NCBI RefSeq assembly: GCF_022965805.1
Contig: NW_027331337.1
Location: forward strand, 294,202-358,201
From: Primulina eburnea
Taxonomy: Eukaryota > Streptophyta > Magnoliopsida > Lamiales > Gesneriaceae
DNA: 64,000 nt
Direction of reading: 5' to 3'
Made by a program: the position numbers and the translations under genes. Under the pieces are notes generated by a model. It was not told where the DNA came from. It did not search any database and worked only from the letters and a program-made list of their open reading frames with translations. How positions within the stretch are numbered: position 1 is the first letter of the stretch; every line of letters starts with the position of its first letter. Positions 1 to 64,000 of the stretch are shown here, piece after piece.

Positions 1-1787
1 AATGTTAATGACTATTTTAAAATATTTAATAAGATATAAGGTTTGGACTTTTACTTTATAAATTATCGCTCCCACTGTTTTGACAATTTCACTACCCTCT
101 AGTGAAAACGGGAAACACTTTCCTCAGTAGGTACGTAAGGTCCAATCAGCGAATTGTGATCCCGAATAATATCGGCCATCACAATTCCTAAAAGGTAGTT
201 TTCAATTGCATCGCCATGCAACCCTCTACGTAAACTTTTGTCTCACGTTTGATTATGACCAAATAATATGACGTCGTTCATCTTTACGTGTCAAGCCTAA
301 CCCATCGATATTGAACCTTAATGGACGGTCGGCATGAGTTCCCTCAATAATATGAGCCGAAATCATGGGAGTTCCACGTAGTTCACATCACCATGTCAAT
401 GGATGTCACAGCTTTCCGGCACCCAGGGCCCCCTCAATAATATGAGCCGAGCCCCGAGTACGGGTAGCGTTCATCATGCATCCATTGTCGATGGAAGACA
501 AGGAAATTATAAACAAATTTATAATTCCCCTTTTCGGACTTGATATTAATTTTGAATCTAATTCAAAATGAGAGTTTTTAATTTTGAAAGGTCTCATCAT
601 TAATTTTATTTTAAAAGCTCGCCATGTTTGATCGTATGTTTGCCGGATTCATGCAACTTTGTTATTATAATAATAATAACGCACATACTCATTATTTATA
701 ACATATCATGCATATATTATAAATAGAAAACAGTACAAGGATGATCAATTGCCCCAATACTAATGGCCCGTGTGAGCTAAACACGGGTCCTAGGTCCAAT
801 CCTAGGGTAAATGCAAGGGATGCAATGCAACTAAATTATTACATTAGCATCCAATATTACATGTCTTCGATCTTCATAATCATCAAGGCCACCATCTTCC
901 AATCTTGATCTTCCACTATTCTAATATTTACAATTAAATATCCATGGCACATAGGGATACATCTCATGGGGGTGGGAACGGGCCATAAACCAAGCCCACT
1001 TTAAATTGATAATTATTACAATCATTCAACACAAATATCCTAGCATACACCTAGCAAATTGGGCTTGGGCTTTTGATTATCCTTCATGCATAATATCACA
1101 TATCATACACCATCAATTAATTATCACTATAATTAATTGATCCAATATTATATATCTTGATCCAATCACTAACCGCAACAATTATAAATTAAATTAACAA
1201 AGTATACAAACTCCTTTGTCTACTTTCAAATTAATTTATTTATAATCGAATTTCTTGTAAATCACAATTTACTATAAATAATTAAAGTCCTACTTCAATT
1301 ATTTATTTTATGAGAAAATATGTGCAACAATTGTAAATTTAAACTTAAGGGCCCAAAAACCATTTTTCACCAAAAATATTTTGGCCCATTTAAATTTCAC
1401 AAATTATGTTGGTCATCCAATGGCCCAACATCTCAAGGCCCATGACACTAAGATTGTTCAAAACACTTTTGGAAACCCTAGTCGTCATCGTCGTCGCCGG
1501 AGCTCCGTCGCCGGATTCCGGCAACAAAATTTTTTTTTCTTATTTAAAACTGGAATATTTCCGGGCAGCCCGAAGGCTGCCCCATATGCTGCCCGAAATT
1601 CTCGGGCAGCCCGAGACTTCACGGGCAGCAGCAAGCTGCCCGAAACATTTTTTTTTTTGTTTTGCTTCAAAAATTTCGGCCTTGATGATTTTTCATGCAC
1701 AAAATTTCTCAAGCGGTTAGAAATCGATCTCAACATAATATTATGCAAATATTACACAAAAACCGTAACCTTAGCTCGGATACCACT
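1..1787 (-). mobile_element. copia-0: 5' untranslated leader, element truncated by window edge
   Basis: This is the leader between the 5' LTR (1788-3861) and the gag gene, read on the minus strand. It matches the leaders of copia-2 (43715-45520) and copia-1 (14991-15650 plus 19741-20863). The primer-binding site lies at 1774-1785 and reads TGGTATCCGAGC on the minus strand, one base from the TGGTATCAGAGC of copia-1. At 1560-1645 there are GGGCAGCCCG/CGGGCTGCCC palindromes beside T-rich runs. The motif TCAATAATATGAGCCGA recurs near 344 and 434, with weaker copies near 161 and 265. Short ORFs here are not conserved between copies and I read them as non-coding. The gag gene lies beyond base 1. 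Confidence 0.85.
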
Positions 1788-3861
1788 TGAAAGCGGACCG
1801 GTTACGGTGGTCGGAAGCGCAACGGAAGTCAAAAATATTTAAATTTCATCAAGAATTTTCGGCCATCTTGAAGTTTATGTGCAATATTTACAAAAATAAA
1901 CATACATTCATAGGATGTTCAAGTGATTTACCTATCAACTTTAAAAAGTTGATGATGGCTCCAACTTAGTTGACTAGCAACTAAGCTCTTCTTTGGCAAG
2001 ACAAGTCTACAAGCTTCCTTCCCCTTCAAGAATTAGGCCCACCACTTAACAAGGTAAATCCCCTCAAGTTTTGCACTAGAAAAAATTGAGGATTTTTCAA
2101 TGAAAAGATTTTTGTTTCTCCAACAAATTGAAGAACACAATGAAGAAAAAATTTGAGAGAAAAGGGAAGGAAAATTTCGGCCAAGTGAAGTGTGGAAATG
2201 AGGGAGTGAAGTCTAGACTTGGGTGTGGGAAAAGTGAAAAAGTTGATCCCCATGCCATGCATTATTTTATTAAAAAGTATTCAAAGTCTCTTCACCTCCC
2301 AAGCATGCAAACCCTAGCATGTCTCACATATATTATATGGTTTTTAACACATTAAAAACCATGGACTAAATTTTAATTATCTCAAACACATTTGAGATTA
2401 ATTAAATACTACTTGAATTTATTCAAGTCCCACTAGTTAAATAATTATTTTAATTGAGCTCTACAAGACTCAATATTATTAATTCAACACTTGAATTATT
2501 TTTAATTATTTGGACTCTACTAGGTCCACTAATGTTTAATTAATTCAGCACTTGAATTAATTTAATTTAGTCCCCAATAATGTTTATGAAAATCACAATT
2601 TTCAACTACATTATTTACTTGGCCAAATTTTAATCTTAGGAACACTTCCATAAATTAAAATTTATATTTCTCTCATAGAAGTCATACTTCTATTTTTCTT
2701 TACGCTTATAAACACATTTATAAGCCGTTCAACACATTGAACTATTTTACTTCTCATCGGGATTTACAATGCAAGTACTTGTGTGGCCCTCAATGGTTCA
2801 TTGATACAACTAGCCGTGGGTTCACATCTCTATGTGATTCGGACTAAACATGTCCTTATTCGAGCATACCCCAATTGCTCCATTCTTACTTATCAACTCC
2901 TTGATAGTAAGAACGTCAGAACTCAAGTCTGATAGTACCCAACCAATCACGTTAAACGCCTAGCAGCATCGCTTACGTGATTCCCTAGGTATCACATGAT
3001 AGTGCCTGCAAGAACCATTCAATTATGGTTAGCGTACAGTACGGTCCCTTCAGCTCATATATCCCGACCGATTCGACAACTATTGGTATATCGAGAGTTG
3101 TCAATGAATCGATACTATGTGTCATGTTGTGGTTGCATTGATGGTGTAATCTATGAAACCCCTTTCATAATTACCACCATACTCTGATCAGAGATTTCAA
3201 CCCACACATACATGAAAAACACATAGGATATCCATACCCGTAGGTAAGCGGTGAATCCCCGGCTACAATGCATCGACTCCGATATGTTTCGCCGTAACAC
3301 CCAATCTTGCCACCTGATGACCCCATAAGAGTCGGTAAACAAGTTAAAGTGAAACGCTAGCACATAGAGTCTCAATGTTGTCCCGGGTCATAAGGACTAA
3401 TGGTGTACAACCATAAACTAGGACTTTTCCACTCGATAAGTGAGAACCACTTGGAAAGTCCTTTATAGAGGGTTGTTCAGTGCACTCTACCAGGAGCACC
3501 TATCTGCATGCTCGGACATCACAATGTCCCCTACCAATGAAACATGGTACTCACATCGCAGATACTAGTCTCTAACTCGAGCGGCCTTGATCCTTCTTAG
3601 TGGCGGCTGAATCGACTAGGAACGGTTTAGAATATACAGTATTCCAAATATGAGTTTCATGATACTCATCATATGAGCATCTCATATTCTTTCTACTATT
3701 TGTATATTCAAGGACTTTATCTATGCAACTAGCATGGGTATAAAGATAAAGATGCGCCAAATTAATAAATTCAAATATTATTAAAATAAAGATCGTTTAT
3801 ACAAAGAGTTTCATCGTGAACAGTCGGCCAACACTTGGCTCGACGTGCACCTACTCTAACA
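1788..3861 (-). repeat. 5' LTR of copia-0 (2.07 kb, subfamily A)
   Basis: The LTR runs on the minus strand from TGTTAGAGTAGGTGC (at 3861) to GGTCCGCTTTCA (at 1788). Its ends match the LTRs of copia-1, copia-2 and the solo LTR. It is about 81 bp shorter than the copia-1 and copia-2 LTRs because it lacks their tandem duplication, and so it groups with the solo LTR at 50865. It was inserted in gypsy-A just after the codons for VVRE. The adjoining 5 bp are TTCTC, but the partner flank is outside the window, so a target duplication cannot be tested. Confidence 0.9.
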
Positions 3862-5522
3862 TTCTCGTACTACTGGCAAATCTGCCAATGTCGGGCTAGA
3901 TTTCTGTACATCTACAGCATACACAAGGAACCCATCAGCTCCTTTCTGCAACAACTTATTCATAGACAAAGCCAAAATCAAGGGAATCCGAGATCTGGAA
4001 CCCTTTCCGTAGAATTTCACTCTTCTGGCATTTCTGGTCTGAATCTGACAATCTTGTGGAAACAATCCACGGTGGCTCTGTACTTTGTTAACATATCAAT
4101 TCCAACAATACAATCAAAATCATCTAACCCGAGTACTATGCAATCTAAATCAATTTCATGACCCTCAAACCATAAGATGCAATGTCTAACCGTAGTCACC
4201 GATATCAAACCACTTCCCAACGGCGAAGTAATAGACACGACATCTAACAAAGACTCAACAGGCAGAGAATGTAATAATGCAAATCGTTCCGATATGAATG
4301 TATGCGATGCACCCGTATCTATCAATATATAAGCAGGATAACCGCAAAGGAAACAGTTACCTGCAATGACATCATCTGGGGCATCCTGTGCTTGCTCCTC
4401 TGTCAACACAAACACCTGAGCCTGTTGTCGGGTCGGCTGGCTCCCGGTCTGACCACTTCTGGCTCGAGGCTGGGTCTGTGTAGGTGGCGGTTGAAATGAG
4501 TGAACAGATGAAGCTTGCCTCTCAGGCTGAGTCACTGAGGTAGATGATCCTGCAGCCTGAAATCTCGATACACGACCTCTCTGAGGACATACCTTGGCAT
4601 AATGCCCCGGTTGCTTGCATATGTTACACCTGCCCACTACACCCTAACACTGTTCTGTGGCATGCTTGCCACCACAAGTACTGCAATACCCACTCATCAC
4701 CTCTAAACTCTGGCCAGGACCTCTCTGTCTTGACCCGCTAGAGCTCGACGAACTGCTCCCTGCCCTCTTAAACTGTTTGCCCTTCGCTTTCAACGGATCC
4801 TTCCGCCCGCTGCTACTACCGCCGCTATCAAATCTAGGAGGATGTTGTGCTGGAGGTAGTGGCGGTCTTGGACTCGGAGCAACATACGGAACACTTCGTT
4901 GTCTCAGCAAACCTGCTTCAGCTCCTTTGGCACGATTCAATGCATCCGAGAAGTTGTTGGGTCTCCCCGTATTTACCAACGTAAAGATATCTGGATTCAG
5001 GCCATTTATAAACTGGTCTGCTACGGCCTCATCATTACCTGACACGTGAGGTGCAAAGCGAAGCAACGAAGAAAATTTAGCAGCATACTCTTCGATGTTC
5101 AATTGCCCTTGCCTCAGGTTGGCAAATTCAGCGCCTTTATCTTTGCGACAGGATACAGGAAAGAATCGCTGATAGAACTCCATCTTGAATGCTTTCCATG
5201 TAATCTCGGTGCCACGCTGTTCTAGTGCTCTCCTTATATTCAACCACCAATACTTAGCCACGTCTTGCAATTGATGGCCAATGAGCTTCACCCGCTTCTC
5301 GTCACTATATTCCAGAGATTCGAATAACATCTCGATATCCTCCAACCAACTTTCACATTCAATTGCAGTTTCTGTACCCTTTAAGGTCGGTGGTCGGAAT
5401 GACTGGAATCGCTTTAATAAGGTCTCCATGGGCGTAGCAGTGACATCCATCGTATCACCAGATGTGCTACCCTGTTCTGGTACTGGTGGTCGTAAAGGAA
5501 CGGCTGCTCTTCTAGGAGGCAT
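3862..5522 (-). pseudogene. gag-pol: gypsy-A Gag-protease fragment (Tekay-type Ty3/gypsy), truncated by copia-0
   Basis: The reading starts at the ATG at 5520-5522 (MPPRRAAVPLR). Gag covers about 5520-4640, with the capsid-type retrotransposon Gag domain ([10 protein letters not shown], then WWLNIRRALEQRG and the AEFANLRQGQ stretch), a Ser-rich linker and the knuckle [17 protein letters not shown]-to-TAG change stops the frame at 4644-4646. The same frame then continues through a second knuckle, CNICKQPGHYAKVC, to the protease motif [10 protein letters not shown] near 4310. A one-base loss near 4017-4020 (GAGTGGAAA in gypsy-B against GAGTGAAA here) shifts the frame. Homology continues to VVRE at 3862, where copia-0 interrupts it. 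It is a dead copy; RT onward is outside the window. Confidence 0.92.
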
Positions 5523-5785
5523 AAATCTGCTATACAAACAGTTTAGTATACAATCTATACCAACTGTCTCAGCCTTCCTCTGATCATTTACCTCTGATCC
5601 AGAATCGGTTCTGATTCAGTCTTAACCAATACATACTGCAATCAAATCAGATAACACAACACGTAATACGAAAAGCAATAAATCATGATATGCTAGCATG
5701 ATATAAACAAGGAAGATGACTCGATCTACCCCGCTCATTCTATTCTATCTCAATCTACAGAACCTACTGCTCTGATACCACCTGT
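5523..5785 (-). other. gypsy-A 5' leader and primer-binding site
   Basis: This is the untranslated stretch between LTR and Gag. On the minus strand TGGTATCAGAG (5770-5780) lies 5 bp inside the LTR end, the usual initiator-Met-tRNA primer complement. The leader matches those of gypsy-B (35715-35964) and gypsy-C (59240-59496), including a shared stretch about GATCGAGT near 5730. No gene is seen in it. Confidence 0.85.
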
Positions 5786-7253
5786 TGTGGGGACCCGGGC
5801 TCTAACTCTTTCTTTGGGATTCAATGGATCGTTAATATAAAAAGTGGGTCAAATTTTCGCTTTTCAACATTAAATCTAATGTAGATAAACAAACATAAAT
5901 TCTTTATTTAAATTACAAACATAATGTACAAACATAGCGTACAACATGTCTTGTCCATCCATACTCAACAAACTAGTAATTAAATACAGTACATGCCAAA
6001 GGTACAACTACTAGTCCTTCTGCTAAGCCCGAGATCACCACGCTATGTCCATCTCTCATCCTCTGCGTGACCCAGATCCTGCCCCACCTGTTGTTATGCA
6101 CACATACAGACATAACAACAGCCGGAAACTCCGGTGAGAACAAATCCCAGTATAAACATGTATACATGCATATAATCAATTAAACATGAAACATGCTATC
6201 ATGAATGACATCATATGCACATGCAATGCAATGTGAATCAAACCATGTCTGGACTCAACTCGACTAGAACTCTAGGGATCCCGTGTGAATAAGACGTCAA
6301 TGGTTGTCACCTACCCTCCCACTCGGGTGACTGTACGTCTTATTCGTAGACTTCGGTCTGAGCTGTATCAACGACTACAATAGGAGTCAGGGCTGCTCCT
6401 AAGCTGAGATACACCGAACATCTAGATATTTGACAATGGCTGTCAAAGACTCTCCTATTTTAGATGCAATGAATATCAATCTGTAAACAAAGTATAATCA
6501 TATTCATATCTGAATATCACGATGATCATACATGCTTGAATACAATTCTGAAATCACAGCATAAACATGTTACAAGATCGAATATAGTTCTATAAACAAT
6601 TCATAAACATGCTACAATATATACAACAATTCTAGTATGTGGTTTTGGTTGGGAAACTCAAATAATATCTTATTTGAGTTGTGGCTTCCCAAACAAACAT
6701 GGCTTATACCTTTCTTGTCGTAGGAATCAATCGAAGTCTCGAAGTTGATATCAAGTCTGTCAATCAAATCTGAAAGAGATACATTGATACATTTTCTATC
6801 AATCTCTAATCTCAATCAACACATATTCAATTAAATACTTGATCTCGGTATCATTTCAACTGCACAATCTCCATATTAAACAATCTACATCAATTCCCCC
6901 GATTCATAACTGATAATGGTATAAATCTGATACCATATCCCATTCAATTCAATTCTGAAATTCATAATAATTCTATACAGTGTCTGTTCTTAAATCCTCT
7001 TACAATTATACGATGTCTCACATGTCAGAAACAACATATATGAATCATATCTGATTCTTTCAACATCATAATTTCAAGACATGACAAAACATAGTAAAAC
7101 TTACGTCCACGTGTAGCCTACAACGTTAGGAACACGGTACCGAAGTCGGATTTTAAATCTAACGGACGGATTGCAAAATACCGGCGCAAGGATTCCCAAA
7201 AACCTTCGGAGCTTTTCCCTTTTCTGATTCTTATCAATTTCTGAGGGAAAATC

Positions 7254-7499
7254 GTTTATATATACTCCACTTGCATGTATAAGAAACGTGGCTCATTCTT
7301 GCCAAATCTCGCTGGCGCTCGGGCGGTCGAAACTTACCGCCCGGGCGCGGACCGCCCGGGTGCGGAAAGTTCTGCCCGCGATGTTTGGTTCTGGCGCTCG
7401 GGCGGTCATAAATTACCGCCCGGGCGCCACACTTTCTGCCCGAACATAATTGTATTGAGCATTGGCGCTCGGGCGGTCACTTTCTACCGCTCGGGCGCC
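7254..7499 (-). promoter_or_regulatory. Inner palindrome cluster and TATA-like run of the gypsy-A LTR
   Basis: Three hairpin-forming units start at 7314, 7393 and 7464. Each is GGCGCTCGGGCGGT, a loop of about 8 nt, then ACCGCCCGGGCGCC or a near match. In element orientation they lie upstream of a TATATATA run at 7254-7266. The arrangement suggests a core promoter with an upstream binding-site array. The function is inferred. Confidence 0.6.
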
Positions 7500-8256
7500 A
7501 CTAGCTCTGCCCGAAACTTGTGTAATGTAAAATCTTTGCCCATTCTGATCTCGATATAGTCCGGCTATAATCACATCAATTAAAATTCCATAATTCCGGA
7601 TGAATAGAGTCAAAATCTGGGCATTTCATAGTGCTTTTCATGACATGATATGCATTCTCATATTTTCGAATATCGCGTCAATGAGGATTATGAATTCTCA
7701 GGCCTTACAAATACTCAACACTGTATATAATCTGATCAATATCGAAACAGATACAATCTAATCCATATCAACGATATCACAATACAATCGAATTCATTAC
7801 TGAATTTGATCAATCTCAATCAATACTAAATCAGCTCAATATTAATCTACTGATGTTTCGACGGCATAATAATACAATCTGAATAACTCCGTCAATCTGA
7901 ACATCACAAATATAATAATACTGGAACTCATAATCTGTGTCAACATAATTCATACTCTGAATATTAACACAATTCTGATATAGAATCTCAGTCAATATCT
8001 TTCAAAAATCATAACAATTACAGAAACGGTCTGTTCTTTAAACTGACTTCAATTCTATAATGTCTCAGTAGCTGAAACGCCATATCTGAATCATATCCAA
8101 TTCTGAAAATATCATAAATTCAAATCTTGTCTAAACGTAACAATACTTACGTCCAGTTGTAGCCTGTGTTGATAGAAACACAATACTGAAGTCGGAGTCA
8201 AAATCTGACGGGCGGATTTCTCGTTCTTTTCCTTTGTGTACTTTCTGAAGGAAATG

Positions 8257-8583
8257 AATGATATACATATATATATATATATACTCCATGTTGCATGTCT
8301 AAAGAAACGTGGCACGTTCCACAATTCTTATGTGGCGCTCGAGCGGTCATAATCTACCGCTCGGGCGCCGAGCATTCTGTCCGAAATTAATCCTGCTACA
8401 CACTGGCGCTCGAGCGGTCAAAAACTACCGCTCGGGCGCCAGACTTTCTGCCCAAGCCTTATATTCTCATCCCTTTGGCGCTCGGGCGGTAAATCCTTAC
8501 CGCTCGGGCGCGGAGGATTCTGTCCATCTACCTTTTTATCATACATTGGTGCTCGGGCGGTAGCTTTCTGCCGCTCGGGCGCC
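8257..8583 (-). promoter_or_regulatory. Outer palindrome cluster and TATA run of the gypsy-A LTR (duplicate)
   Basis: Four units start at 8334, 8405, 8477 and 8548, with arms GGCGCTCGRGCGGT and ACCGCTCGGGCGCC, spaced about 70 bp. A (TA)n run at 8264-8284 lies downstream in element orientation. This is the second copy of the promoter-proximal module created by the 1.05-kb duplication in this LTR. Confidence 0.6.
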
Positions 8584-8729
8584 AACAGTTCTGTACCAAA
8601 AATGCCTAATTCACATGCTTCACCCCATCTGGTCTCTGAATAGCCCGGCTTCTTTATTCGAGTTCATATTTCCTCCATCATATCAGTTAATCAACGTCTG
8701 ATTATAATGATTAAATTTCGGGCATTACA

Positions 8730-11700
8730 TCATCGGTTTTATGACAAGCTATAAAATGTGCAATCTTAGAGAATCGATCCACAACAACAAAAATAGAATC
8801 CCTCGCCTTCTTAGTCCTAGGCAACCCCAAAATAAAGTCCATACAAATTTCAATCCAAGTTCTTCTTAAGAATAGCATGCAAAAGTGTTCCCAAAGTTCT
8901 ATTGACAACTTCAGTTTGTCCATCCGTTTGAGGATGACAAGTAGTAGAAAACAACAATTTTGTGCCAAGTTTAGCCCATAAAGTCTTCCAAAAGTAACTC
9001 AAGAATTTAACATCGCGACCAGAAACAATAGTCCTAGGCATGCCATGCAACCTAACGACTTCTCTAAATAACAAATCCGCAATGTTTGAAGCATAATCGG
9101 TTTTATAACAAGCTATAAAATGTGCCATCTTAGAGAATCTATGCACAACAACAAAAATAGAATCCCTCCCCTTCTTAGTCCTAGGCAACCCCAAAATAAA
9201 GTCCATAGAAATGTCAATCCAAGTTCTATTTAAGAATAGCACGCAAAAGTGTTCCCAAAGTTCTATTGACAACTTCAGTTTTTCCATCCGTTTGAGGATG
9301 ACAAGTAGTAGAAAACAACAATTTTGTGCCAAGTTTAGCCCATAAAGTCTTCCAAAAGTAACTCAAAATTTAACATCGCGACAAGAAACAATAGTCCTAG
9401 GCATGCCATGCAACCTAACGACTTCTCTAAAGAACAAATCCGCAATGTTTGAAGCATCATCGGTTTTATGACAAGCTATAAAATGTGCCATCTTAGAGAA
9501 TCTATCCACAACAACAAAAATATAATCCCTCCCCTTCTTAGTCCTAGGCAACCCCGAAATAAAGTCCATACAAATGTCAATCCAAGTTCAATTTAAGAAT
9601 AGCACGCAAAAGTGTTCCCAAAGTTCTATTGACCACTTCAGTTTGTCCATCCGTTTGAGGATGACAGGTAGTAGAAAACAACAATTTTGTGCCAAGTTTA
9701 TCCCATAATGTCATCCGAAAGTAACTCAAGAATTTAACATCGCGACCAGAAACAATAGTTCTAGGCAAGCCATGCAACCTAACGACTTCGCTAAAGAACA
9801 AATCCGCAATGTTTGAAGCATCATCGGTTTTATGACAAGCTATAAAATGTGCCATCTTTGAGAATCTATCCACAACAACAAAAATAGAATCCCTCCCCTT
9901 CTTAGTCCTAGGCAACATCAAAATAAAGTCCATAGAAATGTCAATCCAATTTCTTTTTAAGAATAGCACGCAAAACTGTTCCCAAAGTTCTATTGACAAC
10001 TTCAGTTTGTCCATCCGTTTGAGGATGACAAGTAGTAGAAAACAACAATTTTGTGCCAAGTTTAGCCCATAAAGTCTTCCAAAATTAACTCAAGAATTTA
10101 ACATCGCGACCAGAAACAATAGTCCTAGGCATGCCATGCAACCTAACGACTTCTCTAAAGAACAAATCCGCAATGTTTGAAGCATCATCGGTTTTATGAC
10201 AAGCTATAAAATGTGTCTTCTTAGAGAATCTATCCACAACAACAAAAATAGAATCCCTCCCCTTCTTAGTCCTAGGCAACCCCAAAATAAAGTCCATAGA
10301 AATGTAAATTCAAGTTCTTCTTAAGAATAGCACGCAAAAGTGTTCCCAAAGTTCTATTGACAACTTCAGTTTGTCCATCCGTTTGAGGATGACAAGTAGT
10401 AGAAAACAACAATTTTGTGCCTAGTTTAGCCCATAAAGTCTTCCAAAAGTAAATCAAGAATTTAACATCGCGACCAGAAACAATAGTCCTAGGCATGCAA
10501 AGCAACCTAGCGACTTCTCTAAAGAACAAATCCGCAATGTTTGAAGCATCATCGGGTTTATGACAAGCTATATAATTTGCCATCTTAGAGAATCTATCCA
10601 CAACAACAAAAATAGAATCTCTCCCCTTCTTAGTCCTGGGCAACCCCAAAATATAGTCCTTAGAAATGTCAATCCAAGTTCTTTTTAAGAATAGCACGCA
10701 AAAGTGTTCCCAAAGTTCTATTGACAACTTCAGTTTGTCCATCCGTTTGAGGATGACAAGTAGTAGAAAACAACAATTTTGTGCCAAGTTTAGCCCATAA
10801 AGTATTCCAAAAGTAACTCAAGAATTTAACATCGCGACCAGAAACAATATTCCTAGGCATGCCATGCAACCTAACGACTTCTCTAAAGAACAAATCCGCA
10901 ATGTTTGAAGCATCATCGGTTTTATGACAAGCAATAAAATGTGCCATCTTAGAGAATCTATCCAAAACAACAAAAATAGAATCCCTCCCCTTCTTAGTCC
11001 TAGGCAACCCCAAAATAAAGTCCATAGAAATGTCAATCCAAGTTCTATTTAAGAATAGCACGCAAAAGTGTTCCCAAAGTTCTATTAACAACTTCAGTTT
11101 GTCCATCCGTTTGAGGATGACAAGTAGTAGAAAATAACAATTTTGTGTCAAGTTTAGCCCATAAAGTCTTCCAAAAGTAACTAAAGAATTTAACATCGCG
11201 ACCATAAACAATAGTCCTAGGCATGCCATGCAACCTTGCGACTTCTCTAAATAAAAAATCCGCGATGTTTGAAGCATCATCGGTTTTATGACAAGATATA
11301 AAATGTGCCATCTTAGAGAATCTATCCACAACAACAAAAATAGAATCCCTCCCCTTTTAGTTCTAGGCAAGCCCAAAATAAAGTCCATTGAAATGTCAAT
11401 CCAAGTTCTATTTAAGAATAGCACGCAAAAGTGTTCCCAAAGTTCTATTGACAACTTCAGTTTGTCCATCCGTTTGAGGATGACAAGTAGTAGAAAACAA
11501 CAATTTTGTGTCAAGTTTAGCCCATAAAGTCTTCCAAAAGTAACTCAAGAATTTAACATCGCGACCAGAAACAATATTCCTAGGCATGCCATGCAACCTA
11601 ACGACTTCTCTAAAGAAAAAATCCGCAATGTTTGAAGCATCATCGGTTTTATGACAAGCAATAAAATGTGCCATCTTAGAGAATCTATCCAAAACAACAA

Positions 11701-12836
11701 AAATAGAATCCCTCCCCTTCTTAGTCCTAGGCAACCCCAAAATAAAGTCCATAGAAATGTCAATCCAAGTTCTATTTAAGAATAGCACGCAAAAGTGTTC
11801 CCAAAGTTCTATTGACAACTTCAGTTTGTCCATCCGTTTGAGGATGGCAAGTATTAGAAAACAACAATTTTGTGTCAAGTTTAGCCCATAAAGTCTTCCA
11901 AAAGTAACTCAAGAATTTAACATCGCGACCAGAAACAATAGTCCTAGGCATGCCATGCAACCTAACGACTTCTCTAAAGAACAAATCCGCAATGTTTCAA
12001 GCATCATCGGTTTTATGACAAGATATAAAATGTGCCATCTTAGAGAATCTATCCACAGCAACAAAAATAGAATCCCTCTCCTTATTAGTCCTAGGCAACC
12101 CCAAAATAAAGTCCATAGAAATGTCAATCCAAGTTCTCTTTAAGAATAGCACGCAAAAGTGTTCCCAAAGTTCTATTGACAACTTCAGTTTGTCCATCCG
12201 TTTGAGGTTGACAAGTAGTAGAAAACAACAATTTTGTGCCAAGTTTAGCCAATAAAGTCTTCCAAAAGTAACTCAAGAATTTAACATCGCGACCAGAAAC
12301 AATAGTCATGGGCATGCCATGCAACCTAACGACTTCTCTAAAGAACAAATCCGCAATGTTTGAAGCATCATCGGTTTTATGACAAGCTATAAAATGTGCC
12401 ATCTTAGATAATCTATCCACAACAACAAAAATAGAATCCCTCCCACTCTTAGTCCTAGGCAACCCCAAAATAAAGTCCATAGAAATGTCAATCCAAGTTC
12501 TATTTAAGAATAGCACGCAAAAGTGTTCCCAAAGTTCTATTGACAACTTCAGTTTGTCCATCCGTTTGAGGATGACAAGTAGTAGAAAACAACAATTTTG
12601 TGCCAAGTTTAGCCCATAAAGTCTTCCAAAATTAACTCAAGAATTTAACATCGCGACCAGAAACAATAGTCCTAGGCATGCCATGCAACCTAACGACTTC
12701 TCTAAAGAACAAATCCGCAATGTTTGAAGCATCATCGGTTTTATGACAAGCTATAAATTGTGTCATCTTAGAGAATCTATCCACAACAACAAAAATAGAA
12801 TCCCTCCCATTCTTAGTCCTAGGCAACCCCAAAATA
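8730..12836 (-). repeat. Integrase-core satellite array, left block (about 11 units of 364 bp)
   Basis: The marker ACAAGTAGTAG recurs at 8937, 9301, 9664, 10028, 10392, 10756, 11120, 11483, 11847, 12211 and 12575, a step of 363-364 bp. Each unit, read on the minus strand, encodes most of a Ty3/gypsy integrase catalytic core: [20 protein letters not shown], then [33 protein letters not shown] and [15 protein letters not shown]. Because 364 is 121 codons plus one base, each junction shifts the frame, so the array cannot encode a long protein. The zinc-binding N-terminus, RT and chromodomain are absent. The end at 12832-12836 (AAATA) is the target site of copia-1, and the array resumes at 26247. 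It adjoins the gypsy-A LTR at 8729. Confidence 0.93.
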
Positions 12837-14990
12837 TGTTAGAGTAGGTGCCCGTCGAGCCAAGTGTTGGCCGAGTGTTCACAATGAAACTCTTTGTATA
12901 AGCCATCTTTGTTTTATTAATATTTGAAATTATTACTTTGGCACATCTTTATCTGTATACCCATGCTAGTTGCATAGATAAAGCCCTTGAATATACAAAT
13001 AGTAGAAAGAATATGAGATGCTCGTATGATGAGTATCATGAAACTCATATTTGTAATACTGTATATTCTAAACGGTTCCTAGTCGATTCAGCCGCCACTA
13101 AGAAGGATATAGGCCGCTCGAGTTAGAGACTAGTATCTGCGATGTGAGTACCATGTTTCATTGGTAGGGGACATTGTGATGTCCGAACATGCAGATAGGT
13201 GCTCCTTGTAGAGTGCACTGAACAACCCTCCATAAAAGGACTTTCCAAGTGGTTCTCACTTATCGAGTGGAAAAGTCCTGGTTTATGGTGGTACAGAATT
13301 AGTCCTTATAACCCGGGACAACATTGAGACTCTATGTGCTAGAATTACACTTTGACTTGTTTACCGACTCTCATGGGGTCATCAGGTGGCAAGGTTTGGT
13401 GTTCTGTCGAAACACATAGGAGTCGATGCATTGTAGTCGGGGATTCACCGCTTACCTTCGGGTATGGATATCCTATGTGTTATCATGTGTATGTAGGTTG
13501 AAATCTCTGGCCAGAGTATGGTTGTAATTATGAAAGGGGTTTCATAGATTACACCATTGATGTAACTACAACATGACACATAGTATCGATTCATGGACAA
13601 CTCTCGATAAACCAATGGTTGTCGAATCGATCGGGATATATGAGTTGAAGGGACCGTACTGTACGCTAACCATAATTGAATGGTTCTTGCAGGAACTATC
13701 ATTTGATACCTAGGGAATCATGTAAGCGATGCTGCTAGGCGTTTAACATGATTGGTTGGGTACTATCAGACTTGAGTTCTGACGTTCTTGTTATCAAGGT
13801 GTTGATAAGTAAGAATGGAGCAATTGGGGTATGCTCATATAAGGACATGTTTAGTCCGAATCACATAGAAATGTGAACCCACGGCTAGTCGTATCAATGA
13901 ACCATTGAGGGCCACACAAGTACTAGCTTTCTAGATCCCGTTGAGAAGTAAAATAGTTCAATGTGTTGAACGGCTTATAAAGGAGTTTATAAGCATAAAG
14001 AAAATTAGAAGTATGACTTCTATAAAGGAGAAAATAGTTCAATGTGTTGAACGACTTATAAATGAGTTTATAAGTGCAAAGAAAAATAGAAGTATGACTT
14101 CTATGAGAGAAATGTAAATTTTGATTTATGGAAGTATTCCTAAAATTAAAATTTGGCCAAGTGAATAATGTATTTGAAAATTGTGATTTTCATAAACATT
14201 ATTATGGACTAAATTAAATTAATTCAAGTGTTGAATTAATTAGACACTAGTGGACCTTGTAGAGTCCAAATAATTAAATTAATTCAAGTATTGAATTAAT
14301 TATATAATATTGAGTCTTGTAGAGCTCAATTAAAATAATTATTTAACTAGTGGGACTTGGGTAAATTCAAGTAATGTTTAAATAGTCTCAAATATGTTTC
14401 AGATAATTAAATTTAGTCCAAAGTTTTTAATTTGATTAAAAACTATATTATATGCATGCATGGGAGGTGAAGGGTTGGAGATTACTTTTTATTAAAATAA
14501 TGCAAGGCATGCACCTTTTGCTTTTTGCTTTTCTCACAACCAAGACAAGAAAATTAACTCATTCTCCTTCCCCTCCAACATGAGATGGCCGAAACTCTCT
14601 TGAAAATTCTCTCCATTTTTCTTCATTTTCTTGTTCTTCAATTTGTTAAGGAACACTACACTTCTCTTTGAAAAATCCTCTTAGTTTTCTAGTGCAAATT
14701 AAGAGGAGATCTACCTAGTTGGTGGTGGGCCTAATTTGAAGGAAAGATTCAAGGACTTGGAGGAGGAGCTTGTAGATCTTCATGCCTTGAAGAGCTTTGT
14801 TGTTTGACAACAAAATTGGAGCCACAATCAATCTTTTAAAGATTGATAGGTAAAAAAAATTCTAAAACACCCTATGAATGTGTTTTTATTGTAAATATTG
14901 CACAATACTATGGTGGCCGAAAATTTTCCTCAAAAATTCGATTTTTGTGCTTCCGTTTCGCTTCCGGCCACCGTAACCGGTCCGCTTTCA
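12837..14990 (+). repeat. 5' LTR of copia-1 (2154 bp, subfamily B)
   Basis: It begins TGTTAGAGTAGGTGCCC and ends GGTCCGCTTTCA, with standard TG...CA ends. It contains an 81-bp tandem duplication: AAAATAGTTCAATGTG at 13950 recurs at 14031, each copy ending in GAAGTATGACTTCTAT. The duplication is absent from copia-0 and the solo LTR and accounts for their shorter length. Short ORFs inside are shared by all copies only because the LTRs are similar; none looks like a known protein. Confidence 0.94.
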
Positions 14991-15650
14991 AGTGGTATCA
15001 GAGCTTAGGTTACGGTTTTTGGGTAATATTTATATAATATTATGTTGAGATCGATTTCTAACCGCTTGAGAAATATTTCTTGCAAAGATACACGAGGGCC
15101 GAAATTTTTGTAGCAAAAAAAAAAAAAAAAAAAAATTTTCAGGCTGCCCGAGAATTTCGGGCAGCAAGGGGCAGCCCGAGATGTTACAGTTTTTAAAAAA
15201 AAAAATATAATTTTTGTGTTGCCGGAATCCGACGACGGAGCTCCGGCGACGGCGATGACGACTAGGTTTTCCAAAAGTGTTTTGGACAATCTTAGTGTCA
15301 TGGGCCTTGTGTTGTTGGGCCATTAGATGGTCAACATATTTTGTGAAATTTAAATGGGCCAAAGTATTTTTGGTGAAAAATGAGTTTTGGGCCCTTAAGT
15401 TTAAATTTACAATTGTTGCATATATTTTCTCATAAAATAAATAATTGAAGTGGTACTTTAATTATTTATAGTAAATTGTGATTTACAAGAAATTCGATTA
15501 TAAATAAATTAATTTGAAAGTACACGAAGGTGTTTGTATACTTTGTTAATTTAATTTATAATTGTGGCGGTTAGTGATTGGATCAAGATATATAATATTG
15601 GATCAATTAATTATAGTGATAATTAATTGATGGTGTATGATATGTGATAT
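14991..15650 (+). other. copia-1 leader, first part, with primer-binding site
   Basis: TGGTATCAGAGC at 14993-15004, two bases after the LTR, is the complement of the initiator Met-tRNA 3' end. A long A run (about 15115-15135) is followed by GGCTGCCCGAGAATTTCGGGCAGC-like palindromes (15140-15180). The GC-rich stretch CGGAGCTCCGGCGACGG (15235-15251) is also largely self-complementary. The leader resumes at 19741 after the nested element. No gene is seen in it. Confidence 0.85.
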
Positions 15651-17079
15651 TGTAGTGACCCGTTCCAGAATCACCTACTAAGCAAGAACTAAGCATGCAA
15701 TTAACCTAATTAACAATAATCAGAGATAACAGCGGAAAAGTCAACAAAATAATGGTTATACAACCCAATCGAAGTCTAGAATAACTCAAAATAAAATATC
15801 CAATACAACCATATCGAATCAAAACAATACCGATAAACTAAACCAACCAGCTACTCAACGTCCTCCTCCTGCTCCTCCTGAGCTGTCCAACCTGAGGCCT
15901 GCCCCGAGGGAATGGGGTGTCCAAGAATAAACAAAACCGAGGACGTGAGCGATAAGAACGCCCAGTACAAAAGTATGAGTATACAGACCTATATGAAATG
16001 CACATGCTATGATCATGATACCGGGGTAGTCAAGAAACAGGAGTCACAAAAGGATCTCAACAATGCTCAGTCTAGAGGCGCCAAGTGGATAGTGCCGCGC
16101 GGTCCAACCTCTGGGTCACTGCATCCACTACAAGACAGACGTGGACCTAAAATGTCCCGGACCACCGAAGCCCTCCCGACCCGTCGGCCACTGTGTACTC
16201 TCGGTGTCCATGCGTCCACAAGACAGGGCTGAGCGGCCCCAAGATATAGCTTATCTCGAAAGAGATACAGCTCAACAGTAAAGGCTATCTCAAAGGAGAA
16301 TACGGCTCAACATGAAATGCAACGTGCAGTAATAAACGTGACATAATAGCATGCATCATATGACATATATCAATGCACCACATAATCATGCAACACATAT
16401 AAGAATGTATACTCAACCAGGATATCTCGGATAGTACTTTCGTACCTCTATCACAGCAATCCTAATCCACTGGAACAACCAGACAACAGGTCTAATCCAA
16501 GCCTATTCATCAAATGAAAACCATCACTAAACTTATCTACCAGACTTAACTAGATAATCCTGAGATAAATACTGATAAAATTCCAAACCTTCGTCCGTCG
16601 CTAGCCCGCTGATGCCGCTAGCTCCCAACTAGAGCACAGCTCTGCTACAAGACCAGCAGCTCCCCGCTAGTGCCCAAATCTCGGAACAAGACTAGAACCT
16701 GTCAGAAACGACTGAAATGCTACGGAATTCTCTGAATTGGCGAGACAAAATGAGGAAATCCGACCACTATTTATAGGCCATGTTCGGATCGTCCGAACCC
16801 TCTTCGGAACGTCCGAACTCTTACGTGTCCATCGGCTCTTGACAGCTCATGATCGGATCCTCCGATCATACACTTCGGACCGTCCGAACATGCACGTGTC
16901 TAGCTGCTCTTGACACCTCATGATCGGATCCACCTAACCCACTTCGGACCTTCCGAACTCTTCGGTGCTTCCGAACCATCTTCGGTCCGTCCGATCATGA
17001 CTCGGTCAAAATTACACATAAAACCTTCTTAATCACCATTAATCCGTTAATTACCCAATTCGGCATTCGGGCTACTACA
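15651..17079 (-). repeat. 3' LTR of the Gag-only element
   Basis: On the minus strand it starts TGTAGTAGCCCGAATG (17079) and ends ACGGGTCACTACA (15651). A TATA box (CTATAAATA, minus strand, 16767-16777) lies next to a palindrome cluster at 16782-16994. The 106-codon ORF on the plus strand at 15912-16232 is present unchanged in the other LTR simply because the LTRs are near identical, and it runs antisense to the element; I do not call it a gene. Confidence 0.93.
16767..16994 (-). promoter_or_regulatory. TTCGGANNGTCCGAA palindrome cluster and TATA box (3' LTR of Gag-only element)
   Basis: Seven fairly clear palindromic sites lie at 16782-16798, 16803-16817, 16851-16867, 16874-16888, 16943-16957, 16961-16975 and 16981-16994. 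They are variants of TTCGGANNGTCCGAA or GATCGGATCCTCCGATC, with a degenerate one near 16922. In element orientation they lie just upstream of TATA at 16767-16777. The same block is at 19423-19650 in the 5' LTR, where it would drive the element's transcription. Confidence 0.65.
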
Positions 17080-17180
17080 TTCTCCCCCCCTTAAAAAGAT
17101 TTCGTCCTCGAAATCAAGCTTAGAGAATAAAACACCATTGTAATACACTGCAAATATTCTTCATTACAACTGTATAACAA
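17080..17180 (-). other. Gag-only element 3' untranslated region and polypurine tract
   Basis: On the minus strand, after the gag stop, GATTTCGAGGACGAAATC (17102-17119) precedes AAGGGGGGAGAA (17080-17092), which abuts the LTR. The same arrangement is seen before the 3' LTRs of gypsy-B (49577-49616) and gypsy-C (54619-54655). This ties the element to the Tekay/Del type even though it has no pol. Confidence 0.85.
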
Positions 17181-18206
17181 TTACATCCCAGGCTGATCCT
17201 GGTTCAGCGCAAAAACCTGACCTTGGGCACGAGGTCGAAGATTCGAACTACCCACTGCCTGACCCTGTCTCCTCTGCTGAACAGTCGTCTGGGATCCAGA
17301 ACCAGATCCTGCTCCACCTCGCAGCTGAGGACAATTCTTCTTGAGATGACCCATCTCTCCGCACTGATAACAAGCTCCTGCGGCTACTCGGCATTGCTCC
17401 GATGGATGGTTCTTCCCACAGTGCACACAAGCATCCTTCTTCTCACCAAAGCGAACATCACCGCTAGACCTTGATCCAGATCCAGAAGAAGAAGAACCTG
17501 ACTTCTTGAAAGACTGAGGTCGAGGGCTCAAAGTATGCGAAGGTCTAGAAGAAAAAATAGCCCTACCACGCTGGAGACTGATCTCTGCCTGGCGACACCG
17601 GTTCACCAACCCATCGTACGAAGTAGGATTATCACAGACAGTGACTCGATCAAAGATCTCCTGGTTAAGGCCCTGAAGGAAATGATCGTACTTGGCTTCA
17701 GAACTGCCACTGATATGAGGCGCAAAGGGTAACAACTCGAAGAATTTCTGCTGATACTCATCAACAGACATACTCCCCTGCTTAAGGTTCAGGAGCTCAA
17801 TCGTCTTGGCCTGGCGAAGGGCTGGAGGAAAGTACAGCTGCATGAACGCTGCACGGAAATCGGCCCACGTCGCTCTACCCTGCGACTGAACTATCGGCGC
17901 AGAAGTCGATCGCCACCACCTGCGAGCACGGCCCTCGAGAAGAAAACTAAGAGTCTCTATCTTCTGCTCATCGGTGCACTGGAATGCACGGAAACAACTC
18001 TCCATGCGCTCTAACCAATCTTCCGCATCATCGGGAGTCTCACCGCCAACTAAAGGCTTAGGCCCCATCTGCATGAAACGATGCATATCGAAACGCCTAG
18101 GACCATCCCGACGATGACGATGCTCACTATGACGCCTACGATCGTCCTGGTCACCCCATCGACCTACACTCCCCTGACTACTCCCGTCACCAAAGTGGTC
18201 AGCCAT
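17181..18206 (-). CDS. gag: Intact Ty3/gypsy Gag protein of the Gag-only element (341 aa)
   Basis: Gag forms the virus-like particle that packages element RNA in the cytoplasm. The start ATG at 18204-18206 (MADHFGDGSS) lies about 85 bp from the primer site. A retrotransposon Gag (capsid) domain covers roughly residues 55-200, with DAEDWLERMESCFRAFQC, RRWWRSTSAP and a LNLKQGSMSVDEYQQKF stretch. A Ser/Gly-rich linker follows. Two Cys/His knuckles come next: CVHCGKNHPSEQC (about 260-272) and CYQCGEMGHLKKNC (279-292). The protein ends in AQGQVFALNQDQPGM, which aligns with the sequence just before the protease in gypsy-B and gypsy-C (QQAQVFAL...). The frame therefore stops at the Gag/protease boundary. 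No frame damage is visible. Reverse transcription and integration must be supplied by another element. Confidence 0.93.
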   Translation of the reverse strand: MADHFGDGSSQGSVGRWGDQDDRRRHSEHRHRRDGPRRFDMHRFMQMGPKPLVGGETPDDAEDWLERMESCFRAFQCTDEQKIETLSFLLEGRARRWWRSTSAPIVQSQGRATWADFRAAFMQLYFPPALRQAKTIELLNLKQGSMSVDEYQQKFFELLPFAPHISGSSEAKYDHFLQGLNQEIFDRVTVCDNPTSYDGLVNRCRQAEISLQRGRAIFSSRPSHTLSPRPQSFKKSGSSSSGSGSRSSGDVRFGEKKDACVHCGKNHPSEQCRVAAGACYQCGEMGHLKKNCPQLRGGAGSGSGSQTTVQQRRQGQAVGSSNLRPRAQGQVFALNQDQPGM

Positions 18207-18306
18207 TGCTACAACAATAGAATGGGGAAACTAGTAAATTGGTCAACGGAAATCCCAAAACAGAAATCTATATCCCAAAATCGTATGCATGCTCTGATAC
18301 CATAAA

Positions 18307-19735
18307 TGTAGTGACCCGTTCCAGAATCACCTACTAAGCAAGAACTAAGCATGCAATTATCCTAATTAACAATAATCAGAGATAACAGCGGAAAAGTCAA
18401 CAAAATAATGGTTATACAACCCAATCGAAGTCTAGAATAACTCAAAATAAAATATCCAATACAACCATATCGAATCAAAACAATACCGATAAACTAAACC
18501 AACCAGCTACTCAACGTCCTCCTCCTGCTCCTCCTGAGCTGTCCAACCTGAGGCCTGCCCCGAGGGAATGGGGTGTCCAAGAATAAACAAAACCGAGGAC
18601 GTGAGCGATAAGAACGCCCAGTACAAAAGTATGAGTATACAGACCTATATGAAATGCACATGCTATGATCATGATACCGGGGTAGTCAAGAAACAGGAGT
18701 CACAAAAGGATCTCAACAATGCTCAGTCTAGAGGCGCCAAGTGGATAGTGCCGCGCGGTCCAACCTCTGGGTCACTGCATCCACTACAAGACAGACGTGG
18801 ACCTAAAATGTCCCGGACCACCGAAGCCCTCCCGACCCGTCGGCCACTGTGTACTCTCGGTGTCCATGCGTCCACAAGACAGGGCTGAGCGGCCCCAAGA
18901 TATAGCTTATCTCGAAAGAGATACAGCTCAACAGTAAAGGCTATCTCAAAGGAGAATACGGCTCAACATGAAATGCAACGTGCAGTAATAAACGTGACAT
19001 AATAGCATGCATCATATGACATATATCAATGCACCACATAATCATGCAACACATATAAGAATGTATACTCAACCAGGATATCTCGGATAGTACTTTCGTA
19101 CCTCTATCACAGCAATCCTAATCCACTGGAACAACCAGACAACAGGTCTAATCCAAGCCTATTCATCAAGTGAAAACCATCACTAAACTTATCTACCAGA
19201 CTTAACTAGATAATCCTGAGATAAATACTGATAAAATTCCAAACCTTCGTCCGTCGCTAGCCCGCTGATGCCGCTAGCTCCCAACTAGAGCACAGCTCTG
19301 CTACAAGACCAGCAGCTCCCCGCTAGTGCCCAAATCTCGGAACAAGACTAGAACCTGTCAGAAACGACTGAAATGCTACGGAATTCTCTGAATTGGCGAG
19401 TCAAAATGAGGAAATCCGACCACTATTTATAGGCCATGTTCGGATCGTCCGAACCCTCTTCGGAACGTCCGAACTCTTACGTGTCCATCGGCTCTTGACA
19501 GCTCATGATCGGATCCTCCGATCATACACTTCGGACCGTCCGAACATGCACGTGTCTAGCTGCTCTTGACACCTCATGATCGGATCCACCTAACCCACTT
19601 CGGACCTTCCGAACTCTTCGGTGCTTCCGAACCATCTTCGGTCCGTCCGATCATGACTCGGTCAAAATTACACATAAAACCTTCTTAATCACCATTAATC
19701 CGTTAATTACCCAATTCGGCATTCGGGCTACTACA
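18307..19735 (-). repeat. 5' LTR of the Gag-only element
   Basis: It is near identical to the copy at 15651-17079; the differences I found by eye include A/T at about 18360, A/G near 19170 and A/T near 19401. The palindrome cluster and TATA box (19423-19650) are intact, so this is the likely active promoter for gag. The LTR is separated from the primer site by 4 bp. Confidence 0.93.
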
Positions 19736-19740
19736 GATAT

Positions 19741-20863
19741 TGTGCATGAAGGATGATCAAAAGCCCAAGCCCAATTTGCTAGGTGTATGCTAGGATATTT
19801 GATGTTGAATGATTGTCATAATTATCAATTTATAAAGTGGGCTTGGTTTATGGCCCGTTCCCACCCCATGAGATGTATCCTTATGTGCCATGGATATTTA
19901 TTTGTAAATATTAGAATAGTGGATGATCAAGATTGGAAGATGGTGGTCATGATGATTATGAAGATCGAAGACATGTAAATATTGGAAGCAAATGTAATAG
20001 TTGCATTGCATCTCGTGCATTTACCCTAGGATTGGACCTAGGCCCGTGTTTAGCTCACACGGGCCATTAGTTTTGGGGCGATTGATCATCCTTGTATTGT
20101 TTTCTATTTATAATATATGCATGATATGTTATAAATAATGAGTATGTGCGTTATTATTATTATAATAATAAAGTTGCATGAATCCGGCAAACATACGATC
20201 AAACATGGCGAGATTTTAAAATAAAATTAATGATGAGACCTTTCAAAATTAAAAACCCTCATTTTGAATAAGATTCAAAATTAATATCAAGCCCGAAAAG
20301 GGGAATTATAAATTTGTTTATAATTTCCTTGTCTTCCATCGACAATGGGCGCATGTTGAACGCTACCCGTACTCGGGGCTCGGCTCATATTATTGGGGGA
20401 GCCTTTGGTACCGGAAAGCTGTGACATCCATTGACATAGTTATGTGAACTACGTGGAACTCCCATGATTTCGGCTCATATTATTGAGGGAACTCATGGCG
20501 ACCGTCCATTAAGATTCAATATCGATGGGTTAGGCTTGACACGTAAAGATGAACGACTTCATATTATTGGGTCCTAATCAAACGTGAGACAAAAGTATAC
20601 GTAGAGGGTTGCATGGCGATGCAATTGGAAACTACCTTTTAGGAATTGTGATTGGCCGATATTATTCGGGATCACAATTCGCTAATTGGACCTTACGTAC
20701 CTACTGAGGAAAGGAGTTTCCCGTTTTCACTAGAGGGTAGTGAAAGATGTCAAAACAGTGGGAGCAAATATTTATGAAGTAAAAGTCCAAACTTCATATC
20801 TTACTAAATATTTAAAATAGTCATCAACATTTATCTGTTTTTACTTTTCAGTACAAATCGACA
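19741..20863 (+). other. copia-1 leader, second part, with spaced TATTATTG motif
   Basis: This continues the leader after the nested element and has counterparts in copia-0 and copia-2. GGCTCATATTATTGRGGGA or its relatives occur near 20382, 20472, 20557 and 20654, about 86-97 bp apart, each in similar surroundings. The lead-in to gag is A/T rich (20780-20863). Short ORFs, such as the 63-codon one at 19787, are not kept as open frames in the sibling copies, so I call none. Confidence 0.75.
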
Positions 20864-21724
20864 ATGTCTTCGATGCGCAATTCGATATCTGTAATACTCG
20901 ACAAACACATATTAACTGGACCTAATTACCTCACTTGGCTAAGAAATTTGAAAATAGTCTTGAATTCGGAAAGGGTAACATATACACTGACTCAGTCGCC
21001 CCCTGTTGAGGCTCCGACTGACTGCACTCCTGAGGAATTGCAGGCTTACAAGGAATGGTGTGACCATGACTTGATAGCCAGGTGTTATATGCTGACTTCT
21101 ATGAACGATGAGCTACAGAGGCGTTTTGAGGGTGCAAAGAGTGCTGCTGACATTCATTTGCATCTCAAAGAGCTCTTTGGTGAGCAAACACGACCTCTAA
21201 GGCATGCTACCGTCAAGGAGCTGATCACTTTGCGCATGCGAGATGGGGCCTCGGTCCATGAGCATGGCCTAAAGGTGATCGGGCTCGTGGACAAGCTCGT
21301 TGGCATGGATCTGATCTTGCCTTCGGAGTTGACCACCGACGTGTTGCTGTTATCGCTGCCTAGCTCATTTGATCCTTTTGTGGTGAACTTCAACCTGAAC
21401 AAGATGGAACCGACCCTTGAGGAGTTGGTAAAAATGCTTGTTACGTTTGAATCCACCATCAAGAAAGAGAAGTTGGTTCTTTATGTGGGTTCTTCATCTG
21501 GTACGAAGATTGATCCACATGGGAAGGGAAAGAAGAGTTCTTTCCAACATCCTGAGAAGAACGTGCCCTTGTTGAGGCAATCTCCGAATCCCGTTGTGGC
21601 AGCCACACCAGTTAAGGCTGACAAGACTAGTGATGTTTGTCATCACTGCAAGAAGCCTGGACATTGGAGACGAAATTGCAAGGAATATCTGGCCCAGAAG
21701 TGTTCTGGAAACGGTATGTTCTAA
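20864..21724 (+). CDS. gag: copia-1 Gag (286 aa), intact frame
   Basis: Ty1/copia Gag assembles the particle and binds RNA. Residues 1-60 carry the N-terminal signature (LDKHILTGPNYLTWLRNLK), residues about 60-220 the UBN2-type Gag fold (WCDHDLIARCYMLTSMND, ELFGEQTRPLRHATVKELI), and residues 259-272 one CX2CX4HX4C knuckle (CHHCKKPGHWRRNC). The frame ends at TAA ATT TAA shortly before the protease, and copia-2 has the same two stops in the same place. This is a family-wide feature, not private damage. The gag of copia-2 is about 97% identical by eye while both pols are ruined, which suggests gag has been kept. Confidence 0.92.
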   Translation: MSSMRNSISVILDKHILTGPNYLTWLRNLKIVLNSERVTYTLTQSPPVEAPTDCTPEELQAYKEWCDHDLIARCYMLTSMNDELQRRFEGAKSAADIHLHLKELFGEQTRPLRHATVKELITLRMRDGASVHEHGLKVIGLVDKLVGMDLILPSELTTDVLLLSLPSSFDPFVVNFNLNKMEPTLEELVKMLVTFESTIKKEKLVLYVGSSSGTKIDPHGKGKKSSFQHPEKNVPLLRQSPNPVVAATPVKADKTSDVCHHCKKPGHWRRNCKEYLAQKCSGNGMF

Positions 21725-24077
21725 ATTTAAGTAAACGTTTCAATTAACTCTACTTCTTGGGTATTAGATACCGGTTGTAACTCACATCTCTGTAATGGGT
21801 TACAGGTGATGGGAAGAAGTAGAATGCTTAAGGAAAGTGTGACCTTCTAGAGGATGGGCAATGGAGCAAGAGTTGCTGCCAAGGCTATTGAAGATGTTTA
21901 CTTATTATTGAACAATAGTTTAAGTTAATTTTATGAGATGTTTTGTTTGTACCTAATTTTGTAAAAACATTGTTTCTATTTCTATGCTGAAAAAAATGGA
22001 TATTCTTGTTTATTTTGCAAAGGTGTTTGCAACATTTACATGAATGAATGTTTGATTGGTACTGGTGAACTTGAAAACGATCTCAATAACTTAAAATTAA
22101 AAGATATTCCATTAAATGTCCATTTAAAGGCAGACACCATATGAGATTTGGATGGGTAAGCCTCCCAAATATTCTTATCTTAGAATATGGGGAGCCCTGC
22201 TAATGTAAAGCAGGTAGTGGGAGATAAATTGGATTGTTGATCCAATTTTATGTTACTTAGTGGGATATCATTTCTATCATCCCCAAGAAACAAAGGTGTT
22301 TGTTTCTAGGAATGCAACCTTTTTGGAAAAGGATTTTCTATTGGATAGAAAAAAGGGAGATGATAGAACTCGAAGAAGTTCGAGAGTAACCCGCAATTAT
22401 AGAACCCACACCCGATGAGCCAAGAGAGGAGATACAAGCTCCTAGCAGATACGAGAAAGTCTCGAGACCACCTATGAGGTATGGTCAGCTTCTTGAAGAG
22501 GGCCATGTTGAGCCTAACCATGGATATGATCCAAGGACCTTCAAGGAAGCATTATCTGATGCCGATTCATCCAAGTGGCTTGATGCAATGGAATCTGAGT
22601 TGAATTCCATGCATTCGAACCAAGTGTAGGATCTTGTGGATCCACCTGAGGGAACTGTTCCCACAGGGACTTGGGGCGGATGGGAAGGTATTGACCTTCA
22701 AGGCGCGATTGGTGGCAAAAGGATGTACTCAAAGACAAGGATTTGACCTTGAGGAAACCTTTTCCCAGTCGCAATGTTCAAGTCCATAAAGATTTTGCTA
22801 GCCATATCTGCATGGTATGACTATGAGATATGGCAGATGGATGTTAAGACAGTCTTTCTTAATGGGGATTTTAAGAAAGTGATTTACATGTCTCAACCTG
22901 AAGGGTTTACATCTATCGGAAGTGAGCATATGGTATGCAAACTTCAGAGATCTATTTATGATCTGAAGCAGGCATCAAGGAGTTGGAACCTTAGATTCGA
23001 TAGTACAATCAAAGAGTTTGATTTACTAAGAATCATGAGGGACCCTGTATGTATAAGCAGGTCAGTGGGAGTGTTGTGACATTCCTGGTGCTTTATGTTG
23101 ATGACATTCTACTCATTGGGAATGATGTAGGAATGTTGCAATCAACTAAGATATGGTTAGCGAGTAAGTTCTCGATGCAGGACTTGGGTGAAGCATCTTT
23201 TGTATTGGGATGCAGATCTATAGAGATAGATCGAAAAGATGGCTTGGTCTCACCCAGTCCACATACATTGATACCATTGTGAAGCGGTTCTCGATGGATG
23301 AGTCCATGAGAGGACATCTACCAGTGTGTCATGGCGTGTCCCTATCCAAGTCTGTCTCCCAAGACAGATGCAGAGATAGTGGCGATGACACGCATTCCGT
23401 ATGCTTCGGAAATTGGTAATATCATGTATGGGATGATATCTACACGTCCTGACGTGGCGTTTGCACTATGTGTAGTGAAAGGATATCAATCGAACCCTGG
23501 TCTTCCACACCTGAAAGCTGTGAAAGACATCCTCAAGTAGTTGAGAAGGACCAATAAGTTGTTCTTGGTCTATGGGGGTAGAGAACTGAAATTGGAAGGC
23601 TATACCGACACTAGCTTCCAAAGCGATATCGATAACTCGAAGTCAACCTCTAGTTTTGTATTCATGCTCAACGGTGCTGCTGTCTCTTGGAAGAGTTCCA
23701 AGCAAGACAATATTACGGATTCCAGCACAGAGGCCGAATACATTGCTGCATCAGATGCAGCAAGAGAGGCTGTTTGGATAAGGAATTTCGTCTAAGAGTT
23801 GGACGTCATTCCTAATGGAGTTGCTCCTGTCCCGGTGTTGTGTGACAACACGGGAGCTGTAGCTCAAGCAGAGGAGCCAAGGTCTCATCAGAAGTCCAAA
23901 CATGTATTGAGAAAGTACCACATCCTCGTAGAGATTGTGGAAAGAAGAGAAGTGTCTATTGACAAAGTCGGCTCCGCAGATTATGTTGTTAATCCACTAG
24001 CTAAGCCTTTACCTGGACCATTATTCGACATGCATCGCAAATCAATGGGTTTTAAGCATATGGGTAGTTGGCTCTAG
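21725..24077 (+). pseudogene. pol: copia-1 pol remnant: protease, truncated integrase, RT and RNase H
   Basis: After the double stop the frame resumes with the protease motif WVLDTGCNSH (21756-21785). The region that should hold the zinc finger and D,D35E integrase core is missing. Sequence jumps from the pre-integrase part (about 21900-22060) to the integrase C-terminal side (KYSYL near 22170). RT follows from about 22690: AWYDYEIWQMDVKTVFLNGD at 22810-22870 and LYVDDILLIGND near 23090-23125. RNase H (STEAEYIAASDAAREAVW, then VLCDNTGAVA) covers about 23540-23900. There are many stops and frame changes, for example at 21848, 22388, 22627 and 23793. It is not a functional enzyme. Copia-2 shares the same internal deletion. 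Confidence 0.9.
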
Positions 24078-24078
24078 T

Positions 24079-24091
24079 GCAAGTGGGAGAT
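24079..24091 (+). other. copia-1 polypurine tract
   Basis: The purine-rich stretch CAAGTGGGAGAT directly abuts the 3' LTR and would prime plus-strand DNA synthesis. It is the same in copia-2 (complement at 40459-40471). Confidence 0.85.
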
Positions 24092-26246
24092 TGTTAGAGT
24101 AGGTGCCCGTCGAGCCAAGTGTTGGCCGAGTGTTCACAATGAAACTCTATGTATAAGCAATCTTTGTTTTATTAATATTTGAAATTATTACTTTGGCACA
24201 TCTTTATCTGTATACCCATGCTAGTTGCATAGATAAAGCCCTTGAATATACAAATAGTAGAAAAAATATGAGATGCTCATATGATGAGTATCATGAAACT
24301 CATATTTGTAATACTGTATATTCTAAACGGTTCCTAGTCGATTCAGCCGCCACTAAGAAGGATATAGGCCGCTCGAGTTAGAGACTAGTATCTGCGATGT
24401 GAGTACCATGTTTCATTGGTAGGGGACATTGTGATGTCCGAACATGCAGATAGGTGCTCCTTGTAGAGTGCACTGAACAACCCTCCATAAAAGGACTTTC
24501 CAAGTGGTTCTCACTTATCGAGTGGAAAAGTCCTGGTTTATGGTGGTACAGAATTAGTCCTTATGACCCGGGACAACATTGAGACTCTATGTGCTAGAAT
24601 TACACTTTGACTTGTTTACCGACTCTCATGGGGTCATCAGGTGGCAAGGTTGGGTGTTCTGTCGAAACACATAGGAGTCGATGCATTGTAGTCGGGGATT
24701 CACCGCTTACCTTCGGGTATGGATATCCTATGTGTTATCATGTTTATGTAGGTTGAAATCTCTGGCCAGAGTATGGTTGTAATTATAAAAGGGGTTTCAT
24801 AGATTACACCATTGATGCAACTACAACATGACACATAGTATCGATTCATGGACAACTCTCGATAAACCAATGGTTGTCGAATCGATCGGGATATATGAGT
24901 TGAAGGGACCGTACTGTACGCTAACCATAATTGAATGGTTCTTGCAGGGACTATCATTTGATACCTAGGAATTCATGTAAGCGATGCTGCTAGGCGTTTA
25001 ACATGATTGGTTGGGTACTATCAGACTTGAGTTCTGACGTTCTTGTTATCAAGGTGTTGATAAGTAAGAATGGAGCAATTGGGGTATGCTCATATAAGAA
25101 CATGTTTAGTCCGAATCACATAGAGATGTGAACCCACGGCTAGTCGTATCAATGAACCATTGAGGGCCACACAAGTACTAGCTTTCTAGATCCCGTTGAG
25201 AAGTAAAATAGTTCAATGTGTTAAACGGCTTATAAAGGAGTTTATAAGCATAAAGAAAATTAGAAGTATGACTTCTATAAAGGAGAAAATAGTTCAATGT
25301 GTTGAACGACTTATAAATGAGTTTATAAGTGCAAATAAAAATAGAAGTATGACTTCTATGAGAGAAATGTAAATTTTGATTTATGGAAGTGTTCCTAAAA
25401 TTAAAATTTGGCCAAGTGAATAATGTATTTGAAAATTGTGATTTTCATAAACATTATTATGGACTAAATTAAATTAATTCAAGTGTTGAATTAATTAGAC
25501 ACTAGTGGACCTAGTAAAGTCCAAATAATTAAATTAATTCAAGTATTGAATTAATTAAATAATATTGAGTCTTGTAGAGCTCAATTAAAATAATTATTTA
25601 ACTAGTGGGACTTGGGTAAATTCAAGTAATGTTTAAATAGTCTCAAATATGTTTCAGATAATTAAATTTAGTCCAAAGTTTTTAATTTGATTAAAAACTA
25701 TATTATATGCATGCATGGGAGGTGAAGGGTTGGAGATTACTTTTTATTAAAATAATGCAAGGCATGCACCTTTTGCTTTTTGCTTTTCTCACAACCAAGA
25801 CAAGAAAATTAACTCATTCTCCTTCCCCTCCAACATGAGATGGCCGAAACTCTCTTGAAAATTCTCTCCATTTTTCTTCATTTTCTTGTTCTTCAATTTG
25901 TTAAGGAACACTACACTTCTCTTTGAAAAATCCTCATAGTTTTCTAGTGCAAATTAAGAGGTGATCTACCTAGTTGGTGGTGGGCCGAATTTGAAGGAAA
26001 GATTCAAGGACTTGGAGGAGGAGCTTGTAGATCTTCATGCCTTGAAGAGCTTTGTTGTTTGACAACAAAGTTGGAGCCACAATCAATCTTTTAAAGATTG
26101 ATAGGTAAAAAAAATTCTAAAACACCCTATGAATGTGTTTTTATTGTAAATATTGCACAATACTATGGTGGCCGAAAATTTTCCTCAAAAAATTCGATTT
26201 TTGTGCTTCCGTTGCGCTTCCGGCCACCGTAACCGGTCCGCTTTCA
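24092..26246 (+). repeat. 3' LTR of copia-1 (2155 bp, subfamily B)
   Basis: It matches the 5' LTR over its whole length, including the 81-bp tandem duplication (about 25205 and 25286). It ends GGTCCGCTTTCA at 26246 and is followed by the target duplication AAATA, after which the satellite array resumes. Confidence 0.94.
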
Positions 26247-29200
26247 AAATAAAGTCCATAGAAATGTAAATCCAAGTTCTTCTTAAGATTAGCACGCAAA
26301 AGTGTTCCCAAAGTTCTATTGACAACTTCAGTTTGTCCATCCGTTTGAGGATGACAAGTAGTAGAAAACAACAATTTTGTGCCTAGTTTAGCCCATAAAG
26401 TCTTCCAAAAGTAAATCAAGAATTTAACATCGCGACCAGATACAATAGTCCTAGGCATGCAATGCAACCTAGCGACTTCTCTAAAGAACAAATCCGCAAT
26501 GTTTGAAGCATCATTGGGTTTATGACAAGCTATATAATTTGCCATCTTAGAGAATCTATCCACAACAACAAAAATAGAATCTCTTCCCTTCTTAGTCCTA
26601 GGCAACCCCAAAATATAGTCCTTATAAATGTCAATCCAAGTTCTTTTTAAGAATAGCACGCAAAAGTGTTCCCAAAGTTCTATTGACAACTTCAGTTTGT
26701 CCATCCGTTTAAGGATGACAAGTAGTAGAAAACAACAATTTTGTGCCAAGTTTAGCCCATAAAGTCTTCCAAAATTAACTCAAGAATTTAACATCGCGAC
26801 CAGAAACAATAGTCCTAGGCATGCCATGCAACCTAACGATTTCTCTAAAGAACAAATCCGCAATGTTTGAAGCATCATCGGTTTTATGACAAGCTATAAA
26901 ATGTGCCATCTTAGAGAATCTATCCACAACAACAAAAATAGAATCCCTCCCCTTCTTAGTCCTAGGCAACCCCAAAATAAAGTCCATTGAAATGTCAATC
27001 CAAGTTCTATTTAAGAATAGCACGCAAAAGTGTTCCCAAAGTTCTATTGACAACTTCAGTTTGTCCATCCGTTTAAGGATGACAAGTAGTAGAAAACAAC
27101 AATTTTGTGCCAAGTTTAGCCCATAAAGTATTCCAAAAGTAACTCAAGAATTTAACATCGCGACCAGAAACAATAGTCCTAGGCATGCCATGCAACCTAA
27201 CGACTTCTCTAAAGAACAAATCCGCAATGTTTGAAGCATCATCGGTTTTATGACAAGCTATAAAATGTGCCATCCTAGAAATCTATCCACAACAACAAAA
27301 ATAGAATCCCTCCCCTTCTTAGTCCTAGGCAACCCCGAAATAAAGTCCATACAAATTTCAATCCAAGTTCTATTTAAGAATAGCACGCAAAAGTGTTCCC
27401 AAAGTTCTATTGACCACTTCAGTTTGTCCATCCGTTTGAGGATGACAAGCAGTAGAAAACAACAATTTTGTGCCAAGTTTATCTCATAATGTCTTCCGAA
27501 AGTAACTCAAGAATTTAACATCGCGACCAGAAACAATAGTTCTAGGCAAGCCATGCAACCTAACGACTTCGCTAAAGAACAAATCCGCATTGTTCGAAGC
27601 ATCATCGGTTTTATGACAAGCTATAAAATGTGCCATCTTTGAGAATCTATCCACAACAACAAAAATAGAATCCCTCCCCTTCTTAGTCCTAGGCAGTCTC
27701 AAAATAAAGTCCATAGAAATGTCAATCCAATTTCTTTTTAAGAATAGCACGCAAAACTGTTCCCTAAGTTCTATTGACAACTTCAGTTTGTCCATCCGTT
27801 TGAGGATGACAAGTAGTAGAAAACAACAATTTTGTGCCAAGTTTAGCCCATAAAGTCTTCCAAAATTAACTCAAGAATTTAACATCGCGACCAGAAACAA
27901 TAGTCCTAGGCATGCCATGCAACCTAGCGACTTCTCTAAAGAACAAATCCGCAATGTTTGAAGCATCATCGGTTTTATGACAAGCTATAAAATGTGTCAT
28001 CTTAGAGAATCTATCCACAACAACAAAAATAGAATCCCTCCCATTCTTAGTCCTAGGCAACCCCAAAATAAAGTCCATAGAAATTTAAATCCAAGTTCTT
28101 CTTAAGAATAGCACGCAAAAGTGTTCCCAAAGTTCTATTGACAACTTCAGTTTGTCCATCCGTTTGAGGATGACAAGTAGTAGAAAACAACAATTTTGTG
28201 CCTAGTTTAGCCCATAAAGTCTTCCAAAAGTAAATCAAGAATTTAACATCGCGACCAGAAACAATAGTCCTAGGCATGCAATGCAACCTAGCGACTTCTC
28301 TAAAGAACAAATCCGCAATGTTTGAAGCATCATCGGGTTTATGACAAGCTATATAATTTGCCATCTTAGCGAATCTATCCACAACAACAAAAATAGAATC
28401 TCTTCCCTTCTTAGTCCTAGGCAACCCCAAAATATAGTCCTTATAAATGTCAATCCAAGTTCTTTTTAAGAATAGCACGCAAAAGTGTTCCCAAAGTTCT
28501 ATTGACAACTTCAGTTTGTCCATCCGTTTAAGGATGACAAGTAGTAGAAAACAACAATTTTGTGCCAAGTTTAGCCCATAAAGTCTTCCAAAATTAACTC
28601 AAGAATTTAACATCGCGACCAGAAACAATAGTCCTAGGCATGCCATGCAACCTAACGATTTCTCTAAAGAACAAATCCGCAATGTTTGAAGCATCATCGG
28701 TTTTATGACAAGCTATAAAATGTGTCATCTTAGAGAATCTATCCACAACAACAAAAATAGAATCCCTCCCCTTCTTAGTCCTATGCAACCCCAAAATAAA
28801 GTCCATTGAAATGTCAATCCAAGTTCTATTTAAGAATAGCACGCAAAAGTGTTCCCAAAGTTCTATTGACAACTTCAGTTTGTCCATCCGTTTAAGGATG
28901 ACAAGTAGTAGAAAACAACAATTTTGTGCCAAGTTTAGCCCATAAAGTCTTCCAAAAGTAACTCAAGAATTTAACATCGCGACCAGAAACAATAGTCCTA
29001 GGCATGCCATGCAACCTAACGACTTCTCTAAAGAACAAATCCGCAATGTTTGAAGCATCATCGGTTTTATGACAAGCTATAAAATGTGCCATCCTAGAAA
29101 TCTATCCACAACAACAAAAATAGAATCCCTCCCCTTCTTAGTCCTAGGCAACCCCGAAATAAAGTCCATACAAATTTCAATCCAAGTTCTATTTAAGAAT

Positions 29201-32200
29201 AGCACGCAAAAGTGTTCCCAAAGTTCTATTGACCACTTCAGTTTGTCCATCCGTTTGAGGATGACAAGCAGTAGAAAACAACAATTTTGTGCCAAGTTTA
29301 TCCCATAATGTCTTCCGAAAGTAACTCAAGAATTTAACATCGCGACCAGAAACAATAGTTCTAGGCAAGCCATGCAACCTAACGACTTCGCTAAAGAACA
29401 AATCCGCATTGTTCGAAGCATCATCGGTTTTATGACAAGCTATAAAATGTGCCATCTTTGAGAATCTATCCACAACAACAAAAATAGAATCCCTCCCCTT
29501 CTTAGTCCTAGGCAGTCTCAAAATAAAGTCCATAGAAATGTCAATCCAATTTCTTTTTAAGAATAGCACGCAAAACTGTTCCCTAAGTTCTATTGACAAC
29601 TTCAGTTTGTCCATCCGTTTGAGGATGACAAGTAGTAGAAAACAACAATTTTGTGCCAAGTTTAGCCCATAAAGTCTTCCAAAATTAACTCAAGAATTTA
29701 ACATCGCGACCAGAAACAATAGTCCTAGGCATGTCATGCAACCTAGCGACTTCTCTAAAGAACAAATCCGCAATGTTTGAAGCATCATCGGTTTTATGAC
29801 AAGCTATAAAATGTGTCATCTTAGAGAATCTATCCACAACAACAAAAATAGAATCCCTCCCATTCTTAGTCCTAGGCAACCCCAAAATAAAGTCCATAGA
29901 AATTTAAATCCAAGTTCTTCTTAAGAATAGCACGCAAAAGTGTTCCCAAAGTTCTATTGACAACTTCAGTTTGTCCATCCGTTTGAGGATGACAAGTAGT
30001 AGAAAACAACAATTTTGTGCCTAGTTTAGCCCATAAAGTCTTCCAAAAGTAAATCAAGAATTTAACTTCGCGACCAGAAACAATAGTCCTAGGCATGCAA
30101 TGCAACCTAGCGACTTCTCTAAAGAACAAATCCGCAATGTTTGAAGCATCATCGGGTTTATGACAAGCTATATAATTTGCCATCTTAGCGAATCTATCCA
30201 CAACAACAAAAATAGAATCTCTTCCCTTCTTAGTCCTAGGCAACCCCAAAATATAGTCCTTATAAATGTCAATCCAAGTTCTTTTTAAGAATAGCACGCA
30301 AAAGTGTTCCCAAAGTTCTATTGACAACTTCAGTTTGTCCATCCGTTTGAGGATGACAAGTAGTAGAAAACAACAATTTTGTGCCAAGTTTAGCCCATAA
30401 AGTCTTCCAAAATTAACTCAAGAATTTAACATCGTGACCAGAAACAATAGTCCTAGGCATGCCATGCAACCTAACGACTTCTCTAAAGAACAAATCCGCA
30501 ATGTTTGAAGCATCATCGGTTTTATGACAAGCTATAAAATGTGCCATCTTAGAGAATCTATCCACAACAACAAAAATAGAATCTCTCCCCTTCTTAGTCC
30601 TAGGCAACCCCAAAATAAAGTCCATAGAAATGTCAATCCAAGTTCTATTTAAGAATAGCACGCAAAAGTGTTCCCAAAGTTCTATTGACAACTTCAGTTT
30701 GTCCATCCGTTTAAGGATGACAAGTAGTAGAAAACAACAATTTTGTGCCAAGTTTAGCCCATAAAGTCTTCCAAAATTAACTCAAGAATTTAACATCGCG
30801 ACCAGAAACAATAGTCCTAGGCATGCCATGCAACCTAACGACTTCTCTAAAGAACAAATCCGCAATGTTTGAAGCATCATCGGTTTTATGACAAGCTATA
30901 AAATGTGCCATCTTAGAGAATCTATCCACAACAACAAAAATAGAATCCCTCCCCTTCTTAGTCCTAGGCAACCCCGAAATAAAGTCCATACAAATGTCAA
31001 TCCAAGTTCTATTTAAGAATAGCACGCAAAAGTGTTCCCAAAATTCTATTGACCACTTCAGTTTGTCCATCCGTTTGAGGATGACAAGTAGTAGAAAACA
31101 ACAATTTTATGCCAAGTTTATCCCATAATGTCTTCCGAAAGTAACTCAAGAATTTAATATCGCGACCAGAAACAATAGTTCTAGGCAAGCCATGCAACCT
31201 AACGATTTCGGTAAAGAACAAATCCGCAATGTTTGAAGCATCATCGGTTTTATGACAAGCTATAAAATGTGCCATCTTTGAGAATCTATCCACATCAACA
31301 AAAATAGAATCCCTCCCCTTCTTAGTCCTAGGCAACCTCAAAATAAAGTCCATAAAAATGTCAATCCAATTTCTTTTTAAAAATAGCACGCAAAACTGTT
31401 CCCAAAGTTCTATTGACAACTTCAGTTTGTCCATCCGTTTGAGGATGACAAGTAGTAGAAAACAACAATTTTGTGCCAAGTTTAGCCCATAAAGTCTTCC
31501 AAAATTAACTCAAGAATTTAACATCGCGACCAGAAACAATAGTCCTAGGCATGTCATGCAACCTAACGACTTCTCTAAAGAACAAATCCGCAATGTTTGA
31601 AGCATCATCGGTTTTATGACAAGCTATAAAATGTGTCATCTTAGAGAATCTATCCACAACAACAAAAATACAATCCCTCCCATTCTTAGTCCTAGGCAAC
31701 TCCAAAATAAAGTCCATAGAAATGTAAATCCAAGTTCTTCTTAAGAATAGCACGCAAAAGTGTTCCCAAAGTTCTATTGACAACTTCAGTTTGTCCATCC
31801 GTTTGAGGATGACAAGTAGTAGAAAACAACAATTTTGTGCCTAGTTTAGCCCATAAAGTCTTCCAAAAGTAAATCAAGAATTTAACATCGCGACCAGAAA
31901 CAATAGTCCTAGGCATGCAATGCAACCTAGCGACTTCTCTAAAGAACAAATCCGCAATGTTTGAAGCATCATCGGTTTATGACAAGCTATATAATTTGCC
32001 ATCTTAGAGAATCTATCCACAACAACAAAAATAGAATCTCTTCCCTTCTTAGTCCTAGGCAACCCCAAAATATAGTCCTTATAAATGTCAATCCAAGTTC
32101 TTTTTAAGAATAGCACGCAAAAGTGTTCCTAAAGTTCTATTGACAACTTCAGTTTGTCCATCCGTTTGAGGATGACAAGTAGTAGAAAACAACAAATTTG

Positions 32201-32285
32201 TGCCAAGTTTAGCCCATAAAGTATTCCAAAAGTAACTCAAGAATTTAACATCGCGACCAGAAACAATAGTCGTAGGCATGTCATG
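26247..32285 (-). repeat. Integrase-core satellite array, right block (about 16.6 units; 5-unit higher-order repeat)
   Basis: These are the same 364-bp units as at 8730-12836, here arranged in a larger period of 1819-1820 bp, that is five units. Diagnostic variants repeat at that step: CCCTAAGTTC at 27762 and 29581, unit-specific changes [13 protein letters not shown] near 26620, 28439 and 30258, and KRNWIDI near 27740, 29559 and 31379. Adjacent units inside a period differ far more than units one period apart. The block ends at 32285, where LTR D1 begins, with flank TCATG. All units read as integrase core on the minus strand with a frame shift at each junction. Confidence 0.92.
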
Positions 32286-33817
32286 TGTGGGGACCCGGAC
32301 GCTGATCTTTCTTCTTACTGATCTTTGGGATTTAATTATCAATTCAGATAAACAGGGTCTAAAAATTTTCTTTTTAAAATGTCACGGCGGAAGGTAATGG
32401 AATCTACATAATATACATCTTTGTACAAAACTACAATTCAGTATAAAAGTACAATTCTGTACAACCTAAGTCTAAGGTTCAAATACTAAATTTCTAGTAT
32501 TTAGAATTAATCTACAATAAGTCCGGAATCACCACACTAACTTGTCTTCTCTCATCATCATCTCGACCCTGATCCAGCCCCACCTGTTGTCATGCACACA
32601 TACAAAACAAGACAACAGCCGGATAATTCCGGTGAGAATAAATCCCAGTATAAATCAACGAAACATGCAATCATATAAAAAAATATAAAGCATGTAATCA
32701 GGTAACCGATATATGTATCAAAGTCTGAAACATAATCAATATCAATCTGTCGACATAATTCTACAATTCAGACTAGACTCAATCCTGGTCTAGGGATCCC
32801 GGTTTCCAGATGTGGTATTCCTATATCGAATTCCGTAATAGAAGGAACCGTATTCCTATTACTCGATATAACCAATATCCTGGTATTCCTATATCGAATT
32901 CCGTAATAGACGAATTCCCATTTCCTATTACTCGATATAACCAAACATCCGGTGTCCTGACCTATCCGTCATGGACTGTAGTTCGATCTGTAATATCCTA
33001 TCTTGAGACATCGTGCAATGTGCCCGTGGCGATTCCACCACTATCAGGCACTTCTGTCACAAGATAAATCGTCTAATACCTGTCATCTAAAATCAAGAGA
33101 CAAGTATATCATCAATTTAATGCAAATATCAATGCAATAAAGTAAAGTATGTGATTTAGGGAAACTCAAGTCCAGACCGACTCAAGTCCATCTCCCAATA
33201 CCACATTGACTTATACCTTTGTCTTCTCCGTCTGACTAAGACGATGATCTGTCCATATCAAATCTGAAATGACAATAACAAATACACTGTATCAATGTGT
33301 AACTCAATTCAAAATCTGTTCTGATCAATACTCCACTCAGTATATAATCTGATCAATATCTGAACAAGATACAATTTGATTCATAACAACAATATCACGA
33401 TATAATCGTAATCATAACTGAATCTGATCAATCTGAATCAACTGATGTTTCAACGGCACAATAACACAGTCTTGTCACCCCGTCAATCTCAACATCACAG
33501 ATATCATTTCTAAATGCGTTATCAATACCATATCATCATTCTTCTAATTCTAGTATGTCAATATCTATTGAATTCAACTCAAGATCTGTTGAAATTCATA
33601 ACACAGACATACAGTATAATTTCTTCGATCTGACTTCACATATATACTGAATAGTCTATTCAGAACATATCAGAATAATCAACTCTCTATTCTTGAATCA
33701 AGAACAATACAATTCCAGTGTTTAATCTCAGATAATATCTTCTGAAATTCATAACAATTGTATAAACAGTCTGTTCTTAAATCTGAATTCGATTATACAA
33801 TACCTACTGTAGCAGAA
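32286..33817 (-). repeat. LTR D1: truncated Tekay-type LTR
   Basis: It starts TGTGGGGACCCGGACG (complement of the LTR 3' end) and is related to the gypsy-C, D2 and E LTRs. Gypsy-B cuts it at 33817, so its U3 and promoter are missing. It contains a hairpin at 32584-32618 and, just after the TAGGGATCCCGG landmark, a 68-bp tandem duplication (from 32815 and 32883) with internal inverted arms TATATCGA and TCGATATA. No internal coding region is attached. It could be a solo LTR or the edge of a larger element. Confidence 0.82.
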
Positions 33818-33955
33818 TGTAATGCCCTAGATTGAATATGAATAGATAGAAATTAAGAAATGTAATGCCTGAGATTGTTGGAGGTAGTTGAATACGAAAT
33901 GCAAGAACAGATGGGGCGAAACGATGCGGGAAAATATGAAATTTTAGATGTGCAA

Positions 33956-34238
33956 GACCGCACCCGCGGTCTGGCAAGCACCGCACCCGCGGTGCAATTA
34001 GCAGAAATTTGTAACATTCCCGTACCCACACCGCACCCGCGGTAGAACTAGACCGCACCCGCGGTGCTGAGACCGCACCCGCGGTAGTTACATGACCGCA
34101 CCCGCGGTCATCACTTGTGAAAAATAAAAGTTCTGCCGAAGTCACAGCGCACCCGCGCTCCGAAGGGCACCGCACCCGCGGTCATGCGTGGCTTATAAAG
34201 AATGAGCCATATGTTCAAACCATGCAACATATATATAG
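33956..34238 (+). promoter_or_regulatory. ACCGCACCCGCGGT palindrome cluster and TATA box, gypsy-B 5' LTR
   Basis: Eight sites lie at 33956-33971, 33980-33993, 34030-34043, 34051-34065, 34071-34085, 34094-34109, 34146-34159 (variant AGCGCACCCGCGCT, with both arms changed together) and 34169-34182. The TATA-like ACATATATATAG follows about 45 bp downstream. The variant that alters both arms keeps the symmetry, which argues that the palindrome itself matters. Confidence 0.68.
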
Positions 34239-35067
34239 AATTGTCTCGATTCTTTCTTCATTTTCAGCAGAAGGGGTCGAGAATTCCAAGGAGAGAAACT
34301 TCATTTCTTAGACTCTGTAATTGTGCTTTTGTAAGATTTACTCATCCAAATTTAAATCCGACTGCAGTTTTGAGGTCCTCTCGTTACTAGCTACAAAGTG
34401 ATGTAAGTTTTATGTAATTTCAACAGGTTTTGAAATTCAGATGTTTAGGAAATTAGAATATGATAGTTATATTGTGTTCTTGACGTATTGAGCATGATAT
34501 ATTCGTAAACGGATCAAAGAAATGATATCATATGTATTTCCTATGGATTTCAGTATGATTTATGAATTATTGGGATAGAATTATTGTGTTTTGGATGAAT
34601 ATTGTATTGGATTATGATTGAGAATAAGATAGTGTTGATATCTGTTGAGAATTTGATTGACCGGTATCGAGAATTACGTTGTTATGCCGTCGAAATGTAT
34701 TGAGATCACGTAGTGACTTGGATATATGTTGGTTTAGATGAGAAATTGATAGAGTGCGTATCAACATTTACATTTCAGATTCAATTTGACGACCGTGACA
34801 GCGATTCTACGACGAAAGGTATAGTACATGTTTTGTTTGGGGAATCACGACTCAAATAAGATCACATTTGAGTTTCCCAACCAAAATCACATACTTGTTT
34901 TATTGTTCATACCTTGATATGATTATGATTATTATAGATTTTTTTATAGAACTTATATGCAGATCTTGCTATGCTATGTTTACAGATCATGTAGCATTGC
35001 ATTATGCTTGTTTACAGATTGTGTATTAATGCATTAAGATAGGGCAGTCTGGAGATCAGGCAGACTA

Positions 35068-35407
35068 CTAGATGTTCGGCGATATCACAGCTTAGGGGAA
35101 GATCACCGCCCCTATTGTAGACGCGGATACAGATCAGGCCGAAATCTAGGAATAAGACGTACAGCACCACGATTGTTAGGGTAGGTGACAGACAGTGACG
35201 TCTTATTCACAACGGGATCCCTAGAGTTTTAGTCGAGTCGCATCTAGACATGATTAGACTCGCATTGCATGATTATATATGAATGACATTCATATTAGCA
35301 TGTTTCATGTTTTAGATTGTTGTATTGCATGTATACATGTTTATACTGGGATTTGTTCTCACCGGTTTTCCGGCTGTTGTTATGTCTGTATGTGTGCATA
35401 ACAACAG
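35068..35407 (+). other. Three conserved hairpins in the R/U5 part of the gypsy-B LTR
   Basis: Hairpin 1 is CTAGATGTTCGG at 35068 paired with CCGAAATCTAG ending at 35149. Hairpin 2 is GAATAAGACGT (35150-35160) with ACGTCTTATTC (35198-35208). Hairpin 3 is CTGTTGTTATG (35374-35384) with CATAACAACAG (35397-35407). Counterparts occur in the other Tekay LTRs, for example hairpin 3 at 6088-6121, 32584-32618, 59793-59826 and 63849-63882. They lie downstream of the promoter and so would be in the RNA. Confidence 0.65.
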
Positions 35408-35714
35408 GTGGGGCAGGATCTGGGTCACGACAGAGATGAGCGATGGACATAGCGTGGTGATCACGGGCCTAGCAGATGGACTAGTAGAGTTAATTTTATC
35501 TTGTACTGTATTTCACTACTAGTTACAGATGATGGATTAAAACAAGAAATGTTGTATCCTATGTTGTATATTATGTTTGCATGTTGTAAAATAAATAAAG
35601 AACTGATGTTGTTTAGTTACATTTGAGTTAATGTAAAAAGCGAAAATTTGACCCACTTTTATATTATTGATCCATTTAATCCCAAGATAAAGAATTAGAG
35701 CCCGGGTCCCCACA

Positions 35715-35964
35715 ACAGGTGGTATCAGAGTGGATAGTTCCTTTAGACTAAGATAGGATAGAATGAGCGGGGTAGATCGAGTCTTCTTCCTTGCTTATGA
35801 TGTGCTAGCATGATTATTGCTTTCCTATCACATGTTGTTTGTGTTTGATTTCTTTCAGCGTGTATTAAACTGAATCAGAACTGATTCTAGATCAGAGGTA
35901 ACTGACTAGAGGATGGCTGAGATAGTTGTATATTTTGATATACTAATCCGTTTGTTTATTAGAT
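35715..35964 (+). other. gypsy-B leader and primer-binding site
   Basis: TGGTATCAGAG at 35720-35730 follows the LTR after ACAGG. The remaining 230 bp to the Gag start match the gypsy-A and gypsy-C leaders and hold no gene. Confidence 0.85.
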
Positions 35965-38301
35965 ATGCCTCCTAGAAGAACAGCCGTACCTCTACGACCA
36001 GCAGCGCCAGAACAGGGGAGCACATCCGGAGATCCTATGGATGTTACGGCGACCCCTATGGAGACGTTGCTGAAGCGATTCCAATCCTTTCGACCTCCCA
36101 CATTAAAAGGTACCGAGAATGCCATCGAGTGCGAAAGTTGGCTTGAAGACATTGAGATGCTATTCGACTCTTTGGAGTATAGTGACGAGAAGAGAATCAA
36201 GCTAATTGGCCATCAATTGCAAGATATAGCCAAGAATTGGTGGTTGAACATTAGGAGAGCTTTAGAGCAGCGGGGTACCGAGATTACTTGGAAGGTATTC
36301 AAGACCGAGTTTTATCAGCGATTCTTTCCTGTATCATATTGTAAAGATAAAGGCGCTGAATTCGCAAACCTGAGGCAAGGGCAATTGAACATTGAAGAGT
36401 ACGTTGCTAAATTTTCCTCTTTGCTTCGTTTTGCACCCCATGTTTCAGGGAATGACGAGGCCATGGCGGATCAGTTTATAAATGGCCTGAATCCAGATAT
36501 TTTTACGTTGGTCAATACTGGGAGACCCGATAATTTCTCGGATGCACTGAATCGTGCCAAAGGAGCTGAAGCAGGATTGCTTAGGCAACGGAGTGCTCCG
36601 TATGTTGCACCGAGTCCGAGACCGCCACTACCTCCATCCCAAATTCCTCCTCCTCGATTCGAGAGTGGTGGTAGTAGTAGTGGACGCAAAGAACAGCTGA
36701 AGGCGAAGGGGAAACAGTTTAAAAGACCAGGGAGCAGTTCGTCGAGCTCCAGCGGATCAAGACAGACTGGGTTTGATCAGAGTACAAGGTAAGCAGGTGT
36801 TTATTGCAGTTCCTGTGGAGGAAAGCATGCGACTGAACAGTGCCAGGGAGTTACAGGCCGATGCAACATTTGTAGGCAACCGGGGCATTTTGCCAAAGTC
36901 TGTCCCCAGAGGAGTGTACAGCCAGCCCAGAGTGGACGAGCATCCGGATCAGTACCTCAGTTTGAGCGGCAGGCATCATCGGTTCACTCTTTTCAGCCTC
37001 CACCAGCATCGACTCCACCCAGAGGCCGAGGTAGTCAGACGGTGAGTCAACCTCCGAGGCAACAAGCCCAAGTGTTTGCATTGACCAAAGAGCAAGCACA
37101 AGATGCACCAGATGATGTGATAGCAGGTAACTGCTCTCTTTATGGTTATCCTGCTTATATCTTGATAGATACAGGTGCATCGCATACATTCATTTCAGAA
37201 CGATTTGCATTGATGCATTCATTGCCTGTTGAGTCTTTGTTAGAAGTTGTATCTATTAATTCTCCGTTGGGAAGTGGATTGATATCTGTAACTACGGTTA
37301 GACATTGCATTCTACAGTTTGAGGGGCATGAGATTGACCTAGATTGTATAGTATTGGGTCTAGCTGATTTTGATTGTATAGTCGGTATTGACATGCTAAC
37401 GAAGTACATAGCTACCGTGGATTGTTTCCACAAGATTGTCAGATTCAGACCCGAGATGACAGACGAGTGGAAATTCTACGGGAAGGGTTCCAGATCTCGG
37501 ATTCCCTTGATTTCGGCTCTTATGATGAATAGATTGTTACAGAAAGGAGCGGATGGTTTCTTTGTTTATGCTGTAGATATGCAGAAGACGAGCCCGGCAT
37601 TGGCAGATCTGCTAGTAGTGCGGGAATTTCCAGATATTTTTCCAGATGAAATCCCAGGATTACCTCCGGTTCGAGAGGTAGATTTTAGCATTGAACTTGT
37701 ACCAGGTACCGTTCCTATTTCGAGAGCTCCGTATAGGATGGCACCCATCGAACTAAAAGAACTGAAAGCACAGTTAGAAGATCTTCTGGCCAAGGGATAT
37801 ATCAGACCTAGTGTATCTCCTTGGGGCGCTCCGGTGCTGTTTGTGCGGAAGAAAGAAGGTTCGATGCGATTGTGTATAGACTATCGGCAGCTGAACAAGG
37901 CAACAATCAAGAATAAATATCCTTTGCCTAGGATTGATGATTTATTTGATCAGTTGCAGGGATCTTCTGTGTATTCTAAGATTGATTTGCGATCCGGGTA
38001 TCATCAGCTCAGAGTTCGAGATATAGACATACCAAAGACAGCATTTCGAACCAGGTATGGACATTACGAATTTATTGTCATGCCTTTTGGTTTAACAAAT
38101 GCTCCTGCGGTATTTATGGGCTTGATGAACCAAGTGTTTCAGAGATATTTGGATGAATTTGTCATTGTTTTCATCGATGATATTTGGTGTATTCGAAGAA
38201 CAGAAATGAGCATGCAGAGCATCTCAGAATTGTTTTGCAGACATTGAGAAATGAGCAACTGTATGCGAAATTGTCAAAGTGTGAGTTTTGGCTGAACCGA
38301 G
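35965..38301 (+). pseudogene. gag-pol: gypsy-B Gag, protease and reverse transcriptase (broken, 5' half of Gag-Pol)
   Basis: The ATG at 35965 opens MPPRRTAVPLRPAAPEQG. Gag capsid homology covers about 36060-36570, followed by a Ser-rich linker. An in-frame TAA at 36790-36792 stops it just before the knuckles, after which the same frame runs on through [13 protein letters not shown] and [14 protein letters not shown]. The protease motif [10 protein letters not shown] is at about 37162-37191. RT has [20 protein letters not shown], a [10 protein letters not shown] stretch and the active-site FIDD near 38175. A one-base loss right after FIDD (about 38182) shifts the frame. Homology continues to KCEFWL near 38290 and is cut by copia-2 at 38301. 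Three lesions rule out a functional product. Confidence 0.92.
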
Positions 38302-40458
38302 TGAAAGCGGACCAGTTACGGTGGCCGGAAACGCAACGGAAGCAAAAATTCGAAATTTTGAGGCACAAATTTCGGCCATCCCAATTTAAATCTTGTGTAA
38401 TATTTACAAAATCAAAAACATACATAGGATGTTTAGAAGTGTTACCTATCAACTTTAAAAGTTGATTGTGGCTCCAACTTTGTTGTCAAACAACAAAGCT
38501 CTTCAAGGCATGAAGATCTACAAGCTCCTCCTCCAAATCCTTGAATCTTTCCTTCTAATTAGGCCCACCACCAACTAGGTAGATCCCCTCATATTTTGCA
38601 CTAGAAAAATATGAGGATTTTTCAAAGAGAAGTGAGTATTATTCTTCAACAATTGAAGAACACAAAAAGGAGAAAAATGGAGAGAATTTTTGGATGCTAG
38701 TTTCGGCCATATGCATGAGGGAGAGAAGGAGAATAATTTTAATTCCATGTCTTGGTGTTGCAAAAAGCAAAAGTGAAAAGTAGCATGCCATGCCATTATT
38801 TTATTCAAAAGTAATCTCCAACCCTTCACCTCCCATGCATGCATACAATATAGTTTTTAATCAAATTAAAAACTTTGGACTAAATTTAATTATCTCAAAC
38901 ATATTTGAGACTAATTAAACATTACTTGAATTTACCCAAGTCCCACTAGTTAAATAATTATTTTAATTGAGCTCTACAAGACTCAATATTATTTAATTAA
39001 TCCAACACTTGAATTAATTTAATCATTTGGGCTCTACAAGGCCCACTAGTGTTTGATTAATTCAACACTTGAATTAATTTAATTTAGTCCATTATAATGT
39101 TTATGAAAATCACAATTTTCAAATAGATTATTCTCTTGGCCAAATTTTAATTTAGGAACACTTCCATAAATCAAAATTTACATTTCTCTCATAGAAGTCA
39201 TACTTCTATTTTTCTTTACACTTATAAACACATTTATAAGTCGTTCAACACTTTGAACTATTTTCTCCTTTATAGAAGTCATACTTCTAATTTTCCTTAT
39301 GCTTATAAACTCCTTTATAAGCCGTTCAACACATTGAACTATTTTACTTCTCATCGGGATTTACAAAGCTAGCACTTGTGTGGCCCTCAATGGTTCATTG
39401 ATACAACTAGCCGTGGGTTCACATCTCCAAGTGATTCGGACTAAACATGTCCTTATATGAGCATACCCCAATTGCTCCATTCTTACTTATCAACTCCTTT
39501 ATAGTAAGAACGTCAGAACTCAAGTCTGATAGTACCCAACCAATCACGTTAAACGCCTAGCAGCATCGCTTACGTGATTCCCTAGGTATCACATGATAGT
39601 GCCTGCAAGAACCATTCAATTATGGTTAGCGTACAGTACGGTCCCTTCAACTCATATATCCCGATCGATTCGACAACCATTGGTTTATCGAGAGTTGTCA
39701 ATGAATCGATACTATGTGTCATGTCGTAGTTGCATCGATGGTGCAATCTATGAAACACCTTTCATAATTACAACCATACTCTGGCCAGAGATTTCAACCT
39801 ACATACACATGATTACACATAGGATATCCATACCCGAAGGTAAGCGGTGAATCCCCGACTACAATGCATCGACTCCTATGTGTTTCGACAGAACACCCAA
39901 CCTTGCCACCTGATGACCCCATGAGAGTCGGTAAACAAGTCAAAGTGTAATTCTAGAACATAGAGTCTCAATGTTGTCCCGGGTCATAAGGACTAATTCT
40001 GTACAACCATAAACCAGGACTTTTCCACTCGATAAGTGAGAACCACTTGGAAAGTCCTTTTATGGAGGGTTGTTCAGTGCACTCTACAAGGAGCACCTAT
40101 CTGCATGTTCGGACATCACAATGTCCCCTACCAATGAAACATGGTACTCACATCGCAGATACTAGTCTCTAACTCGAGCGGCCTATATCCTTCTTAGTGG
40201 CGGCTGAATCGACTAGGAACCGTTTAGAATATACAGTATTACAAATATGAGTTTCATGATACTCATCATATGAGCATCTCATATTCTTTCTACTATTTGT
40301 ATATTCAAGGGCTTTATCTATGCAGCTAGCATGGGTATACAGATAAAGATTTGCCAAAATAATAATTTCAAATATTATTAAAATAAAGACTGCTTATTCA
40401 TAGAGTTTCATTGTGAACACTCGGCCAACACTTGGCTCGACGGGCACCTATTCTAACA
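38302..40458 (-). repeat. 3' LTR of copia-2 (2157 bp)
   Basis: On the minus strand it begins TGTTAGAATAGGTGCCC (40458) and ends GGTCCGCTTTCA-like sequence (here CTGGTCCGCTTTCA) at 38302. It belongs to subfamily B, with the 81-bp duplication. Its U5 side (38302-38600) is diverged from the 5' LTR of the same element. Confidence 0.92.
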
Positions 40459-42847
40459 ATCTCCCACTTGCACTAGAGCCAACTACCCATATGCTTAAAA
40501 CCCATTGATTCGCGATGCTTGTCGAATAATGGTCCAGGTAAAGGCTTAGCTAGTGGATCAACAACATAATCTGCAGAGCCGACTTTGTCAATAGACACTA
40601 CTCTTCATTCCACAATCTCTCCGAGGATGTGGTACTTTCTCAGTACTAGTTTGGATTTCTGATGAGACCTTGGCTCCTTTGCTTGAGCTATAGCTCCCGT
40701 GTTGTCACACAACACCGGGATAGGAGCAATTCCATTAGGAATGACGTCCAACTCTTGGACGAAATTCCTTATCCAAACAGCCTCTCTTGCTGCATCTGAT
40801 GTAGCAATGTATTCGGCCTCTGTGCTGGAATCCGTATTATTGTCTTGCTTGGAACTATTCCAAGAGACAGCAGCACCGTTGAGCATGAATACAAAACTAG
40901 AGGTTGACTTCGAGTTATCGATATCGCTTTGGAAGCTAGAGTCGGTATAGCCTTCCAATTTCAGTTCTCTACCCCCATAGACCAAGAACAACTTATTGGT
41001 CCTTCTCAACAACTTGAGGATGTCTTTCACAGCTTTCTAGTTGTGGAAGACCGGGGTTCGATTGATATCTTTTCACTACACATAGTAAAAACGCCACGTT
41101 AGGACGTGTAGATATCATCCCATACATGATGTTACCAATTGCCTAAGCATACGGAATGCGTGTCATCGTCACTATCTCTGCATCAGTCTCAGGAGACAGA
41201 CTTGGATAGGGACACGCCATGACACATTGGTTGATGTCCTCTCAAGGACGCATCCATCGAGAACTGCTTCACGATGGTATCATGTATGTGGACTGGGTGA
41301 GACCAAGCCATCTTTTCGATCTATCTCTATAGATATGTATCCCAATACAAAAGATGCTTCACCCAAGTCCTGCATCGAGAACTTACTCGCTAACCATATC
41401 TCAGTTGATTGCAACATTCCTACATCATTCCCAATGAGTAGAATGTCATCAACATATAACACCAGGAATGTCACAACACTCCCACTGACCTTCTTATACA
41501 CATAGGGTCCCTCATGATTCTTAGTAAATCAAACTATTTGATTGTACTGTCGAATCTGAGGTTCCAACTCCTTGATGCCTGCTTTAGATCATAAATGGAT
41601 CTCTGAAGTTTACATACCATATGCTCACTTCCGATAGATGTAAACCCTTCAGGTTGAGACATGTAAATCACTTTCTTAAAATCCCCATTAAGAAAGACTG
41701 TCTTAACATCCATCTGCCATATCTCATAGTCATACCATGCAGCTATGGCTAGCAAAATCCTTATGGACTTGAACATTACGACTGGGAAAAGGTTTCCTCA
41801 AAGTCAACTTCTTGTCTTTGAGTACATCCTTTTGCCACCAATCGCGCCTTGAAAGTCAATACCTTCCCATCCGCCCCAAGTCCCTATGGGAACAGTTCCC
41901 TCAGGTGGATCCACAAGATCCTACACTTGGTTCGAATGCATGGAATTCAACTCAGATTCCATTTCTTCAAGTCACTTGGATGAATTGGCATCAGATAACG
42001 CTTCCTTGAAGGTCCATGGATCACATCCATGGTTAGGCTCATCATGGCCTTCTTCAAGAAGCTGACCATACCTCATAGGTGGTCTCGAGACTTTCTCGTA
42101 TCTGCTAGGAGCTTGTATCTCCTCTCTTGGCTCATCGGGTGTGGGTTCCATAATTGTGGGTTTCTCTCGAACCTCTTCGAGTTCTATCATCTCCCTTTTT
42201 CTATCCAATAGAAAATCCTTTTCCCAAAAGGGTTGCATTCCTAGAAACAAACACTTTTGTTTCTTGGGGATGATAGAAATGATATCCAACTTAATTCCTT
42301 GGATATCCCACAAAGTAACATAAAATGGATCAACAATCCAATTTATCTCCCACTACCTGCTTCACATAAGCAGGGCTCCCCATATTCTAAGATAAGAATA
42401 TTTGGGAGGCTTACCCATCCATATCTCATATGGTATCTGCCTTTGAATGGACATTTAGTAGAATATCTTTTACTTTTAAGTTATAGAGATCGTTTTTCAA
42501 GTTCTCAAGTACCAATTAAACATTCATTCTTGTAAATGTTGCAAACACCTTTGCTAAATAAACAAGAATATCCATTTTTATCACAATAGAAATGGAAACA
42601 ATGTTTTACACCAAACAGGTACAAACAAAACATCTCTTAAAATTAACTTAAAGTCATTGTTCAACAATAAGTAAACATCCTTAATAGCCTTGGCAGCAAC
42701 TCTTGCTCCATTGCCCATCCTCAAGAAGGTCACACCTTCCTTAGGCTTCCTACTTCTTCCCATCACCTGTAACCCATTACAGAGATGTGAGTCACAACCG
42801 GTATCTAATACCCAAGAAGTAGAGTTAATTAAAATGTTTACTTAAAT
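40459..42847 (-). pseudogene. pol: copia-2 pol remnant: protease, truncated integrase, RT, RNase H
   Basis: It reads from 42847 down to the polypurine tract at 40459-40471. The protease-like motif VLDTGCDSH lies near 42810. Pre-integrase sequence follows (MGNGARVAAKAIKDVYLLLN near 42660-42720). The zinc finger and catalytic D,D35E core are missing, as in copia-1. Then come RT (DYEIWQMDVKTVFLNGDFKK near 41670-41735; LYVDDILLIGND near 41430-41465) and RNase H (STEAEYIATSDAAREAVW near 40780-40830; VLCDNTGAIA near 40690). Stops and frame shifts are frequent. The shared deletion shows that it arose before these copies spread. Confidence 0.9.
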
Positions 42848-43714
42848 TTAGAACATACCGTTTCCAGAACACTTCTGGGCAAGATATTCTTTGCAATTAC
42901 GCCTCCAATGTCCAGGCTTCTTGCAGTGATGACATACATCATTAGTCTTGTCAGCCTTAACTGGTCTGGCTGCCTCAACAGGGTTCGGAGATTGCCTCAA
43001 CAAGGGCACGTTCTTCTCGGGACGTTGGAAAGAACTCTTCTTTCCCTTCCCATGTGGATCAATCTTCGTACCAGATGAAGAACCCACATAAAGAACCAAC
43101 TTCTCTTTCTTGATGGTGGATTCAAACGTAACAAGCATGTTCACCAACTCCTCAAGGGTCGGTTCCATCTTGTTCATGTTGAAATTCACCACAAAAGGAT
43201 CAAATGAGCTAGGCAGTGATAACAGCAACACGTCGGTGGTCAACTCCGAAGGCAAGATCAGATCCATGCCAACGAGCTTGTCCACGAGCCCGATCACCTT
43301 TAGGCCATGCTCATGGACCGAGGTCCCATCTCGCATGCGCAAAGTGATCAGCTCCTTGACGGTAGCATGCCTAAGAGGACGCGTTTGCTCTCCAAAGAGC
43401 TCTTTGAGATGCCAATGAATGTCAGCAGCATTCTTTGCACCCTCAAAACGCCTCTGTAGCTCATCGTTCATAGAAGTCAGCATATAACACCTGGCTATCA
43501 AGTCATGGTCACACCATTCCTTGTAAGCCTGCAATTCCTCAGGAGTGCAGTCAGTCGGAGCCTCAACAGGGGGCGACTGAGTCAGTGTATATGTTACCCT
43601 TTCCGAATTCAAGACTATTTTCAAATTTCTTAGCCAAGTGAGGTAATTAGGTCCAGTTAATATGTGTTTGTCGAGTATTGCAGATATCGGATTGCGAATC
43701 GAAGACATTGTCAA
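42848..43714 (-). CDS. gag: copia-2 Gag (288 aa), intact frame
   Basis: It starts at 43714 (MTMSSIRNPIS); the third residue, Met at 43708, matches the copia-1 start. The whole Gag fold and the CHHCKKPGHWRRNC knuckle are present, and the protein is nearly the same as copia-1 Gag, with differences such as NAADIHWHLKE for SAADIHLHLKE. It ends in GNGMF followed by TAA ATT TAA, exactly as in copia-1. Particle formation and RNA packaging are expected from the family; expression is not shown here. Confidence 0.92.
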   Translation of the reverse strand: MTMSSIRNPISAILDKHILTGPNYLTWLRNLKIVLNSERVTYTLTQSPPVEAPTDCTPEELQAYKEWCDHDLIARCYMLTSMNDELQRRFEGAKNAADIHWHLKELFGEQTRPLRHATVKELITLRMRDGTSVHEHGLKVIGLVDKLVGMDLILPSELTTDVLLLSLPSSFDPFVVNFNMNKMEPTLEELVNMLVTFESTIKKEKLVLYVGSSSGTKIDPHGKGKKSSFQRPEKNVPLLRQSPNPVEAARPVKADKTNDVCHHCKKPGHWRRNCKEYLAQKCSGNGMF

Positions 43715-45520
43715 AATTTGTACTGAAAAGTAAAACAGATAAATGTTGATGACTATTTAAAATATTTGGTAAGATATAAAGTATGGACTTTAACTTTATA
43801 AATATTTACTCCCACTGTTTTGACATCTTTCACTACCCTCTAGTGAAAACGGGAAACTCCTTTCCTCAGTAGGTACGTAAGGTCCAATTAGCGAATTATG
43901 ATCCCGAATAATATCAGCCAATCACAATTCCTAAAAGGTAGTTTCCAATTGCATCACAATGCAACCCTTAACGTAAACTTTTGTCTCACGTTTGATTAGG
44001 ACCCATTATAGACGTCGTTCATCTTTACGTGTCAAGCCTAACCCATCGATGTTGAACCTTAATGGACGGTCGCCATGAGTTCCCTCAATAATATGAGCCG
44101 AAATCATGGGAGTTCCACGTAGTTCACATCACAATGTCAATGGATGTCACAGCTTTCCGGCACTCGAGGCTCCCCCAATAATATGAGCCGAGCCCCGAGT
44201 ACGGGTAGCGTTCATCATGCACCCATTGTCGATGGAAGACAAGGAAATTATAAACAGATTTATAATTCCCCTTTTCGGGCTTGATATTTATTTTGAATCT
44301 TATTCAAAATGAGGGTTTTTAATTTTGAAAGGTCTCATCATTAAATTTATTTTAAAAGCTCGCCATGTTTGATCGTATGTTTGCCGGATTCATGCAACTT
44401 TGTTATTATAATAATAATAACGCACATACTCATTATTTATAACATATCATGCATATATCATAAATAGAAAACAATACAAGGATGATCAATCGCCCCAAAA
44501 CTAATGGCCCGTGTGAGCCAAACACGGGCCTAGGTCCAATCCTAGGGTAAATGCACGGGATGCAATGCAACTAAATTATTACATTAGCATCCAATATTAC
44601 ATGTCTTCGATCTTCATAATCACCAAGGCCACCATCTTCCAATCTTGATCTTCCCCTATTCTAATATTTACAAATAAATATCCATGGCACATAGGGATAC
44701 ATCTCATGGGGTGGGAACGGGCCATAAACCAAGCCCACTTTAAAAATTGATAATTATTACAATCATACAACACAAATATCCTAGCATACACCTAGCAAAT
44801 TGGGCTTGGGCTTTTGATCATCCTTCATGCATAATATCACATATCATACACCATCAATTAATTATCACTATAATTAATTGATCCAATATTATATATCTTG
44901 ATCCAATCACTAACCGCCACAATTATAAATTAAATTAACAAAGTATACAAACACCTTTGTCTACTTTCAAATTAATTTATTTATAATCGAATTTCTTGTA
45001 AATCACCATTTACTATAAATAATTGAGGTCCTACTTCAATTATTTATTTTATGAGAAAATATGTGCAACAATTGTAAATTTAAACTTAAGGGCCCAAAAC
45101 CCATTTTTCACCAAAAATACTTAGGCCCATTTAAATTTCACAAATAATGTTGTCCATCCAATGGCCCAACATCTCAAGGCCCATGACACTAAGATTGTCC
45201 AAAACACTTTTGGAAACCCTAGCCGTCATCGCCGTCGCCGGAGCTCCGTCGCCGGATTCCGGCAACAACAAAAAAATTTTTTTTTTTTATTTTAAAAACT
45301 GAACATTTCGGGCAGCCCCTCGGGCTGCCCTATGCTGCCCGAAATTTCGGGCAGCCCCTCGGGCTGCCCGAAAACATTTTTTTTTTTTTTTTTTTTTCTT
45401 CAAAAATTTCGGCCTTCACCATACATGCACCAAAAAATTTCTCAAGCGGTTAGAAATCGATCTCAACATAATATTACGTAAATATTACACAAAATCCGTA
45501 ACCTAAGCTCGGATACCACT
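43715..45520 (-). other. copia-2 leader with primer-binding site
   Basis: This is an untranslated leader of about 1.8 kb. The primer site is TGGTATCCGAGC on the minus strand (45507-45518), the same one-base variant as copia-0. CGGGCAGCCCCTCGGGCTGC-type palindromes and long T runs lie at 45285-45400. The TCAATAATATGAGCCGA motif recurs near 44085 and 44175. I see no supported gene in it. Confidence 0.8.
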
Positions 45521-47679
45521 TGAAAGCGGACCGGTTACGGTGGCCGGAAGCGCAACGGAAGCACAAAAATCGAATTTTTGACATAAAATTTCGGCCACCA
45601 TTATAAAAATCTTGTGTAATATTTACAAAAACTCAAACCATACATAGGATGATAAGAAAATATACCTATCAACTCTAAAAAGTTGATTGTGGCTCCAACT
45701 TTGTTGTTGAACAACAAAGCTCTTGAATGGAAGATGAATCTACAAGCTCCTCCTCCAAATCCTTGAATCTTTCCTTCAAATTAGGCCCACCACTAACTAG
45801 GAAGATCCCCTCACAATTTGCACTAGAAAAATATGAGGATTTTTCAAAGAGAAGTGAGTATTATTCTTCAACAATTGAAGAACACAAAAAGGAGAAAAAT
45901 GGAGAGAATTTTGGATGCTAGTTTCGGCCATATGCATGAGGGAGAGAAGGAGAATAATTTTAATTCCATGTCTTGGTGTTGCAAAAAGCAAAAGTGAAAA
46001 GTAGCATGCCATGCCATTATTTTATTCAAAAGTAATCTCCAACCCTTCACCTCCCATGCATGCATACAATATAGTTTTTAATCAAATTAAAAACTTTGGA
46101 CTAAATTTAATTATCTCAAACATATTTGAGACTAATTAAACATTACTTGAATTTACCCAAGTCCCACTAGTTAAATAATTATTTTAATTGAGCTCTACAA
46201 GACTCAATATTATTTAATTAATCCAACACTTGAATTAATTTAATCATTTGGGCTCTACAAGGCCCACTAGTGTTTGATTAATTCAACACTTGAATTAATT
46301 TAATTTAGTCCATTATAATGTTTATGAAAATCACAATTTTCAAATACATTATTCTCTTGGCCAAATTTTAATTTAGGAACACTTCCATAAATCAAAATTT
46401 ACATTTCTCTCATAGAAGTCATACTTCTATTTTTCTTTACACTTATAAACACATTTATAAGTCGTTCAACACTTTGAACTATTTTCTCCTTTATAGAAGT
46501 CATACTTCTAATTTTCCTTATGCTTATAAACTCCTTTATAAGCCGTTCAACACATTGAACTATTTTACTTCTCATCGGGATTTACAAAGCTAGCACTTGT
46601 GTGGCCCTCAATGGTTCATTGATACAACTAGCCGTGGGTTCACATCTCCATGTGATTCGGACTAAACATGTCCTTATATGAGCATACCCCAATTGCTCCA
46701 TTCTTACTTATCAACTCCTTGATAGTAAGAACGTCAGAACTCAAGTCTGATAGTACCCAACCAATCACGTTAAACGCCTAGCAGCATCGCTTACGTGATT
46801 CCCTAGGTATCACATGATAGTGCCTGCAAGAACCATTCAATTATGGTTAGCGTACAGTACGGTCCCTTCAACTCATATATCCCGATCGATTCGACAACCA
46901 TTGGTTTATCGAGAGTTGTCAATGAATCGATACTATGTGTCATGTCGTAGTTGCATCGATGGTGCAATCTATGAAACACCTTTCATAATTACAACCATAC
47001 TCTGGCCAGAGATTTCAACCTACATACACATGATTACACATAGGATATCCATACCCGAAGGTAAGCGGTGAATCCCCGACTACAATGCATCGACTCCTAT
47101 GTGTTTCGACAGAACACCCAACCTTGCCACCTGATGACCCCATGAGAGTCGGTAAACAAGTCAAAGTGTAATTCTAGCACATAGAGTCTCAATGTTGTCC
47201 CGGGTCATAAGGACTAATTCTGTACAACCATAAACCAGGACTTTTCCACTCGATAAGTGAGAACCACTTGGAAAGTCCTTTTATGGAGGGTTGTTCAGTG
47301 CACTCTACAAGGAGCACCTATCTGCATGTTCGGACATCACAATGTCCCCTACCAATGAAACATGGTACTCACATCGCAGATACTAGTCTCTAACTCGAGC
47401 GGCCTATATCCTTCTTAGTGGCGGCTGAATCGACTAGAAACCGTTTAGAATATACAGTATTACAAATATGAGTTTCATGATACTCATCATATGAGCATCT
47501 CATATTCTTTCTACTATTTGTATATTCAAGGGCTTTATCTATGCAGCTAGCATGGGTATACAGATAAAGATTTGCCAAAATAATAATTTCAAATATTATT
47601 AAAATAAAGACTGCTTATTCATAGAGTTTCATTGTGAACACTCGGCCAACACTTGGCTCGACGGGCACCTACTCTAACA
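45521..47679 (-). repeat. 5' LTR of copia-2 (2159 bp)
   Basis: It runs from TGTTAGAGTAGGTGCCC (47679) to GGTCCGCTTTCA (45521) on the minus strand and carries the 81-bp duplication of subfamily B. From about 45810 on it differs from the 3' LTR at only about seven sites by eye. Confidence 0.92.
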
Positions 47680-49515
47680 ATGTCGCATACGCCTCGAGAC
47701 AATTGAAGCCACACGAGATCCGATACCCCATTCATGATTTGGAATTGGCGGCTATCGAATTTGCATTAAAGATTTGGCGTCATTATCTCTACGGCAAAAA
47801 ATTTGAGATATTTTCCGATCACAAGAGCTTAAAGTACCTATTTTCTCAATCAGAACTGAATATGAGGTAGCGTAGATGGCTAGATCTTCTGAAAGACTTT
47901 GACTGTGAAATCAAATATTATCCAGGGAAGTCAAATGCAGCAGCAGATGCCTTGAGTCATAAGGTATGTTCTTTGTCCTTATCGACGATAGGTGTTAACA
48001 AGTTAGTTGAAAATTGCTGTACATCTGGATTAGAATTTGATACAGATAGTAAGCCACTACGACTTTTTACGATCTAAGTTGAGCCCAATTTGATTATAAG
48101 GATCAAGGAAGCACAAAGAACTGATCAGAATGTGGAGAAATCAATCCAAATGGTCAGATCAGGGCATGTATCAGAATATCAGGTACGAGATCATGTGTTG
48201 TACGTGAATAACCGTCTAGTTGTGCCAGATGTTGCAGATTTGAGACAGCAGATTCTGACAGAGGCACATTGTAGTCGGTTTAGCATTCATCCTGGTGGCA
48301 GGAAGATGTACAATGACTTGAAGACACGTTCTGGTGGAAACAAATGAAGTCAGACATTGCCGAATTTGTGTCTAAGTGTTTGAACTGCCAACAGGTGAAA
48401 GCTGAGAGGAAGAAGCCTGGTGGATTACTTCAAAGTTTAGCCATTCCAGAATGGAAATGGGATCACATTTCCATGGATTTTGTGACGAAGTTACCATCGA
48501 TCATCGAAAGGCTGTGACGCGATTTGGGTCATTATTGACAGATTGACCAAATCTGCTTGTTTCATTCCGTACAGAATGACGTATAGACAGATCAGATGGC
48601 GGAGATTTATATTCGAGAGGTAGTCAGATTGCATGGAGTGCCGAAGTCTATCGTATCAGATCGTGATCCACGATTCACTTCACACTTCTGGCACAGTTTA
48701 CAGCAGGCCTTAGGTACGACATTACACCTGAGTACTGCTTACCATCCTCAGACAGATGGACAGTCAGAACGGACTATCCAGACATTAGAGGATATGTTGA
48801 GAGCCGTCGTGCTAGATTTTGGCATTGGTTGGCAAGATTCCCTACCTCTTTGCGAATTCTCTTACAATAATAGCTATCAGACGAGTATCGAGATGGCACC
48901 GTTTGAAGCTTTGTATGGCAAGAAGTGCAGATCTCCGCTATACTGGGATGACGTTTCAGAAGTACCAGAACTTGGGCCAGATATGATTCGTGACATGACA
49001 GAGAAGGTAAAAGTTATTCAGAAGAGGATGAAGACAGCACAAGATCGACAAGCAAAGTATGCCAATATCAGACGTAGACCGTTAGTATTCGAGGCAGGAG
49101 ACAGAGTATTTTTGAAAATTTCTCCATTCAGAGGCGTTGTTCGATTTGGCAAACGCGGGAAACTATCTCCTCGATACATTGGTCCTTACGAGATTCTTGA
49201 GAAGATTGGCGATCGAGCTTATCGACTTGCACTTCCTCCTTCTCTATCCGGAATACATGACGTGTTTCATGTATCAATGTTACGAAGATATATGCCAGAA
49301 TTTTCTCATGTCATTCAACCTGACGAAGCTGAACTTGATCAGACATTTGAGCTACGTAGGAACAACCGATACAGATTCTTGATCGGAAAGAAAAGAAGCT
49401 CAGAACAAAGATATTCCACTTAGTGAAAGTTCAGTGGAGTCGTCATGGCATCGAAGAAGCGACATGGGAGACAGAAGCCAACATGCGACAGAAACACCCC
49501 GAATTATTTCAATAA
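47680..49515 (+). pseudogene. pol: gypsy-B RNase H, integrase and chromodomain (broken, 3' half of Gag-Pol)
   Basis: It resumes within RNase H at [20 protein letters not shown]. About 140 residues present in gypsy-C between KCEFWL and this point are missing. An in-frame TAG follows LNMR (47868-47870). The integrase zinc region ([18 protein letters not shown], then CLNCQQ) covers about 48260-48400 with a frame shift near 48330. The catalytic core spans about 48470-48780 with a further shift near 48500: SMDF near 48473, SDRDPRF near 48656 and QTDGQSERT near 48750. Another shift near 49345 precedes the chromodomain, whose residues [16 protein letters not shown] are readable to the stop at 49513-49515. 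It is not a functional gene. Confidence 0.92.
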
Positions 49516-49616
49516 TGTAAGTATTGATCTAACTTTGATATTATTACTTTTGATGCTTTCATTGATAGAATGATATGCGATTTCGAGGGCGAAATCATTT
49601 CTTAGAGGGGGAGAAA
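49516..49616 (+). other. gypsy-B 3' untranslated region and polypurine tract
   Basis: GATTTCGAGGGCGAAATC (49579-49596) is followed by AGAGGGGGAGAAA (49604-49616), abutting the 3' LTR. The layout is the same as in the Gag-only element and gypsy-C. Confidence 0.85.
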
Positions 49617-50864
49617 TGTAAGGCTCGAAGATTAGTTATCATAATAAGATGGATTTGTTGATAATTAAGATGACTGTAGATGTATTTTATTGGACTAGAA
49701 AAGAAAGGAAAAGGTACAATAAAGATGAGGATCAACCAAAAGAAATGAGGAGAGTCGAAGCTCCCAGCGCACATGCGCGAAGATATGCGCGCACATGCGC
49801 GTGAATTCCATTAGCCTCGGCGCACATGCGCGAGACAATGCGCGCATAGACGCGATGCATCCAGCAGCTATGGCGCACAATGCGCGAGTTTAGTCACGAA
49901 TATGCGCGGTCGGTCCAGAAGCTTGGGCGCATATGCGCGAAAGGAACGGCGCATATGCGCGAGGTGTTGGATTGCCGAGACCGTAGGTCTCGCGCCATGC
50001 GCGAGTGATGCGCGCATATGCGCGAGATGTGTGCGTCAAAAGAGTCTTGAACCATGCAATATATATATAGAGGTGGCACGAATTCTTCTCATTCCAGCCA
50101 GAGTCGACGCTTTCAGAGGAAGGAGATTCTTGTTCTTAGGTTCTCTAAATTATGCTTTGGCAAGATTTAGCAATCCAAATTCCAAATCCGACTGCGGTTT
50201 TAAGCTCCTCACTTATTATCTACAAAGTGATGTAAGTTTTATGTAATTTCAACAAGTTTCGAAATTCAGATGTTTGGGAAATTAGAATATGATAGTTATA
50301 TTGTGTTCTTGATGTATTGAGCATGATATATCGTAAACGGATCGAAGAACGGATGTCATATGCAATTGTTACAATTTTTATAGCATGTTTAGAACTAAAT
50401 ATGCAGATTTTGGGTACTATGACATGTTTTGGATGAATATTGTATTGGATTATGATTGAGAATAGATAGTGTTGATATCTGTGAGAATTTGATTGACCGG
50501 TATAGAGAATTACGTCGTTATGCCGTCGAAATGTATTGAGATCACGTAGTGACTTGGATATATGTTGGTTTAGATGAGAAATTGATAGAGTGCGTATCAA
50601 CATTTACATTTCAGATTCAATTTGGCGACCGTGACAGCGATTCTACGACGAAAGGTATAGTACATGTTTTGTTTGGGGAATCACGACTCAAATAAGATCA
50701 CATTTAAGTTTCCCAACCAAAATCACATACTTGTTTTATTGTTCATACCTTGATATGATTATGATTATTATAGATTTGTTTATAGAACTTATATGCAGAT
50801 CTTGCTATGCTATGTTTACAGATCATGTAGCATTGCATTATGCTTGTTTACAGATTGTGTATTC
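49617..50864 (+). repeat. 3' LTR of gypsy-B, first part (U3 and start of R)
   Basis: It begins TGTAAGGCTCGAAGATT, unlike the 5' LTR (TGTAATGCCCTAG). The first 500 bp are unrelated to the 5' LTR, while from about 50220 (CTACAAAGTGATG) the two match closely. It is interrupted at 50864 by a solo copia LTR and continues at 61441. Confidence 0.9.
49767..50068 (+). promoter_or_regulatory. GCGCAYATGCGC palindrome cluster and TATA box, gypsy-B 3' LTR
   Basis: About ten sites of the type GCGCACATGCGCG or GCGCATATGCGCG lie between 49767 and 50026, some degenerate (for example near 49843 and 49872). CAATATATATATAGAGG (50058-50074) follows as a TATA box. The position matches the 5' LTR cluster at 33956-34182, but the palindrome sequence is different. 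Confidence 0.65.
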
Positions 50865-52804
50865 TGTTAGAGTAGGTGCCCGTCGAGCCAAGTGTTGGCC
50901 GAGTGTTCACAATGAAACTCTATGTATAAGCAATCTTTATTTTAATAATATTTGAATTTATTAATTTGGCGCATCTTTATCTTTATACCCATGCTAGTTG
51001 CATAGATAAAGTCCTTGAATATACAAATAGTAGAAAGAATATGAGATGCTCATATGATGAGTATCATGAAACTCATATTTGGAATACTGTATATTCTAAA
51101 CCGTTCCTAGTCGATTCAGCCGCCACTAAGAAGGATAAAGGCCGCTCGAGTTAGAGACTAGTATCTGCGATGTGAGTACCATGTTTCATTGGTAGGGGAC
51201 ATTGTGATGTCCGAGCATGCAGATAGGTGCTCCTGGTAGAGTGCACTGAACAACCCTCCATAAAAGGACTTTCCAAGTGGTTCTCACTTATCGAGTGGAA
51301 AAGTCCTGGTTTATGGTTGTACACAATTAGTCCTTATGACCCGGGACAACATTGAGACTCTATGTGCTAGCGTTTCACTTTGACTTGTTTACCGACTCTT
51401 ATGGGGTCATTAGGTGGCAAGGTTGGGTGTTACGGCGAAACATATAGGAGTCGATGCATTGTAGTCGGGGATTCACCGCTTACCTTCGGGTATGGATATC
51501 CTATGTGTTTTTCATGTATATGTGGGTTGAAATCTCTGATCAGAGTATGGTGGTAATTATGAAAGGGGTTTCATAGATTACACCATCGATGCAACCACAA
51601 CATGACACATAGTATCGATTCATTGACAACTCTCGATAAACCAATAGTTGTCGAATCGGTCGGGATATATGAGTTGAAGGGACCGTACTGTACGCTAACC
51701 ATAATTGAATGGTTCTTGCAGGCACTATCATGTGATACCTAGGGAATCACGTAAGCGATGCTGCTAGGCGTTTAACGTGATTGGTTGGGTACTATCAGAC
51801 TTGAGTTCTGACGTTCTTACTATCAAGGAGTTGATAAGTAAGAATGGAGCAATTGGGGTATGCTCGTATAAGGACATGTTTAGTCCGAATCACATGGAGA
51901 TGTGAACCCACGGCTAGTTGTATCAATGAACCATTGAGGGCCACACAAGTACTGGCTTTGTAAATCCCGATGAGAAGTAAAATAGTTCAATGTGTTGAAC
52001 GGCTTATAAATGTGTTTATAAGCGTTAAGAAAAATAGAAGTATGACTTCTAAGAGAGAAATATAAATTTTAATTTATGGAAGTGTTCCTAAGATTAAAAT
52101 TTGGCCAAGTAAATAATGTAGTTGAAAATTGTGATTTTCATAAACATTATTGGGGACTAAATTAAATTAATTCAAGTGTTGAATTAATTAAACACTAGTG
52201 GACCTAGTAGAGTCCAAATAATTAAAAATAATTCAAGTGTTGAATTAATAATATTGAGTCTTGTAGAGCTCAATTAAAATAATTATTTAACTAGTGGGAC
52301 TTGAATAAATTCAAGTAGTATTTAATTAATCTCAAATGTGTTTGAGATAATTAAAATTTAGTCCATGGTTTTTAATGTGTTAAAAACCATATTATATATG
52401 CATGACATGCTAGGGTTTGCATGCTTGGGAGGTGAAGAGACTTTGAATATTTTTTAATAAAATAATGCATGGCATGGGGATCAACTTTTTCACTTTTCCC
52501 ACACCCAAGTCTAGACTTTACTCCCTCATTCCAACCTTGTCTTGGCCGAAATTTTCTAGTCTTTCTCTCCCAAAAATTCTTCTCTCTTTTGTTCTTCAAG
52601 TGTTGGAGAATAAAAGATTTCTCATTGAAAAATCCTCTTGATTTTTCTAGTGCAAATCAAGAGGGGTTTTACATAGCTTGTGGTGGGCTTGATTTTGAAG
52701 GAAAGGAAGTTGGAGGCTTGTAGATCTTCAACCTTGAAGAGCTTTGTTGTTTACAACAAAGTTGGTGCCATACATCAACCTCAAGAGGTTGATAGGTAAT
52801 TTTC
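50865..52804 (+). repeat. copia-3 solo LTR, first part
   Basis: It begins TGTTAGAGTAGGTGCCC after the flank TATTC (50860-50864). It lacks the 81-bp duplication and so is subfamily A, like copia-0. It is broken by gypsy-C at 52805, with the target duplication TTTTC (52800-52804), and continues to 61435. There is no internal copia region, so this is a solo LTR left by LTR-LTR recombination. Confidence 0.92.
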
Positions 52805-54618
52805 TGTGGGGACCCGGGCTCTAACTCAATTCTTTTGGGATTTAATTGGATCTTTGTTCGAAAATGTGGGTCAAAAATTTGCTTTTAACATTAATTCAAA
52901 TGTATAGATAAAGCATAACATATCGTTAACTGAAATAAACAACATAATGTACATACATATCTGTCTAGTACAACCATACACTAGTGTTCGAATCTCAAAT
53001 ACAAACATAAGTAGTACAAGGTTCATAAGAAAACACTAGTGATCTGCAATGCCCGAGATCTCCACGCTATCATCATCTCTCATCTAGCTCGTGACCCCGA
53101 TCCTGCCCCACCTGTTTCCATGCACACATACAGACACGACAACAGCCGGATAACTCCGGTGAGAACATATCCCAGTATAAATCATGGATGCATGCAATGT
53201 CATAATCATGTACAATGCATAACATAAATCAAGTAACATGAATATACATCTAAACATGTAGTAGAATACAAATCTGTATTCGACAATTCACATCTTGACT
53301 CGACTCTTTTCTAATCTAGGGATCCTGGTGTGAATAAGACGGTTTGTCACCTACCCAACCACTCTGGGCAACGGTACGTCTTATTCCTAGACTTCGGTCA
53401 ACTCTGTATCGAGGGTCTACACATATAGCAAATCTGCTCCTATGCGTCGATACACCGAAACGTCTAGTTTTGGCAAGTCTGCCAATCTCTCCTATCTTAG
53501 GACTCGAATATAAATCAATAAACAAGGCATTACATAATCAATGTAATAACAATCTAGTATGTGATTTAGGGAAACTCGTATCAAATCTGAATCGAGTTGT
53601 GCAATCCCGTGACCACATGAATTATACCTTTCTTGTCGAATCGTCTGTCGAGATCTCTAATTCAATGTCAAACCTGTCACCTCAAATCTGAAACGGCAAT
53701 GTGTAGACACCCAATATCAATCTCTAACTCAAAGCAACATATATGCCAATCAATAATAAATCTAGGTACAAATCTACGGCATAACAGCGTATTCTCGCAA
53801 TACCGATCAACTCAATCTCAACAAACAATATATACTATAGCCACAACTCATAATATACTCATCAACACAATATAATATGCTCAATTCTTCCAATCAATAT
53901 CAATATATATGCTGGAAATTCGCAAGGCTCGTATACGATGTCCGAAAATCGATCTGATAACAAATATACGATGCTCTATATATCAAGAACATATATTCGC
54001 AACAAAATCATAAGTTCCCCAACATCCACAATCTGAATCATGCTGGAATTATATCAAACTTACGTCACTTTGTAGCCGTCAATGCAAGGAACACAAATCT
54101 TACCTCAGAATTAAAATCGGATAACCGGAAATAGCAAAATCTCAAGTGCAAAGATCAAAAGAATGAAAGCTTCTCCCAAATCCTCTCTCGGTTCTAAGTT
54201 CTGAAATCTGAAGAATGAGATGTCATGCCAAGGTTTATATATCACATGCCATGTGTCAATACGAAATTCAAAGGTGGCAATCTCGCATGCAGACCGCGGG
54301 TGCGGTGTCTCAAGAGCGCGGGTGCGCTATGCTCACGGCGAATTCACCAAAAATTGCAACACTATGACCGCGGGTGCGGTCCTTACATAACCGCGGGTGC
54401 GGTCTCACACCGCGGGGGCGGTCACGCTATCACCGCGGGTGCGGTGTCTGTTCGCACAAAACTCATTTTTTTCTATCTTTACACTGCGGGTGCGGTGATA
54501 TTAATACCGCAGGTGCGGTCTTGTCTCGGCCATGCTTACTCAAACTCACATTTTTCATGTCATGCATAATCCTCTTCAACCCTCACATCGATGACACGGA
54601 TAATTCTCGAGCCTTACA
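52805..54618 (-). repeat. 3' LTR of gypsy-C (1814 bp)
   Basis: On the minus strand it runs from TGTAAGGCTCGAGAATT (54618) to GGGTCCCCACA (52805). It holds the palindrome cluster 54292-54520, the TATA-like run near 54233-54242, and a hairpin-3 counterpart near 53114-53146 that is weaker here (GTTTCC for GTTGCC). Confidence 0.94.
54233..54520 (-). promoter_or_regulatory. ACCGCGGGTGCGGT palindrome cluster and TATA box, gypsy-C 3' LTR
   Basis: Eight sites lie at 54292-54306, 54314-54327 (AGCGCGGGTGCGCT, both arms changed), 54366-54381, 54390-54403, 54408-54422, 54431-54444, about 54482-54495 and about 54506-54519. The TATA-like sequence (54233-54242) lies downstream in element orientation. The 5' LTR has the same cluster at about 60973-61200, next to TATA near 60914-60923. 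Confidence 0.68.
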
Positions 54619-54718
54619 TTTCTCCCCCTCTTAGACAAGAGTTCTTCCTCGAACTCATAACAACTTAATCAATCATAGTAAAGGAAGAAATGACAATAGA
54701 ACTGAAAGAAAACTCACA
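54619..54718 (-). other. gypsy-C 3' untranslated region and polypurine tract
   Basis: On the minus strand GAGTTCGAGGAAGAACTC (about 54638-54655) precedes AAGAGGGGGAGAAA (54619-54632) at the LTR edge. The short inverted repeat keeps its symmetry although its sequence differs from gypsy-B. Confidence 0.85.
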
Positions 54719-57700
54719 TCATACAAATAGCTCGGGATGCCTCTGTCTCATCTCAGACTCTGTCTCCCAAGTTGCTTCCTCGATGCCATTACGATTCCAT
54801 TGAACCTTCACCAGCGGAATAGTCTTGGTTCTAAGCTTCTTTTCCTTCCGATCCAAAATCTGTATCGGTTGCTCGACGTAGCTCAAAGTCTGATCTAACT
54901 CGGCTTCGTCAGGTTGAATGACATGAGAATCATCCGGCATGTATCTGCGCAACATCGATACATGAAAAACATCATGTATACCGGATAGTGAAGGAGGAAG
55001 AGCAAGTCTGTAAGCTCGATCGCCAATCTTCTCAAGAATCTCATACGGACCGACGTATCTAGGAGACAACTTTCCTCGCTTGCCAAATCTGACAACGCCT
55101 CTGAAAGGTGAAATCTTCAAAAATACTCTGTCTCCCTGTTCGAATACTAACGGTCTACGTCTAATATTGGCGTACTTCGCTTGCCTATCCTGTGCCGTTT
55201 TCATTCGTTTTTGAATGATCTTCACTTTTTCTGTCATCTTACGAATCATATCAGGCCCTAACTCTGGTACCTCAGAAATATCATCCCAGTACAACGGAGA
55301 TCTGCACTTCTTTCCGTATAAAGCTTCGAACGATGCCATCTCAATGCTAGTCTGATAGCTGTTGTTGTATGAAAACTCACACAACGGCAATGAATCTTGC
55401 CAACTAGTACCAAAGTCTAGTACTACAGCTCTCAGCATATCCTCTAAAGTCTGGATAGTCCGTTCTGACTGTCCGTCTGTCTGGGGATGATAAGCAGTGC
55501 TCAGGTGTAAAGTCGTACCCAAAGCCTGCTGCAAGCTGTGCCAAAAGTGAGAAGTGAATCGTGGATCTCGATCTGATACTATCGACTTCGGCACACCATG
55601 CAATCTGACGACCTCTCTGACATACAACGCTGCCATCTGATCATGTCGATAAGTCATCCTGTACGGAATAAAGCACGCTGATTTGGTCAGTCTGTCTATC
55701 ACAACCCAAATCGCGTCACAGCCCCGCGAAGATCGAGGTAACTTCGTCACGAAGTCCATGGAAATGTGGTCCCATTTCCATTCAGGAACAGACAAACTCT
55801 GAAGTAAACCTCCGGGCTTCTTTCTCTCTGCCTTCACCTGCTGGCAATTCAGGCACTTAGACACAAATTCTGCAATGTCTGTCTTCATCTGCTTCCACCA
55901 GAATTGTGTCTTCAAGTCATTGTACATCTTCCTGCCACCAGGATGAATGCTGAACCGACTACAGTGTGCTTCCGACATGATCTGTCGTCTCAAATCTGAA
56001 ATCTCTGGCACCACTAAGCGGTTATTCACATACAGAACAGAATCTCTGACCTGATATTCTGATATATGACCAGCTCTGACCATATCAATCGATCTCTGCA
56101 CGCTCGGATCAGTTCTTTGTGCTTCTTTGATCCTCGAAATCAAGTCTGGCTCAATCTGAATCGCAGCAAGTCGCAACGGTCTACTCTCTGTATTAAATGT
56201 CAATCCAGACAAGCAACAATCTTCTACTAAACTCGATACACCTACAGTCGACAAGGACAAAGAACATACCTTTCGACTCAAGGCGTCTGCCGCTGCATTC
56301 GACTTTCCTGGATGGTACTTGATCTCGCAATCAAAATCTTTCAGCAGATCAAGCCATCGTCGCTGCCTCATATTCAACTCTGACTGAGAAAAGAGATATT
56401 TCAGGCTCTTGTGATCGGAATAGATCTCAAATTTCTCGCCATACAGATAATGACGTCAGATCTTCAAAGCAAAGACAATCGCCGCCAATTCAAGATCATG
56501 AATCGGGTAACGAGTCTCGTGCGGTTTCAGCTGTCTAGAGGCGTACGCTATCACGTGCCCTTGCTGCATAAGAACACATCCAAGCCCTCTGTGAGATGCA
56601 TCACAATATACAACGAACTCACCTGTACCTGATGGAATCGTCAAGACAGGCGCACTAGTCAGCCTCTTCTTCAGCTCAACAAAACTGGCTTCACAATCTT
56701 CGGACCACACAAATGGCATATTCTTCTGTGTCAACTGGGTAATCGGCTTCGCTATACTGGAGAAGTCTCGAATAAAACGTCGATAATACCGGGCTAGACC
56801 CATGAAACTGCGTATCTCAGGCACAGAAGTCGGTCTCGGCTAACTGATCACAGCCTCAACTTTACTCGGATCTACCGCAATACCATCTCCAGATATAATA
56901 TGTCCCAAAAAGACAACCTGTCGCAACCAGAATTCACACTTGGACAGTTTAGCATACAACTGCTCCTGTCGCAAAGTCTTCAGCACAATTCTCAGATGAT
57001 CTGCATGCTCAGTCAAACTCTTCGAATACACCAAAATATCATCAATAAACACAATCACAAAATCATCTAAATATCTCTGAAAAATGCGGTTCATCAAACT
57101 CATAAACACCGCAGGTGCATTCGTCAAACCGAAAGGCATAACAACAAACTCGTAGTGTCCATACCTGGTTCGGAATGCAGTCTTCGAAATATCAACATCT
57201 CTAACTCTAAGTTGATGATACCCTGATCTCAAATCAATCTTCGAATATACCGAAGATCCCTGTAACTGGTCAAATAAGTCGTCGATGCGAGGCAACGGAT
57301 ACTTATTCTTCACGGTCGCCTTGTTCAACTGCCTATAATCAATACACAGTCGCATCGAACCATCTTTCTTTCTAACAAAAAGCACCGGAGCACCCCAAGG
57401 TGATACACTGGGTCTGATATATCCCTTGGACAGAAGATCCTCCAACTGTGCTTTCAACTCTTTCAGCTCTATCGGTGCCATCCTATATGGAGCTCTCGAA
57501 ATAGGAACAGAACCCGGCATAAGATCTATGCTGAAATCAACCTCTCGAATCGGAGGTAATCCTGGAATCTCATCAGGAAAAACATCTGCAAACTCGCAAA
57601 CCACTGGCAGATCTGCCAATGCTGGGCTCGACTTCAGTAGATCTACTGAATATACGAGAAAGCCCTCTGCTCCTCTCTGAAGCAATCTACTCATAGTCAG

Positions 57701-59239
57701 AACAGATACTAAGGGAATCCGAGATCTGGAACCCTTGCCGTAAAATTTCCATTCATCTATCAGTTCAGGTCTGAATCTGACAATCTTGTGGAAACAATCT
57801 ACCGTGGCTCTGTACTTGGTCAACATGTCAATACCAACTATACAGTCAAAATCAGCTAAACCAAGTACTACACAATCAAGATCAATCTCATGCCCCTCAA
57901 ACTGAAGCATACAGTGTCTAACAGTAGTCACAGATATCAAACCACTTCCCAACGGAGAAGCTATAGACACTACTGTCGACATCGACTCAACAGGCAATGA
58001 ATGTCTCAATGCAAAATGTTCAGATATGAATGTATGAGATGCCCCTGTGTCTATCAACACATATGCAGGATAACCGCAAAGAAAACAGTTACCTGCAATG
58101 ACGTCATCTGGCGCCTCCTGCGCCTGCTCCTCTGTCAGGGCAAAAACACGTGCCTGCTGTCGGGGAGGCTGACTCACCGTCTGACTACCTCCTGGCCTCT
58201 GCTGTGTCTGTGTGGAGGGTGGCTGAAAGGAGTGTACCGAAGATGCCTGTCTCTCCATCTGTGGCGCTGGTGCTGATGATCCTGTACTCTGGAATCGTGA
58301 TGCACCTCTCTGGGGACAAACTCTGGCAAAGTGTCCCTGTTGCCTACAGATGTTGCAGCGTCCCAGAACTCCTTGACACTGCTCCGTCGCATGTCGCCCT
58401 CCGCATGAACCACAGTATGCACCACTATAATCTGACCCCTGACCTCTCTGTCGAGATCCACCCGAACTCGAGGAACTGCTCCCGGATTTCTTAAATTGTT
58501 TGCCTTTAGCCTTTAGAAATTCCTTTTTACCACTACCACTAGCAACGCTGTCAAAACGAGGAGGAGGTGGTGGAAACTGTACGGTAGTAGGCTGTGGCGG
58601 TCTCTGCCCCTGAACACCGTAGGAAGCTCCTCGCTGCCTGATCAAGCCAGCCTCTGCTCCCTTTGCTCGGTTCAGTGCCTCCGAAAAAGTACTAGGACGG
58701 CCCGTGTTCACCAAAGTAAAGACATCGGGATTCAGTCCGTTGATGAACTGATCGGCCACTGCCTCGTCATTTCCGGCCACATGCGGTGCAAATCGTAACA
58801 ACGCAGAAAATTTAGCAACATACTCCTCGATGTTCCACTGTCCCTGCTTCAGATTCGCAAATTCAGCTCCCTTATCTTTCCGGTAGGAAACGGGAAAGAA
58901 GCGCTGATAGAACTCATCTTTGAAGACTTTCCACGTGATATCAATGCCTCGGTGCTCCAAGGCTCTCTTCGTAGTCAACCACCAGCTCTTTGCAACCTCT
59001 TGCATCTGATGCCCTATCAGCTTCACACGTCGTTCGTCAGTGTAAGCCAAGGACTCGAATAACATCTCAATATCATCAAGCCAGCTCTCGCACTCTACTG
59101 CACTCTCTGTGCCTTTCAGAGTAGGCGGATGGAAAGACTGGAATCTTTTCAATAAAGTCTCCATCGGCGTAGCGGTAACATCCATCTGTGCACCTGATGT
59201 GCTACCCTGATCTGGCTGTGGCACTCGTCTAGGCGGCAT
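54719..59239 (-). pseudogene. gag-pol: gypsy-C Gag-Pol polyprotein (1506 codons plus stop, two internal stop codons)
   Basis: One uninterrupted frame encodes every step of the replication cycle: particle, polyprotein cleavage, DNA synthesis and integration. I place the start at the ATG at 59237-59239 ([13 protein letters not shown]) by analogy with gypsy-A and gypsy-B; the frame is open upstream into the leader. Gag spans about residues 20-200. Knuckles [13 protein letters not shown] and [14 protein letters not shown] lie near 275-307. Protease has [10 protein letters not shown], Asp 397. RT has FIDD with Asp 733-734. RNase H starts about 830 ([12 protein letters not shown]). The integrase zinc region is followed by core residues Asp 1162, Asp 1223 and Glu 1259, a D,D35E spacing. 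The chromodomain ends the protein ([16 protein letters not shown]). Codons 800 (TAG) and 928 (TGA) replace expected Trp codons. Otherwise it is full length. Confidence 0.95.
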
Positions 59240-59496
59240 AAATCTGATCATAAAACTGATTAGTACATAATCAATGTCATCTGTCTCAGCCCTCCTCTGA
59301 TCATAACCTCTGATCGAGAATCGGTTCTGATTCAGGCTTGAAATGCTGTAAATCAATTCAGATAATACAACACAACATATAATAGGGAAAGCAATAAAGC
59401 ATGCTAGCATCTCAAAAGCAAGGAAGATGACTCGATCTACCCCGCTCATTCTATTCTATCTCAGTCTACAGAACCTACTGCTCTGATACCATCTGT
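59240..59496 (-). other. gypsy-C leader and primer-binding site
   Basis: TGGTATCAGAG on the minus strand (59481-59491) lies 5 bp inside the LTR. The leader matches gypsy-A and gypsy-B. The 70 open codons upstream of the Gag ATG vary between copies and are probably untranslated. Confidence 0.85.
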
Positions 59497-61299
59497 TGTG
59501 GGGACCCGGGCTCTAACTCAATTCTTTTGGGATTTAATTGGATCTTTGTTCGAAAATGTGGGTCAAAAATTTGCTTTTAACATTAATTCAAATGCATAAC
59601 ATATCGTTAACTGAAATAAACAACATAATGTACATACATATCTGTCTAGTACAACCATACACTAGTGTTCGAATCTCAAATACAAACATAAGTAGTACAA
59701 GGTTCATAAGAAAACACTAGTGATCTGCAATGCCCGAGATCTCCACGCTATCATCATCTCTCATCTAGCTCGTGACCCCGATCCTGCCCCACCTGTTGCC
59801 ATGCACACATACAGACACGACAACAGCCGGATAACTCCGGTGAGAACATATCCCAGTATAAATCATGGATGCATGCAATGTCATAATCATGTACAATGCA
59901 TAACATAAATCAAGTAACATGAATATACATCTAAACATGTAGTAGAATACAAATCTGTATTCGACAATTCACATCTTGACTCGACTCTTTTCTAATCTAG
60001 GGATCCCGGTGTGAATAAGACGGTTTGTCACCTACCCAACCACTCGGGGCAACGGTACGTCTTATTCCTAGACTTCGGTCAACTCTGTATCGAGGGTCTA
60101 CACATATAGCAAATCTGCTCCTATGCGTCGATACACCGAAACGTCTAGTTTTGGCAAGTCTGCCAATCTCTCCTATCTCAGGACTCGAATATAAATCAAT
60201 AAACAAGGCATTACATAATCAATGTAATAACAATCTAGTATGTGATTTAGGGAAACTCGTATCAAATCTGAATCGAGTTGTGCAATCCCGTGACCACATG
60301 AATTATACCTTTCTTGTCGAATCGTCTGTCGAGATCTCTAATTCAATGTCAAACCTGTCACCTCAAATCTGAAACGGCAATGTGTAGACACCCAATATCA
60401 ATCTCTAACTCAAAGCAACATATGTGCCAATCAATAATAAATCTCGGTACAAATCTACGGCATAACAGCGTATTCTCGCAATACCGATCAACTCAATCTC
60501 AACAAACAATATATACTATAGCCACAACTCATAATATACTCATCAACACAATATAATATGCTCAATTCTTCCAATCAATATCAATATATATGCTGGAAAT
60601 TCGCAAGGCTCGTATACGATGTCCGAAAATCGATCTGATAACAAATATACGATGCTCTATATATCAAGAACATATATTCGCAACAAAATCATAAGTTCCC
60701 CAACATCCACAATCTGAATCATGCTGGAATTATATCAAACTTACGTCACATTGTAGCCGTCAATGCAAGGAACACAAATCTTACCTCAGAATTAAAATCG
60801 GATAACCGGAAATAGCAAAATCTCAAGAGCAAAGATCAAAAGAATGAAAGCTTCTCCCAAATCCTCTCTCGGTTCTAAGTTCTGAAATCTGAAGAATGAG
60901 ATGTCATGCCAAGGTTTATATATCACATGCCATGTGTCAATACGAAATTCAAAGGTGGCAATCTCGCATGTAGACCGCGGGTGCGGTGTCTCAAGAGCGC
61001 GGGTGCGCTATGCTCACGGCGAATTCACCAAAAATTGCAACACTATGACCGCGGGTGCGGTCCTTACATAACCGCGGGTGCGGTCTCACGCCACGGGGGC
61101 GGTCACGCTATCACCGCGGGTGCGGTGTCTGTTCGCACAAAACTCATTTTTTTCTATCTTTACACCGCGGGTGCGGTGATATTAATACCGCAGGTGCGGT
61201 CTTGTCTCGGCCATGCTTACTCAAACTCACATTTTTCATGTCATGCATAATCCTCTTCAACCCTCACATCGATGACACGGATAATTCTCGAGCCTTACA
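59497..61299 (-). repeat. 5' LTR of gypsy-C (1803 bp)
   Basis: It is near identical to 52805-54618. It carries the palindrome cluster (about 60973-61200), a TATA-like run (60914-60923) and a hairpin-3 counterpart (59793-59800 with 59819-59826). It ends at the target duplication TTTTC (61300-61304). Confidence 0.94.
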
Positions 61300-61304
61300 T
61301 TTTC

Positions 61305-61435
61305 TAAAACATCCTATGTATGGTGTTTGTTTGTAAATATTGCACATAAACCTAGGGTGGCCGAAAATTCTTGCTTGAATCTTAAAATTTTTGACTTCCG
61401 TTGCGCTTCCGGCCACCGTAACCGGTCCGCTTTCA
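61305..61435 (+). repeat. copia-3 solo LTR, second part
   Basis: This is the last 131 bp of the copia LTR, resuming TAAAACATCCTATG and ending GGTCCGCTTTCA at 61435. The target duplication TATTC (61436-61440) matches 50860-50864. Together with 50865-52804 it gives an LTR of about 2.07 kb. Confidence 0.92.
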
Positions 61436-61440
61436 TATTC

Positions 61441-62127
61441 ATGCATTAAGATAGGGCAGTCTGGAGATCAGGCAGACTACTAGATGTTCGGCGATATTAC
61501 AGCTTAGGGGAAGATCACCGCCCCTATTGTAGACGCGGATACAGATCAGGCCGAAATCTAGGAATAAGACGTACAACACCACGATTGGTAGGGTAGGTGA
61601 CAGACAGTGACGTCTTATTCACAACGGGATCCCTAGAGTTTTAGTCGAGTCGCATCTAGACATGATTAGACTCGCATTGCATGATTATATATGAATGACA
61701 TTCATATTAGCATGTTTCTTGTTTTAGATTGTTGTATTGCATGTATACATGTTTATACTGGGATTTGTTCTCACCGGTTTTCCGGCTGTTGTTATGTCTG
61801 TATGTGTGCATAACAACAGGTGGGGCAGGATCTGGGTCACGACAGAGATGAGCGATGGACATATCGTGGTGATCACGGGCCTAGCAGATGGACTAGTAGA
61901 GTTACTTTTATCTTGTACTGTATTTCACTACTAGTTACAGAGGATGGATTAAAACAAGAAATGTTGTATCCTATGTTTGTATATTATGTTTGCATGTTGT
62001 AAAATAAATAAAGAACTGATGTTGTTTAGTTACATTTGAGTTAATGTAAAAAGCGAAAATTTGACCCACTTTTATATTATTGATCCATTTAATCCCAAGA
62101 TAAAGAATTAGAGCCCGGGTCCCCACA
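61441..62127 (+). repeat. 3' LTR of gypsy-B, second part (R/U5)
   Basis: It continues from ATGCATTAAGATAGGG, matching the 5' LTR from about 35030, to GGGTCCCCACA at 62127. It holds the three conserved hairpins (about 61478-61815). The ORF at 61737-61934 is LTR sequence also present at 35325 and I do not call it a gene. Confidence 0.92.
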
Positions 62128-63561
62128 ACAAGTATGCAGTTCTAATCAAATCATGTCTAAACTTGACTCGATCTATAACTCTATGGATCCCGGTGTGAAT
62201 AAGACGTCACTATCTGTCACCTACCCTACCAATCGAGGTGCTGTACGTCTTATTCCTAGACTTCGGCCTGATCTGTATCCGCATCTACAAAGGGGCGGTG
62301 ATCTTCCCCTAAGCTGAGATATCGCCGAACGTCTAGCAGTCTCGCTGATCTCCAAACTGTCCTATCTTAAATGCATGAATACAAAATCTGTAAACAAGCA
62401 TGATCATCTTAATGCAATGCAACATGATCTGTACACAAAGCATAATAAGATAAAACATAAACAAGAATATAGTATGTGATTTATTGGGCAACTCAAGGAT
62501 GGTCTCGATTGAGTTGTTTCTTCTCGAATATCACATGAATTATACCTTTGTCGTCCCGGTCTGACGAAGATGATGATCTGTATTCAACTCTGTCCATATC
62601 AATCTGAAAAGACAATATCGAATACGCTGTATCAGTAAATAACTCAATTCACTATCTGTTCTGATCAATATTCAAATCAGTATACAATCTGATCAATGTC
62701 TGAACAAAATACAATCTGAGTCATATCAATAATATCACAATCTAATCGAACTCATATCTGAATCTGATCAATCTAATTCAACTGATGTTTCGATGGCATA
62801 ACACTACAATCTGAATAACCCCGTCAATCTGAACATCACAGTATAGTACTGGAACTAAAAATCTGATATATCGGTATATTCAAAATCAGTAATACACAAT
62901 TCTGATATCAAAATCCCAGTCAATATCTTTCAAAAATCATAACAATTACAGAAATAGTCTGTTCTTTAATCTGGCTTCAGTTCTACAATATCTACGGTAG
63001 TAGAAATACCATATCTGAATCACATGCAATTCTAGTAACATCATACTTTCAAAACATCTCAAAACGTAACAAAACTTACGTCCTTGTGTAGCTCGTGTTG
63101 CGAGGAGCTCGATACTGCTTCCGAATTCAAATTCTGATACACGGATTCTTCGTAATCGGATTCTAAGTTCACGAAGTAAAGTTCTCTCCCCAATCTCTTG
63201 ATTTCCCTCTGCAAAACTGAAGAAAACCGAGCTCTACACGTATATATATCTTGCATGCAAAGCAAAACGTGGTTTCATTTTCCAAGCAACACGCATGACC
63301 GCGGGTGCGGTCATGACATGCACCGCGGGTGCGGTAGTACAATGTCTATCCTAGCATTTCTCGAAGCTTGACCGCGGCTGCGCTGTCTACAATACCGCAG
63401 GTGCGGTGTCACAGCGCGGGTGCGCTCTATCTAATACCGCAGGTGCGGTGTGGCTACGGGTTTTTGCACTACATTTTCTGCACACGCACCGCGGGGGCGG
63501 TCGTGCTAGCACCGCGGTTGCAGTCGTGCAAACTTCTAATTTCAAATTTTCTGATCATGCC
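62128..63561 (-). repeat. LTR D2: truncated Tekay-type LTR
   Basis: It starts in mid-LTR at the gypsy-B edge and is related to D1, but clearly a different copy (roughly 80% similar where they overlap). Hairpin 2 is present (GAATAAGACGT near 62197 with ACGTCTTATTC near 62243). It keeps its promoter region: palindromes 63297-63524 and a TATA run near 63239-63250. It is cut by LTR E at 63562. Gypsy-B does not enter D1 and D2 at matching positions. Confidence 0.82.
63238..63524 (-). promoter_or_regulatory. ACCGCGGGTGCGGT palindrome cluster and TATA box, LTR D2
   Basis: Eight sites lie at 63297-63312, 63322-63335, 63371-63384, 63394-63407, 63413-63426 (AGCGCGGGTGCGCT), 63436-63449, 63488-63501 and 63511-63524. 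In LTR orientation the TATATATA run (63239-63250) lies downstream. The motif is the same as in gypsy-C and the gypsy-B 5' LTR. Confidence 0.66.
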
Positions 63562-64000
63562 TGTGGGGACCCGGAAGCTAATTCATTCCTTAATCGTATT
63601 TAGGAATAAATAATCAAGTATAATAAACAGGGTCTAAATTTTTTTTTTTTTTTAAATGACACAGTGGAAACATAATGTAATTAAATTCAAATTACATATT
63701 AAACATAACCTACAATTATTGTATGATCTACAATAATCCGACTAGGTTCAACTATAAGTCAGTACTGAACCCTAAGTTGCTTCAAAGTCCGGATCTCCAC
63801 GCTATCTAGTCCAGCCTCGTTCTCTTCTTGACCCTGATCCTAGCCCACCTGTTGCCATGCACACATACAAACAAGACAACAGCCGGATAACTCCGGTGAG
63901 ATATAAATATCCCAGTATAAATCATGTGTACATGCAATCATATAAATCATATAAAAGCATATAACAAAATCATATCCTATATCAACATCATGATATAAAT
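63562..64000 (-). repeat. LTR E: Tekay-type LTR, runs off the window
   Basis: It begins TGTGGGGACCCGGAAG after the flank ATGCC (63557-63561), and is most like D1. A hairpin-3 counterpart is at 63849-63856 with 63875-63882. The rest of this element lies beyond 64000. Confidence 0.8.

Follow-up and report, generated by a model that had tools for sequence, protein, structure and literature searches.

Among the described systems with which the promoter arrays reported here can be compared, Tnt1 is a Ty1/copia element and the VANDAL elements are DNA transposons. As far as the available excerpts of the literature describe them, Sireviruses, which are likewise Ty1/copia, carry family-specific palindromes in many copies, the RM boxes, which form CpG islands upstream of the TATA box of their LTRs, and these RMs have been called Sirevirus-specific (Bousios 2010, PMC2829016). 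Sirevirus palindromes have also been reported as small-RNA hotspots (excerpts of PMC5311732 and PMC10760457). In Tnt1 and Retrolyc1 the U3 region evolves as a module: the coding parts are shared while the U3 regulatory module differs, which has been read as adaptation or escape (PMC1838419, in excerpts). For Del/Tekay LTRs the excerpted text describes eudicot Del as being without a CpG island (Cruz 2014, PMC4029996). The VANC anti-silencing proteins of VANDAL, according to excerpts of PMC5735166, recognise targets that are short, often tandemly repeated and different between related elements.

The window, that is the whole stretch of 64,000 nucleotides of Primulina eburnea DNA that was analysed, contains arrays of palindromic boxes in the LTRs of Ty3 elements (Table 1). 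These elements presumably belong to the Del/Tekay lineage. The original prediction had placed clusters of palindromes directly upstream of TATA, and such clusters are present at 33957-34182 and at the other coordinates it had named (7314-7499, 8334-8583, 49767-50026 and 16782-16994). The boxes are dyad-symmetric, about 14 bp long and type-specific, and contain 2 to 3 CpGs depending on the type, of which four main ones (ACC, GCG, A and TTC) can be distinguished. ACC and A boxes have the half-site ACCGC in common, which indicates that the box types are not wholly unrelated. The array of LTR C consists of seven exact copies of ACCGCACCCGCGGT and one AGCGCACCCGCGCT (34146-34159); the latter is only a few bases away from the GCGCACATGCGC kind of box, so that ACC and GCG boxes could conceivably be converted into one another in single steps. 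The TATATATA of LTR C starts at 34230, with 54 bp from the last box centre to TATA, and the nearest TATA-like hexamer recorded for this array by a de novo scan is TATAAA, which lies closer than TATATATA.

Table 1. Positions of Ty3 elements, box arrays and promoter parts within the window.
Feature	Position	Strand	Remarks
Type A array	7314..7499	-	7 boxes, most of them in inverted pairs with 22 bp spacing; TATA near 7264
Type A array	8334..8583	-	8 boxes; gaps 22, 49, 22, 50, 22, 49, 22; TATA near 8283
Gag-only Ty3 element, TTC-type array	15651-19735		LTRs 99.8% identical over 1,429 bp
TTC-type array (TTCGGANNNTCCGAA), LTR of Gag-only element	16783..16995	-	8 boxes; last centre 14 bp from TATA
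TTC-type array, other LTR of Gag-only element	19439..19651	-	
ACC-type array, LTR C	33957..34182	+	8 boxes, all in one orientation; start-to-start gaps 23, 50, 22, 20, 23, 51, 23
Core-promoter stretch, LTR C	34183..34237	+	From last box to TATATATA; resembles related LTRs across box types
TATA and downstream part, LTR C	34218..35027	+	88% identity to 50050-50863; upstream arrays unlike
GCG-type array (GCGCAYATGCGC), LTR B3	49767..50024	+	TATA about 35 bp past last box
Ty3 element D, intact, chromovirus-like	52805..61302	-	98.7% identity between its LTRs (1,817 aligned positions)
ACC-type array, 3' LTR of element D	54293..54519	-	
ACC-type array, 5' LTR of element D	60974..61200	-	
ACC-type array, LTR E	63298..63524	-	Downstream part closest to type A LTR A2 among the LTRs compared

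Element D encodes gag, protease, RT, RNase H and integrase. Its profile matches comprise Retrotrans_gag, Ty3_capsid, RVP_2, RVT_1, RT_RNaseH, Integrase_H2C2 and a Tf2-1-like SH3; the zinc-binding and SH3 parts of the integrase score above the curated cut-off and its core below, and the chromodomain PF00385 (E 2.5e-4, 21.3 bits) also falls below its curated value of 25.1. On both strands of the interior of element D, no ORF of at least 150 aa is listed besides gag-pol. Among 120 of the 6,580 relatives of a 578-aa RNase H-integrase protein, the named sources are eudicot plants and none exceeds 60% identity. The window further contains two inverted copies of one element, presumably copia (19736-26246 and 44838-38302, 94% identical over 6.5 kb), which sit in and around the Ty3 elements. 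A tandem repeat of 364 bp forms two arrays (8772-12765 and 26189-32365; 28 copies listed, mostly at least 90% identical) that are crossed by 11 ORFs of 166-291 aa. Its copies are 44-52% identical to the integrase core of element D, and the satellite seems to be derived from an integrase domain.

Compared with the RMs of Sireviruses, the arrays have in common that palindromic boxes occur in many copies upstream of TATA, here in the LTRs of Ty3 elements (18 of the 20 LTRs sampled below without regard to boxes), and the TTC box TTCGGACCGTCCGAA has the HOPIE motif CGGACCGTCCG at its core (PMC2829016, in excerpts). Our original implication that no system of this kind had been described is therefore withdrawn. 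The CGG-CCG core signature of Sirevirus RMs is present in TTC (CGGA...TCCG), occurs in reverse order in ACC and in neither form in GCG. The host of the boxes differs as well, being Ty3 and not Ty1/copia by the domains of element D, and the doublet spacing, the fixed companion and the cassette exchange that we describe below are absent from the description in the excerpts of PMC2829016. With Tnt1 and Retrolyc1 the elements share the combination of similar coding parts with a differing U3 regulatory module, but the excerpted text of PMC1838419 describes no fixed spacing frame and the string 'palindrom' occurs 0 times in its main text. A further difference is seen to the Del/Tekay description, since boxes are dense here although the named protein relatives are from eudicots; the word 'palindromic' occurs 0 times in PMC4029996.

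Genome-wide, the exact word ACCGCACCCGCGGT is found at 52,056 sites (26,459 + 25,597) of the 812 Mb assembly and the reversed word at none. The corresponding numbers are 46,571 for GCGCATATGCGC (reversed control 8), 15,369 for GGCGCTCGGGCGGT (reversed control 0) and 4,128 for the TTC box TTCGGACCGTCCGAA (reversed control 0). A de novo scan, in which a cluster was defined by at least three boxes with identical inner arm inside 600 bp, returned nine clusters in the window, all nine with a TATA-like hexamer at most 56 bp element-downstream. On chromosome C1 the same scan was applied to 20 stretches of 10 kb at even distances. Nine of them contained clusters, 14 in total, and a single round of Markov-1 shuffling of these stretches yielded none; a TATA-like hexamer was present within 50 bp on one side for seven of the 14 and absent there for the other seven. 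The palindrome arrays are real, occur genome-wide, have a strongly regular architecture and are mobile in their box identity. A fifth box type (CACGGACCC / GGGTCCGTG) forms clusters at L022:1763-1994 and L026:9450-9680; in L026 it repeats every 73-74 bp, close to the repeat unit of 70-75 bp seen in the main types. Among 100 listed TTC sites on C1, many are paired at distances of about 2.7 or 6.1 kb and others form runs about 1.8 kb apart, suggesting short and long partner elements.

An LTR sample that ignored the boxes was obtained with the exact 18-base PPT/LTR junction from the window, which occurs 7,297 times in the genome (control 0): every fifth of the first 100 listed junction sites yielded 20 Ty3 3' LTRs. 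Eighteen of these carry an array (7 ACC, 7 GCG and 4 A). We had originally predicted clusters in every such LTR, which proved too general, because L082 and L085 have the same PPT junction and no box array; they possibly represent a sister family in which the cassette was lost or had never been present. A de novo cluster is present in 16 of the 20 LTRs, and 0 were found in 20 shuffle rounds. Behind the array, a TATA could be recognised in 17 of the 18 array LTRs but not in the remaining one. The centre of the last box lies 53-59 bp upstream of TATA in 14 of the 17 measured LTRs, across ACC, GCG and A, the outliers (143, 144 and 308 bp) being counted as misses.

Most boxes are arranged in doublets, with 22-24 bp within the doublet for ACC, GCG and A. 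The boxes of one ACC array all have the same orientation; their doublets are spaced by 22-24 bp, mostly 23, and are mostly 49-53 bp apart from each other, and in larger arrays the central gap is shorter (17-23 or 31 bp). Type A doublets have a spacing of 22 bp and 41-50 bp between doublets, and in both type A arrays of the window the members of a doublet face in opposite directions. What had been described as one gypsy-A palindrome is thus present as a cluster but corresponds better to a pair of inverted boxes with a spacing of 22 bp. For GCG the values are 22-23 bp within and 31, 40-43 or 48-54 bp between doublets, and for TTC spacings of 18-22 and 48-49 bp are found. The gaps between doublets show helical phasing (10.5 bp) for GCG (R 0.83, p 0.003), a weaker one for ACC (p 0.026) and none for A (p 0.36); with all gaps pooled, a period of about 14 bp describes ACC and TTC better than one of 10.5 bp does.

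A companion motif, C[AC]G[AT]A, was searched for within the 16 bases preceding the initial box of the following doublet in L079-L118 and 12 other LTRs. For each box type it was found at one single offset among all hits, namely at -10 in 14 of 29 cases for ACC and 13 of 16 for A, and at -11 in 30 of 51 for GCG, with shuffle means of 0.7, 0.3 and 1.1, respectively. Since the GCG box is defined one base shorter, the geometry equals that of ACC and A. The box-blind LTRs alone have the companion at the same offsets (ACC 7/14, A 9/10, GCG 11/22). No CAGAA was present in the linkers of TTC arrays (0/21), and these arrays mostly lie nearer to TATA (14 bp); TTC is therefore treated as a parallel case. 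As judged from the sequences, the frame of doublets, TATA distance and companion is common to the three distinct box types ACC, GCG and A.

The LTRs C and B3 share 88% identity in the part that begins shortly upstream of TATA, and have unlike arrays. In 11 LTRs, taken from 20 compared pieces after TTC pieces, near-duplicates and some further ones had been set aside, downstream similarity is independent of the box type (mean z 28.5 for 17 same-type pairs and 27.3 for 38 different-type pairs, p 0.61). For the 18 box-blind array LTRs, same-type pairs are more alike downstream (median z 31.4 in 48 pairs versus 13.0 in 105 different-type pairs, p 9.5e-6; for this and the other tests, all copies stem from one genome and are mutually related, so that the p-values are not based on independent units), which indicates that box type and backbone are in part inherited together, with repeated switches of type. 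A tree of 28 downstream regions requires eight changes of box type, the minimum possible being two; shuffled labels gave 12.8 changes on average and never as few as eight in 200 shuffles. Well-supported branches alone require at least three changes each for ACC and GCG and two for A. The box type is accordingly clustered in the tree but not of single origin.

Several pairs of different type resemble each other before and after the array but not in it: L094 (A) and L098 (GCG) reach z values of 14.7 before, 53.9 after and 0.1 in the array, L080 (A) and L091 (GCG) of 14.2, 55.5 and 0.4, and L084 (GCG) and L089 (ACC) of 13.0, 37.1 and 0.4. A further 20 stretches (13 + 7; L099-L118) were picked by similarity to C and do not form an unbiased sample; 13 of them came from a genome search with the R region of LTR C. 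This region is 95-97% like that of C over 95-99 bases in L099-L102 (type A) and L103 (ACC), or 94-96% over about 285 bases in the genome search, and 85-89% like it in L104 and L108 (ACC) and in L105-L107 and L109-L111 (GCG). The stretch from the last box to TATA is 81-93% like that of C over 44-55 bases in the 13 LTRs L099-L111, and this places the exchange border near the TATA-side edge of the array. The converse is seen in L112-L118, all seven of which keep 93-95% of the array of C over about 285 bp, whereas the 100 bases from just past TATA are only 74-83% (local) like C. L100 combines its type A array with an ACC-like doublet (two boxes with 12/14 matches each at a distance of 23 bp) and is possibly a mixed or transitional array.

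These comparisons show that the arrays are exchanged as cassettes between LTR backbones. Boxes could conceivably also have been converted in place from ACC to GCG, step by step via AGCGCACCCGCGCT, but block exchange is the simpler explanation of the data. Together with the tree, the comparisons agree with the original prediction that type-specific dyad-symmetric boxes just upstream of TATA are swapped in their identity between related LTRs.

We propose that the array is a composite upstream enhancer of the Ty3 (chromovirus-type) LTR, which is the best explanation of the observations as a whole and in our judgement somewhat probable. Each box would bind a dimer of a host transcription factor, and the doublets, about two helical turns apart, would allow for cooperative binding. 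The companion, which often lies about one turn before the first box of a doublet, may bind a constant partner; the centre of the last box, as the sequences show, is usually positioned about 55 bp upstream of TATA. Cassettes presumably move by template switching between co-packaged RNAs, and a change of box type would then bring the element under the control of another host factor. The boxes are more likely to be read by a host factor, because element D shows only gag-pol and no further listed ORF of at least 150 aa. For one conceivable reader, a LOB-domain factor, the term was absent from the open-licence PMC papers listed in a search.

A more far-reaching reading, which we regard as tentative, assumes a promoter socket with exchangeable plugs: one Ty3 lineage would have a rigid enhancer frame of companion, doublet and TATA distance, into which distinct dyad cassettes are repeatedly swapped, each bringing the sites for another member of a diversifying host family of dimeric DNA-binding proteins, in the course of an arms race.

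It is unlikely, in our view, that the boxes mainly constitute a CpG-dense island, in which the effect would be based on chromatin, by attracting or resisting methylation or by binding of a methyl-CpG reader, and the exact sequence would be secondary. Each box type does contribute two to three CpGs, array LTRs contain 37-60 CpGs in 834 bp in comparison to 24 and 34 in the two LTRs without arrays (counted as CpG dinucleotides), and monocot Del LTRs are described with variable 5' CpG islands (PMC4029996, in excerpts). However, conservation is also strong at positions outside the CpGs and in the ACCC centre of ACC boxes, and spacing and companion demand more than CpG content.

The palindromes could alternatively be RNA hairpins in the element transcripts, which have U3 at their 3' end, and either be targeted by host small RNAs or serve as decoys for them, as has been proposed for the Sireviruses of maize. 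The arms are able to pair, and Sirevirus palindrome clusters are small-RNA hotspots in the excerpts of PMC5311732 and PMC10760457. The original prediction had pointed to variants with both arms changed together; single-arm changes are in fact far commoner, with 99 single versus 19 paired changes in 217 distinct ACC boxes, 71 versus 1 in 181 GCG boxes and 140 versus 9 in 157 TTC boxes, where the selection of boxes (ACC 11/14, GCG 9/12 and TTC 9/12 matches) limits the changes per counted box. Eighteen of the 19 paired ACC changes concern pair 2 and belong to the possibly inherited AGCGC...GCGCT variant; outside this pair 56 single changes face one paired change. Measured against the criterion set with the original prediction, its claim of paired changes does not hold. 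This preponderance favours sites for a dimeric protein over hairpins. For G-U pairs and flanks, ACC boxes were oriented by their centre, and the GCG and TTC figures also come from oriented boxes. No excess of G-U over A-C was present among the single changes of ACC (33 v 22, p 0.18) or GCG (20 v 20). In TTC, by contrast, changes that keep G-U exceed those to A-C (11 v 2, p 0.02), a weak counter-signal to the dimer reading. Selection for RNA hairpins is thus unsupported for ACC and GCG by single versus paired changes and by G-U versus A-C, with a weak signal for TTC; hairpins would also leave the TATA distance, the doublet spacing and the companion unexplained, and we consider them quite improbable as the basis of the arrays. 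Targeting by the host needs no selection for pairing, so that small RNAs could still map to the arrays.

The flanks bear on the dimer reading as well. The base preferences next to the two arms of ACC boxes mirror each other (correlations of 0.92, 0.81 and 0.74 at +/-1, 2 and 3) and show no coupling within copies (z 0.2, -0.8 and -0.3), the pattern that would be left by two identical subunits, each recognising one half-site. Mirror symmetry is weaker for GCG (0.83, 0.68 and 0.21) and mostly absent for TTC (0.23, 0.04 and -0.75), where flank 2 is coupled (z 3.4). The dimeric factor of the original prediction agrees with the arm and ACC flank statistics, but coordinated arm changes are no general rule.

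We disfavour, as very unlikely, a neutral minisatellite in which tandem slippage builds the arrays and the likeness of boxes merely reflects recent duplication. Such an origin would be in line with the shared orientation of ACC boxes in an array and the recurrence of 70-75 bp units, but boxes are 87-95% identical between instances and spacers only 34-56% (gap classes with at least 24 distinct instances; chance about 27%, determined as 0.27 for GCG spacers), and in gap classes with 4-7 instances the identities are 0.94-1.00 and 0.40-0.58, respectively. Furthermore, the 22-23 bp spacing is found in both inverted (A) and direct (ACC) doublets, and the TATA distance is much alike across types. That a protein encoded by the element itself or by another element binds the boxes is highly improbable: the targets of VANC of VANDAL transposons are also often tandem repeats that vary between related elements (PMC5735166, in excerpts), but VANC is an element-encoded binder, and none was found in element D among ORFs of at least 150 aa on either strand.

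Palindromic LTR boxes as such are already known, and what is new here is the Ty3 setting, the type-independent frame with its companion and the exchange of arrays as cassettes, for which no earlier description was found among the open-licence PMC papers listed in the searches. Palindromic boxes in Ty3 elements, one of them with a Sirevirus core, imply convergent or shared use across both LTR superfamilies. As the frame is mostly constant while the box changes, the genome offers natural swap experiments, in which near-identical core promoters are combined with different box types among thousands of copies. If the promoter indeed works as a socket with exchangeable plugs, the success of an element would track which host factor drives or silences it. 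The questions of who reads the LTR boxes and whether box turnover is adaptive thereby become directly testable.
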